DNA of 64,000 nt. It comes from Chloroflexota bacterium (GTDB taxonomy: Bacteria > Chloroflexota > Anaerolineae > J036 > Brachytrichaceae). The stretch is taken from the NCBI GenBank assembly GCA_021788625.1, contig JAJYKL010000010.1:1-64000 (forward strand). The letters are read 5' to 3'. The notes under the pieces were generated by a model. That model saw only the letters and a program-made list of their open reading frames with translations, was not told where the DNA came from and made no database searches. The translations under genes were made by a program, and so were the position numbers. This document shows, one piece after another, positions 1 through 64,000 of the stretch (position 1 is the stretch's first letter; each line of letters starts with the position of its first letter).

Positions 1-28
1 GTTTTCCAGCTCATAAGTGTGCTCCACT

Positions 29-384
29 TCAACAGGCTTGTTCGACGTTTTCATAGAACGTGATCGCATTGCCGTTGATGTCGACGACGCCGAACTCCTT
101 CGTGCCCCACGCCGTGTTTCGCAAATCACCCTTTGGGTGCACCACGCTTTTCGGTTTGAATTCCCGATACAGGCCCTCCACGTCGGTCACGTTGATCCGG
201 CAGGAGGTGTGCTCGGCAAGGTATCTGTCATCGTGCTGCGTGAAATGAATCTCCACGGCATCCCGGTAGAGGTTGGCGCCTCCATATCCTGATGCCGTTT
301 TGTAAAGCCAAGCTGCTTTTCGTAGAACTCGACGGTGGCGTCGACGTTCAGCGCGTGTAACACGGGAACTGCGCTAACCAACAT
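29..384 (-). pseudogene. VOC (glyoxalase/bleomycin-resistance) family gene, frameshifted
   Basis: Two overlapping minus-strand frames together make one vicinal-oxygen-chelate protein of roughly 118 residues. The N-terminal piece (from 384) carries the family-like opening PVLHALNVDATVEFYEKQLG. The continuation in a second frame (YRDAVEIHFTQ, then the EFGVVDINGNAITFYE end, finishing near 29) supplies the metal-ligand half. The frame changes at about 278-283, where one G seems to be missing from a short G run. Because both halves keep good family sequence, the lesion is recent or is a sequencing error. VOC proteins are small metal-dependent lyases, dioxygenases or antibiotic-binding proteins, and the substrate cannot be told here. 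The gene lies outside the proposed island. Confidence 0.7.
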
Positions 385-571
385 CGTTTGTCGCTTTCAC
401 CTCTTCACATCAACTGCCCATTCCCGAATACCAGGTGCCAGCAATTCAACATTTTATCGCTGTGCGCTCTGCGTTATCCATCGCGCATCCTGGGGTACCA
501 CGAGGTGCCATGCTACTTATAATCGGCTGAACATCAGCGGAAATGTCCGAGGCACATCTGTCGAGAGCACT

Positions 572-1324
572 ATGCCAGAAACACCCTTACTTCACCTGCA
601 ACTGCGCGAGCAGCGGCTACGCCAGGACGCCGGCGGGCACAACACCTGGGAGACGTCCACTACCGAGAGGGTCATCCCGGTGCGCGAGTTGGCCGTCGTG
701 GTGTGCGACATGTGGGACAACCACTGGAGCCGCGGCGCTGCGGAGCGCGTGGACGCGATGGCGCCGCGTATGAACGAGGTGCTGCGCGCCGCGCGTGAAA
801 AAGGCGCGCTGATCGTCCACGCGCCGTCAGAGACTGTTGGGTTTTATGCCGGCACGCCCGCCCGCTTACGCGCGCAGGCGGCGCCGCGCGTCGAGCCGCC
901 CGCGCCACTCGACCACCCTGACCCGCCCCTGCCCATCGACGACAGCGACGAGGGCTCTGACACCGGCGAGACCACGCCCCACAAGGCGTGGACCCGCCAG
1001 CACCCCGCCATCGAGATCGACCAGGACCGCGATGCCATCTCCGACGACGGCCGCGAGGTCTACAGCCTGTTGCGCCAGCGGGGCATAAAGCTGGTACTGC
1101 TCATGGGGGTGCACACGAACATGTGTGTCCTGAACCGCAGCTTCGCCATCAAGCAAATGGTGCGCTGGGGTGTGGACGTGGCGCTGGTGCGCGACCTGAC
1201 CGACACGATGTACAACCCGGTCATGCGCCCCTACGTCAGCCACGACGAGGGCACCCGGCTGGTGGTCGAGTTCATCGAGAAATTCTGGTGCCCCACGGTG
1301 GACAGCCCTCAACTCCTGGTCTAG
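572..1324 (+). CDS. Isochorismatase-family cysteine hydrolase
   Basis: This is a 250-residue cysteine hydrolase of the isochorismatase/nicotinamidase fold. The start at 572 (MPETPLLHL) is preferred because the upstream part of the open frame has no family similarity. Visible hallmarks are the early acidic motif VVVCDMWDNHW and the catalytic-cysteine segment GVHTNMCVLNRSF, followed by VRDLTDTMYNP. Family members hydrolyse amides or vinyl ethers through a Cys-Asp-Lys triad, and the natural substrate is unknown. The last 110 bases of homologous sequence are repeated near 50.9 kb, where only the 3' end survives. The tail here (PTVDSPQLLV) may therefore have been supplied by an integrating element. 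The gene is otherwise intact. Confidence 0.85.
   Translation: MPETPLLHLQLREQRLRQDAGGHNTWETSTTERVIPVRELAVVVCDMWDNHWSRGAAERVDAMAPRMNEVLRAAREKGALIVHAPSETVGFYAGTPARLRAQAAPRVEPPAPLDHPDPPLPIDDSDEGSDTGETTPHKAWTRQHPAIEIDQDRDAISDDGREVYSLLRQRGIKLVLLMGVHTNMCVLNRSFAIKQMVRWGVDVALVRDLTDTMYNPVMRPYVSHDEGTRLVVEFIEKFWCPTVDSPQLLV
1184..1293 (+). repeat. Left copy of 110-bp direct repeat (candidate attL)
   Basis: This segment of the isochorismatase gene matches 50869-50978 at 108 of 110 positions, and its last 72 bases (1222-1293) match perfectly. Beyond 1293 the bases diverge although both copies still encode similar C-termini. A gene-end duplication flanking foreign genes, with an integrase next to the far copy, is the usual signature of site-specific integration. 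The exact crossover point within the repeat is not visible. Confidence 0.7.
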
Positions 1325-1349
1325 TGTTGCGCGCCCTGCTTCGACGGTG

Positions 1350-1822
1350 CCGGTGACCCACTTTGCCGAGATCAAGGCGCAGGAGGTGACCAAGCGTGCG
1401 CTGGAGGTGGCGGCCAGCGGGGGGCACAACGCACTTATGAGCGGCAGTCCCGGCGCGGGCAAGACGCTGCTGGCGCGGGCGCTGCCGGCCCTGACCATCG
1501 AGGAGGCGCTGGAGGTGACGCGCATCTACAGCGTGGCGGACCTGCTGCCGGCTGACACGCCGCCAGTTTGGGCGCGGCCGTTCAAGGCGCGCGTTAGCGC
1601 CCCGCACCATCAGCCATGCCGGGCTGATCGGGGGCGGCAAGCTGCCCCGAACGAGCGAGGTGTCCCTGGCCCACCGCGGCGTGCTGTTCCTGGACAAGTA
1701 GCAGTAGTCATATGAGCTAGCGTTACTACCATGGCCGAGTGTTCCTCGACGAGTTCCCCGAGTTCGACCTGCGCGCACTTGAGGTGCTCCGGCAGCCGAT
1801 GGAGGACAAACTGGTCACGATC
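1350..1822 (+). pseudogene. comM/yifB-like Mg-chelatase AAA ATPase fragment, copy 1
   Basis: The reading begins inside a ComM-type AAA+ domain (THFAEIKAQEVTKRALEVAA, then Walker A GSPGAGKT). It continues through SVADLLP and [16 protein letters not shown] to [12 protein letters not shown]. It lacks both the N-terminal Lon-like domain and the C-terminal half. Lesions are visible: a frame-disrupting insertion near 1588 and an insertion of about 45 bases at 1696-1740 flanked by copies of tgttcct(g/c)gac. ComM is a helicase used in natural transformation and is a known landing site for genomic islands in other bacteria. A second fragment at 9028-9315 breaks off at the same codon. Confidence 0.75.
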
Positions 1823-1858
1823 AACTTCGGGTTCCCGCAACAGCCTGCCATTCGACCT
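1813..1858 (+). repeat. Degenerate junction motif, copy A
   Basis: This is the sequence immediately following the comM breakpoint. It aligns without gaps to 9306-9350 and more weakly to 12855-12899 (shared pattern acga.ca.ctt.gggt, then cc.tt.aacct). It is the least conserved of the three copies and may be an element end or a remnant of one coding sequence. Confidence 0.4.
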
Positions 1859-2475
1859 GTTAAGACTCCTCCCATCTCAAGGGTAGCGCTACAACCGGTC
1901 CTCGAAGCAGAAGTTATAACAAACGAATCATGTTCAGTTCGACCATCCTTGTTGATGGACGACGGTCTCCGGTGCGTTCGTGAGGCGTGCACCTGCGCGG
2001 ACACAACGGCCACAACAACTGGGGTGACCGTTGTCGTCTCACCCTTGGCGCGATGATTACTGGACTCTGGTGAACGCGACTGTACAGGCCGTTACCTGTG
2101 GGGTCGCAGATAGGCCTTCTACAGCGCGTGGGTCCTATACTGGTTCGTAACGGTACTGGTCAATTCGCCATCCACCGGCACCGCGGCGCGCTGGACCGTC
2201 CACATGGTATACGGTTAAGTCTATGGATACAGTCGAGTTCGAAGGTGAGTTCATCTCCATCATGTGGCTCATCGGTTAACGATGGAACTGTATCGACGTC
2301 CTGCCCTGTGAGGTGTGCGAAGACTGCGAACACTCGGACATCAGTATCTGGCCTCACATAACTTGCGCACGTGCAGACCATCTCCGGCCGCGTACGGTCC
2401 CCGCTTCGCCGCCCGAACTCCGCTCTCGCAGAACCTGAGTGTACGGCATCCGCCGGTTATTCTTGTCTTACGTTG
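1859..2475. other. Intergenic stretch without recognisable gene
   Basis: Between the comM remnant and the 3' end of the Clp-type gene I find only short open frames with no family resemblance or ribosome-binding site. No clear hairpin or repeat stands out. It is probably degenerate insertion debris at the left edge of the island. Confidence 0.5.
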
Positions 2476-4833
2476 CTACATGAGATTATTGACACTGGTA
2501 CTATGGTCTTCTCCGTTATCCGGCATTATGGTTATGCCTTCGCTCGTTAAGCGGACTCGCCACGCCGAGTGTTCCTGTAGTCGACCTGATAATGCGAGGT
2601 CGACCAGGGGCGTCTCAACAAGCCGTTCAAAGGTTCGCCGCAGTTCGCGGGCGCCGTAGGTGGGATTGTAGCCTGCCGAGGCTACATATCGAACCGCCAA
2701 GTCATCGACCTGCAGATTCACGCTGTAACGGGTACTTAAGGTCTGTGACAATCCGCTAACCATCTCCATCACGATTTGACCCACACTCTCCGGATCCAGC
2801 TGCCGGAAGTAGACCACTTCATCGATCCGGTTGAGGAATTCAGGGCGGAACTGGTTCCTCAGATCGCATAGTGAGTCCTGTGACAGCGGGCCATCATCAA
2901 CCCGGTGTGGCCCCAAACCCATTGGCCTGTCTGACCCGATGTTAGACGTCATGATGAAGATGGCGCTGCGGGCGTCTACCGTTCGCCCTCTGGCGTCGGT
3001 GAGGCGGCCGTCGTCAAATACCTGCAAGAACAGGTCGAAAACCCTGCGATGAGCTTTCTCTACCTCGTCAAGCAGCACCACCGAGTACGGCTTCGTCCGC
3101 AGCTTGCTCGTCAACTGCCCCTCTTCACCGTACCCGATGTAGCCAGGCGGTGAGCCGATGAGCTTCGCGGGGCTATGCTCCTCCATGTATTCGGACATGT
3201 CCAGCCTGATCATGTCCGATTCGTCACCGAACAGGAAAGCGGCGAGAGACTTGGCCAGTGCGGTCTTGCCTACGCCGCTGGGGCCTATGAAGAGAAATAC
3301 GGCGAGTGGCCCACGCCGTTGGCTCAACCCGGCTTCCGCCAGGCGAATTCGGTCGCACACCTGCTCGACCGCCGTGTCCTGGCCGATGATCCGCTGACTG
3401 AGATATGGTTTTAGGCCGAGGAGCCGGGGCTTAATTCCGTCCAACTGCCCGGTGATGATCTCAAGGGGTAGGCTCATCTTTACGGCGAGAACCTGCGCGA
3501 TGTCCAATGTGGTGACGTTGGGCGCCTTCTCCAGTGTCGCATCTACGTCTGCGGGTGAGGTGAGAGTCGCTTGGAGGTCTGGCACCTGCATACGAGCTCC
3601 GGCTGTATCGATCAGGTCGATAGCCTTGTCAGGCAGCTGGTGCTCCGGGTTGAACCGGACTGATAACGCGACCGCCGCCTCGAGTGCCTGGTCCGTAAAC
3701 CGCACGCCGTGGTGCTCTTCCAGCTTCGACCGCAAGCCTTTGAGTATCTTTACGGTCTCCGCGGGACTGGGCTCATTTATTAGTATCTTGTCGAAGCGGC
3801 GCTCCAGCGCCGGGTCCGATTCGATGTGCCGGCGGTATTCGCTGATTGTGGTGGCTCCGACACAGTGGAACTCCCCGCGGGCAAGTGCCGGCTTGATGAG
3901 GTTGGCGGCGTCGAGCGCCCCGCCCTCGACCCTACCAGCACCCACCAGATTGTGGATCTCGTCAATAAAGAGGACTACGTCAGGGTGCGCCCGAACCTCG
4001 GCGATGATGCGGGTCAGCCTCTCCTCAAACTCGCCCCTGTACTTGGAACCGCCGAGTAGTGCACCCAGGTTGAGTTCGACGATGCGCTTCCCCGCGAGCA
4101 CCTGCGGGACATGCCCGTCAGCGATGCGGACGGCCAGCATCTCAACGACCGCCGTCTTCCCGACGCCGGCCTCACCGATCAGTACGGGGTTGTTTTTCGT
4201 CTGGCGGGCGAGGGTCTGTACGACCTGGAGCACCTCCTGGTCCCGTCCGACAAACGGACCCAACCTACCCGCCTTGGCCTCCCTTGTGAGGTCACGCCCG
4301 TAGCGTGACAGTAGCAGTGTGTCTTCGGACACTGCCGCGCCGCCGCCCGTTCGCTCGCTACGCGTAGGGAGGATGGCGCTCCTCAATGCCGCCGGCATCA
4401 AGCCCACCTCCTCTAGTGCGTCTGTGATGATGGCTCGTCGCTGGTCCAGGAGTGCCGCCAGGAGGTGTAGGCACGAGACGTCGGACGTCCCCGCAAGGCT
4501 CGCGGCCTTCGCAAACACGTCCCTGCAGGCTGGGCTCCTGTGCATCACGTCGTTATCCGAGTGGGCAACACCACCGCGTCCTATCCGCCGGCGCACTAGC
4601 CGGCGTAGGGTGGCCGCGTCAGTGTGATAGGGGCTGAGTGCTGCTGCTAAGGCGCCGACGTCGGCGCGCAGGGCAGCGGCCAGTGGGACGTCGTCCGTGA
4701 ATGGCAGCAATTTCTCGAGGCTGCAAATGCCGATGAAGACATGCTCCGGCTCGATGTTCTCGTGGCCCAGTGCGCGAGCCTCTTCGGCCCCGATGCTCCA
4801 CGCCGCAAGGGCGCTCGGTTCAGGATTTCCCAT
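2476..4833 (-). CDS. ClpA/ClpC-type AAA+ unfoldase
   Basis: This 785-residue protein has the class-I Clp architecture. An N-terminal Clp repeat domain spans about residues 1-150 (AALRADVG, HLLAALLDQ). The D1 ATPase has Walker A GEAGVGKT (220-227) and Walker B VVLFIDE. The D2 ATPase has GPSGVGKT and VVLLDEVEKAHRRVFD, followed by the MTSNIG sensor. The long coiled-coil middle domain of ClpB is absent, and no obvious ClpP-docking tripeptide is seen, so whether it feeds a protease is open. Its ATG is three bases after the stop of the TPR-kinase gene, so the two are almost certainly co-translated and probably work together. Clp proteins unfold or remodel client proteins in the cytoplasm. Here the clients may be chosen or licensed by the kinase partner. 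Confidence 0.88.
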   Translation of the reverse strand: MGNPEPSALAAWSIGAEEARALGHENIEPEHVFIGICSLEKLLPFTDDVPLAAALRADVGALAAALSPYHTDAATLRRLVRRRIGRGGVAHSDNDVMHRSPACRDVFAKAASLAGTSDVSCLHLLAALLDQRRAIITDALEEVGLMPAALRSAILPTRSERTGGGAAVSEDTLLLSRYGRDLTREAKAGRLGPFVGRDQEVLQVVQTLARQTKNNPVLIGEAGVGKTAVVEMLAVRIADGHVPQVLAGKRIVELNLGALLGGSKYRGEFEERLTRIIAEVRAHPDVVLFIDEIHNLVGAGRVEGGALDAANLIKPALARGEFHCVGATTISEYRRHIESDPALERRFDKILINEPSPAETVKILKGLRSKLEEHHGVRFTDQALEAAVALSVRFNPEHQLPDKAIDLIDTAGARMQVPDLQATLTSPADVDATLEKAPNVTTLDIAQVLAVKMSLPLEIITGQLDGIKPRLLGLKPYLSQRIIGQDTAVEQVCDRIRLAEAGLSQRRGPLAVFLFIGPSGVGKTALAKSLAAFLFGDESDMIRLDMSEYMEEHSPAKLIGSPPGYIGYGEEGQLTSKLRTKPYSVVLLDEVEKAHRRVFDLFLQVFDDGRLTDARGRTVDARSAIFIMTSNIGSDRPMGLGPHRVDDGPLSQDSLCDLRNQFRPEFLNRIDEVVYFRQLDPESVGQIVMEMVSGLSQTLSTRYSVNLQVDDLAVRYVASAGYNPTYGARELRRTFERLVETPLVDLALSGRLQEHSAWRVRLTSEGITIMPDNGEDHSTSVNNLM

Positions 4834-4836
4834 CGC

Positions 4837-7800
4837 TCACCGACCGTGAAGGTGATGGCGCACTTGTTGCACCTGTTCGGCCATTGTGGGCGGTGCAACC
4901 TCGATGAACTTGTTGAAGGACATGTAGGCGGAGAGGGCGTCGCCCAGCGCCTCCTCGAGACTGGCCTTCTGGTACCATGCCAGGGCGTCCCGCGGGGCCA
5001 AGCGGATGATCTCGTTCATGCAGGCGAGTGCCCCACGGTAGTCATTCAGTCGCACGTGACTGGCGCCTTTATTCCGCCACGTCTCCGTATCGTTCGGGTT
5101 CAGCTCGAGCGATCTCTGGTAGTACTGCATGGCCACTGCTGGCTGGCCAAGTCTGGCATAACTGATCGCCTCGCTTTCCCAGGTCTGGGCGTCTTTAGGC
5201 TCGATTGATAGCGATTGGTCGTAACACTGAATCGCCTCATTCATACGGTTCATCTTGGCGAGACACACGCCCTTGTTCCGCCAAGCCATTGCGTTCTTAG
5301 GGTTCAGGTTGATTGCCCTGTCGTAGCATAGCAGTGCTTGCTGCATGTCGCCCGACAGACGCAAGGCATGCCCCTTGTCGCTCCAAGCTTCCGAAAAATG
5401 CGGATTAATATTTAGGGCGGTGTTATAACAGCTGACGGCCTCACCCAAACGCCCCATGTCTATCATCGTGTGGCCTTTCACGACCCAGCAGATTTCGTCA
5501 TGTGGATCCAGCTCGAGTCCCCTATTAACGCAGGCCAGGGCTTCGGACGATCGTTTCAGCGCATTCAAGCAGTTTGCCTTTCGGTGCCACGTCGTCGCCG
5601 ACTTGGGTTTGTATTGAATAGCCTTGTCGAAGAAGGGGATGGCCTCCACGTAGCGCTTCAGGGTGACGAGGGTCAGTGCCTTTCCTTCGTACGCCAGCGC
5701 ATTCGTCGCATCATACTTGAGGGCGTTGTCGAAGCACTGTGCGGCGTCGTTGGTGTACCCTGATTCGAGTAAACTTGCGCCTTTCCCCTGCCACAGGGCT
5801 GAGTCATTGGCCCTTAGATCAAGCGCGCAGCTGTAACTCGCCACGGCGTCTGCATACCGTTGCAGTTCGATTTCGCTAAACCCCTTCGCTGCCCACGCGT
5901 TAACCAGCCCAGGATCCCGCTCCACGGCGGTGGTGTAGCAGCGCAATGCGCTCTGGTGGTCTTTGTGCTCCGTGTAGCAGTCGCCCCTCGCCCTCCACAG
6001 CGCTGCGTTGCTCTGGTTGGTGGCGAGCGCCTGGTCAAGTACTTGCGCCGCCTTATCCCACCGCTTCAGGTGACATAAAATAAGACCCATAATTTCCAGC
6101 GCATCTGGATAGTCGGGCGCAAGCATGAGCGCGCACTCGCAGGACTGCAGCGCCTCGGCATGCCTGTCGCTGTTCGACAGAATGTTGGCTTTAACCACGT
6201 GAGCGTTGGGGTATTCTGGTTGAATGTTGATGGCACGATCGATATACTCGAGTGCTTCCTGCTGCCTTCCCATTGTCGCCAGGCATTCGGATTTGTACAC
6301 CCACGCCACAGCGTTTTCGGGGTGAGTCCTGATGGCCTCCTCAATGCACGCCAGAGCTTCCTCCGGGCGCTTCAGGTTTAACAGGCTGATGGCCTTGTGG
6401 ACCAGCACGTTCGAACGGCAGGTAACGCTGGCCCTCTCCTTGACCGGCCTTAGTGTGCTGCCCTTCTCGTCGATCACCACATCCGCCAGTGCCCACGTGT
6501 CTGACGCGAGTGCCCTGTCGAAACACCTGATAGCCTCTTGATGCCGGTTGAGCGTCGCTAGCGTCACGCCCTTGATCCACCAGGGCGTGGAGTAGTTGGG
6601 GGCTAGCTGGACGGCGCGGTCACTGCACTGCATGACCTTGTCGTACCGCTTGAGCCGCATGTAGCAGTTGGCGGCGCCGTTCAAGAGGGTGGGGTCCTGG
6701 GCGTTGAGTTGCAGGGCTTTGCTCAGGCACTGCACGGACTCTTCTGTTTTTCCCAAGGATGCCAGGCTGTGTGCGCGCATCTCCAAGTCCCAGCAGTTAG
6801 GCTCCGGCGCCTTGGGGAGGGGGACCTCGCTGCCGGTCAATCGCTTGTGCAGCTCCTGCAGGTCTGTGCGCAGGGCACGCATGCTCTGGTACCGGTCGGC
6901 CGGGCGTTTCGCCAGGCAGCGTTGAATGATGGGGAGGAGCGGCGTGTCGATGGTCGGGACCGCCGCCCGCTCGTGCAGCATCCGCATGTCGTACAGAAAG
7001 CGATCCCTTTCGCTCTTCGAGCCGTCCCGCTGTGGGATGGCCATGAACGGCAGTCTACCCGCCGTCGCCATCTGGAACAGCACGACGCCGAAGGCGTAGA
7101 TGTCGCTGCGCTGGTCACACAGGGTGGCGTCCACGAACTGCTCGGGCGGCATGTGCGTGACGGTCCCCCCCGCCGCTCCTTGCGCGGTGAGCATGGGTTC
7201 GCCGGGGGTGACTAGCGTAGCCTGGCCTCCCACCAGCCCTGCGGACGGTCGCAGCACAGCCGCCAGACCGAAGTCCGCGATCTTAACCGCTCCTTCCCTG
7301 TTTATGAGGATGTTGGCTGGTTTGACGTCGCGGTGCGCCCTGATACCTTTGGCGTAGGCGTACTCCATGCCACAGCAAAATTGGGCAGCCCAGCGCAGGC
7401 TCGATTCCAGACTCGGCGGGGACCGCCGCAGGTAGTCCTCGAGCGAGTTCATGCCGTCGGTCGGCGCGACGTATTCCATCGCAATGTAGAGACGGCCATA
7501 GAACTCCTCTACCCCAACGGCGCGGACCAAGAACGGGTGGTGCTCCAGTTGTACCCAGACCAACGCCTCGCGACGGAACCGTTCCCGCACCGCAGGGTCT
7601 CTGAAGAACTCGTCCTTGAACGTCTTGAGGGCACACACGGACATCGACTCCGTTGAGATGACGAGGTAAACTACACCGCAGCCGCCAGCGCCAAGTGTTT
7701 CCAGCACGACGAACTTGCCGCCGATGGAGTAGCCTGCAGGTAGTAGGTCTCCGGCAGTAGGTATGACGGCGTCACTCAGACCTGAAGAGGCGCGGGTTAT

Positions 7801-8370
7801 GTCAAAGCCCACTTGCGGTGACTGAACCTGGGGTGCTTCATGTGGGAGAGCCCTGCCGAGTGCCTGGATTTTGCGTTGGGCATCGTTGACCCGCTCGACG
7901 TCCTCGCGCGTTGCCACTCTGACGTAGCGCTTGAGTGATTCCAGGGCCTCAGCGGCGTGACCGAGTTCGTACTCGTAGGCACCGATATAGTAGAGGGCTT
8001 GCGCATCGTGGGCGTTAATCTGGGCCGCTCGACGCATACAGGCTAAGGCCTCATTGACATCGCCAAGTGCATAGAGGCACAGGCCTTTGTTATACCAAAC
8101 GTTGGCGGACTGAGGATTAAGGCTAGCGGCTTGATCTATACAGGTTAAGGCCTCGCCGTATCGCTTCAGGTCGCTCAGGCAGGTTCCCTTGTTCAGCCAG
8201 GCCAGTGCGTTTTGGGGCTCGCGCTTTGTGCCCTCGGTAAAGTAGGGAAGAGCCTCTTCGTATCTCCCTTGACGGCTCAATTCCAATCCCAAATGCTGGT
8301 AGTTTGTTGACTGTTCTGTCGCCCGTGCTCTATGAAAAAGTGAGTCGATACCCCGCTTGATGTTCTTCAT
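4837..8370 (-). CDS. TPR - Ser/Thr protein kinase - TPR protein
   Basis: This 1177-residue protein starts with three or four tetratricopeptide repeats (about 24-150). It continues with a Hanks-type kinase domain (about 215-510) and then more than fifteen further TPRs to the C-terminus. The kinase is complete: glycine loop GAGGCGVVY (227-235), ATP-binding lysine in ALKTF (249), catalytic HRDVKPANIL (346-355) and DFG (366-368). No transmembrane segment is visible, so it should be cytoplasmic. TPR arrays bind protein partners, so this reads as a scaffold-kinase. It is followed three bases later by the Clp-type unfoldase gene, which suggests kinase-gated protein remodelling. A role in defence is inferred only from the island location. 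Confidence 0.88.
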   Translation of the reverse strand: MKNIKRGIDSLFHRARATEQSTNYQHLGLELSRQGRYEEALPYFTEGTKREPQNALAWLNKGTCLSDLKRYGEALTCIDQAASLNPQSANVWYNKGLCLYALGDVNEALACMRRAAQINAHDAQALYYIGAYEYELGHAAEALESLKRYVRVATREDVERVNDAQRKIQALGRALPHEAPQVQSPQVGFDITRASSGLSDAVIPTAGDLLPAGYSIGGKFVVLETLGAGGCGVVYLVISTESMSVCALKTFKDEFFRDPAVRERFRREALVWVQLEHHPFLVRAVGVEEFYGRLYIAMEYVAPTDGMNSLEDYLRRSPPSLESSLRWAAQFCCGMEYAYAKGIRAHRDVKPANILINREGAVKIADFGLAAVLRPSAGLVGGQATLVTPGEPMLTAQGAAGGTVTHMPPEQFVDATLCDQRSDIYAFGVVLFQMATAGRLPFMAIPQRDGSKSERDRFLYDMRMLHERAAVPTIDTPLLPIIQRCLAKRPADRYQSMRALRTDLQELHKRLTGSEVPLPKAPEPNCWDLEMRAHSLASLGKTEESVQCLSKALQLNAQDPTLLNGAANCYMRLKRYDKVMQCSDRAVQLAPNYSTPWWIKGVTLATLNRHQEAIRCFDRALASDTWALADVVIDEKGSTLRPVKERASVTCRSNVLVHKAISLLNLKRPEEALACIEEAIRTHPENAVAWVYKSECLATMGRQQEALEYIDRAINIQPEYPNAHVVKANILSNSDRHAEALQSCECALMLAPDYPDALEIMGLILCHLKRWDKAAQVLDQALATNQSNAALWRARGDCYTEHKDHQSALRCYTTAVERDPGLVNAWAAKGFSEIELQRYADAVASYSCALDLRANDSALWQGKGASLLESGYTNDAAQCFDNALKYDATNALAYEGKALTLVTLKRYVEAIPFFDKAIQYKPKSATTWHRKANCLNALKRSSEALACVNRGLELDPHDEICWVVKGHTMIDMGRLGEAVSCYNTALNINPHFSEAWSDKGHALRLSGDMQQALLCYDRAINLNPKNAMAWRNKGVCLAKMNRMNEAIQCYDQSLSIEPKDAQTWESEAISYARLGQPAVAMQYYQRSLELNPNDTETWRNKGASHVRLNDYRGALACMNEIIRLAPRDALAWYQKASLEEALGDALSAYMSFNKFIEVAPPTMAEQVQQVRHHLHGR

Positions 8371-9027
8371 TGGTTCGATGGTCTCCTGTTATGGTTGCCA
8401 GAAGAGTAAGAGTAAATGACGTGCGATTACGCAACAGCGACTACGTTTTCCCACATACGCACCCACCTGTTGATGGGTTGTGCTCATCACCGGCTGATGT
8501 GAACCGGATAAAGGTGCTGGTTTTTCTAGCAGTGTCAGATATCCGTGGCTTTGTAAAGGACAACATGGCCGTGCTTTTAGGCATGGCCTTGGTGATAATA
8601 ACAGCTACTAGTCAGCATGCAACTTCGCGTCTCGTTACGCCTCCTCGATGTGCGAAAACGTGAGATGTCACAGGGACCTGAGCCGACCACCTGTGCATCG
8701 GCCGTCTGTAAGGAGTCCGGTACGCCCACAGAGTTCGTGCGCTGAGACCCTATGACGGGGATGCGGAAGTGTACATCCCTTATCGGGATGGTTCCATTTC
8801 ATTATATGGCGGATTCACATAAATTGGTGGTATGCGCAGGCGACATCCCAGAGCGACTGCATCTGGTAGCCTAAGATGCACCGGCCTGGAGCACCGTGAG
8901 CAAGTAGGCCGTGCCCGATGACGAGGTGAAGAGCTTGCCAATTTAATTGAAGTGTAACGTCGCCACACGTTTTCGTAGGTTGAGTGTCATATGGTGCAAC
9001 AGAGCTAGGTTTTTGGGATCGAACCTG
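8371..9027. other. Intergenic stretch upstream of the TPR-kinase gene
   Basis: This stretch must hold the promoter of the minus-strand kinase-Clp operon, but I cannot assign -35/-10 boxes with confidence. No gene-like reading frame is supported. Confidence 0.45.
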
Positions 9028-9315
9028 TCGCGGGCGCTGCCGGGCATCCTGCCGGACCTGATGATCGAGGTGGCGCGCATCCACAGCGTGGCGGACCTGC
9101 TACCGGCGGCGTGTCCGCCGGTGCAGGCGCGGCCGTTCCGCGCCCCGCACCACACCATCAGCCACGCCGGGCTGATCGGGGGCGGCAAGTTGCCCCGCCC
9201 CGGCGAGGTGACCCTGGCCCACCGCGGCATGCTGTTCCTGGACGAGTTCCCCGAGTTCGACCTGCGCGCCCTCGAGGTGCTCCGGCAGCCCATGGAGGAC
9301 AAGCAGGTCACGAAC
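9028..9315 (+). pseudogene. comM/yifB-like fragment, copy 2
   Basis: This is a 96-codon stretch of ComM-type AAA+ sequence: [64 protein letters not shown]. It has no start, Walker A or C-terminal half. Unlike copy 1 it has no internal lesions, yet both copies stop at the same codon (..DK[L/Q]VT), after which unrelated but mutually similar DNA follows. It cannot be functional. Confidence 0.75.
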
Positions 9316-9350
9316 AGCTTTGGGTTTCACTACTTGCTTGCCATTTAACC
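9306..9350 (+). repeat. Junction motif, copy B
   Basis: This follows the breakpoint of comM copy 2. The 16 bases at 9310-9325 are identical to 12858-12873 (copy C), where no comM sequence is present. The shared motif therefore belongs to something that joined comM rather than to comM itself. Confidence 0.45.
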
Positions 9351-9396
9351 TTTTGGCCTTGCTTCCACAGCCAAGGACGGCTGCCTTTACGTGAAG

Positions 9397-9439
9397 AGGG
9401 CATTCACCAGCCTATTCACTTGACCGAGGTGAATGCCCT
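9397..9439. repeat. 12-bp perfect inverted repeat
   Basis: agggcattcacc (9397-9408) is the exact reverse complement of 9428-9439, with a 19-base loop. No T-run follows on either strand, so it is not a canonical terminator. It sits in gene-free DNA between comM copy 2 and the convergent gene at 9596, and could be the end of a small mobile element. Confidence 0.5.
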
Positions 9440-9595
9440 GGCGAACAGGCCTGCGGTAGAAGGGTGCCTGATTGATAAGCCAATCTGGCATCGTGGTTTA
9501 TCTCTACAGAACCAAACAGGAATCTATCTATCTCTACCAAGTTCCGGACGCTAAGAGTGTCTCCATCCCTCTCTGCTACTTTGCTCAAGCCATGC

Positions 9596-10372
9596 CTACA
9601 ACCCTAGCCGCTCAGCGATCCGTTTCCCGCCACGGCTACCGAGGGTCAGGTGGGCGGAACGAGTCTCGCTACCCTCATAGAGCAGGATGTTGGCCGACGG
9701 TGTCAGGCCCCAGTTCCTCACGCCCCGTGTGGCGATGACGGTGATCTCATTACTCTCCGCCCTGGGGACTAACACCTCATGGACATAGTTCCGCATCATC
9801 CTAGCCGAAGGCAAGTGCTTCAGTAGCGGGCCGGCGCCGAAGTTTTTGGAGTGATAGGGGATCAGTTCCAGGCTGGCAACGCAGCCGGCTATGTGCTTGA
9901 GAGCTTCCGCGTGTGTGATCCGTTTCCGGGCGGCCAAGGCCTGGGCGATGCTAGCGAATTTACTGTGCCAGTAGGTAAAGCCTGGGTGCCAGGCGAACCG
10001 CGGGTCAAGAAACAAAAAGGGGGAGTCCCCGGCGGTGAATTCCTGGCGCAGGTTCCGGATGTGGGCCTCGCGGAATTGCCGGACCTCGTACTCCGCGAAG
10101 TAGTCGCCCGGGGCTAGGCCGGGGTTGAGCATCAGGATGTACACGGTGGCATCCTGAAGGTTCCCCACGTAGGGCATGGGGAGCAGACCCACGTGCAGGC
10201 TGGTGTCATCTCGAATGCCAAAGACCGGGCTGGAGACGTATTCGCCCAACGAATGAAACTCGTTCAGACTCTCTTGACGCATGCGGGCTCTGTCTTCGGG
10301 GGCGACGTACGGTGGTGCCACGAACGGGCATCCCCGCCAGCAGCGAAGGAGTGGGTGAGTAGTATCGTCCAT
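9596..10372 (-). CDS. Uncharacterised 258-residue protein
   Basis: I do not recognise this protein. It is soluble in appearance, with no signal peptide or membrane segment. Notable pieces are VYILMLNPGLAPGDY in the first half, LELIPYHSK near residue 175, and a conserved-looking VIATRGVRNWGLTP near the end. The NPG loop plus a later PYHSK segment vaguely recall the uracil-DNA-glycosylase-like fold, but I would not assign that without a structure search. It is flanked by gene-poor DNA within the island and has no obvious operon partner. Confidence 0.6.
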   Translation of the reverse strand: MDDTTHPLLRCWRGCPFVAPPYVAPEDRARMRQESLNEFHSLGEYVSSPVFGIRDDTSLHVGLLPMPYVGNLQDATVYILMLNPGLAPGDYFAEYEVRQFREAHIRNLRQEFTAGDSPFLFLDPRFAWHPGFTYWHSKFASIAQALAARKRITHAEALKHIAGCVASLELIPYHSKNFGAGPLLKHLPSARMMRNYVHEVLVPRAESNEITVIATRGVRNWGLTPSANILLYEGSETRSAHLTLGSRGGKRIAERLGL

Positions 10373-10654
10373 GTTACGCGGGTTGCATTAACCAGATACG
10401 TTGTGGTAACCGACCCACTTATGGCCCTCTACACGACGGGCTGAACGGAATGGGATCACTCTGATCTCCGGCTATAAGATTGTCCAAGATGGATCTGACC
10501 TTGCATCCCACCGGCTGTCATTCATCTGACAACTGAACCCCTCTGGATCATCCTGGTTACGCTTCCGCTAAACCTTGATCCGCGTACCTAACGTAAGGTC
10601 GATACTCCGCACGTCCAATCATAGGCACGCGGATACGCAAGCCGACACCTGACT

Positions 10655-11038
10655 TCACGAACCAGACCGTACTGCTCCGGGCAGCTGTTGGTAATCGATG
10701 AAGCCGAGCAACTGGGTTACCGAATACAACTCACTGCTGGCGCCGTACTGGCGGAGGGTCGTCATAAACAGTGCCAGATGGGAAACTGCTCTGGCTTCTG
10801 ACGGGGCTGCGCCGAATTGCCGGAGCGCTTCAGTCATGATGTCATTGGCGTATGTACCGAAGATGTCCGGAAAGCTCATTACCTTACTCATCATGTGCAG
10901 CCGGCCGAAGAGCGGGGGCCAGTCTGAGTGGATGACGCGCCCTTCCCCCAGGTAGTTGACGTTGATCAGGTAGCCGTCGCTCCTCACCCGCCAGACGGGC
11001 TCGGCATCTCCCACTTCTTCTGATTCCGCCGGTGCCAT
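10655..11038 (-). CDS. Uncharacterised 127-residue protein
   Basis: The start is well supported by the purine-rich aaaggggg a few bases before the ATG. The product has an acidic N-terminus and a mostly helical look (SEARAVSHLALFMTTLRQYG), and no family is recognised. A 50-codon frame with its own plausible ribosome-binding site ends 30 bases upstream on the same strand, so the two may form a small operon. Confidence 0.6.
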   Translation of the reverse strand: MAPAESEEVGDAEPVWRVRSDGYLINVNYLGEGRVIHSDWPPLFGRLHMMSKVMSFPDIFGTYANDIMTEALRQFGAAPSEARAVSHLALFMTTLRQYGASSELYSVTQLLGFIDYQQLPGAVRSGS

Positions 11039-11068
11039 AAACCCCCTTTCATCGAATTCAGTGAACGC

Positions 11069-11221
11069 TCATATCGATGACCGTGAGCCAGGCGGGATCA
11101 CCCAGGCGTCTACCCGGGTCGTGGGTTTAAATAGTACATGCTCACGGATCAGGTCCCCCTCGTCACACCGGATCACATTGAACTGGACCAGCTCGTTAAG
11201 TGCAATTTCGTTACCAGCCAT
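11069..11221 (-). CDS. Small ORF (50 residues), possible operon partner
   Basis: This starts MAGNEIALNELVQFNVIRC and ends VDAWVIPPGSRSSI. A purine-rich agggatga lies directly before the ATG, and the codon choice looks like real coding sequence. Function is unknown. It ends 30 bases before the 127-residue gene. It might be a remnant of a longer gene. Confidence 0.4.
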   Translation of the reverse strand: MAGNEIALNELVQFNVIRCDEGDLIREHVLFKPTTRVDAWVIPPGSRSSI

Positions 11222-11413
11222 TTCATCCCTGATACATGACCTCTAGAGTGATGCGACCATCGGCAACGCCGGTGCCCGAGGTGCGAGGTCATCTGTCCTG
11301 GCGGGTAGTATAGGCTTCACACGGGGCTATCCGCGCCGCTTATGCCACCTGTGCCTATACCCCGTTTGGGGGTATGTATGACTGAGCCACAATTGCTCCA
11401 CGATATTCCGGAA

Positions 11414-12295
11414 CTACTCAACCACGAAGACCCATTTCCTGGGGCTTGCCGGCGTGGGTGTGGGGGTCGGCGTCCGCGTGGGGCCGACGTGGACTAACTC
11501 GCCCGGCATCGACCGTTCCGTGCGCTGGAACTGGAGGCCGTAGACGCCCGGTGCCAGGTCGCGGGTCACGCAGAGCAAGACATAGTTTCCCTTCGCCTCA
11601 ACGGTAAAGGGAACGGTGGTATTCATGAGCGCCGATACCGTGCTGCTGACACTGCCCCGGTAGGTCCGGGGTAGGGTTACGGTCCGGGTGGTGGTGCCTG
11701 CGACCACCTCCAACTGGACGGTGGCCTGCATGGGCCCCAGTAAGTCATTTTGGCCCGGGGTGTAGAACGTCGGCTGTTTGACCGGGGCGCCATTAAGGGA
11801 CAGGATCATGTCGCCCGCCCGCAGCCCCGCAGCCTGGGTGGGGGACCCGGCGAAGACGGTCTTGATCGTGGCGCCCGATTGGCTGAAGGTCAGGTCGACG
11901 CCGATCCCGGCGATGTAGCCGGTCAGCTTCAGGTCCCCTAAGGCCAGGTCGTCCCCGCGGATGGCCAGGGTCGGTTGCCCCTCGGGCGCTGCCGGCAGGG
12001 TGGACAGGTCCATGCGTGTGTCGTCGAGAACCACCGGGATTGGGGTGAGGGTCTTGTCGCGGTTCACCAGGTAAAGGCCGTCTTGAGGCGGCACGGGTTC
12101 GCTGTATGACAGTGCCGGGAGCATGGGTTGACCGGCGGTGGTGGCGCCCGTCAGGGCCTCCAACCGCTGCTTGACGCTAATGCCACCGGTTCCCAGGTAG
12201 TAGCCGATCACACACGATAGGAGCGCCACGAGCACAATAAGGGCTAGATCAACCAGCGGCAGTCCCTTACTCTGACGGTGGTCAGGTTGTGTCAT
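11414..12295 (-). CDS. Membrane-anchored PDZ-domain protein
   Basis: This 293-residue protein has one N-terminal hydrophobic helix (about 14-37, LVDLALIVLVALLSCVIGYYLG) and then an extracytoplasmic region. A PDZ domain lies near residues 130-205, with the typical sequence VFAGSPTQAAGLRAGDMILSLNGAPV. The tail is rich in threonine and proline (TPTPTPTPASP). There is no protease triad, so it is a PDZ adaptor or a divergent accessory rather than a DegP/HtrA enzyme. An aggaa box seven bases before the ATG supports the start. It is monocistronic, and its purpose within a defence island is unclear. Confidence 0.75.
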   Translation of the reverse strand: MTQPDHRQSKGLPLVDLALIVLVALLSCVIGYYLGTGGISVKQRLEALTGATTAGQPMLPALSYSEPVPPQDGLYLVNRDKTLTPIPVVLDDTRMDLSTLPAAPEGQPTLAIRGDDLALGDLKLTGYIAGIGVDLTFSQSGATIKTVFAGSPTQAAGLRAGDMILSLNGAPVKQPTFYTPGQNDLLGPMQATVQLEVVAGTTTRTVTLPRTYRGSVSSTVSALMNTTVPFTVEAKGNYVLLCVTRDLAPGVYGLQFQRTERSMPGELVHVGPTRTPTPTPTPASPRKWVFVVE

Positions 12296-12987
12296 TGCGA
12301 TGTTCCTGGTTAGGCTGCAGAGGCCATGTGAGCCCCCGTGCGTTTGATCTTCTGCTGTTGACTTCAGAGACAGGCAGCAGCTATGTGCGGTTGGTGGCTA
12401 CAATAGGTTGATCCTCGTGGTTTCGCCTGCCCGTCTGTGCTGCTGGTGCGGGTAAAGGTCGAGCTTGCCGATGCAACCACGCAAACCGCTGTGACGATAT
12501 TAACCCAATGCCAAGACCTGGCAAGCGTGGGGATATTGGCTTATGTTCGAGGGAGACCTTCATAGACCCATCAAAACGCTGTAGATGACCTCTGGTTCGG
12601 CGGCAACGTGGTTGGGAGAAGCTGGGGCCGTAATTGCCTTGCCATCGCCGGCATGTCGTAGAGCGTCATTGGGATCACTCGCCGCGTAAACCGTGCAGTT
12701 TGCGGTTCAGTGATTGCGGCTTGTCTGCATCCCCTGATACCTTTCACCGTGACACCAATCCTGTCCCGAGTGTAGACGTACAATGAGAGCGCAATACACG
12801 ATGAACCCGCCCAGTCGCCGGGCGACCATTCCGGGGATGTCCCAATGCTGTGCAGTTACGAACAGCTTTGGGTCTCTCCAATAACCTACCGTTCAACCTC
12901 CTGGCTCTCCTGCCCTCCCATGTTGAGGTGTTATGATGCATTCCTCAACTGGTTGATACTCCTTGATAGCAGGGGCATCGAACAATA
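12296..12987. other. Gene-poor stretch with degenerate DNA
   Basis: I see no supportable gene. The stretch includes copy C of the junction motif (12855-12899) and presumably the promoter of the gene at 12988. Confidence 0.45.
12855..12899 (+). repeat. Junction motif, copy C
   Basis: This shares an identical 16-base core with copy B (12858-12873 and 9310-9325) and the later aacct pattern with both other copies. No comM sequence precedes it. Read on the minus strand all three encode a similar peptide (about NGR.L..PKAVR), so an old coding remnant is an alternative to an element end. Confidence 0.45.
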
Positions 12988-13584
12988 ATGAGCGAAATAC
13001 GTTCCACGCGCGACCGCCTAGAGCTTTTCGGCCAAAGAGCGATTGAGTTAGCAGATAGGCGTCTAGTGCGTGCGGGGATGAACTCTCAACTCACTATTAG
13101 TTGGGACCGTGCCTCCCAATTGCTGAAGTACCAGTCGCTAGAGCCGGACGAGGAAGACTTGCGGTCATTCATGCTCCTATTCCGCCAATTCATCTCTGAG
13201 AAGGAGGCGGTGTTCATAAGCAGGGCTCTAAATGACTGCTTGCGTTTCCTTGATAGCGGTGAGTTGAAGGAGCAGTTAAAGAAAGCGCAGGACGCGTGGA
13301 AGTCTTTGTTCCATAAAGTGGGTGCGTTCCGCTTAATCATCAACGGGCGAAAGCTGACCGGTGAGTACGTGCTAGACCTGTGGATCAACGGCCATTACTT
13401 CCACAATGACATCGACAAGGCGGTCGAGTTAAGCCGTTACGTAGCTAACAGGGACATGCCCCTAGTGCGAACCCAGTTCCTGTCTGTTCTCACAGGCTTT
13501 ACCCAGATCATCCTGTACATTGGCGGCGTGGTGAACTACGGCCTGCGGAACGAACTATTCCATTTCCCAGAAGACACGGCCTAA
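12988..13584 (+). CDS. Uncharacterised 198-residue protein
   Basis: This is an intact helical protein with a caggggc box before its ATG. It contains WDRASQLLKYQSLEPDEEDLRSF, a charged central helix, and a more hydrophobic C-terminus (TGFTQIILYIGGVVNYGLRNELFHF). I recognise no family. The closing RNELFHF resembles the tail of several uncharacterised HEPN-like proteins, but this is not enough for a call. It is the only plus-strand gene in the left half of the island. Confidence 0.6.
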   Translation: MSEIRSTRDRLELFGQRAIELADRRLVRAGMNSQLTISWDRASQLLKYQSLEPDEEDLRSFMLLFRQFISEKEAVFISRALNDCLRFLDSGELKEQLKKAQDAWKSLFHKVGAFRLIINGRKLTGEYVLDLWINGHYFHNDIDKAVELSRYVANRDMPLVRTQFLSVLTGFTQIILYIGGVVNYGLRNELFHFPEDTA

Positions 13585-13821
13585 CGGCCGCATTAGGCGT
13601 GCGGATACGAATTTACTTCTCCCTCGTGACTGAGCCAGGGCCACACCATCAATCGACTAGACGCACTCCACAGAGATAGGCCCTCCATTTCCAGAATAGA
13701 CCTTACATGGATTCTCTGGTAGGCACTCCAGCCATGTGATTTTCCCCTACGCCACTTAGTTTACCCATCACCCTTCGTGGCCTGTAGCTTTCCTGCTGGT
13801 GCTCCACGGTCGTTCCGGCGC

Positions 13822-14886
13822 CTATCCTTTTAGAGGATTGTACGAGACCTGACCCGTTATCTGGTCAGCGCTTTCCCGCTCACGTTCCGCGATCCTCTTC
13901 AGTGTGAACTTGCATATGTCGGCCAGAGCGTCCGCGGATTCGTCTGCTTGTACACGGGCGATCTTACTCAGCAATGCTTCCCTCTCGGTGAGCCACGCCA
14001 TGAGAGTGTGCGTCCGTTGCGGGTCGAGTGTGATCGCATTCACCAGAACGTCCCGCCCCTTCGCGTCCGATTCGTCCAGTGGTATCGCGTTCACGGGCTC
14101 GCCCACCGTGATGTCCCGCTCCTCCCAGCCGCGGTTACCCCGCAGGGCCGTGAGCAGCTTCATCGCCTGGGTGGCTTTCAGCCTGGTGACCGTCTTCGTG
14201 GGGGTGTCCCACAGGACGACGCCGAGCTTGCACCAGTCATCGCGCTGGCTCCAGGTGGCCCAATCGGGGCAGCCCTCTGGCAGGCTGTGCCTCCTCTTCA
14301 TGATGCTCTTGTGCTGGTTCAGGCGCATGCCGAAGCTAAGCGCGGCGGACAGAGCTTGCGGAGCTTCGACACCGGCATGTTCACGGGGCGATGTGGGTGC
14401 GCCCACTCGACCGAGTACGCCGAGGTTCCCCATGTCGGCGAGTTCCGCGCGCAGCTTCGCCATCACCTCCACCCGCTCGGCGATGGGCAGGAGCCGCTCG
14501 AACGTGCCGAACGCATCCACCGAGACCAGGGCCGCGTCGATCGCCCGGCGCAGCTCGAAATCATCAATGGCATCATCAACCAGGCGGGCCGCGGTCTTCG
14601 CGTCCTTCCACGCCAGGAGGAACGTCGCGAACAGCTCTGCGTCATGCCGAAGGGTGAGCCGACCCAGTGCCATCCACGCATTCCTGTCCCCCTCGCGAAG
14701 GGCATGCACCAGCGGCATGAGTGTGGTGGCGGCACTCAGCGGGTAAAGTGGTCTTCGCCTGATAATGTGGACATCCGCGCATAGTTGCTCAAGGGCTGCT
14801 TCAGTTTTAGATCGCAGGTCGAACATATGTTGATGGCCATAACCAGAATGGATGTGCTGACTACCTGCAACTTCACCCCAACTCAC
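13822..14886 (-). CDS. Uncharacterised 354-residue protein
   Basis: The frame opens with GTG at 14886. An ATG at 14826 (MFDLRSKTEAALEQL) is an alternative start, and neither has a strong ribosome-binding site. The protein is alanine- and arginine-rich, soluble and mostly helical, with WKDAKTAARLVDDAIDDFELRR and a C-terminal QADESADALADICKFTLKRIAE segment. No domain is recognised. It has no close neighbours on its strand. Confidence 0.55.
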   Translation of the reverse strand: MSWGEVAGSQHIHSGYGHQHMFDLRSKTEAALEQLCADVHIIRRRPLYPLSAATTLMPLVHALREGDRNAWMALGRLTLRHDAELFATFLLAWKDAKTAARLVDDAIDDFELRRAIDAALVSVDAFGTFERLLPIAERVEVMAKLRAELADMGNLGVLGRVGAPTSPREHAGVEAPQALSAALSFGMRLNQHKSIMKRRHSLPEGCPDWATWSQRDDWCKLGVVLWDTPTKTVTRLKATQAMKLLTALRGNRGWEERDITVGEPVNAIPLDESDAKGRDVLVNAITLDPQRTHTLMAWLTEREALLSKIARVQADESADALADICKFTLKRIAERERESADQITGQVSYNPLKG

Positions 14887-15176
14887 CAGTTGATGCTGTC
14901 AGCATTGATGTGTGGCGCAACTGTGGATTACATCGTCTAGCGTTCCGGTAAACTCGTTTATCCGTTATGTTAATACATATCGATACAAGAGAGTTTTACA
15001 TCTAGTACAACAGGTATTAGCCTGTTTTAGAACATCCATTTCATAATGACCGGTATGACATCGCTGATAACACGCAACGAGTGTGAGGACGCGCGCCAGG
15101 CGAATAGCGTCACGTCTATCAAAGCACCCGCCGAGCAGGTGACCGCCTGGCAGAACATCTCAAGGGCGGCACCCGA

Positions 15177-15335
15177 ATGTGGGACGAGTGGCGTTGTAGT
15201 GGCTATGCCCTCGAACGGCACCCCGAGAAGGCGGCTCTGGCCACAGAAGCGCTGGTCGAAGCCGCCACAATCGCTGCGGAGTGGTCGAAGGCTCGCGCAA
15301 GGTCCGAGCGAGACATGCCATTGGAGCATCAGTAA
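15177..15335 (+). other. Coding remnant (52 codons)
   Basis: The short frame MWDEWRCSGY..AALATEALVEAATIAAEW has coding-like composition. It reads back past its ATG for 22 more codons (TRRAGDRLAEHLKGG) before a stop, so it looks like the 3' end of a lost gene. Confidence 0.3.
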
Positions 15336-15571
15336 GTGTGGCCTTGTAGGTAAATGGGTTCTTTCCGCAGCTTCCCATGCAACAACAGCCGGACCAAAGA
15401 CTTATCCACGCCGTACTCCCCGGCCAGGTAGGTGATGTTCTCCCCATTCGCGTACCGCTCGCGTACATAGCGCACCTTATGCCAGAGGCCCTTGACCCTA
15501 TTGTGGCGCCCATGGTGCTTAATTGGCTTGGATCGGGCGCAGAAACGGTCTGTCAGTAACAGATCAAAATC
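15329..15571 (-). other. Helix-turn-helix protein remnant
   Basis: An open minus-strand frame without an ATG reads VRYVRERYANGENITYLAGE then YGVDKSLVRLLLHGK. This is a good match to a resolvase/transposase-type helix-turn-helix. With no start codon or ribosome-binding site it is probably a fragment of a recombinase or transposase regulator. Confidence 0.4.
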
Positions 15572-15785
15572 CTAATGCACGATGCTCGCTGATATTTCGC
15601 TGTTTATCAGCGATATCCCCGACCTATCAGACATCCAGGGATGTCAGGAATTGCGTGGTAACCTGGTCGTAGGCCTTGTCGAGTATCTCATCTGTTTGAT
15701 AGCTTTAGGACACAATCCACTCCTCATTGAGACAGGCCGCTTGGCTGCTATAGTTGGCCATTGACGCGCTGCTTTCGACACCAGC

Positions 15786-15926
15786 ATGGCTGAGGTGTTG
15801 GCCCTTACCCAACAAGCCGGCGACACCCTGGTGCTGGACAACCTGAGTGCCCATAAGTGGCTCTCAGGCGAGTCGATGAGAGTTCCTGACGCCGCAGTCC
15901 CTGAACTTCAACCTCATCGAACCGTG
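15786..15926 (+). mobile_element. IS630-family transposase remnant
   Basis: GDTLVLDNLSAHK is the hallmark second-aspartate block of IS630-type DDE transposases. A little further on, in another frame, SLNFNLIE corresponds to the family's PDLNPIE motif. Only this core survives and terminal inverted repeats are not visible, so this is decayed. Confidence 0.6.
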
Positions 15927-15996
15927 ATGGGCTACGGGTATTATGTCACCTGTCCTTGCCACGGACGCCTTAACGGCGTATGTGATATCCCGATCT

Positions 15997-18822
15997 TCAC
16001 GTTGTGGCTGATCGTGGAGTAACTGCGACAGGTTGCTTTGACGGAAGCATCAACCCCTCATCGACATGAGTCGCAAGGTCTTCCATTTCCATGATGGCAC
16101 ACTGCCAAGCGCTCGGATTTACCACTAATTCGCCAAAGTCTATGGGGTTCTCACTTAGGTCCTTCGCCCAGTAGGTCCCGCTACGGGTCATGCAATCGTA
16201 AAAAACAAGACGAGTGGGGCGCTCCCTCGGCGTACCTGCAGACGATTGGATGCGGTAGTAGTCCAATCGTTCAAACTGCATCCACGCGTGGAGGACCTCA
16301 GTCGCCGCTTCCAGGGTTGACAACGCTGTGCCGCTCTGGACCATAAGGCACTTTACGTCCATTTCCCTTCCCAGGTACTCTCGGTTCACGAGGACCCGCT
16401 GGAACTGGCACGATCTTATGAGGGTGTTACCCGTCAACAATACCTTTAGAGACTTCAGGATTTCATCCTGTGTGTTGAACTGCAGGAGTTTTGACAGTTC
16501 GCGGATAATCTGCCGAGTCGATCGGGCGTCGTAGGGGAAGAAAAAACCCACCACAAGCCAGGTCTCCTCGAGGGTTTCCTGCGTCACCCGAAAAGAAGGG
16601 TTTGGTATCAGACTGCGTAACTGGTCACGTACGGCGGAGCGTTCGTTATGCCGCTCCTCATCCTGCGTCACCCCCGCGGCGTACCAGGCGCTCGCCAGTA
16701 AGTATGCGTCGGCGTGGTTGGCCCGGATGATGTCAGCAGCGCTGCGCCTTTGTACTTTATTCAGGCCGTCGAGGTAGCCTTGTTGCGCGGCATCACCCCA
16801 GAAAAAACGCCACATGCGCAGGAAAGATTCCAACGCAAACTCCGGCTCAACCCAGCTTTTCGCGGTGAGGTGCCACAGGATGTGTGAGAAAATGGCGTAG
16901 TTGGTGACGACCACCTCAAATCCCACCAGGTGTATGAAGTCCGCGCTGCTCAAGCCCGAGAGGTAGCGGCGCACGAAGTTCTTGAGCACCCTGCGTGAGC
17001 GCTGCGCGATGGTCAGGTGCTCCTGTTCCTCTTGGCTGCCTTCCTGTTCGGCCTCCTCCTCGCTCTCCGGCTGGTTCTGAACGCGCGGCATATGGCGGCC
17101 GCCCAACACCGTGCTGGCCACGGGCTGCCGCAGGTCCCTGAAGTGATCAGTGATCGCATTGAGAATGATCTGTAGACGTGTGGGAGCCATCCCCGAATAC
17201 CTGCCACGGCCCTGGATGTACTGCTGAATCCGTGGGTGGCGGCGCAACGCCTCGTAATCCACATCGCTGTAATGGATGACGGTGGCGCTGTCTTCCTCGC
17301 CACCGGGTGCGGGAGTTTCAGGTCTGGTCCGCCCCACTATTTGCCAGATGCTTTGTTGGTCCACGACAAGTGCCGCGTCCAATTCGCTCAATAGTGTTTC
17401 CAACTCCTGATCGTTAAGGTCGAGCCGGCCAATGCGCTCGATAGTGTTCGTGTAGCCACCGTCCCGAAGCGCCGCGTCAAGGGCGTCGGTATTACAGGAG
17501 TACACGGGATTCGTCACTTGATCCTGCCCGCCCTCGGTCCAGCACACCGATGTGGGCCACGGCGGTACTTGCGATAACGAGTCCGCTATCTCTGACGTCA
17601 GTTGCACCTGAATGGTGCTCGGCTCGCGTCTCACGACATCCAGGGGGAATGGGCGCGTGCCGACGATGAGCCGTGCGCCCTTTAGATTTGGGAGTATGCC
17701 TTTGAAGTGAAGCGAGAGTGTCGTACCGCTCCATTCGCCACTGGTCAGCCGCCATGAAGGGGTGGGCGTGGGTGGTTGATCATCGGGGGCGTCGTGATAC
17801 GAGAGACTAAGCTCCATAAGGTCCTGCACGGGTATTCCGACGTCCCATCTCTCAAGCAGGTAGTCGAATGTGTTGCGCGGGCCCATCAACAGGTTAGCCA
17901 CCTCCAGGTTACCGACTGGGTCGGCCGTGAGCATGGCTGAGACGGACATATTCGGTGACCCCTGAAGGCAGAGCGCTTGGTCTGCCATTTTGATCAGGTA
18001 GATCTTGGCGTGTACATAGGGGGTGTCCGGGGCGGTGGCAAATGGACGGACTAAACCTCGGCCGCGGAACTGACCCAGTACGCGCTTCAGACTCGCTGGC
18101 TCAACCGAGGTCCGTCCGGGTTGGACCAAGAGGGTGAGCTGCTTTGGGTCAAACGTCGTGATCAGGTGTTGCAGCGCGATGGCTTCCTTATCGTAGAACG
18201 GCGCAGCGATCCAGAGTTCCTCCACACGCTTGCCGCCCACCGCTTGCCGGAGCTGCTCGAGAAAGCTCTGCTGTAGGTTGTGTCGCACTGGGTTCCACAT
18301 ACCGTGTGCGGCCTGATACAGCCACGGCGTTTGCTCCAGCAGGTAGCGGATGCGCTTCGCGGCTGTGGCACCGACGTAGCGCCGCTCCAATGTCCCCTCG
18401 AGTAGCTCACGGACAGATGCGAACGCGGCAAGGTGCTCCCTCACTTTTGATGAGTACTCGTACCGAATGAACACCTCGCCACCCGACGCGTAGCCGTCCA
18501 TGTTTAGGTTACCGCTACCCACCAATAGCCGTCCGACCTCGCCGTTCGCCAGCAGAATGATCTTCGCGTGTGCAGCGTGCTCGGTCATCAGCCCGTCGGC
18601 GACGTAGAGTCGATTGATGAACCGCGCCATACCGCTCTCGGCACATGCTGCAGACTCCTCCAGAAACTGCTGCCAGTCCGCCAAGATGACCTTATTCCGA
18701 CAGCCGGCGTCCAACTGGCCCCATATCGCATTCTCGAAAAACGGGACGTCAACCCCGTACGTAAGGATGATGCAGTGACTCCACTTGCCCAGGAACTCGT
18801 CAGGCAGCTTCAGCGGGTCCAG
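15997..18822 (-). CDS. Phospholipase-D-fold (HKD) protein, probable nuclease
   Basis: This is a large protein (about 941 residues) with two HKD half-sites. The first is HAKIILLANGE..LVGSGNLNMDGY in the N-terminal 80 residues. The second is HAKIYLIKMADQ..LQGSPNMSVSA near residue 280. A long helical C-terminal half follows (about 500-940). PLD-fold proteins of defence loci are usually metal-independent nucleases, and lipid cleavage is the alternative. Coding similarity continues upstream of the first ATG/TTG (LPDEFLGKWSHCIILTYGVD). An aggaga box lies six bases before a CTG at 18820-18822, so I infer a CTG start that overlaps the stop of the preceding gene and makes the pair translationally coupled. 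It is the last gene of the long minus-strand run that begins with brxA. Confidence 0.75.
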   Translation of the reverse strand: MDPLKLPDEFLGKWSHCIILTYGVDVPFFENAIWGQLDAGCRNKVILADWQQFLEESAACAESGMARFINRLYVADGLMTEHAAHAKIILLANGEVGRLLVGSGNLNMDGYASGGEVFIRYEYSSKVREHLAAFASVRELLEGTLERRYVGATAAKRIRYLLEQTPWLYQAAHGMWNPVRHNLQQSFLEQLRQAVGGKRVEELWIAAPFYDKEAIALQHLITTFDPKQLTLLVQPGRTSVEPASLKRVLGQFRGRGLVRPFATAPDTPYVHAKIYLIKMADQALCLQGSPNMSVSAMLTADPVGNLEVANLLMGPRNTFDYLLERWDVGIPVQDLMELSLSYHDAPDDQPPTPTPSWRLTSGEWSGTTLSLHFKGILPNLKGARLIVGTRPFPLDVVRREPSTIQVQLTSEIADSLSQVPPWPTSVCWTEGGQDQVTNPVYSCNTDALDAALRDGGYTNTIERIGRLDLNDQELETLLSELDAALVVDQQSIWQIVGRTRPETPAPGGEEDSATVIHYSDVDYEALRRHPRIQQYIQGRGRYSGMAPTRLQIILNAITDHFRDLRQPVASTVLGGRHMPRVQNQPESEEEAEQEGSQEEQEHLTIAQRSRRVLKNFVRRYLSGLSSADFIHLVGFEVVVTNYAIFSHILWHLTAKSWVEPEFALESFLRMWRFFWGDAAQQGYLDGLNKVQRRSAADIIRANHADAYLLASAWYAAGVTQDEERHNERSAVRDQLRSLIPNPSFRVTQETLEETWLVVGFFFPYDARSTRQIIRELSKLLQFNTQDEILKSLKVLLTGNTLIRSCQFQRVLVNREYLGREMDVKCLMVQSGTALSTLEAATEVLHAWMQFERLDYYRIQSSAGTPRERPTRLVFYDCMTRSGTYWAKDLSENPIDFGELVVNPSAWQCAIMEMEDLATHVDEGLMLPSKQPVAVTPRSATT

Positions 18823-20483
18823 GCGAGGTCTCCTGTGTTGAGCATCTCTCGGCCGTCAGCGGTCAGGGGGTGCGCGGGCTCCAGCATGTTGCCGCACAGG
18901 CCCAGGTCGAGCAGCGTCGTGCGCAGGGCGTTGTACCGGGCGTCGTTAAAACCAAGCACATTGAGCAGGCTGTAGAAACGCAGCCCTCGCGATTCGCGCC
19001 GGAAGCGGAAGGTGTTGTCGGGAAGCTTGTTCGTCGCCACGAGCTGGTGCTGCAGTATGACGTATTCCCCATATAACCACCGAGCAACCTCGCGGATGGT
19101 GACGGGGCCGCTTGCCAGCCTGCTTTCTAGAAGACGAACGAAGTTGTCAATACTGAGCCGGCCGTCCGATCCCATCTGGGCGATCCGCCATTCGGGCCTC
19201 TGATGACAGTCCGGGTGACGGAATCGCAGATAAATGAGTGCCAGCACGACCAGCATCCCCGCCACCATGAACGCCGGATTGGCCCTGTTACCGAGGGCCA
19301 GCCGGTACAAGCGGTGCTCGTGGACGCGAGAGGCCAACGTGCAGTCTGTGTCGAAACTCTCCTCGTTACCGTGGCACGCTTCCACCAGCCACGCGAGCAG
19401 CGACCGGAATGACGAGTCTGCGGTTAACCGCGGGCGCTTAACGCTTAGCGTGGTGGCCAAGCTGTCGAAGGTCAGGGTCTGATCGAGATGCTGCCAGACG
19501 GCATCGATGGGAACGGGGCTCACGTTACCCCCAGATGCGATGCCCCAGACACACAGGTAAGTCCACATAGCATTCAGTGCGAATGCGTAATACTCACGCG
19601 CCTGGTACAGGCGCCACATGCGAAACTCGTCACTGACCTCGGCCTTGGGCTGGTACGCCAAACCCCCTTCAGCGGCGCGAAAGTAGAGCAACTGGCGGAA
19701 CGTGTCTTCGTCAACCGCGTTACCCTCGGTTTGATCCGCAACGTCGAGCAACAGGCGGAGGGTTGCTCGACGTGATTTCGCTTCAGCCGGAGGCCCACAG
19801 TGTATGAATACGTCCAACAGGGGTGCCCGGTCGGCAGCAGTCGGCTTTTTGAGCTGGCATAGGCACGCACGGCTTATATAGTCTTCTATGACGTTGGCCG
19901 GAACATCCGGCGCATCGCAGGTAAAGTAATTACGGTAGTAGGCGGTATCTCGGATGGCGGAGCGAAACGCCTCCGCCACACGTTTGCCCAACTCGCTGGG
20001 GACGTCCAGCGGCAAAGGATACCCAGGGCCGCCGGGCAGAATGAGGCCCATCTCGGCCATGACTGATCGGTAGTACAGGCCATAGCCCCCGAGCGGGCTG
20101 TCGATGTAGTGCGTCGCCGTGCTGTAGCGCTCAGGTTTTTCGGCTGCTAGCGCCTGGGTGATACGTGCGCCCACGACATTCTGCATCAGGCCGTGTTCTG
20201 GGTGGTTACAGAGGTGCGCTCCGATGGAGAAAACGAATTCGCGCGGCCTGTAGAAGTTGACCCAATTCGCGTGAGTTCGGGGAACCTCACGCCGCCAGAA
20301 CTCGTCCAGCAGGAAAACGTAAAAGCTGTGGTAACGGGGATGGAAGGTGAGAACGTTGATGCCTGGGGACAAGTAGGGTAAAATCTGGTCCGATGACACG
20401 CTCCCCAATCCAAGATGGTCACGCCCAACTTTCCCAGGATACATTCGAGCTGTCCAACTTGGCAAGGGCGTTATTGTTGCCAT
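18810..20483 (-). CDS. Uncharacterised 557-residue partner of the PLD protein
   Basis: I do not recognise a named domain with confidence. The N-terminus (GRDHLGLGSVSSDQILPYLS, then HPRYHSFYVFLLDEFW) has the look of the DUF6361-like proteins often paired with helicases or PLD nucleases in defence islands, but that is a recollection rather than a search result. A hydrophobic stretch near residue 405 (FMVAGMLVVLALIYLRF) may be buried or membrane-associated. A winged-helix-like segment follows near the C-terminus. It starts 25 bp after the reverse transcriptase stop, with ggaag before the ATG. Its 3' end overlaps the start of the PLD gene. This spacing suggests one operon with the retron and a protein complex with the PLD protein. 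Confidence 0.7.
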   Translation of the reverse strand: MATITPLPSWTARMYPGKVGRDHLGLGSVSSDQILPYLSPGINVLTFHPRYHSFYVFLLDEFWRREVPRTHANWVNFYRPREFVFSIGAHLCNHPEHGLMQNVVGARITQALAAEKPERYSTATHYIDSPLGGYGLYYRSVMAEMGLILPGGPGYPLPLDVPSELGKRVAEAFRSAIRDTAYYRNYFTCDAPDVPANVIEDYISRACLCQLKKPTAADRAPLLDVFIHCGPPAEAKSRRATLRLLLDVADQTEGNAVDEDTFRQLLYFRAAEGGLAYQPKAEVSDEFRMWRLYQAREYYAFALNAMWTYLCVWGIASGGNVSPVPIDAVWQHLDQTLTFDSLATTLSVKRPRLTADSSFRSLLAWLVEACHGNEESFDTDCTLASRVHEHRLYRLALGNRANPAFMVAGMLVVLALIYLRFRHPDCHQRPEWRIAQMGSDGRLSIDNFVRLLESRLASGPVTIREVARWLYGEYVILQHQLVATNKLPDNTFRFRRESRGLRFYSLLNVLGFNDARYNALRTTLLDLGLCGNMLEPAHPLTADGREMLNTGDLAWTR

Positions 20484-20508
20484 CGTGGTACTTCCATGCT
20501 GTGGAACA

Positions 20509-21729
20509 CTACACTGTAGTCACTTCCCACACGACATAATCGAGTTGATTAAGCAGCTTTCTACCTAGTTGCGGATTTATACCGAACACATAATACGCGT
20601 GCCCATATAGATGCTCACGAAAGTGAGGGACGTCATTTCGATTCTGGCTAAGTGGGCCGTACTCAACACAATTATGAATGACAGCTCGAAGCTTCCTGTA
20701 GTATTCACGTGGGATGTTGGGCTTGTCATTTACTACAAGCCCGGTCACCAGTTTAGACTGTCCGGCATAAAAGTGTTTAGTTTTGCGATGAGCTAGATGA
20801 AACCCTTCTTCATTGAGTATGCGCTCTAGCGTATGAACGAGACCTTTGGGAATCCTCTGCCCGGAGAATGTAATGTCATCAGCATAACGTGTGTAACACA
20901 GGCGCATCACTCTAGCCAAACCAGTCAACCTAGTATCAAGCTTTCGACAAGCTATGTTGGACAACGCCGGACTGGTTGGCGCCCCCTGGGGTAAGACACC
21001 ATTATGGGAACTGAGTTTGGCTAATAGTATCGCTACTGGGTACAGATAGCCCAGATCCAAGTAAATGCCCACTATACGGGGAAAGGTAATGGTTGGGAAG
21101 AAATCCTCAAGATCTACTTTTAGGATCTCCCGTGCACTGACGTGGGGAGTTGCGTTATCTACAATTGAGACTGCACGGCGGTATGCCATTGCTGACGGTG
21201 ATAAGCGTACATCCGTCAGTATGTTATCTAGTATCCAACGTTGCACCTTGAGAAGTGGATAGCACGGCGCACTGATCTTCCTTACCCCTCCATTTCTTTT
21301 TGGCACTTCAAAGTCGGTGTAACATGGGTATTTCGTGGTCGCAAGGTAATGTAGATTGCGATGTGATAGACCAACCTCATTTGCCAAGTCTTCTGTTGCT
21401 ACTAGTGGTTTTGCCCCGTTATTGAGAAGATTGAAGCAATACCAGAGCATCAGGCTGACAAGGCTTACATGCCTATCCCCCAGATTCTGCACACTAGATA
21501 CAAGCTTGCGATACTGCTCCGCCGTTTTATTATCGCGAGTGCACAGGTTTTGGAGAGCTTCTTCCGGTGTGGGTTTTATTTGTTCTAAACTGATAAGCAG
21601 GCCTCTATTTAGGCAGAATCGTATATATGTGAGGCAAAGCTCTGTAATAAGCGGGTTGACGCCGGCATCGAAATTCAGGGTTTTAAATTCACCCAAAATG
21701 GTGCGCTTTTCAGCCTTGCTGTAAACCAT
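20509..21729 (-). CDS. Retron-type reverse transcriptase
   Basis: This 406-residue RT has the diagnostic retron signatures: NATPH (192-196, the NAxxH motif), VDLEDFF (205-211), LPQGAPTSP (246-254), the catalytic RYADD (281-285) and VTGLVVN (328-334, the VTG motif). Retron RTs make msDNA from a dedicated RNA lying just upstream, and such a structured region is present at 21741-21950. About 115 residues precede the first conserved RT block, which is a longer N-terminus than in classical short retron RTs. The region is visibly more AT-rich than the genes on either side, consistent with separate acquisition. The expected role is phage defence together with a linked effector. Confidence 0.92.
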   Translation of the reverse strand: MVYSKAEKRTILGEFKTLNFDAGVNPLITELCLTYIRFCLNRGLLISLEQIKPTPEEALQNLCTRDNKTAEQYRKLVSSVQNLGDRHVSLVSLMLWYCFNLLNNGAKPLVATEDLANEVGLSHRNLHYLATTKYPCYTDFEVPKRNGGVRKISAPCYPLLKVQRWILDNILTDVRLSPSAMAYRRAVSIVDNATPHVSAREILKVDLEDFFPTITFPRIVGIYLDLGYLYPVAILLAKLSSHNGVLPQGAPTSPALSNIACRKLDTRLTGLARVMRLCYTRYADDITFSGQRIPKGLVHTLERILNEEGFHLAHRKTKHFYAGQSKLVTGLVVNDKPNIPREYYRKLRAVIHNCVEYGPLSQNRNDVPHFREHLYGHAYYVFGINPQLGRKLLNQLDYVVWEVTTV

Positions 21730-21740
21730 ATGTCATGCAG

Positions 21741-21950
21741 ATTTAGCCCGGCTTCATCTATCTGGGCATCCGAGAGGTGTTGACTTCAACAGAGGTGCCT
21801 TATTGGCTCGAAGACGATAACAGCGATCTTTTCATTCGTACATCCTTCGAGCCAATCAAGTCAACACTCACTACTAGCAAGTCAGTCAGCGTAGCGTAAC
21901 ACCACGCCCTGTACCGTCGTACATGACTCGTTAGAATCAGCCGGGCTTAG
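21741..21950 (-). ncRNA. Predicted retron msr-msd RNA
   Basis: This region lies between the effector stop and the RT start. Terminal repeats pair over nine perfect bases: 21939-21947 (a1) with 21745-21753 (a2). a1 overlaps the last codons and the stop of the effector gene. The 3' half (msd) folds into a long hairpin: an outer 10-bp stem (21858-21867 with 21777-21786), an asymmetric bulge, an inner 12-bp perfect stem (21845-21856 with 21802-21813) and a 31-base loop. The 5' half has short hairpins (gtac-gacg-gtac, gcgt-ggtgtt-acgc). This matches the a1-msr-msd-a2 order of known retrons. The branching guanosine cannot be assigned by eye. Confidence 0.82.
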
Positions 21951-24012
21951 TCCGATTATATAGGTTTTTAAACGATGAGACCACAACCTTATGTAACATG
22001 CTTATGAACTCGTCATCTACACCAACGGACAGATCAAAAGTTCCCTTCGCAAGGTATTTATGATTTGGATAGGGTAACATCGGCCACCTCTTTCTGGTAG
22101 CGCTATCTCTCGGCATAACTTGTTCCCTCTTTGGGTCAACCCGGCCGCCACAATTCGGGCAATACCTGAGATGTCTATCGAAGTAAGCGTTGCAATCTTC
22201 GCAGTAGATTGTTTTGCCTTCGTATCGATAACTTAAACTTACAAGCTTTGAGGCTAAACCCCCATTAGTTTTACTACTCATGTCAAGTGCGAGTTTTGCC
22301 ATGGACCATTTATCGCCGCCAAGGGCGATTGTCTGAGATATCTCATCCAGTAGACCCGTTAAGAAGTGTATGTCACTCCGGCTCAATTCTCCTACAAACG
22401 GCTCGACACGCGAACTTATATGCACTTCCTCATACGCGCCTGTGCCGCCGGACTCTACTAGTTGATGACTGAGCATTTGCTCAAAGGTGTTCAGAGGAAG
22501 CTCGGTACCCTGGAGCAACGTCTGAATAGCACTACTACTTACATGTCCTAAAGCGCGGATAAGCTTTAATGTTATTTGCCCTTGGAAAGGAAGCTGCTGC
22601 CAGGTGAGTGTGGGTATGTGCGGCGCTTCTGGTACTCTACCAAGCTTAATCCCACGAAGAGTCAAGCGATAGGCGTCAACGATATCCTGAAAAGTCAACC
22701 CCACCTTCGACTGCAGTATGTCCACACTGGAGGTGTCATTAAAAACCTGGTTTAACATTATCTTCAGCTCAACGGGTTCATCTCTGAGATCATCTGGCAG
22801 TTTAACTACAGTGGGTGTTAAAGCAAAGCATCTGGATAGTGCTTCAGTAAAATCCCTTTCTTCATTTGGCTCGCATACTGCCCACAAGTGCGACTGAGGG
22901 TACGCAACACATAGTTGGCTTAGTAAAGATATACGGCTCGATGTGGGTTCGTTCGCATCAATGATAAGAAGTTCGGTATCTGTGGCACTGTATTCCCGCT
23001 CCAGTGCTTTGCGTGTGTAATCACGGAACTCTTCGACATCCGGTTCTAAGGGTAAACGGCTTATCACTATGGGGGCATATAGCTTGGTTATTGCCTGCCG
23101 TTTCCATACGAGATAGTTGGTAATGGATGTGCGCCCACTTCCCTTGACGCCGACGACTAATATAGGTTTTAAATACCACTCGGACTCGGTACAAAGGTGA
23201 TCTGCTTGCTCCACTCCCTGATTTATATACAAATGATCTTTGAAGTCATCTTCAGTATGTAGCGCGATGGTTGACAGCTTGGCCTGCCTTATTGTCTTTT
23301 CCCAGTAGATCAAGGTTTTACGCACATCCCATCGATTAGCAATGTCACCCAGTCTACGTGTGACTCTCAAAAGTCGCTTTTCTTCCCTCCTCTTTAATTC
23401 CGCCTCTGATCTCATGTTGTATACGTCGTCATAACGAAGATCTTCCTTTTTATCTTCACGCCGGATCCATGATTGGCTAATATCAACCTCGTTCCCTCTC
23501 ACCTGATTGCCGGAACTGTCAAACGGAATACTTGCACGAGCTACATATGGAGCATCGGACGCGACTATTTCCAGGATACCCACACGTCTACCACTAATCG
23601 CAGGACAAACCCAAGTCGAATATCTAACAACCGGAGGGCGCTTACTCATACCTGCAATGTAATGCCTTATTACACTGTAGAAAACCTCCTGGTTGTACTT
23701 GTCGATCGTTATTTGATCGCTCCCGACCACAGGGGCTTTAAATTTCTTGTCGTCTCTCTTATTCACTGGTATTGGGGAGATATAGCTATCAATGCCTTTG
23801 ACGAACCGAGTCTTGTCATGAACCCCCAAAATGAGATATCCTGTAGATTCGCCATCCCTGAAGGCTGCGTTTGCTATTGCGATGACATCCTTTACAAGTT
23901 CAGCTAAGTGATGCCGCTGATCTACTGCATACAATTCTTCCTTAAAATCGATAATATCGGCTTCAGTCGTCCTGGTAATCAACTCACCAACTCGCTCCGG
24001 CGTTAGTACCAT
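21937..24012 (-). CDS. AlbA/Schlafen-type ATPase with zinc ribbon, candidate retron effector
   Basis: This 691-residue protein opens with an AlbA_2/Schlafen-like putative nucleic-acid-binding domain (about 1-180: IIDFKEELYAV, AIANAAF, GYLILGVHDK). A P-loop ATPase follows, with Walker A GVKGSGRTS (288-296) and Walker B LLIIDANE (348-355). A C-terminal zinc ribbon has cysteines at about 604, 607, 618 and 621 (CEDC..CPNC). The order resembles signal-transducing STAND-like defence proteins, with nucleic-acid sensing at one end. It sits directly upstream of the retron RNA, its stop codon lies inside the a1 repeat, and its composition is as AT-rich as the RT gene, so it is the natural effector candidate. 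It starts 67 bp after brxL on the same strand. Confidence 0.8.
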   Translation of the reverse strand: MVLTPERVGELITRTTEADIIDFKEELYAVDQRHHLAELVKDVIAIANAAFRDGESTGYLILGVHDKTRFVKGIDSYISPIPVNKRDDKKFKAPVVGSDQITIDKYNQEVFYSVIRHYIAGMSKRPPVVRYSTWVCPAISGRRVGILEIVASDAPYVARASIPFDSSGNQVRGNEVDISQSWIRREDKKEDLRYDDVYNMRSEAELKRREEKRLLRVTRRLGDIANRWDVRKTLIYWEKTIRQAKLSTIALHTEDDFKDHLYINQGVEQADHLCTESEWYLKPILVVGVKGSGRTSITNYLVWKRQAITKLYAPIVISRLPLEPDVEEFRDYTRKALEREYSATDTELLIIDANEPTSSRISLLSQLCVAYPQSHLWAVCEPNEERDFTEALSRCFALTPTVVKLPDDLRDEPVELKIMLNQVFNDTSSVDILQSKVGLTFQDIVDAYRLTLRGIKLGRVPEAPHIPTLTWQQLPFQGQITLKLIRALGHVSSSAIQTLLQGTELPLNTFEQMLSHQLVESGGTGAYEEVHISSRVEPFVGELSRSDIHFLTGLLDEISQTIALGGDKWSMAKLALDMSSKTNGGLASKLVSLSYRYEGKTIYCEDCNAYFDRHLRYCPNCGGRVDPKREQVMPRDSATRKRWPMLPYPNHKYLAKGTFDLSVGVDDEFISMLHKVVVSSFKNLYNRTKPG

Positions 24013-24079
24013 AATTGCATGCCTCTTTGGATATATGTTAAGGTGTGCGTTGGCTGTTCAGACCAGGACAAACTCGCTC

Positions 24080-26119
24080 CTAATTCAGCCCCAGCGCCTT
24101 CATCGCCGCGGTCAGCGGGTCGCCGTAGAAGATCGGGTCCACGCGCTCAACGATGTCCGCCGAGACGTCCAGGAAGTGTCGCTTGTTCAGCGTGGGGATG
24201 AGCGCCCGGCGGGCGCCGTTGTCCATCGCCGCCTGCAGCGGCTCCGCCAGCGAGCGCACCGTCTTGATGTTCCCCTGGATGCTCAGGTCGCCGAGGAGGA
24301 CGAACGCCGGCAGGGCCGGCTGCCGCTTGATCGCCGAGTACATGGCCACGATGAAGGCGATGCCCGCCTCGCAAGACACGCGGTTGGTCAGCAGGTCGAT
24401 GGCCTCAACGTGGAAGTCCGTCGTGTCGAGCGTCTGGGCGATGCCCATCTCCACCTTGTGGCCCTGCAGGTAGGCGAACGCCCTCTGGACCGACTCCCGC
24501 ATGTCGCCCTCGATGCCTCCCTCGATCCTGAGCTTGCCGGTGCCAGCCGCCATGCCGACCTCGAGCCGGTACAGGCCGGTCTTACCCTGGTCGTCCACGG
24601 AGGCCGCGTAGACGGAACCCGGCGCCAGCGGGTCGGTGGAGATGAGGTTGCGCCCACCTTCCTCGGGCACGCCGACGAAGCGCTCTTCGCGTGTGTCCTT
24701 GTCGATGTACGAGAACGACGTCTGGTGGTACTCGAACGAGCCCATTTTCTTGAGCTGCTCCTTCACCCGCCGTCGGCCCTCCAACGCCAGCTCGACCAGT
24801 TCCGCCAGTTCATCACGCTCCACCTCGCCGTCGGGGTAGATCAGCTTCACCAGGCCGGACACCGTCTTGCGCACCGCCTTGGTGTCGCGCGCATTGAGGT
24901 GGCTGCCGGGCTGGAAGTGCCGGTCCAGCATCTCGGTGTAGTTGTGCCGGCGCAGTTCGTGTAGCGCCTCCGCCAGGTAGTCCACAATGAACCCGTAGCG
25001 GTCCGTGAAGTACTCGTTGCGCATCTTGGGGGCATCCCAGCCCGGGACGTAGTAGTGGATGCGGTCCAGGAAAGCCAGGTCTTCGCGGATGATGTCGGGC
25101 AGGGGCGTGAACAGGTGCGAGGAGCGCACCATCACCTCGACCGGCTGGTTGGTGTTGCCGAACATGGCGAGCGAGGCCATGCCGGACAGGGCGTCTCGGC
25201 CGCGCGCGAACGTGCCCGACTCGCAGTACGTCTTCAGGGTGGTCACGACCTCCCTCGGCATCTTTTGCAGGTCCGCCACCTCGTCGAAGGCGAGCGCGTC
25301 CCAGATGCCGACCAGCCCGATGCGGCCGGTGGCCATGTTGTAGAAGAGGTTGGCCACGGTGGTGGGGCCGGTGAGCAGCAGGGCGTAGGGGCTGAGTTCC
25401 TGAAAACCGTAGGACTTGCCGGTGCCGCGCGGCCCCAACTCGATCAGGTTGTAGTTGCGCTCACACAGCGGGATCAGCCGCACCAGGTACAGCAGCTTCA
25501 AGCGCCGGTCGAAGTGGGACGGCTCCAGCCCGATGCTGCGCACCAGCAGGTCGATCCACTCGTCGGCGGTGAAGCGCCGGCGTCCCTCACGGTACTCCTC
25601 CAGGTCGAAGGCGGCGACCTGGATGGGCTTGAGTTCCTCGATCCAGAACGGGCTGCGGCGGCCCGTGGCCTCCTCGTCGTAGCGGTGCACCAGGTTCACC
25701 TGCGCCCACAGGCCGCCCGTGAGCAGCCGCTCGTAGTCGCGGACGTAGTGCTCGGGCACGTGGACGTAGCGGTGGCCGAAGTGGTGCAGCTCGGCCCAGT
25801 ACTTGTCGTCCTCCGAGAGGTAGTTCACCTTCACCTTGTCGATGAAGGTGTGGGCGCCCTTCTCGCGCACCTGTGACTGTGCCTTGGTCGCCTCGTTCGG
25901 ACCGACGAAGTTCTCCGCCAGCGTGTCATTGACCACGCGCAGCCCCGCCTCGATCGTCATCGGGTCGTCGCTGGCGCAGTACTTCCCCAGCAGGTACTCC
26001 AGCACGAACACGGGCACGTTGGCGCCCACCTTCACCTTGCGTACCAGGTCCTTGCGCACCACCCGGCCGGCGAAGACGTCGTTGGCCTTGGCATCCAGAT
26101 CAACCGCAATGTCTGTCAT
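24080..26119 (-). CDS. brxL: BREX AAA+/Lon-like protein BrxL
   Basis: This 679-residue protein has the BrxL layout. An N-terminal domain (DVFAGRVVRKDLV, VPVFVLEYLLGKY) is followed by an AAA+ core with Walker A LGPRGTGKSY and an arginine-rich second half (FGNTNQPVEV, DRIHYYVPGW). A Lon-related C-terminal domain comes last (GDLSIQGNIKTVRSLAEPL). The start at 26119 (MTDIAVDLD) is chosen for the acaggt box upstream. BrxL is a DNA-binding AAA+ ring needed for restriction in type 1 BREX. The positions of the Lon catalytic dyad read CEAG instead of PSAG and LAEPL instead of LKEKL, so peptidase activity is unlikely. It is the last gene of the BREX block. Confidence 0.92.
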   Translation of the reverse strand: MTDIAVDLDAKANDVFAGRVVRKDLVRKVKVGANVPVFVLEYLLGKYCASDDPMTIEAGLRVVNDTLAENFVGPNEATKAQSQVREKGAHTFIDKVKVNYLSEDDKYWAELHHFGHRYVHVPEHYVRDYERLLTGGLWAQVNLVHRYDEEATGRRSPFWIEELKPIQVAAFDLEEYREGRRRFTADEWIDLLVRSIGLEPSHFDRRLKLLYLVRLIPLCERNYNLIELGPRGTGKSYGFQELSPYALLLTGPTTVANLFYNMATGRIGLVGIWDALAFDEVADLQKMPREVVTTLKTYCESGTFARGRDALSGMASLAMFGNTNQPVEVMVRSSHLFTPLPDIIREDLAFLDRIHYYVPGWDAPKMRNEYFTDRYGFIVDYLAEALHELRRHNYTEMLDRHFQPGSHLNARDTKAVRKTVSGLVKLIYPDGEVERDELAELVELALEGRRRVKEQLKKMGSFEYHQTSFSYIDKDTREERFVGVPEEGGRNLISTDPLAPGSVYAASVDDQGKTGLYRLEVGMAAGTGKLRIEGGIEGDMRESVQRAFAYLQGHKVEMGIAQTLDTTDFHVEAIDLLTNRVSCEAGIAFIVAMYSAIKRQPALPAFVLLGDLSIQGNIKTVRSLAEPLQAAMDNGARRALIPTLNKRHFLDVSADIVERVDPIFYGDPLTAAMKALGLN

Positions 26120-26176
26120 ATGCGAACACCTGTTTGGATTATGGCTTATAGCTGATGGCAAATGGCCCGGACCCCC

Positions 26177-28753
26177 CTAGAGCCCGAGCAGAGCGACCTC
26201 CACCTTGTCGATGCGGCCCAACTCAACCCCGGTCTGGGCATCGATCAGCACCAGTGTCACCGTCTTCCCTGCTATCTTGCCTGGGAGACGCAGGGTCACG
26301 TAGTTGGGCTCAATGGCGGCGGGGTCGTCGGCGGTGGGCCGAAGCTCGATCTCCTGGGTGAGCCGGTCCAGCCCATATGTCGCGTCCATGGCTTCGGAGA
26401 CCACGTCCCGGTTCTGCCGCAGCTCCACACGGACGCGCTGCGATGCCGGGGGGAACATCCCCGTCCAGCGGCCTTCCACCCGCACGGTGTAGACGCTGGT
26501 GGTGAGCTTGCGCGTGGTCGGCACGAGGCGGAATTCCGCGGTGGATGGTGTCACCGGCGCAGTCACCGACAGGGTGAGCACGGGGATGGCGAGTTCCTGC
26601 GGCGACGTGCCGCCGTGGAAGTAGGCGCGCGCGCCGCCCTGCATGCGAAACGCGCCGAACCCGACGGGCGAGGCCAGCTCCAGGTCGGTGCCGAGGCCGA
26701 GTTGGTCCAGGCGCAGCCGCACGATGCTGTCGGACTGTGCGCCCCCGCGGCCGACCCACACCCGGCGCTGCAGGTAAACCGTGTCGCCGCCGGGCGGGTC
26801 GAGTTTCATTGCTTCGTCCAGTTCCTCGCCGAACAGGTGGCCGTGGTCGGAGGTGTAGACGATTTTCTTACAGCCGTAGCCCTGCAGCACGCGCGCCAGC
26901 CGCGCCAGGTCGCGCAGGGTGCTCTCCATGGCATCGCGGGCCGAGCGGATGTTATCGCCCTCGGCCAACTGGTCCAACTCCTGGGAGGTGACCAGGATGA
27001 CCTGCGCCGCCTTCAGCTCCTTGTCCAGGTCGGTGCCCGGCTTGGGGAGCATCTTCTCCAGCGTCGTGACCGCCACGGGCACGCCGGCGCGCTGCTGAAA
27101 ATACGCCACGCGGGCTTTGCGGTCCTTCAGCAAGACGCCGCCAACCCGCACGCCCAAACCCCCGTCGCCGGTGACCTCCAGGGCGACGTCCGCGCCGTCC
27201 GCGCCCGGCATCAGTGCCGCCATGCCGACCGGCGTGGTTCCGGGCAGTGTCCCCAGTGCGACGCCCAGGCCGGCGTCGTAGTCGTCCTGCAGGCTGTGGT
27301 GCAGTTCGCGCCCCATTTCGTAGCGCATGGCGTCGACCAGCACGTAAGCCGTCTTACCTTGCTGGACAGCGGGCTTCACCCTGCCGGCGTAGACGTCGCG
27401 CTGGCGCATCACGCCAGTTACGTTGAAGCGGGTGCCGGCCAGCGCACGGCTGAATGCCTCCGCCACCGCGCCGCCGACCCGCATGTACTGGTGGCGCGCC
27501 TGGGCGAGGAGCGCCGTCAGCTCCGGCGCCGAGGCCGTGACCGGGTCCAGGCGTTGCCAGTCGCGCTCCAGGTGGCGGTGGAGCGTGTCGAGTTCACACC
27601 AGGCCTCGTCGCCCTCCGTGTAACGGCGCAACAGGTCCGCCGGTTGGGACGGCGCGCCCTTCAGCTCCTGCTCGACGCGACGGGCGTGGCGCAGCAGCCT
27701 GGCCGCCGTGCACGCCAACTGCCAGCGGTCCGCCACCTCGACCCGATACATGGGCCAGAAGCCTTTGCGGCGCCGCTCCGCGAACGCGATGAGCGTCTCA
27801 TCCGGCTGCTGGGCCAGCATGCGCTCCACGTGGCCCTGAACAACGCGCTCGACCGCCACGAACGTGTCGCTGTCGCGGACCTGCTCGAAGGCGAAAAGCA
27901 CACCGCCAACGTGCAGCGCGCCCTCGGTCTTGCTGGCCGCTTGGGCGTACGCGTCGGCGCTGGTGCGCTGTTCGCGCCAGCCGACGGCAAGCTTCACGCA
28001 TGCATCGCGCTGCACCTCGGCATCCGGCAGCGGCACGCCCGACAGGGCTGGCGGGAGGGGCGGGTGCAGGCTGCTGATGAACTCCACCGTGAGTACGTGC
28101 TGGGCGAGCCTGGCCCGCAACGCCTCGCACGACGGCTCCGCCGGTAAAGGCAGGCCGCAATACCTGTTCAGCTCGCCGGCCAGTTCAGCGCTGGCATTGC
28201 GCGCGCTGATCTTGGCGTCCAGCGCGGGGTTGGTCAGGAACGCCAGCGCCACGTCGTGCGGCGCGCTGGTGCCGAAAATGGCCGTGAGGACGACGGAGCC
28301 GCCCTCGCGCTCGTCGATATGGTCCAGATCGGCCAGGGACAGCTTTCGGTCGTCCACCTGCTTGGCAAGGTCGTTAATGCGTTCCGTGGGCAGCTTATCC
28401 TTGAGCGCGCGCTTGGCAATGCTAGAAAGGCGGGTGTTGAGGATTGAAGCGCCGGCGCCGGGCTCCAGGATGGTGGCGGTGGCCGTCAGTTCGACCAGAG
28501 CGTGGTGCGTGTCCTCGCGCGCCAGCGGCACGTAGACGACCAGCTTCGGCGGGTTCTCGCCGTTCAGCAACGGGTCTACGTCATGCCGTAACTTGAAGAA
28601 ACTCCCCTCGTAGCAGGCGAGGGTGGCATCCGAGAGGCTGAGTGTCGTGACGAACTCGGCATACTGCCGGTCGGGATCGAACCACACGACCATGCTGTGC
28701 TGCTTGACCTGCTCCGCGATGAGGTTGCGCAGGTATTCGGCGACGATCCCCAT
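26177..28753 (-). CDS. pglZ: BREX alkaline-phosphatase-superfamily protein PglZ
   Basis: This 858-residue PglZ carries the alkaline-phosphatase-fold segments AYVLVDAMRYEMGRELHHSL, ILVTSQELDQLAEGDN and KKIVYTSDHGHLFGEE, which hold the acidic and histidine metal ligands. The N-terminal part has the WFDPDRQYAEFV opening seen in PglZ proteins. PglZ is required in every BREX type, and its phosphatase- or nuclease-like role remains unsettled. The start codon overlaps the stop of the preceding pglX2 C-terminal ORF as TAATG, so translation is coupled. The gene is full length. Confidence 0.92.
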   Translation of the reverse strand: MGIVAEYLRNLIAEQVKQHSMVVWFDPDRQYAEFVTTLSLSDATLACYEGSFFKLRHDVDPLLNGENPPKLVVYVPLAREDTHHALVELTATATILEPGAGASILNTRLSSIAKRALKDKLPTERINDLAKQVDDRKLSLADLDHIDEREGGSVVLTAIFGTSAPHDVALAFLTNPALDAKISARNASAELAGELNRYCGLPLPAEPSCEALRARLAQHVLTVEFISSLHPPLPPALSGVPLPDAEVQRDACVKLAVGWREQRTSADAYAQAASKTEGALHVGGVLFAFEQVRDSDTFVAVERVVQGHVERMLAQQPDETLIAFAERRRKGFWPMYRVEVADRWQLACTAARLLRHARRVEQELKGAPSQPADLLRRYTEGDEAWCELDTLHRHLERDWQRLDPVTASAPELTALLAQARHQYMRVGGAVAEAFSRALAGTRFNVTGVMRQRDVYAGRVKPAVQQGKTAYVLVDAMRYEMGRELHHSLQDDYDAGLGVALGTLPGTTPVGMAALMPGADGADVALEVTGDGGLGVRVGGVLLKDRKARVAYFQQRAGVPVAVTTLEKMLPKPGTDLDKELKAAQVILVTSQELDQLAEGDNIRSARDAMESTLRDLARLARVLQGYGCKKIVYTSDHGHLFGEELDEAMKLDPPGGDTVYLQRRVWVGRGGAQSDSIVRLRLDQLGLGTDLELASPVGFGAFRMQGGARAYFHGGTSPQELAIPVLTLSVTAPVTPSTAEFRLVPTTRKLTTSVYTVRVEGRWTGMFPPASQRVRVELRQNRDVVSEAMDATYGLDRLTQEIELRPTADDPAAIEPNYVTLRLPGKIAGKTVTLVLIDAQTGVELGRIDKVEVALLGL

Positions 28754-30825
28754 TATTGGACCAGTCCTTTCTCGCGCATCTGCCTGCCGATGCTAGACCA
28801 CTCATATTTGCCGGCACGCAACTCATCCCAATAGTGTCGGGCCTCCCTCCACAGCACCAGTTCGTGCAGCGGGGCGATGGTGAGCACGACGCCATCGTTC
28901 AGGTCGGGCACCAGGTACAGCTTGGCCGCGCGTTCCAGCCGCTCGCAGAATTCTTGCACGTCGCCGACAACAGCCTGCTGCCGCTCCATCTCGCGGTCCA
29001 GTGCGCGCTGTTCCTTGGGTGTAGCTGCAGCACTGCGTTTGCTCTGCATCTCGTCCAGTTTAGATTGTTCACGCCGCAGCTTCGGTTCGGCGTAGTTCAC
29101 GAGCGCCTTGAAGAGCGTGTCCTTATCCAGCCGGTGGTAGTACAGCCAGATAGCGTAATGCTTCCTGGGCGATTGCAGCAGCCAATAGATGGGCGCTTTA
29201 CGGCGGCTCTTGCTGTAGCGCTTGATGTGTGCCTGCCAAAACGCGCCTTTGCGCATATAGTCACGCAATTCGCTGATCCCCAAGGCGGCGCAAACATCAC
29301 GCTCCCATATTTCGGCGCGAGGTCCGAAGATGATGTCCAGTGCGCCGCGTGCGCGGCGCACGATATCGTCAGGGTGATCAGGGTCATCTACCAGGATGCC
29401 GTCGGCATCGATGCGCAAGGGGTAGCCCGCCGGAGCGTTCAATAAGGGTAAGCCATCGCCGCCAGTGAGCATTCCTGGCGAACAGGCCGGCAGCGGGTCG
29501 AACGGATCCCACAAATTTGGCATTGGCCTTCTATCATTGGCGTAGCGAATGTCCCAGCGGCCAAAGGCACAGCCGACCAAATATGAAATAAGTCCATCAG
29601 CATGTGCTGTGAGATCGAGTTCTAGCGAGGCTTCTTCCGATTCTTCTTCATCAACATAAACATTGCTGGAATCAATTGAGGTTGTATTGGTGGCATCGAC
29701 ATTAGCCTTCTCACCGTTATTGCTGGTATTCACCAATTTGAAGGTCGCCTTCTCCTCGGGCAAGCGGATGTTGTCTTTGGTCAAGCCGTACAGTTCGAGG
29801 GCAATGCGGTCGATCTCGCACTGTCTAGCGTCCAGTTGGGTCCTTTCCTGTGCTACATACTGTGCCCAGGCTTCGGCGTGTGTAGATAGCGTACTGCCAG
29901 TGACTTGTAGGATGGCTGGGAGGTGAAAGACGTGGCTAGTTTCGTTGGCACGATCGAGATTACGCTTTATATTAAAACTCCGCTCGGCTTCAAGCTTAAT
30001 GCCTGACCCATTTATGTCAGACGGTAGTGGGATTTTTTGGACAAGACCTACCTCATACTGAACACCCCCTACCTTGCCAGCAAACATGCCCACCAAGAAA
30101 TCGAACACCCGAGAGTTCAGAATAGCAAGAAGCGACGGTAAATCGGAGGTTCTGTCTGTGGTAGCAAGCTTACCAGCAACGCTGAAGATACATCCAGTAG
30201 GTACGGCTTGCGCTGAGAGCCGTATGCCACGCAGTGGCCATGTTAGCCCTGGGCGAAAGAAGTACCTTTTCTCGGTATCCTTGAGCATCCAGACGTTTGA
30301 TCTAGTCTTTCCTTGTCCGTTAAGATTGCCTTTGATTGAAGCACCGTCGTTCTCCCAATCCACAACGGCGGAGATATCAGAGTAAAAAGGTGAATAGGAA
30401 CCACCCTTGGCGAAGATCACCCACTTCGCAGAGCCTGATAACTTCTGGATACACAATTCCCTATAGCTCTTGACAGAGTTAATATTAGCAACGTCGGTCT
30501 GAACATACATGAGAGTCTTGGGTCGAACTTCCCACCATACTCTTAAGAATCTAAAGTCATCCGCAGAAGCCAGCCCTTGTTTCACCGAGCGACCATCTGA
30601 TTCAAAAGGCGGCATATCAACAAACAGACGTCGCAGATCATCGTTTACCCAATACGCAATTGGGCTACCTGGTACTTGCCGGAACACCTGCGGATCGACG
30701 CGGAACACAAAGGGGCTGGCGGGACTGGTATTGGCGTCGATAATGACTTGTGCTAGAGCAGCAGCCTTGTCATCTGCGTGTAGTAGTCGCAGGTAAATCG
30801 CATGGTTACCCATTCGGACCACCAT
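28753..30825 (-). CDS. pglX: Second PglX, C-terminal (specificity) part as a separate ORF
   Basis: This 690-residue protein corresponds to the C-terminal half of PglX. It shares with PglX1 the blocks PGSPIAYWVNDDLRRLF, RYIR/RFLR-CWWE/VWWE, APIYWLLQSPRKHY and the closing DLNDGVVLTIAPL..YEWSSIGRQMRE. That half holds target-recognition and BREX-specific regions. It is in the same frame as the methyltransferase ORF upstream. The two are separated by 18 codons, two of which are stops, besides the first ORF's own stop. No ribosome-binding site precedes the ATG at 30825, so either translation is coupled or the gene is broken. Roughly 29.6-30.8 kb is AT-richer than its surroundings, as expected of an exchangeable recognition domain. 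Confidence 0.8.
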   Translation of the reverse strand: MVVRMGNHAIYLRLLHADDKAAALAQVIIDANTSPASPFVFRVDPQVFRQVPGSPIAYWVNDDLRRLFVDMPPFESDGRSVKQGLASADDFRFLRVWWEVRPKTLMYVQTDVANINSVKSYRELCIQKLSGSAKWVIFAKGGSYSPFYSDISAVVDWENDGASIKGNLNGQGKTRSNVWMLKDTEKRYFFRPGLTWPLRGIRLSAQAVPTGCIFSVAGKLATTDRTSDLPSLLAILNSRVFDFLVGMFAGKVGGVQYEVGLVQKIPLPSDINGSGIKLEAERSFNIKRNLDRANETSHVFHLPAILQVTGSTLSTHAEAWAQYVAQERTQLDARQCEIDRIALELYGLTKDNIRLPEEKATFKLVNTSNNGEKANVDATNTTSIDSSNVYVDEEESEEASLELDLTAHADGLISYLVGCAFGRWDIRYANDRRPMPNLWDPFDPLPACSPGMLTGGDGLPLLNAPAGYPLRIDADGILVDDPDHPDDIVRRARGALDIIFGPRAEIWERDVCAALGISELRDYMRKGAFWQAHIKRYSKSRRKAPIYWLLQSPRKHYAIWLYYHRLDKDTLFKALVNYAEPKLRREQSKLDEMQSKRSAAATPKEQRALDREMERQQAVVGDVQEFCERLERAAKLYLVPDLNDGVVLTIAPLHELVLWREARHYWDELRAGKYEWSSIGRQMREKGLVQ

Positions 30826-30827
30826 GC

Positions 30828-30844
30828 TTAACTAGTCGAGTTAA
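30828..30844. repeat. Small palindrome in the pglX2 gap
   Basis: ttaact (30828-30833) pairs with 30839-30844 across five bases, right inside the gap between the two pglX2 ORFs. It supplies two of the in-frame stop codons on the minus strand. It could be an insertion or excision footprint, or a hairpin that affects reinitiation. Confidence 0.5.
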
Positions 30845-30879
30845 TCCAAATGTGGAATGACAATAGGCTTCCGCACCGT

Positions 30880-33279
30880 TCATGCGATTTTCTCCAGGCA
30901 ATATGCTGCCGTTTCCACCATTGCTGTATCTAGCACACCGTAGCCCAGGTCAGCCATAACGGTAAGTCGCGCCTCCCTGAGTAGGATCTCTTCTCGCCAC
31001 TTCTGGAAGCTGGTCAAGAAGAACCCCGTGCGACTGGTGATGGCACCCAGCATGCCGCCGACGCGCAGCAAGTTCAGCCCGCGCTCCACAAAAGCTGCAT
31101 ACAGGTCGTTTTTGGTGCGGGGGTAGGCATCCACGATGTACTCCTCGGAGGGCCTGCTAGCCGCGCCAAAGGGCGGATTCATCAGCACGACGTCATACGA
31201 TTGCCGGCATAAGTCGATAAAGTCAAAACCGCGTTCGGTGTCACGGGCCACCAACCCGCGTTGATACCTGGCGCCGTTGCCTTTGTGCTTGGCATAATCC
31301 CTCAGCGCTGCCAACACCCGATCTTCTGCGCCGTCGAAGAACCGCTCGTTGGTGATGCCGCTCAGGTCAAGTTCAGGTTGTGCGTACTTCACCTTGGGCT
31401 CCGCAAACACCAGCGGGAGCCCAAGCTGCTCCGGCGTGGGCTCGCGCAGCCAGCGCTCTTTGGCTTCCTGGATGGGTCCACGCAGTGTTTCCTCAATTCT
31501 GAGCAGCGTGCCGGCTTCACCGGCCAGCGCCATCTGCGCGAATACGTCACGGGTCAGCGCGTGGATGGCCGGTAGCTCGTGGGCCATCGCTTCGTCCAAC
31601 ATGGCGACCTCGCCCGGCATCGGTTCGGCACACGCAATATGCATGTGCTCGACGACCGGGCGGTCAGACGCCTTTAACCCTTGCTCCTGGTAATCACGCT
31701 GGGTGCGCAGCCACAATGCCAGCGAAGCGATCTGCGTCGCACGCAGGTCGATGTCGATACCGTGCAGGTTGTGGCGCAGGATCAATTCCGGTATCGCGCG
31801 GCGTAGGTGGTCGACGGTCGGGTAGTCATCGCGCAGGGTGTGGCCGGTCGCCTGGCTTTTGGGCATGGATGCACGCATCTCCCAGGCCTCCAGGTAGATG
31901 GCGATGAGCAGTTCGAAACAGTACAACAGGAAATGACCACTGCCACAGGCCGGATCGAGTATCTTGATGTCGCGCGGGTCCTTGATCGGCCGTGGGCGAA
32001 CGTAGACGGGCTGACCCAACTGCGCGGCCTGGTTCGTTTCATCGTTCTCCCGTTGCAGCGTATTGCGCCAGGCGCGATAGAGCGACCGAATTGCCTCGGC
32101 GTCTTCATCGGATATCTCCGTGGCGAAGTGGTGCTGGCGGCGCTGCTCGAAGAAGAGGCACAGCCATAACTCAATCGAGTTGCCCTGCCATACGCCAGAG
32201 CGTGCATGCTCTTCGCGGCGGGCATTGGCTAGCGTGCTGACGATCTCAAATGGCTTGCGCTCATCCCCGGCGCTCAGCCCATGTAATAGGGCTGGGTTGT
32301 AGCCATCTAGCGCGAGGCCAACCTGCATGATCTGCTCGATGGGAAGGTCGTCGGGCAGCGCGCGCCAGCCATCCTCGAAGATGAGGTCGTGGGCCTTGTA
32401 GTCGAAGGTGTAGCCGTCAAACCCGCTCGCGGGCAGGAAGATCTCCAGCGGCCGGTGAACCAGGTAAGGGCACGTCGCCGGCAGTGACGTCTTCCCGTTC
32501 GTCATCTCGAACCATATTCGCCCCAGTGTGTTCTCGACCAGGAACTGCACCACGTAGCGGGGCGTGTAAAACTGGTTGCGGAACGCCAGTTCGTAGCCGT
32601 TGCGCGGCGCCGCGCTCTCTTTGCGTGCCTGGTCGCGCAGCTCCTTGGGCGTAAAGTACTGGTAGATCCAGCCGATCGTTTCGTCCTCGGACCACACGTC
32701 TTTCAGCGCCTCGCCATTTAACTCGTCGAGCACCTGATCGAGCACCCGCTGCGGCGGGTAAAGGGCGTTCGCCGGGTCGTCGGCGGCGAACAGCAGGCGC
32801 ATGGCCCCCTGCTGCACTCCCGGCAGCGTGGCACCTTGCCATATCAGGAAATGGCGATAGGCCACGTCCTGCCGGCCGGTTGACCATAAGGATGCGTCCT
32901 CGGGGTGGTCGGCCAGGTAGAATTTGAAACCGTTCGAACTCAAGCCGCGACTCACCGCCTCGCGGATGAGCTTGCGCTGCTCCATCAGCTTGAAAGCGGC
33001 CAGCCGGTTGAGGTGGGTGAAGGCCACCTCGCGCACGAGCTGCGCCACCGCATCACCGGCCGGGAATCCGGCAGCCCGGATGTGTTCCAAATGCGCCAGG
33101 AGCTGCTCGCGATGCGCGTGCTCTTCAGGCGTGAGCGCGCCCAGCTTGTCGATGCCTTCCACCGTCCCGTCGTGCCCGACGCCAAACTTGCCCTGCAAGG
33201 TGTCGGCTATGGACTCTTCGAGCAGCTTGCGGCAGCGCGTAACGGCGAGGCGGAGCGTATTGCGGAGGGGCTTATCCAT
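30880..33279 (-). CDS. pglX: Second PglX, N-terminal adenine methyltransferase part
   Basis: About 800 residues make up a PglX N-terminal region and N6-adenine methyltransferase domain: KILDPACGSGHFLLY (motif I, near 445) and YDVVLMNPPFGAA (motif IV as NPPF, near 698). The sequence ends at ETAAYCLEKIA, exactly where PglX1 continues into its recognition half. The ATG at 33279 is preferred over a TTG nine bases earlier. In BREX, PglX methylates the host recognition site to mark self DNA. The sequence is clearly diverged from PglX1 (NPPF versus NPPY, different spacing), so this is a paralogue with its own likely specificity rather than a recent copy. Both halves would be needed for activity. Confidence 0.85.
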   Translation of the reverse strand: MDKPLRNTLRLAVTRCRKLLEESIADTLQGKFGVGHDGTVEGIDKLGALTPEEHAHREQLLAHLEHIRAAGFPAGDAVAQLVREVAFTHLNRLAAFKLMEQRKLIREAVSRGLSSNGFKFYLADHPEDASLWSTGRQDVAYRHFLIWQGATLPGVQQGAMRLLFAADDPANALYPPQRVLDQVLDELNGEALKDVWSEDETIGWIYQYFTPKELRDQARKESAAPRNGYELAFRNQFYTPRYVVQFLVENTLGRIWFEMTNGKTSLPATCPYLVHRPLEIFLPASGFDGYTFDYKAHDLIFEDGWRALPDDLPIEQIMQVGLALDGYNPALLHGLSAGDERKPFEIVSTLANARREEHARSGVWQGNSIELWLCLFFEQRRQHHFATEISDEDAEAIRSLYRAWRNTLQRENDETNQAAQLGQPVYVRPRPIKDPRDIKILDPACGSGHFLLYCFELLIAIYLEAWEMRASMPKSQATGHTLRDDYPTVDHLRRAIPELILRHNLHGIDIDLRATQIASLALWLRTQRDYQEQGLKASDRPVVEHMHIACAEPMPGEVAMLDEAMAHELPAIHALTRDVFAQMALAGEAGTLLRIEETLRGPIQEAKERWLREPTPEQLGLPLVFAEPKVKYAQPELDLSGITNERFFDGAEDRVLAALRDYAKHKGNGARYQRGLVARDTERGFDFIDLCRQSYDVVLMNPPFGAASRPSEEYIVDAYPRTKNDLYAAFVERGLNLLRVGGMLGAITSRTGFFLTSFQKWREEILLREARLTVMADLGYGVLDTAMVETAAYCLEKIA

Positions 33280-33973
33280 GTGCTTCAAGGGTGCGCCGGC
33301 CGGGTGCCGGCAGTTTGCCCGTCACACCAGGTACCGGCACGACTGGCAGCGCCAGGTACCTAAACTCTCCGTTGGACACCGACTGCTCGTGTGAATAAGG
33401 TTTCCAATTCACCTGATAAGTGCCGTGGAGTGAGAGCGGTCGCTCACGACTGCGCATGGTGCCAGGCGAAGCACCCGACCCCCAGGCCAGTTCGCCTTGT
33501 AGCGTACAGCCCTCTGCCAGCCGGAAAGCCGAATCCACAGTGTGTCCGCCGGGACGTGGCCGCCAGTACTGGGCTTCATTCGTCAGCATAATGGCCCAGC
33601 CGTTGCACTGAGGGTTGGCGGTCGTTATCAGTTCGAGCCGTTCAATGTCCTGGATAAAGTCATAACGGCCGATATCCTGTACGCTGTGGTTCCGCAGGTG
33701 GAACCGTTCCTCCCGGATTTGCGCGTCGAGTAGCGCCGTCTTGTACTTCAACTCGATCGCCAGCGGCTGTGCTTCGATCACGACCCAGACGTCGAGGTGC
33801 AGTACACTGGATTCGACGGTAATTGGCAGTTCCAGTCGCACCTGTGCGCCAAGCCACTGTTGGTACAGTGCCCAGGCAAATGCGTGCTGAAAGTCGGCCT
33901 CGGAGTGGAATACAGGTCGCACCTCGCTCAGTGCTCTCATGAATCGGTAGATATCGATGTCAAGCTTCATCAT
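33272..33973 (-). CDS. PD-(D/E)XK nuclease-like BREX-embedded protein
   Basis: This 233-residue protein has the core of a PD-(D/E)XK nuclease near its N-terminus: Glu25 in SEADFQHAF, Asp61 in LHLDVWVV and Glu74-x-Lys76 in AIELKYK. The spacing fits the restriction-endonuclease-like fold. Its start overlaps the end of the HEPN gene by 14 bases, and its end overlaps the pglX2 methyltransferase ORF, so all are co-translated. Being wedged between a HEPN gene and a methyltransferase suggests that it cleaves DNA lacking the PglX2 mark, or acts as a back-up effector. That function is inferred. It is not one of the six standard type 1 BREX proteins. Confidence 0.7.
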   Translation of the reverse strand: MMKLDIDIYRFMRALSEVRPVFHSEADFQHAFAWALYQQWLGAQVRLELPITVESSVLHLDVWVVIEAQPLAIELKYKTALLDAQIREERFHLRNHSVQDIGRYDFIQDIERLELITTANPQCNGWAIMLTNEAQYWRPRPGGHTVDSAFRLAEGCTLQGELAWGSGASPGTMRSRERPLSLHGTYQVNWKPYSHEQSVSNGEFRYLALPVVPVPGVTGKLPAPGRRTLEAHG

Positions 33974-34793
33974 CTGGCTTCACCCGTGGCGCAATGGGGT
34001 GCTTCAACTCGGCGACTCGGGTAGTCGTCAGGTCGAAACACGCCAGCGCAATGGTCTGCACCGCGCCGACGTGGTTCTGGGTCCAGACGAAGTCGATGGC
34101 TTGAGGTGGCCCCATGGGATCAGCCGCAGCTCGGTCTGCCCGGTGCACGATGTCGTTGCGCCGCTTTACCACGCGCCTCAGCTTATCGCGCAGCGGCGTC
34201 TCGGTTTCGCCGGCTCGCGCGGCGATCTTGACCCAGGGCTTTTCCACGCCCAAGAGCGCCAGAGTAGCCGTTATGCCAGCTTCATTCGACAGTGTCTTGT
34301 CGGTCATGTAGTCCAAGATGCGGCGGGTGATGAAATCCCAGCGCTCGCCTTCGTCGGCAGCTTCGGCAAGCGGCCATATATCTTCCAGCTTGAGACGAAA
34401 GTCCGCCATCAAGGACTTCACCTCACCGTCGATTGGCATGAAGTTGCGTTGGCGGATCCGGATGACGTCCGGTAGGTACTCTCGCAGAAGTTGTGGCATG
34501 TACACGTCCAGCGCCGAACAAGCGGCGACAACCGCCTGCCGCAGCAGCAGGTCGAGATTGTCCCGCTTAAAGAACTTCACCTTCAGCTCCGCGCGCTCGC
34601 GCACCACACCCACGAACAGTTCATTCAACAGCAAGATCAGCTCCTCATCCGGTGCGCAGGCAATAAGTTCGCGGAGCTGTGGCATGATGGCATGGTCCTG
34701 CAGCGGCCCCTCGTCCGACTCAAGCAGTCGATACACCCGCAGTAACATCTCGGCCGAGTGGAAGTGTGTCTCGAATACATCACGCGCGTTCAT
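33960..34793 (-). CDS. HEPN-domain protein, candidate RNase
   Basis: This is a 277-residue, nearly all-helical protein. Near the C-terminus it carries RRNDIVHRAD (211-220), giving the Rx4H catalytic motif (Arg212, His217) of HEPN ribonucleases. The N-terminal half (LRELIACAPDEELILLLNEL, CSALDVYMPQLLREYL) matches the look of RiboL-PSP/MAE_28990-type HEPN proteins. A gtggag box overlaps the brxC stop, and the ATG is four bases beyond that stop. HEPN RNases commonly trigger abortive infection by cutting RNA when the primary defence fails. Presence inside the BREX operon suggests such a back-up, which is inference. Confidence 0.72.
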   Translation of the reverse strand: MNARDVFETHFHSAEMLLRVYRLLESDEGPLQDHAIMPQLRELIACAPDEELILLLNELFVGVVRERAELKVKFFKRDNLDLLLRQAVVAACSALDVYMPQLLREYLPDVIRIRQRNFMPIDGEVKSLMADFRLKLEDIWPLAEAADEGERWDFITRRILDYMTDKTLSNEAGITATLALLGVEKPWVKIAARAGETETPLRDKLRRVVKRRNDIVHRADRAAADPMGPPQAIDFVWTQNHVGAVQTIALACFDLTTTRVAELKHPIAPRVKPDDEA

Positions 34794-34796
34794 GGT

Positions 34797-37700
34797 TCAC
34801 TCCACGATAACAATATCGGCCTCAGCCAGGCGCTTGTAGATCTCCGCGCGCAGTGCCTCGAGCAGAGCGGCGACCTGCTCGTCAAAATCCTTCTGGGCCT
34901 TTTTAGCCACCTCTGGGTCATCCGCCGGCGGCGGCTTGACGAGCTGAACGCGCACGAAGTCCGCCGCACGAATACGGTAGATGACCTGCTCGGGCGCGGC
35001 CAACTCCTGTAAACGGGCTTTCACCTGTGAGGTGATTTTCTCCACAGCCAGCAGGTCTGCTTCCATTTGGGCTACACTCGCGCCGCACTGGACACACAGC
35101 GCGGCATTACCGGGCAAGTGTTCGGCTCGGCCTCCCTCCATGCACATTCGCGTGGTGAGCGGCTGCAGCAACGGTTCGCGGGCATCCTCCGCGAGTGTGA
35201 ACCACTCGGGCTCCGCGCGGATGTCTTGAACCGCACGCCGGTAGGCCTCGTAGCGATTGGCGTGCAGTTCGAGGTAGATGCCGCAATAGGCGTCAAGCAG
35301 GGTCCCTGCCAGTGCCCCGATCCGGTCGAGGTGCTCGTAATAGGTTTCAGCCCCGATGAGCGAGCGCAGTTGGTCTGCCGCATCGGCCAACTCCGATGGT
35401 GGCGTGTGCGCCTGCAGCACGGGCCACACCTCTTTCACCGCCTCCCGCGCGCCGCGCATCACGGCCAGGTCCGCATCACGCAGCGCCTCGCGCATTTTGT
35501 GGAAGCGGTCGCGTGCCTGCTTCAGCGCGGCGCCCTCGCCGGCCAGGAGCCGCACACAGTCATCGCTCGCGGCGTCACGCGCCGTCTTCAGTGTGGTCTC
35601 GTAGTCGCGCAGCGCCGCCAGGACGGGCAGGTCGTTCGCACGCGCCGTGGCGATGGCCGGAAGCAGCTCGTTCAACTCCGCCGTCGCCAGCTTCTTGAGT
35701 GCCTCGGCGATCGCGCCTTCCTCAACGTCCACCTCGTCGCCGGTGACGCTCTCGTAATTGCGCACCGCCGCGACGAGCGCCTTCAGGTCGATGCTCTCCC
35801 GCGGCGCGAAGCTGGAGGCGTTGAACTGGGGGATCCTGTCGAAAGCGGCGCGGCACTGCGGGTCCAGGTGGTTACGGAAGCGGCGCCCCTGGTGCGTCAC
35901 CTCGATCCGGCCGGCGCGCAATAGCGTGGCCGTCACCACGCGCAGCACGTCGGTGTCCCAGCCGTAGCCCAGGCCCCTGAAGTGCTCGCTCAGCATCTTC
36001 CCAGTGACGCGGTTGCCGTAGTCCTGCTGCTGCTTAAGGTAATCCAACACCTCCTTGGCGATGGGCGCGCTCGGGTCGGGGACGAACCGCTCACCTTGTT
36101 TTGTCACCAGGGCGAGCCCGTTTGGGCCGGCGTAGAACACCTGCGACAGCGCGTTCAGGTTCGCAGCCGTCAGGATTTCGATGGGCTCACTGCCCTTGAG
36201 CGGCTTGGCCCCCATCTCGAGCTTGGGGTACAGGTCCGGCACGCAGGCATCGAACAGCTTGTGCAGCGCGTCGGTAAAGTTCTCGCCTAGGTCGGAGCCA
36301 TCCCTGGAGTTGCCGTGGAACAGGCTGGTGCCGTTCGCAAGTGCTTCGAGCAATTTGTCGCGCAATCGGCCTCTGACGCGCCCCTCTTCCTGCCGCTCAC
36401 CCGAGAGGCTGGTTTGCTCGTCGGGCGTGATGCGATTCTGCGATTGCAGTGCCTGGTACTTGGCGATCATCTGCCTGGAGGCGTACAGGTTGACGATGAG
36501 GTCATCAATGTCTTGAGACAAGGGGAACACCCAGTTGATTTCGTTCTGGTGCTCCGGTTGCCTGCTGGCGGTGCGAACCTCGTCCACCTTGGTTGGCAAC
36601 TCTGCAAGGTCATCCGCTGTTACTAATACGAGCGGTATGTCTCTCGCGTCGCCGACCTGCGTGCCGTCCACAGTGATCCCCACGCCCAGCTTCCGGGGGC
36701 CGCGGAAGTTATAGCTGGCCAGCGCCGGGAGCTCGAAGATGTCCTTGAGCATCTCGCGCTTAATCTCGTTGCGCTCCTTGGGCCGGGGCGTGTAGCCCTT
36801 ACGTTCGGTGCTCCAGCTCTTTTCCTGTGCCGTCTGGAGCTTGTAGCCCTGCTCCGTCTCGCGCGCGTACTCGTGCTGCACCAACCAGTCCAGTGCCGCC
36901 TTCACCTCCGCCTCCGGCGCCGGCTTGCCGGCCTCGCCGACCAGCAGCGCCGCGATGTTGTGCGGCGTCCTGGGCAGGTCGCGGACGAACTCCAGCAGGG
37001 TGATCACGCGCGCTACCCTGCTCGCCCACGCGCGCACGACCGGTTCGGCATCGGCGCTCCGGCTGTCGATCTCGCCCATGTCGCGCTGGCGGTTCGAGCC
37101 GACTTGGCCCTCGATCAGGTTGTAGACCTGGTCCAGGGTGACCAGCGTGCCCACCGGCTTGCTGGCGTAGTCGGTGCGCGGGCTGACCAGCATCTGGTGC
37201 ACCTGGCTGATGATGGTGCGGTTGCTGCCGCCAATGTGGCGGACGGCGCCGGGCACCTGCAGCCGAATGCCCGACACGATGTCGATGGACAACTCGATGT
37301 AGTGCGGCAGGTACGGGTAGAACTGAACGAACTCCCCCGCGTCCAGGTTCTGGTTGCGCGACGTGCGCTCCAGCCTGGTCGCGCTGGTCAGGCTGCCCTC
37401 GTTGGCGCTGAACAAAGCGCCGAGTTGTGCCACACCCGTGTCATTCTTGCTGAGCACGCGACGTGTGGCCACCTCGCGAATGTCGGCGGGGGACAGATCG
37501 ACCTTGTAGTGGAAACGGTCCTGCACCCTCGCCAGCAGGATGCGCTTCTCCGTGCCGAGTGCGGATACGACTTCGTCCAGGCGCTCCTGCGACGTGACGA
37601 CCACCCACGTGGAGGCGACTGCGCGCTTCGCCTTGACGCGTTGGAGGCTCTGCTTGCCGAACTCCTCGGTCACCGCGCGCAGGTCGTTCAGGCGGTCTTC

Positions 37701-38516
37701 GTTATAGGCGACGAACGCGCCCGCCTCGTCCACGACGAACACCAGCGCCTTGCCCGGCCGGCGGCGCTCCACCAGCTCGAACGCGCGCTCGACGAGGAAC
37801 TGCGGTGTGACCTGCACGCGTTTGGACACCAGCGCCTGCGCGAAGGACTCCGGTGTGGGGTAGGTGCGCGGGTCCATCTCGCACAGCACCGCGCCGGTGC
37901 GGTTCCACACCTGCGTGCCGCTGCGTCCCTGCACCTTCCATGCCGCTTTTTCGTTGCCGGTCGCGTAGCGCTGGTTATACCTGGCCTCGAAATCTTCGAG
38001 CTTCCCCTCGCGCTCCAGGCTGACCTCCAGCTCCGCGATGTCGAAGTCCTCCGCATAGCCCAGCGCGCGCAGCAAGGCCCGGTACATCACCTGGGTGACC
38101 GTGCTCGACGGGGTGCGTTCCTTGCTGATGTCGAACATCACCACCTCGGCCGGAATGGTTTGGTTCACCAGCCGGACCAGATGCGTGATGCGAGGGTCCT
38201 CCACCTGCTGGGTGAACAGGGCCGACGCGGGCTGGCCCAAAACCGGCTTGTCCATGAGCACGTAGCCGAGGTTCTTGGCGAAGGACGATTTGCCGCTGCC
38301 GAAGAACCCGCTGATCCAGATACCCACGTCTTCGCTGGGCTGGGATTTCCCCTCGGCGATGGCTGCCAGCAGTACGAGGTAGTGTTCTTTGATGCGCTCC
38401 GTGACGACGTAATCGGTGATCTCGTCGTAGACCTGCTGCTCGTCCACCTGATCCACCTGGATGACCTCGGCGATTTTGGTGTTCAGGTCGCGCTTGATAA
38501 GCTCTCTGATCTGCAT
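34797..38516 (-). CDS. brxC: BREX P-loop ATPase BrxC
   Basis: This 1239-residue protein has the BrxC N-terminus (IRELIKRDLNTKIAEVIQVD) and Walker A GFFGSGKSSFAKNLGYVL near residues 70-87. FVVDEAGAFVAYNEDRL supplies the Walker B region. A long helical C-terminal half ends with a cysteine pair (ALCVQCGAS). BrxC is the large ATPase of type 1 BREX, needed for both methylation and exclusion. A purine-rich ggtgagg repeat lies before the ATG. The length is normal for the family and no lesions are seen. It lies between pglX1 and the HEPN gene, an order that differs from the common brxA-brxB-brxC-pglX. Confidence 0.92.
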   Translation of the reverse strand: MQIRELIKRDLNTKIAEVIQVDQVDEQQVYDEITDYVVTERIKEHYLVLLAAIAEGKSQPSEDVGIWISGFFGSGKSSFAKNLGYVLMDKPVLGQPASALFTQQVEDPRITHLVRLVNQTIPAEVVMFDISKERTPSSTVTQVMYRALLRALGYAEDFDIAELEVSLEREGKLEDFEARYNQRYATGNEKAAWKVQGRSGTQVWNRTGAVLCEMDPRTYPTPESFAQALVSKRVQVTPQFLVERAFELVERRRPGKALVFVVDEAGAFVAYNEDRLNDLRAVTEEFGKQSLQRVKAKRAVASTWVVVTSQERLDEVVSALGTEKRILLARVQDRFHYKVDLSPADIREVATRRVLSKNDTGVAQLGALFSANEGSLTSATRLERTSRNQNLDAGEFVQFYPYLPHYIELSIDIVSGIRLQVPGAVRHIGGSNRTIISQVHQMLVSPRTDYASKPVGTLVTLDQVYNLIEGQVGSNRQRDMGEIDSRSADAEPVVRAWASRVARVITLLEFVRDLPRTPHNIAALLVGEAGKPAPEAEVKAALDWLVQHEYARETEQGYKLQTAQEKSWSTERKGYTPRPKERNEIKREMLKDIFELPALASYNFRGPRKLGVGITVDGTQVGDARDIPLVLVTADDLAELPTKVDEVRTASRQPEHQNEINWVFPLSQDIDDLIVNLYASRQMIAKYQALQSQNRITPDEQTSLSGERQEEGRVRGRLRDKLLEALANGTSLFHGNSRDGSDLGENFTDALHKLFDACVPDLYPKLEMGAKPLKGSEPIEILTAANLNALSQVFYAGPNGLALVTKQGERFVPDPSAPIAKEVLDYLKQQQDYGNRVTGKMLSEHFRGLGYGWDTDVLRVVTATLLRAGRIEVTHQGRRFRNHLDPQCRAAFDRIPQFNASSFAPRESIDLKALVAAVRNYESVTGDEVDVEEGAIAEALKKLATAELNELLPAIATARANDLPVLAALRDYETTLKTARDAASDDCVRLLAGEGAALKQARDRFHKMREALRDADLAVMRGAREAVKEVWPVLQAHTPPSELADAADQLRSLIGAETYYEHLDRIGALAGTLLDAYCGIYLELHANRYEAYRRAVQDIRAEPEWFTLAEDAREPLLQPLTTRMCMEGGRAEHLPGNAALCVQCGASVAQMEADLLAVEKITSQVKARLQELAAPEQVIYRIRAADFVRVQLVKPPPADDPEVAKKAQKDFDEQVAALLEALRAEIYKRLAEADIVIVE

Positions 38517-38560
38517 TGTTTACCTCACCCTCACCTTCATCCTCACCCTCAACCTGCTGC
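38517..38560 (-). repeat. Short purine-rich tandem repeat before brxC
   Basis: On the minus strand the 40 bases ahead of the brxC ATG are imperfect repeats of ggtgag/gatgaag. They offer several overlapping Shine-Dalgarno-like sites. Slippage here could change brxC translation, although nothing shows that it does. Confidence 0.4.
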
Positions 38561-38577
38561 CCCCAGCGGGTGGAACG

Positions 38578-41500
38578 TTACGCTAACCCGTGCGCGATGG
38601 CATAGCTCTTGTTTTCCTTGCACTTTGCCAGTACGCGCTCGGGCCAGTAGCGCATAGCCGTGTAGGACCAGTCATAATCGCCGCGCGCGAGCGCGTTCCA
38701 ACACTTGGCCGACTCGGCGCTCCAGGAAGGCATCAGCTCGCGCAGCGGCGCCAGGTTGATCAAGACGCCATCGTCCAATTCGGGTCGCCAGCCGACCGTC
38801 TCGCCTCGCTCGTTCGTGGCATGGATGACCTTTTCCAGCCGCTGTAGGAACTCTTCCACGTCAGCTCGATCGTCGCGCAGTTCGTCCAGTTGCTTCTCAA
38901 TGCCACGGCGCTCCCGCCCCGACGGCAGGGCCTTGGCGCGTGAGTCCAGTTCGGCGATGCGCGAGTCGAACTCGTTCAGTTTTCCGCGCACGTAACGATT
39001 GCCGGCGATCAGGGGAAGGCTGTCGGCGGTTAATCGCTCGTAAAAGGCGATCAGACTATAACTCTTGCGCGGGGATTGCAGCAGCCAGTAGATGGGCCGC
39101 TTGCGGTACTGCTGCACGTGTTGCTTGAAGAACTCGCGGGCGAACCACTCGTCCAGCTTCTTACCGTTCGTGGCGGTGGCAATGATCTGGTCGGCATCTT
39201 CATCGCCGGCCATGAGTTCCAGGGCATGCCTGACCTTGCGCCCGAGATCGTCGGGGTGCGACTCGTCCAGCACGACGATGCCGTCGGTATCCGCCAGCGA
39301 ACGGAGCTGGGAGGCCACTTCTGCGGTGAAATCGCCACAGCCGAGAGCGCCATCAACGCCGGGCTGGAAGCGGCCCAGCACGATGCCTACGGCATAACTT
39401 ATCCATCTCTGAGCGAGTGCTTCACTTGATAAGATGGCAGTGCTCTCATCACTTTCAGGCTCGCTCTCACTTCCTTCTTGGCCTTCTCCAGACCCTTCGA
39501 CGTTGCTGAGCACTGGCTCTGCTAGTTCTGTTTCGATGGAGGTGCGATCTTCGTCAGTGATAGCATATAGACGATATACTTCGTCGTTTATCGCTTGTTC
39601 GATGCTTGACAATTCAGCGTGCCGCTTTGCATTATCATCAGTTCCCGTATGCCACGCCGGTGGCCCCGCAAAGTCATAAGTCGTTTCGTCTTCGGCGCTG
39701 TCCCGCTTAGCCAACGCAATCGCCTGCACGACCAAGTTATCCAATAGCGGACTGCTCTCATTTGGTATTGGCAATCGTGAAAGGTCGCCAACCTGAAAGT
39801 TCACTGTAGGGTTGATGAGAGACAATGCATATGCAGCGAAACTTGAGTTAAGTACCGAGAGAACGAGAGGCAGCTTAGACTCCTCCGGGAATAACGATGA
39901 GCCTGCAACGTCGAAGATAAACCCACCAGGGGAGAGTCGAGCACTGAATGTACCTTGGGTGAGATAGGAGTAGGTTAATCCGGTATGAAAGTAGAAACCG
40001 GGATTAGTTACAACCATGCCCCAGTTCCCATTTAGATAAGGATATTTCCGCACGATATCTGCTTTTATCTCATCGCCGTCCTCTGACCAGTTCACAACTA
40101 TGTCTTGGTTACCATACCAGCGCCGGAACTTCCCTCCTTTCATATATGGGAACCACTTACGACGAGATAAGGAGGCTTCGACCGCTGTTAAATTACCGAA
40201 AGCGATCCTTCCCCGGCCAATTTCCCACCAGCAGCGTATGTAACGGTAATTGTCACAGGTAGAAAGGCCATGTTTCGGTTGCGCTATCTCGTTTAGGGTT
40301 GCATTTTCCGTAAACAACCGCCTTATAAATGCTCCGATCCAATATACCCAAGGGCTACCCGGTATAGCATCGAAGTCACCCTGACGGTAACGGAACAGGG
40401 CTGGGTCCGGATTACCCGCACATAAGTTTACCAATGCACGCTCATAGCCAATCCGTTTCACTTCAGCATTGGGCTCTTTCACGAGACGGAAGAAGGTTCC
40501 GATGTAGTTATTTCGACATTGTGTGTTAATTTCACGATGTAGAACAAACGCAGCGGTTTGCAGGGTACCTGGATTGCCTGTGGCAAATAAACCACCGCCG
40601 AGATGAATCAAGGTTTCGACAGCAGCTTTGGTACGAATGTCTTCGCGTAGGTTTTCGTATGACGAGATGAACATAAAGGAGTGCATGGTGAGCATTCCTA
40701 TTCTGCCGCCAGGCTCTGTAAGGTCGAGACACCGTTGAATAAAAGCAGCATATAAATCACTTTTTGCGATTGGGTAATATGCCGCAAGAGGTTGAGCAAT
40801 TTCGTCGCTCATTTTGCGTCTTGCCATATAGGGCGGATTTGTTATGACAACATCGTATTGACGCATTAATACATCCAGCAGTCTGAATCCCTTCACCGCT
40901 TCCTCGGTAAAGTACCGTTCGTCAATACCACGCGAGGCTTGATCGCGCATAAATAGATCTAGTGCCTGTACTATCTGAGTGTCGAGGAATACCCAAAAAT
41001 CCTCATCGGACTCATGTGCATCTCTATAAAGTGCCTGGTTGAATAAAGGCGTTTTATCTGCACGCTGCCGCTGATACTCTTGTTCTATAATTTCGCGGAT
41101 GTCCTTTTCGATGGGCAGTAAAGAACCCAACTGCTTTACCTGCTTAATACGCGTCCATACCTGGCGTATGACACGTTCGTAGACCGGACGCGTGAACTTG
41201 GTGTCCGCTAGGAATGCACTCAGGTGATCTCCGCTTGGCAACATAACATCCGCACAGACCAGGTTGTTATCTTTGATCTTTGCCTTCGGATTAAGGACCC
41301 GCGCCTTTAGGTAAAGAGTTAGGGCAGAGAGCTGTACAGCACGCAGGTCAATATCGATTCCATATAAGTTGTTTGTAAGGATCGAGTTCGCAATCTCGTC
41401 CTCACTGGATACAGATGGATTGATAGGCCATCCAGACTCACCGGCATGCATCATTTCCTCGCGGTACATGCTGGCAAATAAGTCAAATGCCACTAAGCCA

Positions 41501-42465
41501 AAATGCATCGTGCCGCAGGCGGGGTCGAGAATCGTGATATCACGAACGCGCCGCAATCCCGCAACAATTGGTTTCGTGATTTGACTACTCGAAGAGTGCG
41601 CAGGCTGTGGAACTAGATACTCCATCTGCTCAGCCAGTCTGCTATCAGGATGTAATTCCAGCCATAATCGCCCCAATGTGTTATGGACTAGATACTTGAC
41701 GATCCAGTGCTGGGTGAAGAGTTGTGTAACCGAGGGGATGTCTTTTGCTTGGAACTTTTGTTTCTGTTGACGGGCGGCAGCAAAAGCCGCTTGCAGCGCT
41801 TCTTCGTTAAAGTATTGATATACCCAGCCAATCGTCTCTTCGTTGCCAACCTGCCACGCCTCTGTTACATCGGCTGAGTTTAGAAGCTCAATCAGGTTTC
41901 TCAGCACGCGAGGGCGAGGGAACAATCGGCTGGGGAGGTTGTCTGCATCAAAAAGCACCTGTATCTCCCTGGCGAGTTCAGCACAGTGCCACAGCAAGAA
42001 GTGACGATAAGCCTTATCGCGTGGCCCCTCGCCGAGCGCATCTTGCGGCAGCGCGCCGGCGTTGTATAACGCGTACTCCGTCGGATGATCGTTCACGTAG
42101 AACAGGAAGCCCTTGGAGTCGTGGTGCCGGTCAATCGTCCCGCTCATCAGCTTGCGCGCCTCGAGCAGCTTAAAGGCAACCAGGCGATTTAGATGGGTGA
42201 AGGCGACCTCGCGCGCCAGGTGGGCTACGGCTTCTTCCCCGCTACGTCCAGCAGCAATCTCATCGCGCACGTGGTACTCGAGCCGGGTGCGGGTTTCACG
42301 CGCTTCCTCGATGCCCAACACGGCCGGTAGCTTCGCTATCGGTTCAAACGTGCCGTTCGGGTGCAGGCCGTAGACCCCTTGGAGGAGATCAAGCGTTTCC
42401 TGGGTGAGAAGCGCGCGGGCGTTCAGGGTCAGGTCATGCAACTTACTCTGCAGTGCTTCGTTCAT
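38578..42465 (-). CDS. pglX: BREX adenine-specific methyltransferase PglX, intact copy
   Basis: This is a full-length PglX of 1295 residues. It has an N-terminal helical region, motif I TILDPACGTMHFGL (near 312-325), FYGID-type motif NLYGIDIDLRAVQ, and motif IV YDVVITNPPYMARR near 545. A recognition and C-terminal half follows, ending DYDWSYTAMRYWPERVL. It methylates adenine in the BREX site and marks host DNA. The region about 39.7-41.7 kb is visibly AT-richer than the flanks, as if the central part had been exchanged. A segment reading AEPVLSNVEGSGEGQEGSES (39.49 kb) looks like an in-frame mini-repeat insertion in a linker. An agga box precedes the ATG, and brxB ends 31 bases upstream. Confidence 0.93.
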   Translation of the reverse strand: MNEALQSKLHDLTLNARALLTQETLDLLQGVYGLHPNGTFEPIAKLPAVLGIEEARETRTRLEYHVRDEIAAGRSGEEAVAHLAREVAFTHLNRLVAFKLLEARKLMSGTIDRHHDSKGFLFYVNDHPTEYALYNAGALPQDALGEGPRDKAYRHFLLWHCAELAREIQVLFDADNLPSRLFPRPRVLRNLIELLNSADVTEAWQVGNEETIGWVYQYFNEEALQAAFAAARQQKQKFQAKDIPSVTQLFTQHWIVKYLVHNTLGRLWLELHPDSRLAEQMEYLVPQPAHSSSSQITKPIVAGLRRVRDITILDPACGTMHFGLVAFDLFASMYREEMMHAGESGWPINPSVSSEDEIANSILTNNLYGIDIDLRAVQLSALTLYLKARVLNPKAKIKDNNLVCADVMLPSGDHLSAFLADTKFTRPVYERVIRQVWTRIKQVKQLGSLLPIEKDIREIIEQEYQRQRADKTPLFNQALYRDAHESDEDFWVFLDTQIVQALDLFMRDQASRGIDERYFTEEAVKGFRLLDVLMRQYDVVITNPPYMARRKMSDEIAQPLAAYYPIAKSDLYAAFIQRCLDLTEPGGRIGMLTMHSFMFISSYENLREDIRTKAAVETLIHLGGGLFATGNPGTLQTAAFVLHREINTQCRNNYIGTFFRLVKEPNAEVKRIGYERALVNLCAGNPDPALFRYRQGDFDAIPGSPWVYWIGAFIRRLFTENATLNEIAQPKHGLSTCDNYRYIRCWWEIGRGRIAFGNLTAVEASLSRRKWFPYMKGGKFRRWYGNQDIVVNWSEDGDEIKADIVRKYPYLNGNWGMVVTNPGFYFHTGLTYSYLTQGTFSARLSPGGFIFDVAGSSLFPEESKLPLVLSVLNSSFAAYALSLINPTVNFQVGDLSRLPIPNESSPLLDNLVVQAIALAKRDSAEDETTYDFAGPPAWHTGTDDNAKRHAELSSIEQAINDEVYRLYAITDEDRTSIETELAEPVLSNVEGSGEGQEGSESEPESDESTAILSSEALAQRWISYAVGIVLGRFQPGVDGALGCGDFTAEVASQLRSLADTDGIVVLDESHPDDLGRKVRHALELMAGDEDADQIIATATNGKKLDEWFAREFFKQHVQQYRKRPIYWLLQSPRKSYSLIAFYERLTADSLPLIAGNRYVRGKLNEFDSRIAELDSRAKALPSGRERRGIEKQLDELRDDRADVEEFLQRLEKVIHATNERGETVGWRPELDDGVLINLAPLRELMPSWSAESAKCWNALARGDYDWSYTAMRYWPERVLAKCKENKSYAIAHGLA
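39491..39520. repeat. Mini-repeat insertion within pglX1
   Basis: The segment encodes EPVLSNVEG on the minus strand. This is a peptide I recall from many unrelated proteins of Chloroflexota and other phyla, where a dispersed short palindromic repeat has entered coding sequence. It lies in a low-complexity acidic linker and keeps the frame. Confidence 0.45.
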
Positions 42466-42496
42466 GCCACGTTCCTAATCTGCAATGGGTTTTCGA

Positions 42497-43093
42497 TCAA
42501 TAATAGATCTTCACACGGTAGTTCTGGCTGGCGTCACGGTCCGGCAAGTCCAGGAACCGCAGCCCCATGCCGTTCTGCTCGGCCGCGCCAGGATAGAACA
42601 ACACAGATGGCACCTCCAAGCGGTGCTCATAGAGCATCTCGAGCAAAGTGGACATGGGGAAGATGTCTGGCCCCATGGCCGCCGCGCGCCAGAGAAACAC
42701 AACGTCATGTTGCGGGTTGAGCGGCTGTAGCATTCCCGCCAGCGTGTCCGCCAGCGGCGCCCATTCCGCCCGTGACAGGTAGGTGTTCACCTGCTGTTGG
42801 GCGCTTAGGAAGCCCTGTTCCTTCTCGAACTGTGCGATCGCCTCGATCCCTTCCGTCTGGTTGATGGCCCGCCAGAGCAGGTCGGCGAAGGAGATGAGGG
42901 TGACGCGCTTCCCGGCTTGCCCCAGGCGGGTCCGCAGGCGGCGGATCTCGCCCCGCAGGCGCCACTCATCGTCAGGATCGTAGCGGAAGATGGCGAACGG
43001 CAGGTCGCGGTAGCGGATGAATGCGGGTGGCGTCTGCCGCAGGTCCTGTTCAAGCTGATACTTGATGCGCTCGGGCAACGATGAATCGGGCAT
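42497..43093 (-). CDS. brxB: BREX protein BrxB (DUF1788)
   Basis: This 198-residue protein has the DUF1788 sequence pattern: FAIFRYDPDDEWRLRGEIRR, TLISFADLLWRAI, HDVVFLWRAAAMGPDIFPMS and the end VPSVLFYPGAAEQNGMGLRF. BrxB is a small core protein of type 1 BREX of unknown biochemical activity, essential for defence. A ggagg box precedes its ATG within the 3' end of brxA, and the genes overlap by 44 bases, so expression is coupled. Confidence 0.9.
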   Translation of the reverse strand: MPDSSLPERIKYQLEQDLRQTPPAFIRYRDLPFAIFRYDPDDEWRLRGEIRRLRTRLGQAGKRVTLISFADLLWRAINQTEGIEAIAQFEKEQGFLSAQQQVNTYLSRAEWAPLADTLAGMLQPLNPQHDVVFLWRAAAMGPDIFPMSTLLEMLYEHRLEVPSVLFYPGAAEQNGMGLRFLDLPDRDASQNYRVKIYY

Positions 43094-43865
43094 AGTCCTC
43101 CAGGTGTTCGACGGGGAACGTGATACGTATTATGCGCCCGGCGGCGTAATACTCCAGCAGGTGCTCCTGGTGCGCCTCCAGGAAGAGGCGTTCAACACCC
43201 AGCCGGGGGAGGAAGAAGACGCGCCAGTCGGGGTCGTCCACCAGCCGGTCGCCTGAGCGCAACTCACGGTGCCGCAGCATGGCGATGAACGCGAACGCGG
43301 TGACGGGCAGGAACGGTATGTTGATCTGCTTGCGATTGGCACCCTGCAGTACGCCGAAATCGCGCAGGGTCGCCAGGATGTGCTGCGCCACGTGCAAGGT
43401 GGTGTCTTCGCTCCATTCGCTTTCGGTTCGGCGGTCCGCTATCTGCTCGCGTAGCAAGCTTATGACGAGCTGTACGTTAACGTCCGTATACCCCCGCTGG
43501 TACGTTGGCAGCAGAAGCTCAGTCACAGCATCGTGCAGCAGGGCGTCGTTGCGGAGAGACAGGTAATAGAGGATGCGGTCCAGCACTTCGTTGGGCATCC
43601 CGCCTTGCGCCAGTGTTACGAGCGCGCTGCGCACGTCGGAGTCATTCAAGTAGCGCTGCCTGAAGATGGCCAGCATGTCGGCGATGCGGACGCGGGAGGC
43701 CTTGGCGAAGACGTTCTCCTGCTTCAGCCGCTGCAGGTTCGCATCTACGTCCTGGTCGCTATCCCAGTTGAGGAGCAGCGTGCGCGTTTCCGGCAGTAGC
43801 GCCGTGGCCTTGATGATCCTGCTGGTGTAGACGGCCTGAGCTGGGGCGGTGGAACTGGTTGGCAC
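43050..43865 (-). CDS. brxA: BREX protein BrxA (DUF1819)
   Basis: This 271-residue protein has the DUF1819 opening YTSRIIKATALLPETRTLL. Its helical body carries LVTLAQGGMPNEVLDRILYY and LLLPTYQRGYTDVNVQLVIS. BrxA is a small DNA-binding core protein of type 1 BREX. Translation probably starts at GTG 43865. It is the first gene of the BREX operon, and its promoter must lie in the 162-bp divergent region shared with the helicase gene, which carries an inverted repeat at 43876-43901. Confidence 0.9.
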   Translation of the reverse strand: MPTSSTAPAQAVYTSRIIKATALLPETRTLLLNWDSDQDVDANLQRLKQENVFAKASRVRIADMLAIFRQRYLNDSDVRSALVTLAQGGMPNEVLDRILYYLSLRNDALLHDAVTELLLPTYQRGYTDVNVQLVISLLREQIADRRTESEWSEDTTLHVAQHILATLRDFGVLQGANRKQINIPFLPVTAFAFIAMLRHRELRSGDRLVDDPDWRVFFLPRLGVERLFLEAHQEHLLEYYAAGRIIRITFPVEHLEDYARFIVARAHQVSA

Positions 43866-43875
43866 AGTGTTCTAT

Positions 43876-43901
43876 TATCGCCAATTGCGAAACTGGCGAT
43901 A
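43876..43901. promoter_or_regulatory. Candidate operator between brxA and the helicase gene
   Basis: tatcgcca (43876-43883) and tggcgata (43894-43901) form a perfect 8-bp inverted repeat with a 10-base spacer. It lies 11 bases upstream of the brxA start in the divergent intergenic region. Its size and place fit a dimeric repressor site controlling BREX. No WYL/BrxR regulator gene is present in the window. Confidence 0.4.
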
Positions 43902-44027
43902 CGTGACATACTTACCCTTGCCGGTTCTTTGTATTATGGGTGCCCCATTGGGATCTGGACGCACATGTGATATTGAAGCAACCGTTTCGGTATCGCGAAG
44001 CCCCGCATGACAGGAGATATAGCCGCT

Positions 44028-46607
44028 ATGCCCACCGCACTTACCCTCTCGAAACTCTGGCGCGACGCTGGCTTCAAACCGGACGAGGCCCAGGAGCAGG
44101 CGATCCTGCATGTGGACGGCCCCCTGTACCTGCCCGCGGGTCCCGGCTCCGGCAAGACGCGCGTGCTCTTGTGGCGCACATTGAACCTCATCGTGTTCCA
44201 TGGTATCAAGCCGCAGGAGATCTACCTCTCCACCTTTACTGAGAAAGCCGCGCTACAACTCCGTGAGGGGCTGCGTTTCCTCCTTGGCTACGCCAGCAAC
44301 CATACCAACAAGCACTACGACATCAGCCAGATGTACGTCGGGACGATACACTCGCTATGCAACCGGATCATCCAAGACCGGCGTTTCTACCCCAACCGCG
44401 AACGGGCACGGGTACCCGTTTTGATGGACGACCTGCGGCAGTACTTCTACCTGTATCGGAACGTCAACTGGGAGGCGCTTAAGGAAGGCATTGACCTGGG
44501 CGATGTCGCGAATAAAACGATCAACAGCTACTTCGGCTGGGCATCCCAGTCCCGCCACGAGGCCGTCACGCATTGCATCGCGCTGTTCAACCGCTTCTCC
44601 GAGGAGTGCCTGGACGTACGGTCGGCCCGGCGCCGCGCGTCCGACCCCACCCTACGGGCGCTGATCGACATGTACGAGCGCTACTTGGCACAGCTACAGC
44701 CGGAGGGCGGTCTGCCGCAGACCGACCTTTCACTGCTCCAGCAGAATGCCTTGAACGTCCTGAAGGAGAACACTCCTCACTCCGGCGAGGTTTTTAGGCA
44801 CATCATCGTCGACGAGTACCAGGACACCAACACGGTCCAGGAGCGGCTCTTCTTTGCACTGGCGGCGGGGCACAAGAACCTCTGCATGGTGGGCGACGAC
44901 GACCAGACCCTGTACCGGTTCCGCGGCGCGACCGTCGAGAACTTCGTCGAGTTCGAGGAGCGCTGTGAGCAACAACTCGGCGTTCGACCAAAGAGGATCC
45001 CGCTTTCCACCAATTATCGGTTGCGCGTGCGCATCGTCGGTTTCTACGGCGACTTCATAGGCAAGCCAAACTGGCGGCGCACCGGCAACCAGGGCGGTTA
45101 CTACCGTATCACCGATAAAGATATCCGCGCGCGCAGCAGGGATAACGGCGTGTCCGTCGTGGCGAGCACGCAGGCCAAGCCCGAGGAAGTCTGCGTGGAG
45201 ATCGCCAAGCTGGTCCGTCGTCTGGTTGACGAGAAGAAGGTGGAGAACCCAAACCAGATCGCCTTCCTCTTCCCGTCCCTGAAAAGTGTTCAGGTCAAGC
45301 GCATGGAGGAGGCGCTCAAGCACGAAGGCCTACTCGTCTACGCGCCGCGCGCGGGCTCCTTCCTGGATGTGGACGAGTCAGTCGAGGTCTTCGGTCTGTA
45401 CATGAAGGTTTTTGGCCGGCCCAGCAACGACTTTTCCCGTGGCCAGGACCACGACAAGTACGTGGCCTGGATGGACCGCGCCGAAGCCCGCGCGGGTGAG
45501 CTCGTGCAAGCCGACCGCCGCCTGGCGCACTACATCGAGCACTTGCAGGGGCAGATCAACGACGCCGCGTCCGACTACCAGATCTTGTGCCGGGTGGCGG
45601 AGCGAAACGGGTGGGACGTGAAGGCTCCGTATGACGTACGGGTGATGAAGCGCAGGCTCGCTGATGCAGCCGGCCTGACCGACAAGGCGCGCAAGCTGCC
45701 GGAGAGTGAATCGTTCGAGAAAATCGCCCTGCGCCGGGCGGGCGAGCACAGGCCCTTCAGCCTGGGCTAAATCATCCGGCGGGCCACCGCTCTCGACTGG
45801 AGCGTGCTCGACCTGTTCTACCGCCTGTGCGGGTTCGACCAGCTCAGGGCCAAGTTTAGCCTGGCCGAGAGTGGCGAGGACGAGGGCCCGGTCTGTAACC
45901 TGAGCCTGATCTCACAGTATCCGGCCGTATTCGTTGACCAGTACGTCTCGGTAATCACGGCCAACCTGCTGGCCGACAGCGGGTTCAGCCGGCAGTTCTT
46001 CAGCTCCTATCTGTACGCGCTGCACCGGCGCGGCGAGTCGGAGTACGAGGACGCCGAGGACCCCTTCCCCAAGGGGCGCATCCCATTCCTGACCGTTCAC
46101 CAGGCCAAGGGCCTTGAGTTCCCGGTGGTGGTGCTAGGCAACCTGGCCAAGAACACGAAAGTCCCTCAGCCCATTGAGTGTATCGTAGAGCCGCTCCTCA
46201 AGCGCAATGGGGAACCGCTGGATCGCACGGCCGAGTTCGATGCCTTGCGCATGTTCTACGTAGCCCTGTCGCGGGCCAAGAACCTGCTCGTCCTCGCGCA
46301 CTATCGGGGGTCAGGTGCCCATGTCAACCAACCGTTCAAGGACATGCTGGACGGTGACTTTCTCCGCATCCCGCAACTGGATGTGAGCACGGTGCCCGAG
46401 GCCAGGTTGGACCGAGAAGACCTGCCGAAGAACTACTCCTACACCGGTGACTACCTGATGTACCGCAAGTGCTCGCGGCAGTACATGGTTTTCCGCAAGT
46501 ACGACTTCGTGACGGCGCGCTCACAGGTGCTGATGTTCGGCAACCTCGTGCACCGCACCATGGACGACCTGCACCAACTCCTGATCGCACAAAGGAGCCA
46601 AGGCTGA
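44028..46607 (+). pseudogene. UvrD/Rep-type superfamily 1 helicase with an in-frame TAA
   Basis: The frame reads as an 859-residue SF1A helicase interrupted by one stop at 45768-45770. Before it lie Walker A PAGPGSGKTRVLL, TFTEKAALQLREG (motif Ia), VDEYQDTN (motif II) and GDDDQTLYRFRGA (motif III). After it, in the same frame, lie TVHQAKGLEFPVVVL (motif V) and MFYVALSRAKNLLVL (motif VI). Sequence context suggests an original CAA glutamine. The start at 44028 (MPTALTLSKLW) follows an aggag box, with ATG 44007 as the alternative. Without read-through the product lacks motifs V and VI and cannot be an active helicase. The gene ends one base before the nuclease gene, so they form an AddAB-like pair. 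Confidence 0.85.
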
Positions 46608-46608
46608 C

Positions 46609-47451
46609 ATGAGACTCACAGACGCACAGATCGAGGAGCGTATCAACGCCTTTTTCGAGCAGAACTTCCAGGCCCTGCAGATGGAGGGCGGTCACGCGCT
46701 GTCCCCGGAGCTCAAGCAGGCCGCCCTCAACCAGGTGTTGATGTATTGGCGCAGGCTGCGCGACATCGCTCTGAAGATAACCGACACCGAGGTGAAGCTG
46801 AACCTGCCCGACCAGAAATCCCGGGCAGGGCGCCCCTTCGGGATCGAGGGCGTGGTGGATATCGTACGGGAGGCGGACCGCACCGTGCTTTACGACGTGA
46901 AGACCCACGATCGGGAAGTCATTAACGCAAACAAGGAGGATTACGCAGAGCAACTGGACGTCTACGCCTACATTTGGACGAAGCTGCGTGGACAAAAGCT
47001 ACATGAAACTGCCATCATCTGCACCAGGTTCCCGGACGAGATCAGGACTGCACTCGACGGGGGAGATGTTGCACAGCTTGAGAAGTTGATGCAGAAATGG
47101 GATCCGGTGATCCGCCTGACGTATAACACGGATCACGTCGAAGCAACGGTTGAGCGGTTCGGCCGTGTCGTGGACGACATCGAAGAAGGTTGCTTCGAAC
47201 CCCCTCCGGTGAGTCGCCTGAGGAAGGCGCTCGCGGGTACCCATGTACCCTTTGCCGTAAGCGTTTGCCGCAACTGCGATGCCCGCTACTCGTGCTCGGC
47301 GTACCGCGAGTACACCGAGCACTACGCTCGTGGCGCCACCAGGCGCGGCATGGAGTGCTACTTCTGCGACCTGGAGGATCTTGGCGCCGAGGAAGAGCGT
47401 GAAAACCACATCCTCGCCGGACTCGACGCACAGCCCCGGGCCAGTGATTGA
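46609..47451 (+). CDS. Cas4/RecB-like PD-(D/E)XK nuclease
   Basis: This 280-residue protein has the RecB-type nuclease core. GIEGVVDIV gives Asp84, LYDVKTHDR gives Asp96-x-Lys98, and EQLDVYAYIW is the QLxxYAY helix. A C-terminal cysteine set (about 220, 223, 229, with further cysteines at 250 and 253) resembles the Fe-S-binding region of Cas4/AddB nucleases. Its ATG follows the helicase stop immediately (TGACATG), so the two proteins are probably subunits of one helicase-nuclease that processes DNA ends or invading DNA. With the helicase interrupted its present role is uncertain. No cas genes or CRISPR array are nearby. Confidence 0.82.
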   Translation: MRLTDAQIEERINAFFEQNFQALQMEGGHALSPELKQAALNQVLMYWRRLRDIALKITDTEVKLNLPDQKSRAGRPFGIEGVVDIVREADRTVLYDVKTHDREVINANKEDYAEQLDVYAYIWTKLRGQKLHETAIICTRFPDEIRTALDGGDVAQLEKLMQKWDPVIRLTYNTDHVEATVERFGRVVDDIEEGCFEPPPVSRLRKALAGTHVPFAVSVCRNCDARYSCSAYREYTEHYARGATRRGMECYFCDLEDLGAEEERENHILAGLDAQPRASD

Positions 47452-47526
47452 GGCGGAATATCAGCAGCCCTAATGACCTCGATACCACGAACACTTTTAT
47501 AACAAGCCAAACCACAGGGGAGACCG

Positions 47527-47931
47527 ATGATACAGGCAAGCATTCGTGAGGTTCTCGACGGCTCCAGCCCAGTAGCGGACATGAAGGGGAGCGTGTACGT
47601 CGTGCGCGAAGGTGACACAGTGCTCTACGTCGGGAAAGCCGACAGGATGTGCCTGCGTGATAGGCTGCACTGGCACCTGGGCGAAGGACTTGCCGGCATC
47701 TCCAGCTTGGGCGATCTCATCAAGGCCAACGAGCCGGACTCTTATCAATGGCAAGTCCAGGTGCTGAGTGTGGAGGAGTGCAATGAGCTGCTACACGCTC
47801 ACGGAGACCCTCACACGCGGAGAAAGGTCAACACCGCCGAGACGTACATGATCAAGCTGCTCCGGCCGTGTCTGAATCGGACTAGCAACGTCGATCCTAT
47901 GCCGCTGCCGATGCAGTACCGCCGTCAATAA
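47527..47931 (+). CDS. GIY-YIG-fold small protein
   Basis: This 134-residue protein carries a GIY-YIG-type core: GSVYVVREGD (GIY position), VLYVGKADRMCLRDRLHWHL (YIG position with following arginines) and an asparagine-containing end (TYMIKLLRPCLNRT). This fold is typical of small nucleases and of the UvrC catalytic domain. An agggga box precedes the ATG by a few bases. It follows the nuclease gene after 75 bp on the same strand and may be a third component of that module. Confidence 0.7.
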   Translation: MIQASIREVLDGSSPVADMKGSVYVVREGDTVLYVGKADRMCLRDRLHWHLGEGLAGISSLGDLIKANEPDSYQWQVQVLSVEECNELLHAHGDPHTRRKVNTAETYMIKLLRPCLNRTSNVDPMPLPMQYRRQ

Positions 47932-48528
47932 AAGTCTGGTGAAGGAAGGAGGGCTGACGCGGTTCATCTGGCGGGGGGCAGTCGCACCCTGCGCAGAAGA
48001 TCCGCCAGCGCTGGCAGGCGGACCATGACTAGTGGGGCGAGCAGGGGCGCGTGTGGCGCGAGTACGTGCCACTCACCGCTGACGGTATGCTGTGCGTCAT
48101 CTACTTCGATCTGCTCGACCGGTCGTGGCACCTCTCAAGGTGTGTACGAAGGATTGCCTTGAGGTCCTGGTGCGGCCTGGTCGTGCTGCACGACACCCAC
48201 TTGGTGTTATGCGACGACCGTCAGATCGACCTAGAGGTCACGCTGCCGGCCGCCGTCGCGCCGGCCATCTTCGTTAACGCAGGGGGATTATCTGGTGTCC
48301 GGCCTACCGGCAGGTTACCTTGCGCAAGAATTAAGGGACTGCAGGTATAAAATTAAACGTGTTAGGTCTGTGTAGCCGCAGGGGAGGGGGCAGACACACC
48401 CCGCGTTGCAGGTAGCCGCTCGCCATTCACTATACGACAAGGAGGATACCAGTGGCTCCTTTTCTGGTCACGGTCGGGTCGCGCGTCTCACGTTGTCGTC
48501 ACAGCACGGGCTCGTGTAGGAGGCGGCG
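47932..48528. other. Gene-poor stretch
   Basis: A possible 99-codon frame at 48051-48350 (plus strand, WREYVPLTADGMLCVIYFDL) has some coding character but no ribosome-binding site or family. It may be a remnant. The remainder presumably holds the promoter of the 48529 gene. Confidence 0.4.
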
Positions 48529-49983
48529 ATGAAATCCCTCTCAGACTATAATGCCCGGCTCATCGATGAAGTCATCACGGCTATCCTGCACCCCCAGAAC
48601 GAAGCGGACGGCCTACTAGCCTCGATATATTTCTACTTCCTTAAGCGTTATCAAGGGCGTCTCCTCGTTACCAGGCCCCCCGATGAGTTATTCCAACCTT
48701 ACGTCGCCTCCATCGGGAACCGAGCCGACGCGAAGGTAAGGGCCGAGCTGTCCGCCCACCTGGCGTACCAGGTCGCCGGGGGCACGGACTTGGAAGCGAT
48801 TAAACAATCATTGATCCCCACCACGCCACCGGATGAACCGGCAATACTGGATCAACCAGCTACCTCTTCCACCTTAGTGGTGAACGCGGCATTTCCTGCG
48901 GCGAGTCTGGTGCCGACAACAGGTAGGACTACTCCAAGCGACACCCTACCCCAATATGAGAACCCAGTCCCCAATCACATTGGGGTAGAACGAAATGCTA
49001 ATGCACAAAGCAGGTCAGCAACACCATACGATGCGGTAGTCGCTGTCACGGAGCCGGCGATTCCGATACCCACAACCGGCGACACCTTCTCAGGCCCGCC
49101 AGCCACCCCACCATCATGCGACAACCCAGCTCCCATAGTTCCCACACCAGCAACTAGCGTCACCGCACCGGCCGTGCCGGCGCCGGGCCAGGGCACGTAC
49201 CCGCTATGGAGTTGGGGGTACTTCGCAAAAAGCCTGTCGACCTCCGTATTGCTCGGTGTCGTTCTTGATGTTCTCTTGCACCCAGATCCCACCACCGGCG
49301 GGATGATGATTGCAGCGATGCTGCTGGTTGCTACGGTCATTAGGGTTTGGACGTGGGCGGCACACGAGGGGCTAGATATCTGGAAGCGGATAGTTGTGAT
49401 CGTAGCGGTTTGCCTCGTGGTAACATATGCCTGTGGCGTGCTGGGGGGGTTGGCCGTGTACATCTTCAACGGCATCGCTTCCAGCAGCTCCAACAACACA
49501 TCAACACAATGGGCAACCAGCGTGCCCACCGCCCAGCCGTACCGTCAGCCCACCGTTTACGTGAACCTCCAGGCGACCGCCGAGAACACATACATCGAGC
49601 AAGTTAACCGCATTGCACAGGCAGCCGCAAATGACCTGAAAGGCATCAACTACCTATGGGACCAGGTCAGCACTAGAATCAACGGCACCCGGAATACGGT
49701 ATGGAAGTCTCAGATGGACAAGGCTCTGGAAAAGCTGAACAACGACATGAACCACGTCTACCCCATCAGCCCGCCTGAACGGTTCGCCACCATACACCAA
49801 CACTTGTTGAACACGACCTATCACCTACAGAGGTATATCTACCTACTCGAAGCTGGGTTGCCTGCTTGCGCTTGGTGCGCCGGTGACGCCCAGGCGATCA
49901 ACCAGGCCATGGACCATCGCCAACTAGCTTTACTCGAACTGGCCCAGTTCAATAACGAGTTGCATGGTGCGGTTTACCCTTGA
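48529..49983 (+). CDS. Proline-rich membrane protein, uncharacterised
   Basis: This is a 484-residue protein with three parts. A soluble N-terminal domain spans about 1-95. A Pro/Thr/Ser-rich linker runs from about 96 to 225 (TPATSVTAPAVPAPG). A membrane region of two or three helices comes between 232 and 320 (LLGVVLDVLL, MMIAAMLLVATVIRVW, IVVIVAVCLVVTYACGVLGG). The C-terminal helical domain of about 150 residues has YIEQVNRIAQAAANDLKGINYL and a CAWC pair. A gtaggaggcgg box supports the start. No family is recognised. Its place at the island's right end beside the integrase suggests cargo. A membrane effector is possible but unproven. Confidence 0.65.
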   Translation: MKSLSDYNARLIDEVITAILHPQNEADGLLASIYFYFLKRYQGRLLVTRPPDELFQPYVASIGNRADAKVRAELSAHLAYQVAGGTDLEAIKQSLIPTTPPDEPAILDQPATSSTLVVNAAFPAASLVPTTGRTTPSDTLPQYENPVPNHIGVERNANAQSRSATPYDAVVAVTEPAIPIPTTGDTFSGPPATPPSCDNPAPIVPTPATSVTAPAVPAPGQGTYPLWSWGYFAKSLSTSVLLGVVLDVLLHPDPTTGGMMIAAMLLVATVIRVWTWAAHEGLDIWKRIVVIVAVCLVVTYACGVLGGLAVYIFNGIASSSSNNTSTQWATSVPTAQPYRQPTVYVNLQATAENTYIEQVNRIAQAAANDLKGINYLWDQVSTRINGTRNTVWKSQMDKALEKLNNDMNHVYPISPPERFATIHQHLLNTTYHLQRYIYLLEAGLPACAWCAGDAQAINQAMDHRQLALLELAQFNNELHGAVYP

Positions 49984-50089
49984 AACGAACTGCGCTCAAT
50001 AACACGCATGGCGACTACCCACGCGCACCAACGCCACATAGCCCTATTAGCACATCGCTTCCTGTCGTACGCGTCGGTGAACCCTTCTA

Positions 50090-50752
50090 GACGCTGGCCG
50101 ACTTGCTCGGGGTGATGCGCACCGCCTACCAGCAGGAACTGATCGACGCCGACACCTACACGCGCCTGGCGCTTGTCAAGGGTGACGCCGGCTCGCGCGA
50201 GCCGGCCGGGCGCTACGTCACGCCGGCGGAGGTCGATGCGCTGCTGAAGGCCTGCGCCCACGACCCCACGCCGGCCGGCGCGCGGAGATCGCGGGCAGCT
50301 AATACGGGGAACTTCACGTGGATGCCGAACGCATTGAGTTGCGGATCGTCGGCAAGCGCAACAAGCAGCGCATGCTCTACATTGACAACGGCGCTTTGGC
50401 CTACCTGCGTGACTGGCTGGCCGTGAGGGGCAATGAGGGCGGAGCGTTGTACGTGCTCATCCTGAAGAGCGGTCTGATCGTCCGTGACCGGGCGATGAGC
50501 ACCACGGCCTTAGACCAGGTTCTCGTCAAGCGGTGCGAGCAGGCCGGTGTGGAGGATATGGATTGCCACGACCTGCGCCGCACGTTAGCGTCGAACCTGC
50601 TGGACGCCGAGGTCGACATCTCCATCGTGAGCGGGTTGATGGGGCACAGCAACGTGCAGACCACGGTGCGTTACGACCGCAGGCCTGCGGAGGCACGGCG
50701 CCGGGCGGTGAGTGAGCATATCCACGTGCCACACCACAAGCGCAGAGCGTGA
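50090..50752 (+). pseudogene. Tyrosine recombinase (integrase), decayed
   Basis: Two frames together give a truncated phage-type integrase. The first (from about 50093) reads LADLLGVMRTAYQQELIDA and GRYVTPAEVDALLKAC, the end of the core-binding domain and the start of the catalytic domain. The second (to 50752) reads ELHVDAERIELRIVGKRNKQ, then CHDLRRTLASNLL (HxxR box) and GLMGHSNVQTTVRYD (GH and catalytic Tyr). About 35 residues that should hold the first catalytic arginine are missing at the junction near 50285-50315, where a TAA also lies. The N-terminal SAM-like part is truncated. It is inactive, so the island is no longer self-mobile. It sits right beside the candidate attR. Confidence 0.85.
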
Positions 50753-50868
50753 GTGGCCATTCACCGGACCGGGGCAACGAACGCCAGCACTACAATGCGC
50801 GCAAGATGGTGGACCAATATATTTTCAACGTCAACGTGGGTGGACGAACCGTGTCATTCCCCGTCGAG

Positions 50869-50978
50869 CTGGTGCGTGACCTGACCGACACGATGTACAA
50901 CCCGGCCATGCGCCCCTACGTCAGCCACGACGAGGGCACCCGGCTGGTGGTCGAGTTCATCGAGAAATTCTGGTGCCC
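50869..50978 (+). repeat. Right copy of 110-bp direct repeat (candidate attR)
   Basis: This matches 1184-1293 at 108 of 110 positions, and 50907-50978 is identical to 1222-1293. It begins 117 bases after the relic integrase gene. Confidence 0.7.
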
Positions 50979-51009
50979 GACCGTCGAGAGCCGGCAGTTA
51001 TTGTTCTGA
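50869..51009 (+). pseudogene. Stranded 3' end of an isochorismatase-family gene
   Basis: The open frame reads LVRDLTDTMYNPAMRPYVSH through EKFWCPTVESRQLLF and stop, the last 46 residues of the protein encoded at 572-1324. Upstream sequence (from 50749) is unrelated, so this is a gene tail without a head. The terminal residues differ from the left copy, as expected when an integrating element replaces a gene's original 3' end. Confidence 0.75.
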
Positions 51010-51075
51010 AGCAGAGCACCCGGCGGCTGGCGCGGCCGAGCTCCGCCCTGGCCTTTCCCTGTATACGTAACGCTG

Positions 51076-51621
51076 TTACATGACAGCGTGCGGCTCGGGC
51101 AGGCTGTTGATGAAGTCAGCGTCCACGGACAACTGGATCTCCTCGTCATTAATGCTGGAGATCGCCTCAGCCTGAACCAGCCGGTGCCGTTTCAATAGCG
51201 ACCCCTTCGTGAAGAACATGTCCTGCAGGTGGTTCTCACTCGTGATGAAGTAGTCAATCACCCCCATGTTCTGGCCGTCACAGGTGGTCACCCTTGCCCT
51301 CTCCTTGATCGTGACGGTACCCTCCGGCTGAACTCCCGGCCGGGTCGCCTGGTCCGCAGCCTCGGCCAGGGCCACCTCACCGCCGTGCCGTATTTCGCGC
51401 CCGGAGGTCAGGGACTGCAAGTCCTTATTCAGCACCACGCGGTTCTCGTCTGCTGAATAAACGGCCTCAACGGGGACCAGGATGGACTGATCCGCACCTG
51501 AACCCTTCTGCACCATGAGGTGGGTGATCTCTTTTGTGCTTGGGTAGAGCACGATGTGGCTGAGGTTACCCAACTGCTGGTTGTCCGAACTGAAAACCTT
51601 CACGCCCGGTTTCATCAGCAT
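51076..51621 (-). CDS. PRC-barrel domain protein
   Basis: This 181-residue protein appears to have two PRC-barrel-like units: VFSSDNQQLGNLSHIVLYPS..HLMVQKG at the N-terminus and VTTCDGQNMGVIDYFITSEN..DMFFTKGSL in the second half. PRC barrels bind RNA or proteins in ribosome maturation and photosynthetic complexes, and stand-alone forms are stress-linked. The partner is not known here. A cggaggga box precedes the ATG. It lies outside the proposed island and is monocistronic. Confidence 0.75.
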   Translation of the reverse strand: MLMKPGVKVFSSDNQQLGNLSHIVLYPSTKEITHLMVQKGSGADQSILVPVEAVYSADENRVVLNKDLQSLTSGREIRHGGEVALAEAADQATRPGVQPEGTVTIKERARVTTCDGQNMGVIDYFITSENHLQDMFFTKGSLLKRHRLVQAEAISSINDEEIQLSVDADFINSLPEPHAVM

Positions 51622-51916
51622 GATTCATCCCTCCGGATCTTCCACTTTCTGAGACATAAGATTGTGACTCAGTGGTGCGTCTTGTACGTCTGGTGCAGCC
51701 GGGGAACTTAGAGGATCGATGCAGCTTTTTACGGTGAGCGACGTTCTCGCCGCCCCCTTACCCTGCAGCCTTATTCAACACGCTGCCAGAGTCAGCTTAA
51801 GAATAGCACTTCGAAGCTCAAAATGTTCTAAAAGAATATCCCCTAAAGGTATGTTGCAAAATCGCTTATGTAGCGCGGTGTCGGCCATGCAGGCAGCTTG
51901 GGCACGCCACGCCGTG

Positions 51917-53722
51917 CTACCCCACCAGCCTCTCCAACTCGTCCACCAGGCCTGATAGCACCTGGAACGCCGCCTCGACCGGCTGGGGCGTGGTGAGGTC
52001 GACGCCGGCCAGCTTGAGCGCGTCCAGGGGGTAGAGCGAGCTGCCTGCCTTCAGGAAGCTTAGATAGCGCCCGGCCGCGCCCGGCTCACCGGCCAGGATG
52101 GCACGCGCCAGAGCGTTGGCCCCGGAGATGCCGGTCGCGTACTGGAACACGTAGTAGTCGGTGTACAGGTGGCCGAAGGTGGCCCAGGTGATCCCCACCC
52201 GCGCGCGGTCGTAGGTCATCTCGCGGCCATAACCTTCTGCGAACAGGTCGGCCATCAGGTTGTTCAGGTCGTCGGCCGCCAGCCCTTGGCCGCGCTCTGC
52301 GCGCCGGTGTGCCTCGTACTCGAAGCGGGCCAGCGTGGGCATGATGAAAAAGTAGCGATGGAAGTTGTCCATGGCCTCCTCGATCACGCTGATGCGGAAC
52401 GGCCGGTCGGTGCTGGTCTTGAGCAGATAACCGCGCAGCATGGCCTGGTGAAAGTTGGACGCCACCTCGGCGATGAAGATTGAGTGGCCGCTGTACACCA
52501 GCGGTTGGTTCTGCCACGACAGGTACGAGTGCATGGAGTGGCCCAGCTCGTGCGCCAGGGTGCTGGCGCTGAACAGGTTGTCGCCGTAGTTGATGAAGAT
52601 GAACGGGTGGGTGCCGGGCCGACCGGCGGAGAACTGCGAGGAAGGCTTGCCCGGCGCGGGGTACACATCGATCCAGCGCTCCTGCAGCGCGCCTTTGCGC
52701 AGCGCGCGCACGTAATCTTCACCCAGCGGGGCCAGGGCCTGACCAATCCAGTCGATGGCCTGCTCGTACGAGACCGTCCGGGGGTTGCCAACCAGAGGAG
52801 CCCAGACGTCATAAGGCTGTAGCTCGCTCAGTCCCAGCGCCTTGCGGCGGATGGCCCAATAGCGGTGCCAGGTAGGCAGGTTCTTCCGGAACACGTCGAT
52901 CAGGTTATGGAAAACCTCGACCGGGATATTATTCTCGAACAGGGCGGCTGAGAGGGTGTCGGGGTAGCGGCGCGCGCGAGACGTGAAGACGTTCTGCTGG
53001 ATCGAGGTGGCCAGGTTGCTGGCCAGGGTGTTCTTGTACTGCAGGTAGGTGTCGGTGTAGTGCTCGTAGGCCGTGCGGCGCGCCAGGCGGTCCGGGCCCT
53101 TGAGCAGATCGGGGTAGTTGCCCTGAAACACTGTCGTCTCCACCCCGTGCCCGTCGACGGCCGGGGCGAAGCGGAAGTCGGCGTCGGTCAGCATATTGGC
53201 GGTCTGGCGGGTGTTCTGAAAGGCCGGGCCGAGGCTGCCCAGCAACTCCTCGACCTCCGCCGAGCGCACGTGCTGCTGCTTACGGAAGAGGTCGTCGAGG
53301 TAATGATCGTATACCTTCAGATTGGGGTCCACTTCCAGCCACTGGGCCAGCGTCTCCCGCCCGATGGCCAGCAGCTCAGGATTGATGAAGGCGGTGGCCG
53401 CCCGCAGCCTGCCAGATATCCCCACCGCCACGCCGTACATGCGCGCACCGTCCTGATCGGCCGTGTCCTGCCGGTTCGTCAGAAGCGCGTAGACCATCAC
53501 CCTGCCAGCTCGGCGGAGCAGGTCCTCCTGGGTCTGCAGGGCGCCCAGCAGCACCTGCGGGCCCTGGGCCAGCCGGCCCTGGTACGGGCTGATCTGGCTG
53601 ATGTCTTCCTGCAGGCGGGCTGCTTCGGCCTCCCAATCCTTGGGTATGGGAAACACGCTGGGTGCGTTCCAGCGGTACTTTTCGGGTATCTCAGCGCGCA
53701 TGCGCAAATTGGTTTCAGTCAT
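51917..53722 (-). CDS. pepF: Oligoendopeptidase F (M3B metallopeptidase)
   Basis: This 601-residue zinc peptidase carries the active-site helix ALAHELGHSMHSYLS (HExxH). The third ligand region follows (SGHSIFIAEVASNFHQAML), and typical PepF sequence runs from NAPSVFPIPKDWEAE to VEAAFQVLSGLVDELE. The start at 53722 (MTETNLRMRAEIPEKY) is set by a strong ggaggt box. The open frame upstream of it is repetitive GC-rich DNA. The enzyme cleaves cytoplasmic oligopeptides of about 7-17 residues and helps peptide turnover. It is full length and monocistronic. Confidence 0.93.
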   Translation of the reverse strand: MTETNLRMRAEIPEKYRWNAPSVFPIPKDWEAEAARLQEDISQISPYQGRLAQGPQVLLGALQTQEDLLRRAGRVMVYALLTNRQDTADQDGARMYGVAVGISGRLRAATAFINPELLAIGRETLAQWLEVDPNLKVYDHYLDDLFRKQQHVRSAEVEELLGSLGPAFQNTRQTANMLTDADFRFAPAVDGHGVETTVFQGNYPDLLKGPDRLARRTAYEHYTDTYLQYKNTLASNLATSIQQNVFTSRARRYPDTLSAALFENNIPVEVFHNLIDVFRKNLPTWHRYWAIRRKALGLSELQPYDVWAPLVGNPRTVSYEQAIDWIGQALAPLGEDYVRALRKGALQERWIDVYPAPGKPSSQFSAGRPGTHPFIFINYGDNLFSASTLAHELGHSMHSYLSWQNQPLVYSGHSIFIAEVASNFHQAMLRGYLLKTSTDRPFRISVIEEAMDNFHRYFFIMPTLARFEYEAHRRAERGQGLAADDLNNLMADLFAEGYGREMTYDRARVGITWATFGHLYTDYYVFQYATGISGANALARAILAGEPGAAGRYLSFLKAGSSLYPLDALKLAGVDLTTPQPVEAAFQVLSGLVDELERLVG

Positions 53723-53825
53723 CGTGAACCTCCGAATGGTGGTATCGGCATCTTCGCAGCTGTCTGGCTGATTATACGTAGCACGTCGCACGCCCTGAGC
53801 GCCGTGCACGCACGTACTCGCGCGC

Positions 53826-53906
53826 ACGCACCCGCGCCGCGCACGCACATGCGCGCACGCACGCACCCGCGCCGCGCACGCACATGCGCCGCGCACGCAC
53901 ATGCGC
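53826..53906. repeat. GC-rich tandem repeat upstream of pepF
   Basis: A 29-base unit at 53826-53854 recurs perfectly at 53861-53889, and its last 20 bases recur again, ending at 53906. The tract is made of alternating gcgc/acgc steps and could adopt Z-DNA. It sits between the divergent pepF and IMPase genes, about 100 bases upstream of the pepF start. Confidence 0.75.
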
Positions 53907-54228
53907 AGGTCTGCGTCGTAACCGTAGCGCGCCTGTACAACTGATGGCCTGTAATGACCGAACGTGACAAAGGAGAACAGGCTTGATTGACCTGTGCCAT
54001 CCAACGGTGCAAGTCGTGTCAGAGGATCTGATCAAGGTGTTCACGATGCGGTCCGTGAGCGAGTATGTGGTGCAGAGTTCAGACAGACCTGGCATTATCC
54101 GGAGGATGCTGGTGGCACAATGCAGTGCGCAGGCCAGAATCGCAGGTGGAGCAGCCGCGTGAAAACCATCTGACGGAAAGTGTGTGATAGGGTCAGCGTA
54201 TGCGAGGTGAGCCACACCGTGGCGTAGA

Positions 54229-55107
54229 ATGGGCCGCATGTCCAATCAGCCTGATCGTCCGGCCGTCGCGGGCCCGAACCTGGGCCTGGATCTCGAAGAG
54301 GTCCTCAGTTCGGCGGTCGCCATTGCCCGTGGGGCGGGCACTATATTACGTGAGGGGACTGCCGCCATCGAAGCCAACCGCGGCATCGCCGAGTTGACCT
54401 TCAAGAGCACCGACATCGACCCCGTCACCGAGTACGACGTACGCAGCGAGCAGTTCATTGTGGGCGAGTTGCAACGGCTCTATCCCACTCACCGGATCGT
54501 AGGCGAGGAGGGCGGCACCTACGAGCAGCCGCGCCACGCCCGCAACGGTCACGATTACGAGTGGCAGATCGATCCGCTGGATGGCACGGTCAATTTTGCG
54601 CACGGCTTCTCGATCTTCTGCGTCTCGATCGGCCTGGTGATCGATGGCGTGCCGGCACTGGGGGTGGTGTACGCGCCTCTGCACGATGAGCTCTATGCCT
54701 CCTCGCGTGGGCACGGTGCCACGCGCAATGGCGTGCCGATCCATGTCTCCGTTATACCCACGTTGAAACGCGCGCTGGTGGTGACAGGCTTCCCCTACGA
54801 CACGCACATAAACGACACGAACCTGCCGGAGTTTGTCGCATTCCAGCACACCACACAGGCGGTGCGGCGCTTCGGCTCAGCGGCGCTGGACCTGTGCTAC
54901 GTGGCGGCTGGGCAGATGGATGGCTACTGGGAGATGTCGATCAAGGCGCACGACATCGCCGCAGCCATTGCCATCGTGCGTGAGGCAGGCGGCACCGTCA
55001 CAGACTTCGACGGCGGCGACAGCATGCTGGATAGCGGCTTCATCGTCGCCTCCAACGGGCTGCTCCACCAGCCCATGCTCGACGTGCTGAAACAGGCGAG
55101 GGGTTGA
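54229..55107 (+). CDS. Inositol-monophosphatase-family phosphatase
   Basis: This 292-residue protein has the Mg-dependent phosphatase signatures GEEGG (metal ligand), WQIDPLDGTVNFAHGF (the DPLDGT motif) and SIKAHDIAAAIAIVREAGG (the second-metal aspartate). Substrates of the family include inositol phosphates, fructose-1,6-bisphosphate, histidinol phosphate and PAP, and the sequence alone does not choose between them. An ATG at 54238 (MSNQPDRP) is an equally possible start, and no clear ribosome-binding site is seen. It is divergent from pepF and convergent with the GH3 gene. Confidence 0.9.
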   Translation: MGRMSNQPDRPAVAGPNLGLDLEEVLSSAVAIARGAGTILREGTAAIEANRGIAELTFKSTDIDPVTEYDVRSEQFIVGELQRLYPTHRIVGEEGGTYEQPRHARNGHDYEWQIDPLDGTVNFAHGFSIFCVSIGLVIDGVPALGVVYAPLHDELYASSRGHGATRNGVPIHVSVIPTLKRALVVTGFPYDTHINDTNLPEFVAFQHTTQAVRRFGSAALDLCYVAAGQMDGYWEMSIKAHDIAAAIAIVREAGGTVTDFDGGDSMLDSGFIVASNGLLHQPMLDVLKQARG

Positions 55108-55138
55108 GGGAGAGTGGCTGATGAAGTGAAGGGCCCCC

Positions 55139-57562
55139 TCAACTCACATCAGCCCAGGCGTAAAAAGCCTGCCGGTTCGGCACCTCCACAATTTCGCCGC
55201 TGATCTCGAACTCACCGCTCAACTGGATGTCTTCCGACGAGCTGCCGATCAGCACCTGCACGAGGCCTGGCTCGACCACGCAAGCCATCTCGCGGTTGAT
55301 GAAGGCGAGCTGGCTCACGTCCAATGTGAACGTGATCGTGCGCGTTTCGCCCGGCGCCAGGGTGAGCCGCCGAAAACCGGCCAGCTCCTTCACGGGCCGC
55401 GTGACCGTCGCCTCGCGGTCGTGCAGGTAAAGCTGTACCACTTCGTCGGCTTCGCGGTGGCCGGTGTTGGTGATCCGGCAGGTTATTAACACGCGGCCGC
55501 GGCCGTTCACTTGAGGCGGATCGATGCGCAGACCGTCGTAAGCGAATGTGCTGTAGCTGAGACCAAAGCCGAATGGGTACAGCGGCGCGGACGGCAGCTC
55601 CACGTAGTCGCCGGCCCAGAACGTGCGCCCGCCGGAGGGCTTGTGATGGTAGTAGACGGGCACCTGCCCCACGCCGCGTGGGAACGAGATCGGCAGCTTG
55701 CCACCGGGTGATGCGCGCCCGAATAGCACGTCGGTCACAGCCGCCCCACCCTCCTGACCAGGTACCCACGCCTCCAGGATGGCCGGCACGTGTGCATCCG
55801 CCCAGGTGACCGACAGCGGCCGTCCGCCCACAAGCACCAGCACCACCGGCACGCCCGTTGACGCCACAGCTTCCAGCAGTTGCTGCTGCATACCCGGCAG
55901 GCCTAGCTCGGCGCGGTCCCTTGACTCGCCGCAGGTGGCTGTGGCGTCCAGGCCAGACTTCTCGCCCAGCACGGCGATCACCACTTCTGACTGCCGCGCG
56001 GCATCGACGGCAGCAGCGAAGCCTGCCGTCGAGGTGCCGCGTATATCACAGCCCCGTGCGTAATGAATGGTGACCCCCTCCGGCAGGCTGCTCGCAATGG
56101 CCTGCACGATAGTGGGCGTGCCGTACACGCTGCGGGTGAAGGCTTCCTCGCTGGCAGCGCTGAGGTAGTCGTGAAATAAGCCCAGTACAGCCAACCGGGT
56201 GGCCTCGTCCACTTTGGCTGAGCCGGCTGCGCTAAAAGAGCCGGCCTTGATCGTTTCGACCAGTGCGGCCATCTGGCCCACGAACGTATAGTCGCCCATC
56301 AGGTTGCGCAGGCTGTCAGCGTTGGGGCCAACGATGGCGATGGACTTGAGGTCCGTGGAGAGTGGCAGGAGGTTTCCCTCGTTCTTCAGCAGCGTCATGC
56401 TCCGGACGGCGATTCGCTGCGCGAGCACCCTGGCGGCAAGCGCCCTCTCTCCATCGCGCGCGAATACATCGCGGGCGAGTTGCGGGTCGGCATATGGCTC
56501 TTCAAACAGACCCAGCTCGAACTTCGCCTTCAGCACGCGCGCGACGGATGCATCGACGTCGGCCTGGCTCGCCCGGCCCTGTTGCAGCGCCTGCAGCAGC
56601 GGGCTGCCGTAGCCGTCCACGTTGGGTAGTTCAACGTCGAGCCCGGCCTGCAAAGCCTGCACAGCAGCCTCCTGCAGGTCCTTCGCCACGTGGTGGTAGG
56701 TCCAGGCCGTGCGGATGGTCACGTAATCGGAGACGGTATGCCCCGCGAAGCCGAGCCGCCCGCGCAGCAGGCCGGTCATGACTTCTCGCGCTACACCGCA
56801 GGGGACGCCATCCAGCTCGTGGTAGGCGTTCATCACCGAGCCGAGGTTGGCTTCGCGGATGGCAGCCTCGAAAGGCCGCACAACCTCCTCAACCAGCTCA
56901 CGCGCCGGGATGTGCGCCGGTGCCCAGTTCATGCCGCCCTCGGACAGGCCGTAGCCCAGGAAGTGCTTGCCGGTGGCGATGACGCCCGTGCCGCGATCCG
57001 CTCCCTGCAGCCCGCGCACGTAAGCCGTGCCCATCCGCGAGACGAGACAGGGATCTTCGCCATACACCTCCTCGGTGCGGCCCCAGCGTGGGTCGCGCGT
57101 GATATCGAGCACTGGCGCCAGGCCCTGATGCGCACCTACCGCACGCATCTCGGCACGGATGACACCGCCCATGCGCTCCACGAGTTCGGGGTCCCAGGTG
57201 GACGCCACGCCGATGATCTGCGGAAAGACGGTGCCCTGCCGGCCGGAGTAACCGTTCAAACACTCCTCGTGCACCATCGCCGGGATCCCCAGGCGGGTGT
57301 GTTCCACCAGGAAGCGCTGGATCTCGTTGTAGAGCTGCGCGACCTGTTCGGGCGGGAGGTCCAGGATGCCGCCGATGCGCGAAATCTGCCCGATGCCATT
57401 ACCCAGGAGCGAGGCCATCTTCTGCGGGTCCGGCCCGGCAGGTCCAAGGAAGTAGTAGGGCATCCACGCGCCTAACTGGGCCACCTTCTCCTCGAGTGTC
57501 ATGCGCCCGAGCAGGTCCTGTACGCGAGCCTCGATGCGCTGGGATGGGTCCTGATAGATCAT
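55139..57562 (-). CDS. Glycoside hydrolase family 3 beta-glycosidase
   Basis: This 807-residue GH3 enzyme has the TIM-barrel domain (MTLEEKVAQLGAW, RDPRWGRTEEVYGEDP, GKHFLGYG, and the nucleophile segment AGHTVSDYVTI). The alpha/beta sandwich domain follows (KNEGNLLPL, SIAIVGPNADS), and a C-terminal fibronectin-III-like domain comes last (ITNTGHREADEVVQLYL). It probably releases beta-linked glucose or xylose from plant oligosaccharides. No signal peptide is seen, so it should be cytoplasmic. The start at 57562 (MIYQDPSQRIE) is preferred because ggaggcagagg lies just upstream. Two earlier in-frame ATGs exist. Confidence 0.92.
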   Translation of the reverse strand: MIYQDPSQRIEARVQDLLGRMTLEEKVAQLGAWMPYYFLGPAGPDPQKMASLLGNGIGQISRIGGILDLPPEQVAQLYNEIQRFLVEHTRLGIPAMVHEECLNGYSGRQGTVFPQIIGVASTWDPELVERMGGVIRAEMRAVGAHQGLAPVLDITRDPRWGRTEEVYGEDPCLVSRMGTAYVRGLQGADRGTGVIATGKHFLGYGLSEGGMNWAPAHIPARELVEEVVRPFEAAIREANLGSVMNAYHELDGVPCGVAREVMTGLLRGRLGFAGHTVSDYVTIRTAWTYHHVAKDLQEAAVQALQAGLDVELPNVDGYGSPLLQALQQGRASQADVDASVARVLKAKFELGLFEEPYADPQLARDVFARDGERALAARVLAQRIAVRSMTLLKNEGNLLPLSTDLKSIAIVGPNADSLRNLMGDYTFVGQMAALVETIKAGSFSAAGSAKVDEATRLAVLGLFHDYLSAASEEAFTRSVYGTPTIVQAIASSLPEGVTIHYARGCDIRGTSTAGFAAAVDAARQSEVVIAVLGEKSGLDATATCGESRDRAELGLPGMQQQLLEAVASTGVPVVLVLVGGRPLSVTWADAHVPAILEAWVPGQEGGAAVTDVLFGRASPGGKLPISFPRGVGQVPVYYHHKPSGGRTFWAGDYVELPSAPLYPFGFGLSYSTFAYDGLRIDPPQVNGRGRVLITCRITNTGHREADEVVQLYLHDREATVTRPVKELAGFRRLTLAPGETRTITFTLDVSQLAFINREMACVVEPGLVQVLIGSSSEDIQLSGEFEISGEIVEVPNRQAFYAWADVS

Positions 57563-57654
57563 GTTTTCCTCTGCCTCCATTTTACTTTTCGAAACAGTTG
57601 TTTGGCCCAACCGATAATCTGCGGTAAAGTGTCCCTACCTGTTGAGGAGCAGCC

Positions 57655-58566
57655 ATGAAAACATACGGGAAAGTCCATGTCGAAACCGCTGTCGACGCCG
57701 AATCATTCGCCGCCCTGATGGGCACGCTGAGCCTGCAGCCGCCCGTGCTGATCAAGCCCAACTGGGGCACAGTGGAGTGTTACACGGAAAGCCAGGTGCT
57801 CGACTGGGCTCTCTCGTCCATCCCTGGCGACAAGCTGGTGATCGAGAGTCACGGCTGGGCGCGCAACGAGGAGACCCTGCTTGGCACCGATCCGGGCCGC
57901 CTGACCAAAGCCAACCTGCGCCGGGGCGAACGCTGGTTTCTGGGCTACTCGCACACCGACGAGGTGTTACGTAAGCATGGCGTCGAGTACCTGAACCTGA
58001 CGGAGGAAATCTGGGCTGGGCGCGCTGCCGATCCCGCGCGCGTGCGGCAGGTTGTCGAGGAGAAGTTCGAGCCGCTGCAGGATGATGAGCTTTATACGAA
58101 GGTGCCTGCCAGGCTCTTTGAATTGCGCGGCGGAACGCTTCTCAGCCTGTCGAAGTTCAAGGTCGTGTTCCAACCGCTCGGCGTGTCCTTCTCGATCAAG
58201 AATTTATTCGGTCTGATTCCCGGACCCAGCCGTAGCAAGTACCATGGCAAGGCACATGCCCGCCTGGACCAATCCATCGTGGACATTAACAAGGTCTATC
58301 GCAGCCTGTTCGCCGTCAAGGGGGTGGTCGAGGCGGTGCAGTCCGCCGGAACCCTGGAAAAAGAAGGGCAGAGAACGCAGGTGCACCCCGGGCGCCAGAT
58401 AGCCTTTGCCAGCGCAGACACTGTCTCGCTGGATGCGTTCGCTGCCGTCATTGGCGGGCGCAGCCCGGATGGAGTCGGCCACCTGCGGTGTGCGGCGCAG
58501 ACGTTCGGCCCATGGGACCCGCAAGCCTGTGCCGAAGCGGTTCACAGCGGCATCAAAATAGTGTAA
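57655..58566 (+). CDS. DUF362 domain protein
   Basis: This 303-residue protein matches the DUF362 pattern: PVLIKPNWGTVECYTES at the start, then SLSKFKVVFQPLGVSFSIKNLFGLIPG, and HPGRQIAFASADTVSLDAFAA near the end. The family is thought to be linked to iron-sulfur or radical chemistry, but many members, including this one, lack a ferredoxin cysteine cluster and have no proven reaction. A gaggag box precedes the ATG. It is divergent from the GH3 gene. Confidence 0.8.
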   Translation: MKTYGKVHVETAVDAESFAALMGTLSLQPPVLIKPNWGTVECYTESQVLDWALSSIPGDKLVIESHGWARNEETLLGTDPGRLTKANLRRGERWFLGYSHTDEVLRKHGVEYLNLTEEIWAGRAADPARVRQVVEEKFEPLQDDELYTKVPARLFELRGGTLLSLSKFKVVFQPLGVSFSIKNLFGLIPGPSRSKYHGKAHARLDQSIVDINKVYRSLFAVKGVVEAVQSAGTLEKEGQRTQVHPGRQIAFASADTVSLDAFAAVIGGRSPDGVGHLRCAAQTFGPWDPQACAEAVHSGIKIV

Positions 58567-58617
58567 GAGCATGGCTCAGGTTCGCCTCATCTTCATCTGC
58601 GATAGTGCGGCATTGTT

Positions 58618-59217
58618 ATGAGCATCTATAGCGAGACTGGGGAAGAAAATAAGCCGGTGAAAGCGACGGTAGAGCCGGTGTCCGTCCCGTCCGACCATTT
58701 CGAGTTTAGCTGTCCCTACCAGGCCAGTGGTTCGACGACGCTACGTTGTTCCAAGTGCAACCGGCCGCTGATGGCGAGGGATGCCGTGCGCACACCCACC
58801 GGCTATGTATGCCCCTATTACGTGAAAGCCCGCGTGGCGACGTTTTACAACGCACGTGTCGAGCACTACGTAGTCGTGGCGATAATCGCCTTTATCCTGG
58901 GCATCGCCTCCGGGTTCGTGCTGAACTTCATAGGCAACATCGGCCTCTTCGCCATCATCCTGATCCTGTTCGGTGGGCCGATTATCGGCGGCATCGTGGC
59001 CGAGGTGATCCGGCGCGTCCTGGGCCGCACGCGCGGGCAATACTTCTGGCTCATTGCGTCGGTCGCTATGGTGCTTGGTGCGGCGGTCTTTACTGTTCTG
59101 CCGGTGCTGGCCGGCTTCCTCCTTGCCGGCCCGTCGATCAACACGCTTTTCGCCCTCATCCCGCTCGTGGGGCTGGGACTGGCCGTCAGCACGCTCATCG
59201 CACGCATGCGGATTTAA
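58618..59217 (+). CDS. Small integral membrane protein with zinc-finger-like N-terminus
   Basis: The 199-residue product has an N-terminal soluble part with cysteines at FSCPYQ, LRCSKCNR and YVCPYY, arranged like a zinc finger. Four hydrophobic helices follow (about 82-105, 108-135, 143-165 and 170-192). No catalytic motif is evident and I recognise no named family. It lies 51 bp after the DUF362 gene in the same direction and may be co-transcribed. Confidence 0.7.
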   Translation: MSIYSETGEENKPVKATVEPVSVPSDHFEFSCPYQASGSTTLRCSKCNRPLMARDAVRTPTGYVCPYYVKARVATFYNARVEHYVVVAIIAFILGIASGFVLNFIGNIGLFAIILILFGGPIIGGIVAEVIRRVLGRTRGQYFWLIASVAMVLGAAVFTVLPVLAGFLLAGPSINTLFALIPLVGLGLAVSTLIARMRI

Positions 59218-59220
59218 GTA

Positions 59221-60321
59221 TTAACAGATCCTCGGCAATTGTTCGCCGCTGATCATGTCCACGATGCGGCTGGCGCCGATGCGGCTGCGCATCATCACCA
59301 CGCCCGGGTGATCCTCCCGCACGACGCCGATCCTGGTGGCCTGCACGTCCGCGCTTTGTGCGCCGGAGGAGTGCGTGCGCTGCTGCGTGCGCTGCTGCCC
59401 GCGCAGCAGCGCCAGCGCACGCTCAGCATCCTGAGGTGCCACGAAGGCCACGAAACGCCCCTCGCAGGCTACGTACAGCGGGTCGAAGCCCAGCATCTCG
59501 CAGGCCGCATTCACATCGTCGCGCACGGGCACGCGCGCTTCCTCGATGTAAATCCCCAGGCGGGCGCTTGCAGCGATTTCGTTCAGCGCGCTGGCCAGCC
59601 CGCCACGTGTCAGATCGCGCAGGCAATGCACCTCGATGCCCTCGTCTAGGAGCTGCATCACTTCATCAGCCACGGTCGCGGAGTCGCTCTCGATGGCACT
59701 CTCGAACTCCAACCCTTCGCGGACGGCCATGATGGCGATGCCGTGCCGGCCAATGTCGCCGCTGACGATCAGCACATCGCCTGCCCGCACCGACTGTGGA
59801 GCGATGCGCACGCCGTGCTCCAGCAGGCCAATGCCTGAGGTATTGATGAAGAGGCCGTCGCCCTTACCGCGATCCACCACCTTCGTGTCGCCGGTGACGA
59901 CCTGAACATGCGCAGCCCGCGCCGCCTGCTGCATCGACTGTACGACCCGCCACAGCATGTGCATCGGCAGCCCTTCCTCGATGATGAACCCGGCGCTCAA
60001 ATAGAGCGGGCGCGCACCGCACATCGCCAGGTCGTTCACGGTGCCGTGTACAGCCAGCGAACCGATGTCGCCGCCGGGAAAGAACAGGGGGTGGATCACG
60101 TAGGAATCGGTGCTGAAGGCCACAAGCGAACCTGCGCCACCCGGCAGCAGGGAGAGCACCGCCCCGTCGTGCTGTGCGTCCAACGCGGGGTTGCTGAACG
60201 CCGGCACGAACATCCTGGCGATGAGCTGGTTCGTCAGCTTGCCCCCGCCCCCGTGTGCCAGTAGCACGTTGGGGTAATCGGAAATGGGGATGGGACAGGA
60301 AAGTGTAAAGTTGGTATCCAT
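59221..60321 (-). CDS. hypE: Hydrogenase maturation protein HypE
   Basis: This 366-residue protein of the PurM/SelD-like fold has the HypE opening [20 protein letters not shown]. It also has [32 protein letters not shown], and the C-terminus PRIC that is diagnostic of HypE. Its terminal cysteine receives the carbamoyl group from HypF and dehydrates it to thiocyanate, supplying CN ligands to the [NiFe] site. It is the last gene of the hyp cluster, overlapping the MFS gene's end region with an agagg box before the ATG. A serine/alanine-glutamine linker ([20 protein letters not shown]) looks like a local expansion. Confidence 0.94.
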
Positions 60322-60323
60322 GC

Positions 60324-61553
60324 TTATTTGCCTCTGGCAAGCCAGCCTGCCACGGCGCCGGCCAGCCCGATGACAGCCATGCTGGCAAAGGCCAGTGGCC
60401 AGCCAGCGGCTTCGACCAGTGCACCGAAGGCAAGAGGGCCAATCAGCATCCCGGCGTTCTGACCTACCATGAGCACGCCCATCGCCAGCCCGCCCAGGCG
60501 CTCATCACCGGCTGCCTCCACTCCGGCTGTGAAGATGTTGGTGGGCACCAGACCCGTCACCAGCCCATACGCGACGATCAGCATCACCAGCGTGCTGGTG
60601 CCGAGAACTGTTACCAGCGGTAGTGCAAAGGTAATCAATAGCATGCCCACCACGTACGGGCGCTTGCGCGATCCGATGCGATCCGACAGCATCCCTCCAA
60701 CGGGGCATGAGAAGATGGGGATCACCGCGGTGAGGCTGGCCAGCAGCGCCGCCTGTGTCAGCGACAGGCCGCGCTGCATGTTCAGGTAGGTTGGCAGGAA
60801 CGCGCTGAAGGGCGTGGTGGCGATGTTGAAGCACGCGAACGTCAGACCGATCAGCCAGACGTCCCGGCTGCGCAGGACTCGCGACGCCCTGGCGGGCGGC
60901 AGTGCAGTTTGAGATAACGGCTGAGACCCATCGGGCATAGACCTGGTGGGCGCCGGCTTGACGACGAGGAAGAAGAGCCCCATCGCCACGAGCGCGTACA
61001 GGCAACCGAACCACCACACCGCCTGCCAGCCGGCTGCCTGACTCAGGGCTGGGGCGAGCAGCAGCATGGCTGTCGCTCCGAGCGGCACCCAGGTCGCCCA
61101 GATACCCATCGCCACGCCACGCTTGCGGACCGCGAACCACACGGCGATGATGGCCGGCGCCAGCACAGCCATGAAGCTGGTGCCCGCGCCTTCGACCACG
61201 CGGCTGGCCAGCATGCCCTCTGTACTGGTGCTCAGCGCGCCCAGAGCGGCCCCGAGCGCGATGGACCCGCCTGCAATCAGTCCTGTGAGCCGATAGCCCA
61301 GCCGCTGGAAGATCAACCCGGCCGGCAATGCCAGGATCAAACCTGTCAGGGCGTAGACGGACATGAGCAGGCCCGCCCGGCTCACCGACAGGTTGAAGGC
61401 GCTCATCAGGATGGGCAGGATGGGCGGTACCTTGTTCTGGTTCAGTGGCGCGGCGACGCTGAAGATCAACAGGACGGCCAGTACCATCCATGCCACTGCC
61501 GCGCGGCGGCTCAGTCGAGCCGGGTTAGTCACGGAGGCGGGTCGTGTGCTCAC
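60324..61553 (-). CDS. Major facilitator superfamily transporter
   Basis: This 409-residue protein has twelve predicted hydrophobic helices. It shows the MFS loop-2-like element between helices 2 and 3 ([16 protein letters not shown]) and its counterpart in the second half ([18 protein letters not shown]). It belongs with cyanate/nitrate- and sugar-phosphate-type MFS proteins, and the substrate is unknown. Translation probably starts at GTG 61553. It is embedded between hypD and hypE on the same strand, an unusual place for a transporter. It may import something used in hydrogenase maturation, or may simply have inserted there. Confidence 0.88.
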
Positions 61554-61622
61554 AGATGGAGGAATGATAAACGAGTGCCCTTAGTTGCGATGAGAGACCC
61601 TCACCGTCACCACCATACTGCA

Positions 61623-62714
61623 TCAGCCAGCGACTCTTCGGTAGCGGTAATACGCTGCGCAGGCGCCTTCCGATGAGACCATCGGAGCGCCAAGTGGCTT
61701 TTCGGGGGTACAGCGTGTGCCGAAGGCAGGGCAATCGCTGGGCTTGTGCACGCCCTGCATAATCTGCCCGCTGATGCACTCGCTATCCTCTCGCACGTCG
61801 TGCGTGGTGAGGGCGAAGCGTTTCTCCGCATCGTAGCGCGCGTAGGGCTCGCGCAGCGCCAGGCCGCTATGCGGGATCTCGCCCATCCCGCGCCATGTGC
61901 GCGGGGCCACCTCGAACACCTCGGTGATGATCTGTTGTGCAGGGCGATTACCCTCGCGCCGTACCACGCGACTGTACTGGTTCTCCACTTCAGCGCGGCC
62001 TTCTTCCAGTTGCCGCACGCATAAATAGATGCCCTGCAGGATATCCAGCGGCTCGAAGCCCGTCACGACGATGGGCACGTGATACCTGGCGGCGATCGGG
62101 ATGTACTGGGTATAACCCATCACGGCGCATACGTGCCCGGCCGCCAGGAACCCCTGCACCAGGTTCTGTGGCGATGACAGCACTGCCTCCATCGCGGGGG
62201 GCACCAGCACGTGTGAGACGAGCATGGAGAAGTTGTCGATTCCCTGCTGCCTGGCCTGATAGACGGCCATCGCGTTGGCTGGCGCGGTCGTCTCGAAGCC
62301 GACGGCGAAGAATACCACCTGCTTATCAGGGTTGGCGCGCGCCAGTGCCAGCGCATCGAGCGGGGAGTAGACGATCCGCACGTCTCCGCCCGAAGCCTTC
62401 ACCGAGAGCAGGTCCTTGCCCGTGCCGGGTACGCGCAACATGTCGCCGAAGGAGGTGAAGATCACGCCTGGTTGCGAGGCAAGCTCCACAGCCTTGTCGA
62501 TCAGCTCCACGCTTGTGACACACACCGGGCAGCCGGGACCGTGCACCAGAGTGATCTCTTTGGGCAGCAACTCGTCGATGCCAAACTTGACGATCGCATG
62601 CGTCTGACCACCGCAGACCTCCATGATCGTCCACGGCCGTATGGTGAGATGGGCAATGGCGTGAGCGAACTTCCCGGCTGCCTCCGCGTCGCGGTACTCG
62701 TCGATGTACTTCAT
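61623..62714 (-). CDS. hypD: Hydrogenase maturation protein HypD
   Basis: This 363-residue Fe-S protein has the HypD motifs [31 protein letters not shown] (active-site cysteines) and [14 protein letters not shown]. Near the C-terminus it has cysteines of the [4Fe-4S] cluster ([22 protein letters not shown]). With HypC it forms the scaffold on which the Fe(CN)2CO unit is built. The start at 62714 (MKYIDEYRD) is preferred because the upstream extension is hypC sequence in another frame. It begins 16 bases after hypC. Confidence 0.95.
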
Positions 62715-62730
62715 GGTGCCGCCCCGGCGT

Positions 62731-63024
62731 TTAGTTGCCTGATGCGGCGATACCCGGCGCATCACCGTTTGGTCTATTCGCCTCTTCCAGGTCTGCCAGC
62801 TCGTCCATCTGCCGCAGGTATTCGAACACCTGGTTGGCCTCGTCTTCATCGATTGTGTTCAACGCGAAGCCCACGTGCACGATTACGTACTCGCCTACCT
62901 GCGCGTCGGGAACGTACGCGAGGTTCACCTCTTTGATGATGCCGCTAAAGTTCACCTTGCCGACTCGGGTGAGGGGGTCGTCACCGGTGATGCTGATGAT
63001 CTTTCCAGGTACTGCCAAGCACAT
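62731..63024 (-). CDS. hypC: Hydrogenase maturation chaperone HypC
   Basis: This 97-residue protein begins MCLAVPGKI, whose Cys2 binds the Fe(CN)2CO precursor. It continues with the HypC/HupF OB-fold pattern ([21 protein letters not shown]). The tail is about 15 residues longer than usual. It pairs with HypD, encoded immediately downstream. It sits between hypF and hypD in the standard order. Confidence 0.95.
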
Positions 63025-63129
63025 TGCTGCCGTGTCTCCTTGCACCGACTGCAGCATCAGTCTAACAGAGCTTAATAAATCAGGTAAATGAAGAAGCTCT
63101 TTTTAGCCTGATCATTGCTACATTGCCGT

Positions 63130-64000
63130 TCAGCGGACCAATGATGACGCGACGACAGCCTGCCCGAGGGCGATCCCGCCATCATTAGGGGGCACGCGCT
63201 GGTGCCAGTAGGGCGTATACCCCGCCTCCCGCAGTCGCTGCACACTGCGTTCCAGGAGGTAGGTGTTTTGGAAACATCCCCCGCTGAGCACCACCCGCCG
63301 CTCGCCCATCCGGCCGGTCACCGCCACGATCATCTCAGCCAGCGTGTTGTGGAACATGGCGGCGACCTCACCCGCCGGCACGCCACGCTGGCAGTCCTCG
63401 AAGATGGCTTTTACTACGGGTGCCCAATCCACAATCAAGGGAGGCTGGCGGCTGGGGATTGCGGATTGCGGGGTTTCATTCCCGCCTTCCGTGTCTGCCG
63501 GATGGCTCTGCGAATCTCCCGTCCTTATTCCCAAATCCCGAATCTCAAACGCGTAGGCGGCGCTGGTCTCTACGGCTTCAGCCGCGAACTCCAACTCCAT
63601 GGCTGCCTGGCCTTCGAAGGCCATGCGCTGGCACAGACCCACGAGCGAGGCTACCGCGTCGAACAACCTCCCAGCGCTGGAGGTGACGGGCGCGTTGAGC
63701 TTCTGGCGCAGCATCTGGCGGACCACACTGCGCTCGGCCACTGTCGTGTCGGCCATGGGGGGCAGGTGACTGAAACTGAAGGTCTGGTCGCCGTAGAGCT
63801 CGTAGAGCAGTCCCAGCGCAGAGCGGCGCGGCTCCCGCACGGCCTTCTCGCCGCCCGGCAGGCGGAACGTCCGCAGGTGTGCCGCACGGGTGTAGGACCC
63901 GGCTCCATCGACGAGCAGGAACTCGCCACCCCAGATGGTACCGTCGGTGCCGTAGCCCGTGCCGTCCCACGACACGCCCAGCGCCCGGCCAGTGAGGTCG
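63130..64000 (-). CDS. hypF: Carbamoyltransferase HypF, C-terminal part (runs off the window)
   Basis: The frame is open to the window end, so only about 290 C-terminal residues are seen. They match the HypF carbamoyltransferase domain: LGVSWDGTGYGTDGTIWGGEF, GRLFDAVASLVGLCQRMAFEGQAAM, VVLSGGCFQNTYLLER and PPNDGGIALGQAV. HypF makes carbamoyl-AMP and transfers the carbamoyl group to HypE. A loop reading IRDLGIRTGDSQSHPADTEG through PQSAIPSRQPP is foreign to the family. It appears to come from a mini-repeat that inserted in frame. Confidence 0.93.
   Translation of the reverse strand, partial: DLTGRALGVSWDGTGYGTDGTIWGGEFLLVDGAGSYTRAAHLRTFRLPGGEKAVREPRRSALGLLYELYGDQTFSFSHLPPMADTTVAERSVVRQMLRQKLNAPVTSSAGRLFDAVASLVGLCQRMAFEGQAAMELEFAAEAVETSAAYAFEIRDLGIRTGDSQSHPADTEGGNETPQSAIPSRQPPLIVDWAPVVKAIFEDCQRGVPAGEVAAMFHNTLAEMIVAVTGRMGERRVVLSGGCFQNTYLLERSVQRLREAGYTPYWHQRVPPNDGGIALGQAVVASSLVR
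63445..63545. repeat. Mini-repeat-derived insertion within hypF
   Basis: The stretch includes gggattgcggattgcg and cccaaatcccgaatctc, short internally repetitive strings I recall as common in intergenic DNA of some Chloroflexota genomes. Here they are in frame within a surface-loop position of hypF. Confidence 0.45.

Follow-up and report, generated by a model that had tools for sequence, protein, structure and literature searches.

Do a TPR-bearing Ser/Thr kinase and a Clp ATPase encoded side by side form one functional unit, and what would such a unit be doing in a defence-rich region? The question is raised by the first 64,000 nucleotides of contig JAJYKL010000010.1 of a Chloroflexota bacterium (assembly GCA_021788625.1), i.e. 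the whole stretch of DNA analysed here and referred to as the window. The first-pass annotation described a kinase between TPR arrays, followed three bases later by a two-domain Clp ATPase lacking a middle domain. Both points were borne out, the former by Pfam and a TPR scan and the latter by the sequence, Pfam and linker comparison, while the range given for the pair, 4833-8370, covers the kinase gene only and leaves the Clp gene outside (Table 1).

Table 1. Positions in the window of the kinase-Clp pair and of the features around it
Feature	Position	Strand	Details and basis
Left direct repeat, proposed attL	1177..1307	+	131 bp; 3' end of isochorismatase-like gene (Pfam domain)
Two-ring Clp ATPase without middle domain	2476..4833	-	785 aa, ATG start; ORF, Pfam, motif comparison
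Clp N-domain, residues 1-165	4339..4833	-	Inter-repeat insertion common to kinase-paired f41 Clp-like proteins
Gap, kinase stop to Clp start	4834..4836	-	3 bp, read from the sequence
TPR-kinase-TPR Ser/Thr protein kinase	4837..8370	-	1177 aa, ATG start, kinase domain at about residues 216-513; ORF, Pfam, consensus TPR scan
Kinase catalytic domain stretch, residues 206-515	6826..7755	-	Pfam Pkinase match
Retron-like reverse transcriptase	20509..21729	-	retron_St85_RT, 222.5 of 235 bits, just under cut-off
BREX cluster: BrxL, PglZ, PglX, BrxC, BrxB, BrxA	24080..43865	-	Profile matches
Tyrosine recombinase (Phage_integrase) fragment beside right repeat	50318..50752	+	PF00589, 6.5e-19
Right direct repeat, proposed attR	50862..50992	+	93.9% identical to left copy

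The Pfam Pkinase match (PF00069) spans residues 221-501 of the window kinase (1e-37), and a simple consensus scan placed three TPR units N-terminal and 14 C-terminal of the kinase domain. G-loop (GAGGCGVV), VAIK-type (CALK), HRDVKPAN, DFG and PPE motifs are all present. At the junction, the kinase stop codon TGA is followed by GCG and then by the ATG of the Clp gene. The window Clp matches Clp_N, AAA, AAA_lid_9, AAA_2 and ClpB_D2-small, with Walker A and B motifs in both D1 and D2 plus pore loops; judged from the sequence, the catalytic motifs of both proteins are intact. A coiled-coil insert is missing from the D1-D2 linker, which spans 62 residues in the compared slice, against about 100-165 in three further Clp proteins that this genome encodes; a fourth, on contig C168, has no insert either. 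The WTGIPV linker motif, found in most relatives, does not occur in the window Clp. MGLG, at the position where ClpC relatives have LGF, is a possible ClpP loop, and ClpP is encoded in the same genome.

Assignment to NCBIfam models was decided by bit score against the model cut-off. The window Clp stayed below it for ClpV (TssH; TIGR03345, 617.5 vs 884.95 bits), ClpA (TIGR02639, 639.5 vs 993.15 bits) and ClpB (TIGR03346, 741.4 vs 1232.1 bits), and a ClpB disaggregase was ruled out by this score together with the missing long coiled-coil middle domain. It resembles ClpA and ClpC in its N-domain, its two AAA+ rings and perhaps a ClpP loop, and ClpA also lacks a middle domain, but it differs in its low ClpA score and in being paired with a kinase.

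A gene-neighbourhood survey detected a related TPR-kinase adjoining a Clp-type gene in 21 other genomes of the same class (Anaerolineae), belonging to six families. The Clp gene comes first in 15 of them; the window order, kinase first, occurs in six, i.e. five genomes of family f41 plus G153, with spacings between an overlap of 16 bp and a gap of 17 bp. The window pair belongs to the same class, defined as a kinase of the TPR-kinase clade with an adjacent Clp-family gene on the same strand. Since the pairing recurs across families and in both orders, the kinase and the Clp are probably functionally linked. That the pairing seemed unfamiliar therefore reflects a missing description and not rarity: no prior description came to light, and passages of two articles on conflict systems (PMC7159879, PMC8195603) do not describe a Clp/TPR-kinase pair.

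Among the 57 rows of the kinase tree, that of the window falls into a clade of 33 (support 100/99) that contains all 12 Clp-first and all six kinase-first paired kinases in the tree; those of G130, G149 and G336, which are among the 21 pairs and were left out of the tree, were taken as clade members from their matches and from relatives of the same family. A smaller tree had placed the window kinase as sister of the Clp-first kinases (99/99), which is superseded by the larger tree, where its sister is the kinase of G007. Against one dedicated unit speaks that no Clp was seen in the stretches read around the kinases of G007 and G181 and six f35 kinases (some of them short contigs), and kinase and Clp lie at separate loci in G246, G341, G380 and G385. 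A clade of only the window kinase and Clp-associated kinases was rejected (AU p 1.5e-15). Given this rejection and the Clp-less members of the clade, the pairing arose or disappeared on more than one occasion.

The position of the window Clp is less stable. Apart from the ClpB and ClpC proteins of the class in a first tree, it adjoins them with an unsettled placement in a larger one (grouping with core Clps not rejected, AU p 0.28), and its grouping with CHAT-Clp in that first, small tree (93/79) shifted as rows were added. Because it moved in this way, no Clp sister group is claimed. For its N-domain, the best match among the Clps compared is to the f41 partners (E 1e-14, vs 2e-8 for the best core Clp), all five kinase-first f41 loci share this unusual N-domain, and the inter-repeat insertion of the window Clp and the f41 partners has no counterpart in the two ClpC proteins and four core Clps aligned. 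The P-loop motif G-x4-GK[ST] was found in none of the four complete f41 partners, the fifth (G146) being cut by a contig end and left out of the count, and in two translated partners Walker B LFIDEIH has become LFIDNIE or LFIDGIE. Clp-like proteins that have lost the P-loop still adjoin a kinase, which points to docking through the N-domain.

The island setting that had been presupposed for the pair fits the window copy, which lies in a region of about 49.7 kb bounded by the 131-bp direct repeat, with the integrase fragment, the retron-like reverse transcriptase and the BREX cluster, in which PglX occurs twice, once split over two ORFs and once full length. UvrD/PDDEXK genes and a gene for an AlbA/Schlafen-like protein also fall within the region, and beside the pair there is a weak Brig1-like match. 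No empty site was found; of the 27 genomes searched, two have an isochorismatase homologue, including the genome of the window itself. Taken together, the region looks like a mobile, integrated, defence-rich island carrying the pair as cargo.

One may read the pair as an anti-phage system in which recognition of a phage protein by the TPRs sets off the kinase, with the Clp motor unfolding or degrading proteins of the phage or the host, or bringing about abortive infection. In addition to its surroundings, the sporadic occurrence of the window Clp, deduced from the lack of any Clp match at 1e-110 in the 27 further genomes searched within its family, speaks for this reading, as does a Clp relative in G153 fused to EAD7 (PF19960, 6.4e-19) with neighbours that look AlbA/AbiEi-like by eye. 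Against it, PADLOC yields generic kinase or AAA matches, and the NCBIfam defence models score far below their cut-offs. In the PADLOC library, which has no cut-offs, the best match of the kinase is mad6 (residues 218-552), but the score for MAD6 (NF047741) is 108 bits against a cut-off of 460, so that a MADS kinase was rejected. PglW of BREX was discarded as well (60.7 bits against 990, with the BREX genes about 16 kb from the pair). Among the 25 of 36 PADLOC families viewed, Stk2 matches residues 223-434 only, and those to PD-T4-6 have the kinase at their centre, with one reaching residue 698; neither goes beyond a generic kinase domain, and the earlier comparison with Stk2 thus comes down to generic kinase homology. 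Since many paired relatives moreover look chromosomal, we regard a defence role as a real possibility that stops short of being probable.

These relatives suggest instead a chromosomal module for stress or protein-quality signalling, which the island would have picked up without any role in defence. The first-pass annotation had named a core setting next to housekeeping genes as evidence against its view, and this is what many relatives appear to have, though not the window copy in its defence-rich island. Of 12 Clp-first loci for which a wide stretch was read, eight have a second kinase of one clade nearby and therefore look like conserved chromosomal loci; Clp-first pairs occur in f19, f46, f48 and f57, several of them with common neighbours and some with a small adjoining FHA gene; and one f41 pair (G208) has neighbours that resemble atpD, mreB and rex by eye. 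PknG, a TPR-bearing Ser/Thr kinase that regulates OdhI (PMC8546545), offers a precedent for a kinase with TPRs that targets a small FHA protein. On the other hand, the region around the window copy is probably integrated, both of its proteins have diverged strongly (end branches of 1.84 in the larger Clp tree and 1.12 in the kinase tree), and some relatives carry EAD7 or CHAT fusions. We consider this reading plausible, if somewhat doubtful.

Other known systems resemble the pair in part. GarA, like OdhI, is a small FHA protein, and PknG is TPR-bearing like the window kinase, which differs in its at least 17 TPR units and in its Clp partner; we know of no Clp partner for PknG. Recognition by McsB-ClpC takes place via the Clp N-domain. 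Coupling of a protein kinase to a Clp unfoldase is common to the pair and to the arginine kinase McsB with ClpC(P), but the window kinase is a eukaryotic-type Ser/Thr kinase with TPRs (PF00069) and not of the guanidino-kinase fold, which rejects a McsB-type labeller, and its Clp has no middle domain (on McsB, PMC8370763). EAD/CHAT conflict systems combine an NTPase core with interchangeable adaptor and effector domains (passages of Kaur et al. 2020, PMC7159879, and of PMC8195603); relatives of the window Clp do carry EAD7 or CHAT, but no MoxR-vWA or VMAP families were found in the window ORFs scanned, and neither EAD nor CHAT occurs among the Pfam families of the window Clp (all 23) or the best 25 of 34 families of the window kinase. 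No kinase was tagged in the six loci read with CHAT-Clp fusions (f76), and the window pair is therefore not claimed as a CHAT-Clp derivative.

A T6SS-like threonine phosphorylation, in which an assembled structure is taken apart, would likewise unite a Ser/Thr kinase, a motor of the Clp family and, in core relatives, an FHA protein within a single module, as do PpkA, Fha1 and ClpV in passages of PMC10482370. Kinase, FHA and Clp genes do occur together at one core relative (L059, confirmed by Pfam) and, by eye, at several others, but with a Clp under the ClpV cut-off, a kinase with TPR arrays, and no match to FHA or to a structural family of the T6SS when a subset of the window ORFs was scanned with Pfam and PADLOC, this reading is very improbable.

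Accidental adjacency is hardly credible either and was rejected by recurrence, i.e. the related kinase-first pairs with the same N-domain type, and by the controls, even though the unconserved Clp-kinase neighbours on contig C168 of the same genome illustrate that such pairs can arise by chance. That pair (L022) was dropped as evidence: its kinase lies outside the TPR-kinase clade, and no kinase was tagged next to the similar Clp genes of about 750 aa at L248-L255, only some of which carried a tag for the Clp motif. Within a 22-row Clp clade, a same-strand kinase lies at most 300 bp from the Clp in 16 of 21 decidable members (L041, whose contig ends on the kinase side, was dropped). The first Clp tree labelled the C168 row, outside this clade, as paired and lacked the paired L049 (G365; see L068), missed by the ORF filter. 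Control loci were picked by Clp similarity, with the Clp located in 160 of 160; L020 and L021, where the Clp ORF went unrecognised, were kept out. A kinase within 1 kb was found in none of 80 genome loci, among the matches listed, and in none of 80 viral loci (at least 1.5 kb on both sides in 69 and 68, respectively); the kinase at genome locus L090 is 3.8 kb away. By their titles and matches, the genome controls listed look like ordinary ClpB/ClpC for the most part. Fisher's p for 16/21 vs 0/80 is 1.3e-14, which overstates independence because the clade rows are kin.

On balance, we favour by a little the explanation that the two genes are one unit, a Clp unfoldase with a dedicated TPR-kinase as its adaptor and switch, the window copy being island cargo. 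Kinase and Clp would form a complex in which the TPR arrays bind the Clp N-domain and bring in a target or signal; phosphorylation of the Clp, the target or the kinase itself would license the hexameric Clp to translocate the target, probably delivering it to the genome's own ClpP. The window copy would be a divergent, kinase-first version carried by an apparently integrated defence island, and as such cargo it may act on a protein of a phage or mobile element. It is tempting to speculate further, although we think it rather unlikely, that an undescribed class of phospho-controlled Clp machines exists in Chloroflexota, in which TPR-kinases are the N-domain adaptors of middle-domain-free Clp proteins, and in which the addition or exchange of FHA, EAD7 or CHAT parts, or loss of the motor, turned the module towards conflict, one instance being phage defence from the island of this genome.

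If true, this would add another logic of kinase-to-unfoldase coupling to McsB-ClpC and PpkA-Fha-ClpV, one that relies on TPR scaffolds and kinases of eukaryotic type. In the f41 relatives, N-domain and kinase have stayed together while the P-loop is gone, which makes the docking hypothesis directly testable. Should the island copy protect against phage, regulated protein unfolding would be linked to defence; should it give no protection, it would be a warning against reading function from island position alone.

The pair proved to be built as the first-pass annotation had described it, i.e. open reading frames, Pfam domains and a comparison of the D1-D2 linker give a TPR-kinase-TPR Ser/Thr kinase and a Clp-type ATPase free of a middle domain, with three bases between the kinase stop and the Clp start. 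All motifs checked in the kinase were found, and a simple repeat scan counted three TPR units N-terminal and 14 C-terminal of the kinase domain. The Clp protein carries the Walker A/B pairs of both rings and the pore loops, and its alignment with other Clp proteins revealed no coiled-coil middle domain in the linker; three further Clp proteins of this genome carry long inserts at that point and a fourth, on contig C168, has none. The ClpP-docking loop position reads MGLG, compared with LGF or MGF in many relatives, and a ClpP gene was found in the genome. Among solved structures, the Clp protein is nearest in sequence to ClpB, ClpC and ClpA and the kinase to StkP and PknB; the family cut-offs of ClpV, ClpA, ClpB, MAD6 and PglW were missed by the window proteins.

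Features of the window in and around the putative island
Feature	Position	Strand	Description
Left repeat copy	1177-1307		3' end of isochorismatase-like gene
Decayed fragment	1470-1861		comM-like by eye
Clp-type ATPase, 785 residues	4833 to 2476	minus	Clp_N, two AAA+ domains, lid, D2-small
TPR-kinase-TPR Ser/Thr kinase, 1177 residues	8370 to 4837	minus	Pkinase at residues 221-501 (Pfam)
Decayed fragment	9025-9354		comM-like by eye
258-aa protein	9596-10372		upstream of kinase; weak Brig1 (anti-phage glycosylase) match, 7.7e-6, 25.5 of 230 bits, far under cut-off
Two large proteins (905 and 557 aa)	15997-20483		no Pfam matches; adjoin retron-like reverse transcriptase
PglX as two consecutive ORFs (802 and 690 aa)	28753-33288
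Full-length PglX	38578-42465
Tyrosine-recombinase fragment	50318-50752		before right repeat; PF00589, 6.5e-19
Right repeat copy	50862-50992		last 48 residues of isochorismatase-like gene, 90% identity

The class is probably Anaerolineae: among the 80 named loci compared, a ClpC-like protein of the window's genome and those of two other genomes of the class came closest to an Anaerolineae MAG (67-69%), and two more Clp proteins of the window's genome to a Dehalococcoidia MAG (50-56%). When 396 genomes of the class were searched with the window Clp, 33 had a match at E <= 1e-120. A tree built from 33 Clp rows places the window Clp, two fusions of Clp to a CHAT domain and 19 other proteins in a clade of 22 (98/99), separate from the ClpB and ClpC rows. 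A kinase lies on the same strand within 300 bp in 16 members of this clade and is missing in five, the last being cut by a contig end. Among control loci chosen for similarity to the Clp alignment, 0 of 80 genome loci and 0 of 80 viral loci from the matches listed had a kinase within 1 kb of the Clp gene (flanks of 1.5 kb on either side were available for 69 and 68 of them, respectively); a single kinase lay 3.8 kb away. Likewise, no kinase occurred in the flanks (about 1.3 kb or less per side) of seven Clp loci of the class from outside the clade (L018, L031, L034, L035, L036, L047 and L055).

The order Clp then kinase was found in 15 genomes, including the later-found G218, of four families (f19, eight genomes; f46, four; f48, two; f57, one). 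These kinases have open frames of about 1060-1410 residues, with TPRs C-terminal of the kinase domain confirmed by Pfam in all four scanned and BLAST matches to the window TPR region in seven more. Twelve of these loci (L058-L066, L068, L069 and L342) were read over wider stretches, and eight of them carry a second kinase at distances of up to 3.8 kb. Since these additional kinases group in a single clade (100/100), the Clp-first locus has the look of a conserved chromosomal one. In L059, a small FHA protein is encoded after the kinase (Pfam), as it is, judging by eye, in several others; such a protein also comes after the long TPR-kinase of L325 and L329 (Pfam), with no Clp seen adjoining. 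Ten genomes, i.e. nine Clp-first ones and G055 with a CHAT-Clp fusion, gave several extra Clp matches, many of which split at the linker as ClpB or ClpC would. Four genomes (G246, G341, G380 and G385) have a Clp-clade member and a long TPR-kinase, but in separate loci.

The window's own order, kinase first, was recovered by searching 392 genomes with its kinase domain (51 genomes, the window's own included, at E <= 1e-32) and reading the surroundings of 24 matches more widely. In five genomes of family f41 (G076, G146, G208, G254 and G317), a TPR-kinase is directly followed by a Clp-N-domain protein, with Clp_N and weak AAA matches in all three scanned by Pfam. None of the four complete partners (511-528 residues) has a P-loop motif, and the Walker B stretch is LFIDNIE in G076 and LFIDGIE in G208; the partner gene of G146 runs off the contig end. 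Residues 1-165 of the window Clp are closest to these f41 proteins (1.2e-14 versus 1.9e-8 for the next among the Clp proteins tried), and in both, the two N-domain repeats are separated by an insertion that is absent from the core Clp and ClpC proteins aligned. In G153 (f31), the gene 17 bp after the TPR-kinase encodes a complete Clp with two rings and 1364 residues, carrying EAD7 at its N terminus (PF19960, 6.4e-19). Judged by eye, this pair (L345:1135-8315) has defence-like neighbours, among them AlbA- and antitoxin-like ones.

In a kinase-domain tree of 57 rows, from which three of the 21 paired genomes are missing (G130, G149 and G336), the window kinase falls into a clade of 33 (100/99) together with all 12 Clp-first and all six kinase-first paired kinases of the tree. 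The clade also holds five long TPR-kinases with a Clp at another locus or none located, as well as kinases of f35, G181 and G007 with no Clp in their stretches; the other kinases of the window's genome in the tree and the CHAT-Clp-paired kinases of G055 and G088 fall outside. A grouping of the window kinase with only the Clp-associated ones was rejected (p 1.5e-15). These Clp-less members and this rejection point to Clp pairing within one TPR-kinase family, which would have arisen either once, followed by losses, or more than once.

In G055 (L056) and G088 (L057), a CHAT-Clp fusion with the expected CHAT His and Cys kept precedes a kinase of another clade; TPRs were confirmed in the kinase of L056, where genes for a TPR protein, Hsp70 and GrpE lie downstream. 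In family f76 (L260-L286), CHAT-Clp proteins about 1200 aa long are found repeatedly, in large genomes of the phylum; Pfam confirmed CHAT in four of them. When three were aligned with G055, none retained the expected His, and the expected Cys is absent in two and shifted by one residue in the third. G181 (L331:1-8696) has two related kinases in tandem, one with confirmed TPRs, and then a CHAT protein, which may be a protease-like partner in place of Clp.

The window pair itself lies between two copies of a 131-bp direct repeat, 93.9% identical. Given this repeat and the adjoining tyrosine-recombinase fragment, the region between (about 49.7 kb) appears to be an integrated island; no empty site was found. 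Besides the pair, it contains a retron-like reverse transcriptase, an AlbA/Schlafen-like protein, UvrD-like and PDDEXK genes and a BREX set (BrxL, PglZ, PglX, BrxC, BrxB and BrxA). The 905- and 557-aa proteins are possible retron partner genes. The comM-like fragments on either side of the pair are 79-91% alike in pieces and both stop near the same codon, and a DNA search of the genome gave no third copy. Among 60 genomes searched, the window's own included, none of the 27 others of its family had a window-Clp match at 1e-110, and these 27 do carry other Clp genes.

The position in the putative island argues for a role in defence or conflict, and so does the fusion of relatives to EAD7 or CHAT. 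Against it, many paired forms look chromosomal: eight of the 12 Clp-first loci read widely share the second kinase, and the f41 pair of G208 adjoins genes resembling atpD, mreB and rex (named by eye). The first-pass annotation had held that conservation in core genomes beside housekeeping genes, rather than in islands, would refute its proposal; many relatives conform to this, but the window copy does not. A defence role of the window pair is possible, if somewhat doubtful.

Among the open-licence papers searched, no description of a TPR-kinase/Clp pair was found. There are parallels in McsB-ClpC (PMC8370763), in PknG, which has a TPR scaffold, with OdhI (PMC8546545) and in PpkA-Fha-ClpV (PMC10482370), none of which is a family match. 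The window pair is best read as a kinase-adaptor/unfoldase unit. That the N-domain stays beside the kinase where the motor is lost suggests that the TPR-kinase docks on the Clp N-domain. By analogy with Clp and TPR-kinase biology, the TPRs would capture a target, phosphorylation would act as a licence, and Clp would thread the target and hand it to ClpP.

Follow-up and report, generated by a model that had tools for sequence, protein, structure and literature searches.

Azaca, said to have been described by Millman et al. in 2022, reportedly consists of ZacA, ZacB and ZacC; PADLOC holds models PDLC03828-03830 for it, and no mechanistic paper on ZacA, ZacB or DUF6361 was found in literature searches. 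TDP1, a DNA-repair enzyme, and the BfiI/NgoAVII enzymes carry the same type of PLD active site as ZacB-like proteins and work through a covalent phosphohistidine, without a metal. Other PLD nucleases occur in DISARM (DrmC) and Dpd (DpdK), and the available part of one BREX study (PMC12839542) describes fusions of BrxL with HKD nucleases that function in some BREX systems. The window analyzed here (64,000 nt of the Chloroflexota contig JAJYKL010000010.1) contains a gene for a 557-aa protein followed by a gene for a PLD protein (Table 1), which, as judged from profile comparisons, are distantly homologous to ZacA and ZacB, respectively. Together, the two genes are probably a mobile module in their own right that acts against phages (or plasmids) and is related to the ZacA-ZacB part of Azaca, without its helicase. 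The pair is apparently uncatalogued: the Pfam, NCBIfam, and PADLOC (2023) libraries either overlook it or recognize it only through distant models.

Table 1. Coordinates of the two-gene module, its catalytic motifs, and the genes upstream of it (positions in the window).
Feature	Position	Strand	Remark
ZacB-like PLD protein, ~938-941 aa	18822..15997	-	probable CTG start at 18822 or 18813
Second catalytic half of PLD, H268xK270...G285S286xN288...N302xE304	17902..18012	-	
First catalytic half of PLD, H82xK84...S100xN102...E113	18475..18570	-	residue 1 = CTG 18813
CTGA start/stop overlap coupling the 557 and PLD genes	18810..18813	-	ATGA or GTGA in homologues
ZacA-like 557-aa protein (557 family)	20483..18810	-	all-helical; no PDB match
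Intergenic gap, RT stop to 557 start, 25 nt	20484..20508	-	no terminator-like site
Retron RT	20509..21729	-	nearest PADLOC models III-A and XIII; outside the module
Retron ncRNA region	21730..21936	-	nested inverted repeats at ~21777-21869; outside the module
Retron effector candidate	21937..24012	-	SLFN AlbA_2 domain (Schlafen-type), weak C-terminal zinc-ribbon match; outside the module
brxL, last BREX core gene	24080..26161	-	pair directly behind brxL in locus L032
Remaining BREX operon	26177..43865	-	pglZ, split pglX, HEPN gene and 233-aa gene, brxC, second pglX, brxB, brxA

The 557 gene begins exactly 25 nt after the RT stop, as the first-pass annotation had reported. Its description of effector, RNA, RT, 557, and PLD as one uninterrupted same-strand unit was true and understated, as the run continues upstream of the retron as far as 43865 and takes in an entire BREX operon; strand and spacing therefore link the pair to BREX just as much as to the retron. 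A short same-strand gap is accordingly to be treated with caution and is not evidence for retron membership. A terminator in the gap had been named as a possible argument against a single operon, and this argument falls away with the lack of any terminator-like minus-strand site within 20484-20508.

The overlap of the PLD gene with the 557 gene, also part of the earlier reading, holds if translation starts at a CTG and gives way to a gap with a TTG start. The PLD reading frame stays open across the 557 stop codon and down to 15997, and an ORF restricted to ATG/GTG/TTG-type codons has its first start only at TTG 18714 (905 aa), which would lose conserved residues including an LTYGVD...FFE stretch shared among relatives, where E27 is present in 19 of 20 members and replaced by D in the remaining one. 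In homologues, the PLD start and the 557 stop share an NTGA (GTGA or ATGA), the window counterpart of which is the CTGA at 18813-18810, while a second in-frame CTG lies at 18822, 7 nt behind an AGGAG. The start in the window is therefore probably CTG, an unusual start codon, with a predicted product of 938 or 941 aa, leaving the TTG ORF about 33 aa short; such a start may entail poor PLD expression in this genome. Right behind the PLD gene, a short plus-strand ORF (window 15786-16022, TLVLDNLSAHK...) merely looks like an IS630-type transposase fragment and had no Pfam match.

The PLD identity of the second protein was confirmed by a PADLOC match to ZacB (5.7e-8), the full set of catalytic residues, and Foldseek matches to TDP1 (best) and R.NgoAVII, the latter with low TM-scores for both and from a modest structure model (mean pLDDT 70.7, pTM 0.44); its sequence profile also reaches TDP1, weakly. 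Both HxK...N motifs characteristic of the PLD nuclease superfamily are present, and the catalytic residues are essentially constant from Chloroflexota to haloarchaea: H, K, N, and E of the first half were invariant in all 20 divergent and all 11 close members, and H, K, N302, and E of the second half in 20/20, with N288 in 19/20. The label HKD nuclease needs correcting, as the D is missing from the motif, which reads HxK...(S)xN...E like that of TDP1 and BfiI/NgoAVII. Judging from these conserved residues and from TDP1 and BfiI/NgoAVII, the protein would be expected to cut DNA. It shares with TDP1 and R.NgoAVII/BfiI the HxK...N (and E) active site and the PLD fold, whereas the window chain is much larger, has additional domains in its middle and at its C-terminus, and comes with a partner protein of its own.

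Among other defense systems with PLD nucleases, DISARM DrmC and Dpd DpdK are matched weakly by many members of the PLD family in PADLOC; in contrast to both systems, the window pair includes a separate partner protein and no DrmA/DrmB-type helicase pair or dpd cluster was recognized beside it, none of its BREX and retron neighbors scoring as the DrmA helicase or DrmB/DUF1998. The PADLOC candidate PDC-M27 is similar in one component, as PDC-M27B matched 14 of the 20 PLDs (best 7.7e-12), whereas PDC-M27A matched 0/20 members of the 557 family; PDC-M27A also gave no match in this genome, nor did its control.

Comparison with Azaca was made against bona fide ZacA(DUF6361)-ZacB(PLD)-ZacC(helicase) loci recovered from the same class as a yardstick. 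Neither window protein matched Pfam or NCBIfam. ZacB matched all 20 divergent PLD members, and the profile-profile alignment of PLD with ZacB (E 7e-15) covered the catalytic core with both halves. ZacA matched 13 of 20 members of the 557 family (best 7e-6) and the window protein itself at E 0.032, without a DUF6361 hit, while the profile-profile alignment (E 7e-7) spanned 88 N-terminal columns, corresponding to one domain. The N-terminus of the 557 protein carries the motif GRDHLGLGSV...PGIN...T...RY, common to ZacA/DUF6361; in ZacA the signature reads RDELGxGSV...PGT...T...RY. Also shared are the order of a ZacA-like before a ZacB-like gene, their close packing or overlap, and the tandem-PLD architecture of the ZacB-like protein. 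In contrast to Azaca, ZacC was absent next to the window pair and from all 36 loci with a 557 relative (cut-off 1e-10), with one marginal 42-residue match elsewhere in this genome; the proteins also differ in size (~500-560 aa for the 557 family vs. ~400 for ZacA, and ~790-940 for most PLD members vs. ~620 for ZacB), and the alignable parts are the core domains only. As ZacC is missing, the pair was filed not as Azaca but as a homologous two-gene relative. The structure model of the 557 protein was confident (pLDDT 87) and all-helical, and a Foldseek search against the PDB returned nothing under E 0.8. A winged-helix likeness (DR2539 repressor, probability 0.16) was too weak and was set aside. 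The absence of a recognized enzyme motif is the one feature suggesting that the 557 protein may be a sensor or regulator.

Relatives of the 557 protein were gathered from complete genome sets covering the class and the phylum, from plasmids, and from named genome contigs. A single-sequence search of the genome contigs yielded zero relatives and an alignment-based query 14 loci, and no relatives were found in viral contigs and phage records. The resulting 36 neighborhoods cover bacteria and archaea, chromosomes and plasmids, with approximately half of the loci plasmid-borne. A PLD gene adjoins the 557-like gene on the same strand in 34/34 neighborhoods reaching that position (in the other two the contig ends before it), the two genes usually overlap, and their pairwise distances co-diverge (r = 0.93; 0/2000 permutations). 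A putative nuclease and a partner with no PDB fold match are spread together over bacteria and archaea. In one Sphingopyxis plasmid (L024, 9968-13818) the order is reversed, with PLD first and the 557-like gene, annotated as a septum formation inhibitor-activating ATPase, second. A retron-type RT was found in none of the 36 neighborhoods (656,707 bases) using the window RT and a small RT profile as queries, and the same query finds retron-type RTs elsewhere in the class. A conserved association with retron RT and ncRNA was not observed, and the wide occurrence of the pair without a retron RT indicates its independence, its link to the retron being only positional. Conservation of the neighborhood had been proposed at first pass as the means of deciding whether the pair is a separate two-gene defense system of a partner and a PLD nuclease, and it is this option that the survey supports.

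Genes near the pair include BREX, Hma, type I RM, type III RM with a UvrD helicase, Zorya, and Qat. A leave-one-out analysis, in which a locus counted if a defense gene was recognized by a query from another locus, found defense genes in 10/36 loci compared to 0/20 control stretches (p = 0.0095), where the controls were a small set of 20-kb stretches from four Chloroflexota genomes and exclusively chromosomal while about half of the pair loci are plasmid-borne. Neighborhood and homology together point to a putative defense function. Several loci, for example L015, L022, and L027, had no helicase or other defense gene recognized nearby, such that the pair can probably act alone.

The retron itself looks foreign and appears to have been acquired separately and inserted between brxL and the pair. 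The GC content is 46% for the effector and RT compared to 65% for brxL and 59% for the pair, with breaks that coincide with gene borders; GC3 is 0.46 for the retron, 0.71 for the pair, and 0.92 for brxL; and the codon-usage distance is 0.58 between retron and pair vs. 0.25 between BREX and pair. Within the class, relatives of the retron effector were limited to weak, partial matches, with no full-length relative in 249 genomes and none on plasmids. Inverted repeats typical of a retron ncRNA (GTGTTGACTT...AAGTCAACAC and TTGGCTCGAAG...CTTCGAGCCAA) lie upstream of the RT gene, and Rfam gave zero matches across window 15000-31000, this region included. Most simply, the pair would already have been part of the BREX operon when the retron entered the space between it and brxL; the opposite order of arrival is less simple but conceivable.

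This arrangement has counterparts in two other Chloroflexota loci, both without a retron: L032, where the pair follows brxL after 231 nt, and L029, with the order pglZ-brxL-two ORFs-pair. The two overlapping ORFs of L029 (8088-9919; 266 and 428 aa) had no Pfam, PADLOC, or NCBIfam match and occupy the position of the window retron, and the space between brxL and the pair is possibly an accessory slot. Further along the window operon, two genes between brxC and pglX (33272-34793) encode a 277-aa RiboL-PSP HEPN protein and an overlapping 233-aa protein of no assigned family, likely a HEPN-type auxiliary module within BREX. The operon also holds two PglX copies (28753-33288 and 38578-42465), one split into ORFs of 802 and 690 aa and the other intact (1295 aa) with a lower GC3 (0.58).

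The other option raised at first pass was recruitment of the pair by the retron as a second effector arm. In this case the RT-ncRNA complex would govern the PLD protein as it does the AlbA-type effector. The shared strand, the 25-nt gap, and the lack of a terminator-like site between RT and 557 would fit it, but it is largely refuted and very improbable: no retron RT lies near the 36 relatives, L029 and L032 have the pair downstream of brxL but lack a retron, GC and codon usage change abruptly and exactly at the RT/557 border, and an effector candidate and an ncRNA region are already present in the retron itself. A better, though still unlikely, candidate is a BREX accessory nuclease of this lineage, acting as an auxiliary effector behind brxL on BREX-recognized DNA. 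The same-strand position downstream of brxL in the window, L029, and L032 and a codon usage closer to BREX than that of the retron speak for it, as does the likeness to the BrxL-HKD effectors, in which the brxL end of the operon likewise supplies a PLD-type nuclease (PMC12839542). However, in the window the two genes form a unit of their own downstream of brxL, whose product is an ordinary BrxL with a C-terminus resembling Lon, the available part of that study describes BrxL-HKD and helicase-HKD fusions without mention of a 557-PLD pair, BREX genes (brxL or others) stand beside the pair only in the window, L029, and L032 while most relatives have none nearby, and the three BREX-linked 557 genes form no supported clade in the tree of 557 proteins. 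The pair is not the regular constituent of BREX loci that a core component would be.

A non-defensive role, as a maintenance or DNA-processing unit of plasmids or other mobile elements with a TDP1-like phosphodiesterase, would explain why the pair is often plasmid-borne, sometimes next to transfer or partition genes, and why the best structural match is a DNA-repair enzyme. Against this improbable alternative stand the enrichment of restriction and other defense genes in the neighborhoods and the fact that the defense-labeled relatives are ZacA and ZacB. A variant of the defense reading is also unlikely: a portable cassette that dropped or never had ZacC would use the motor or signal of an adjacent DNA-translocating or DNA-recognizing system (BREX, Hma, type I/III RM, or Zorya) as the trigger that permits cleavage by the PLD protein. 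Under this reading, an accessory slot would follow brxL that is empty in L032, filled by ORFs in L029, and filled by the retron in the window.

For the preferred independent ZacA-ZacB-like module, the ZacB-like protein would be a metal-independent PLD phosphodiesterase, by analogy with the chemistry of TDP1 and BfiI/NgoAVII, whose two HxK...N...E halves build one active site within a single chain and which may cleave invading or damaged DNA. The helical, translationally coupled ZacA-like protein would keep it inactive and, upon a foreign-DNA signal, free or direct it. Where the ZacC helicase accompanies ZacA-ZacB in Azaca, the window module would work with no dedicated helicase. It lies at the 3' end of the BREX operon, and as a separately acquired retron separates it from brxL, joint transcription of module and retron would be a matter of position. 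The existence of a ZacA/ZacB pair without a helicase means that Azaca can be dissected experimentally, raising the question of what ZacC contributes. Beyond the other end of the BREX operon and divergent from brxA, a UvrD-type helicase extends over two ORFs (44007-45770 and 45804-46607) and is followed by a PD-(D/E)XK nuclease (window 44007-47451 in total).
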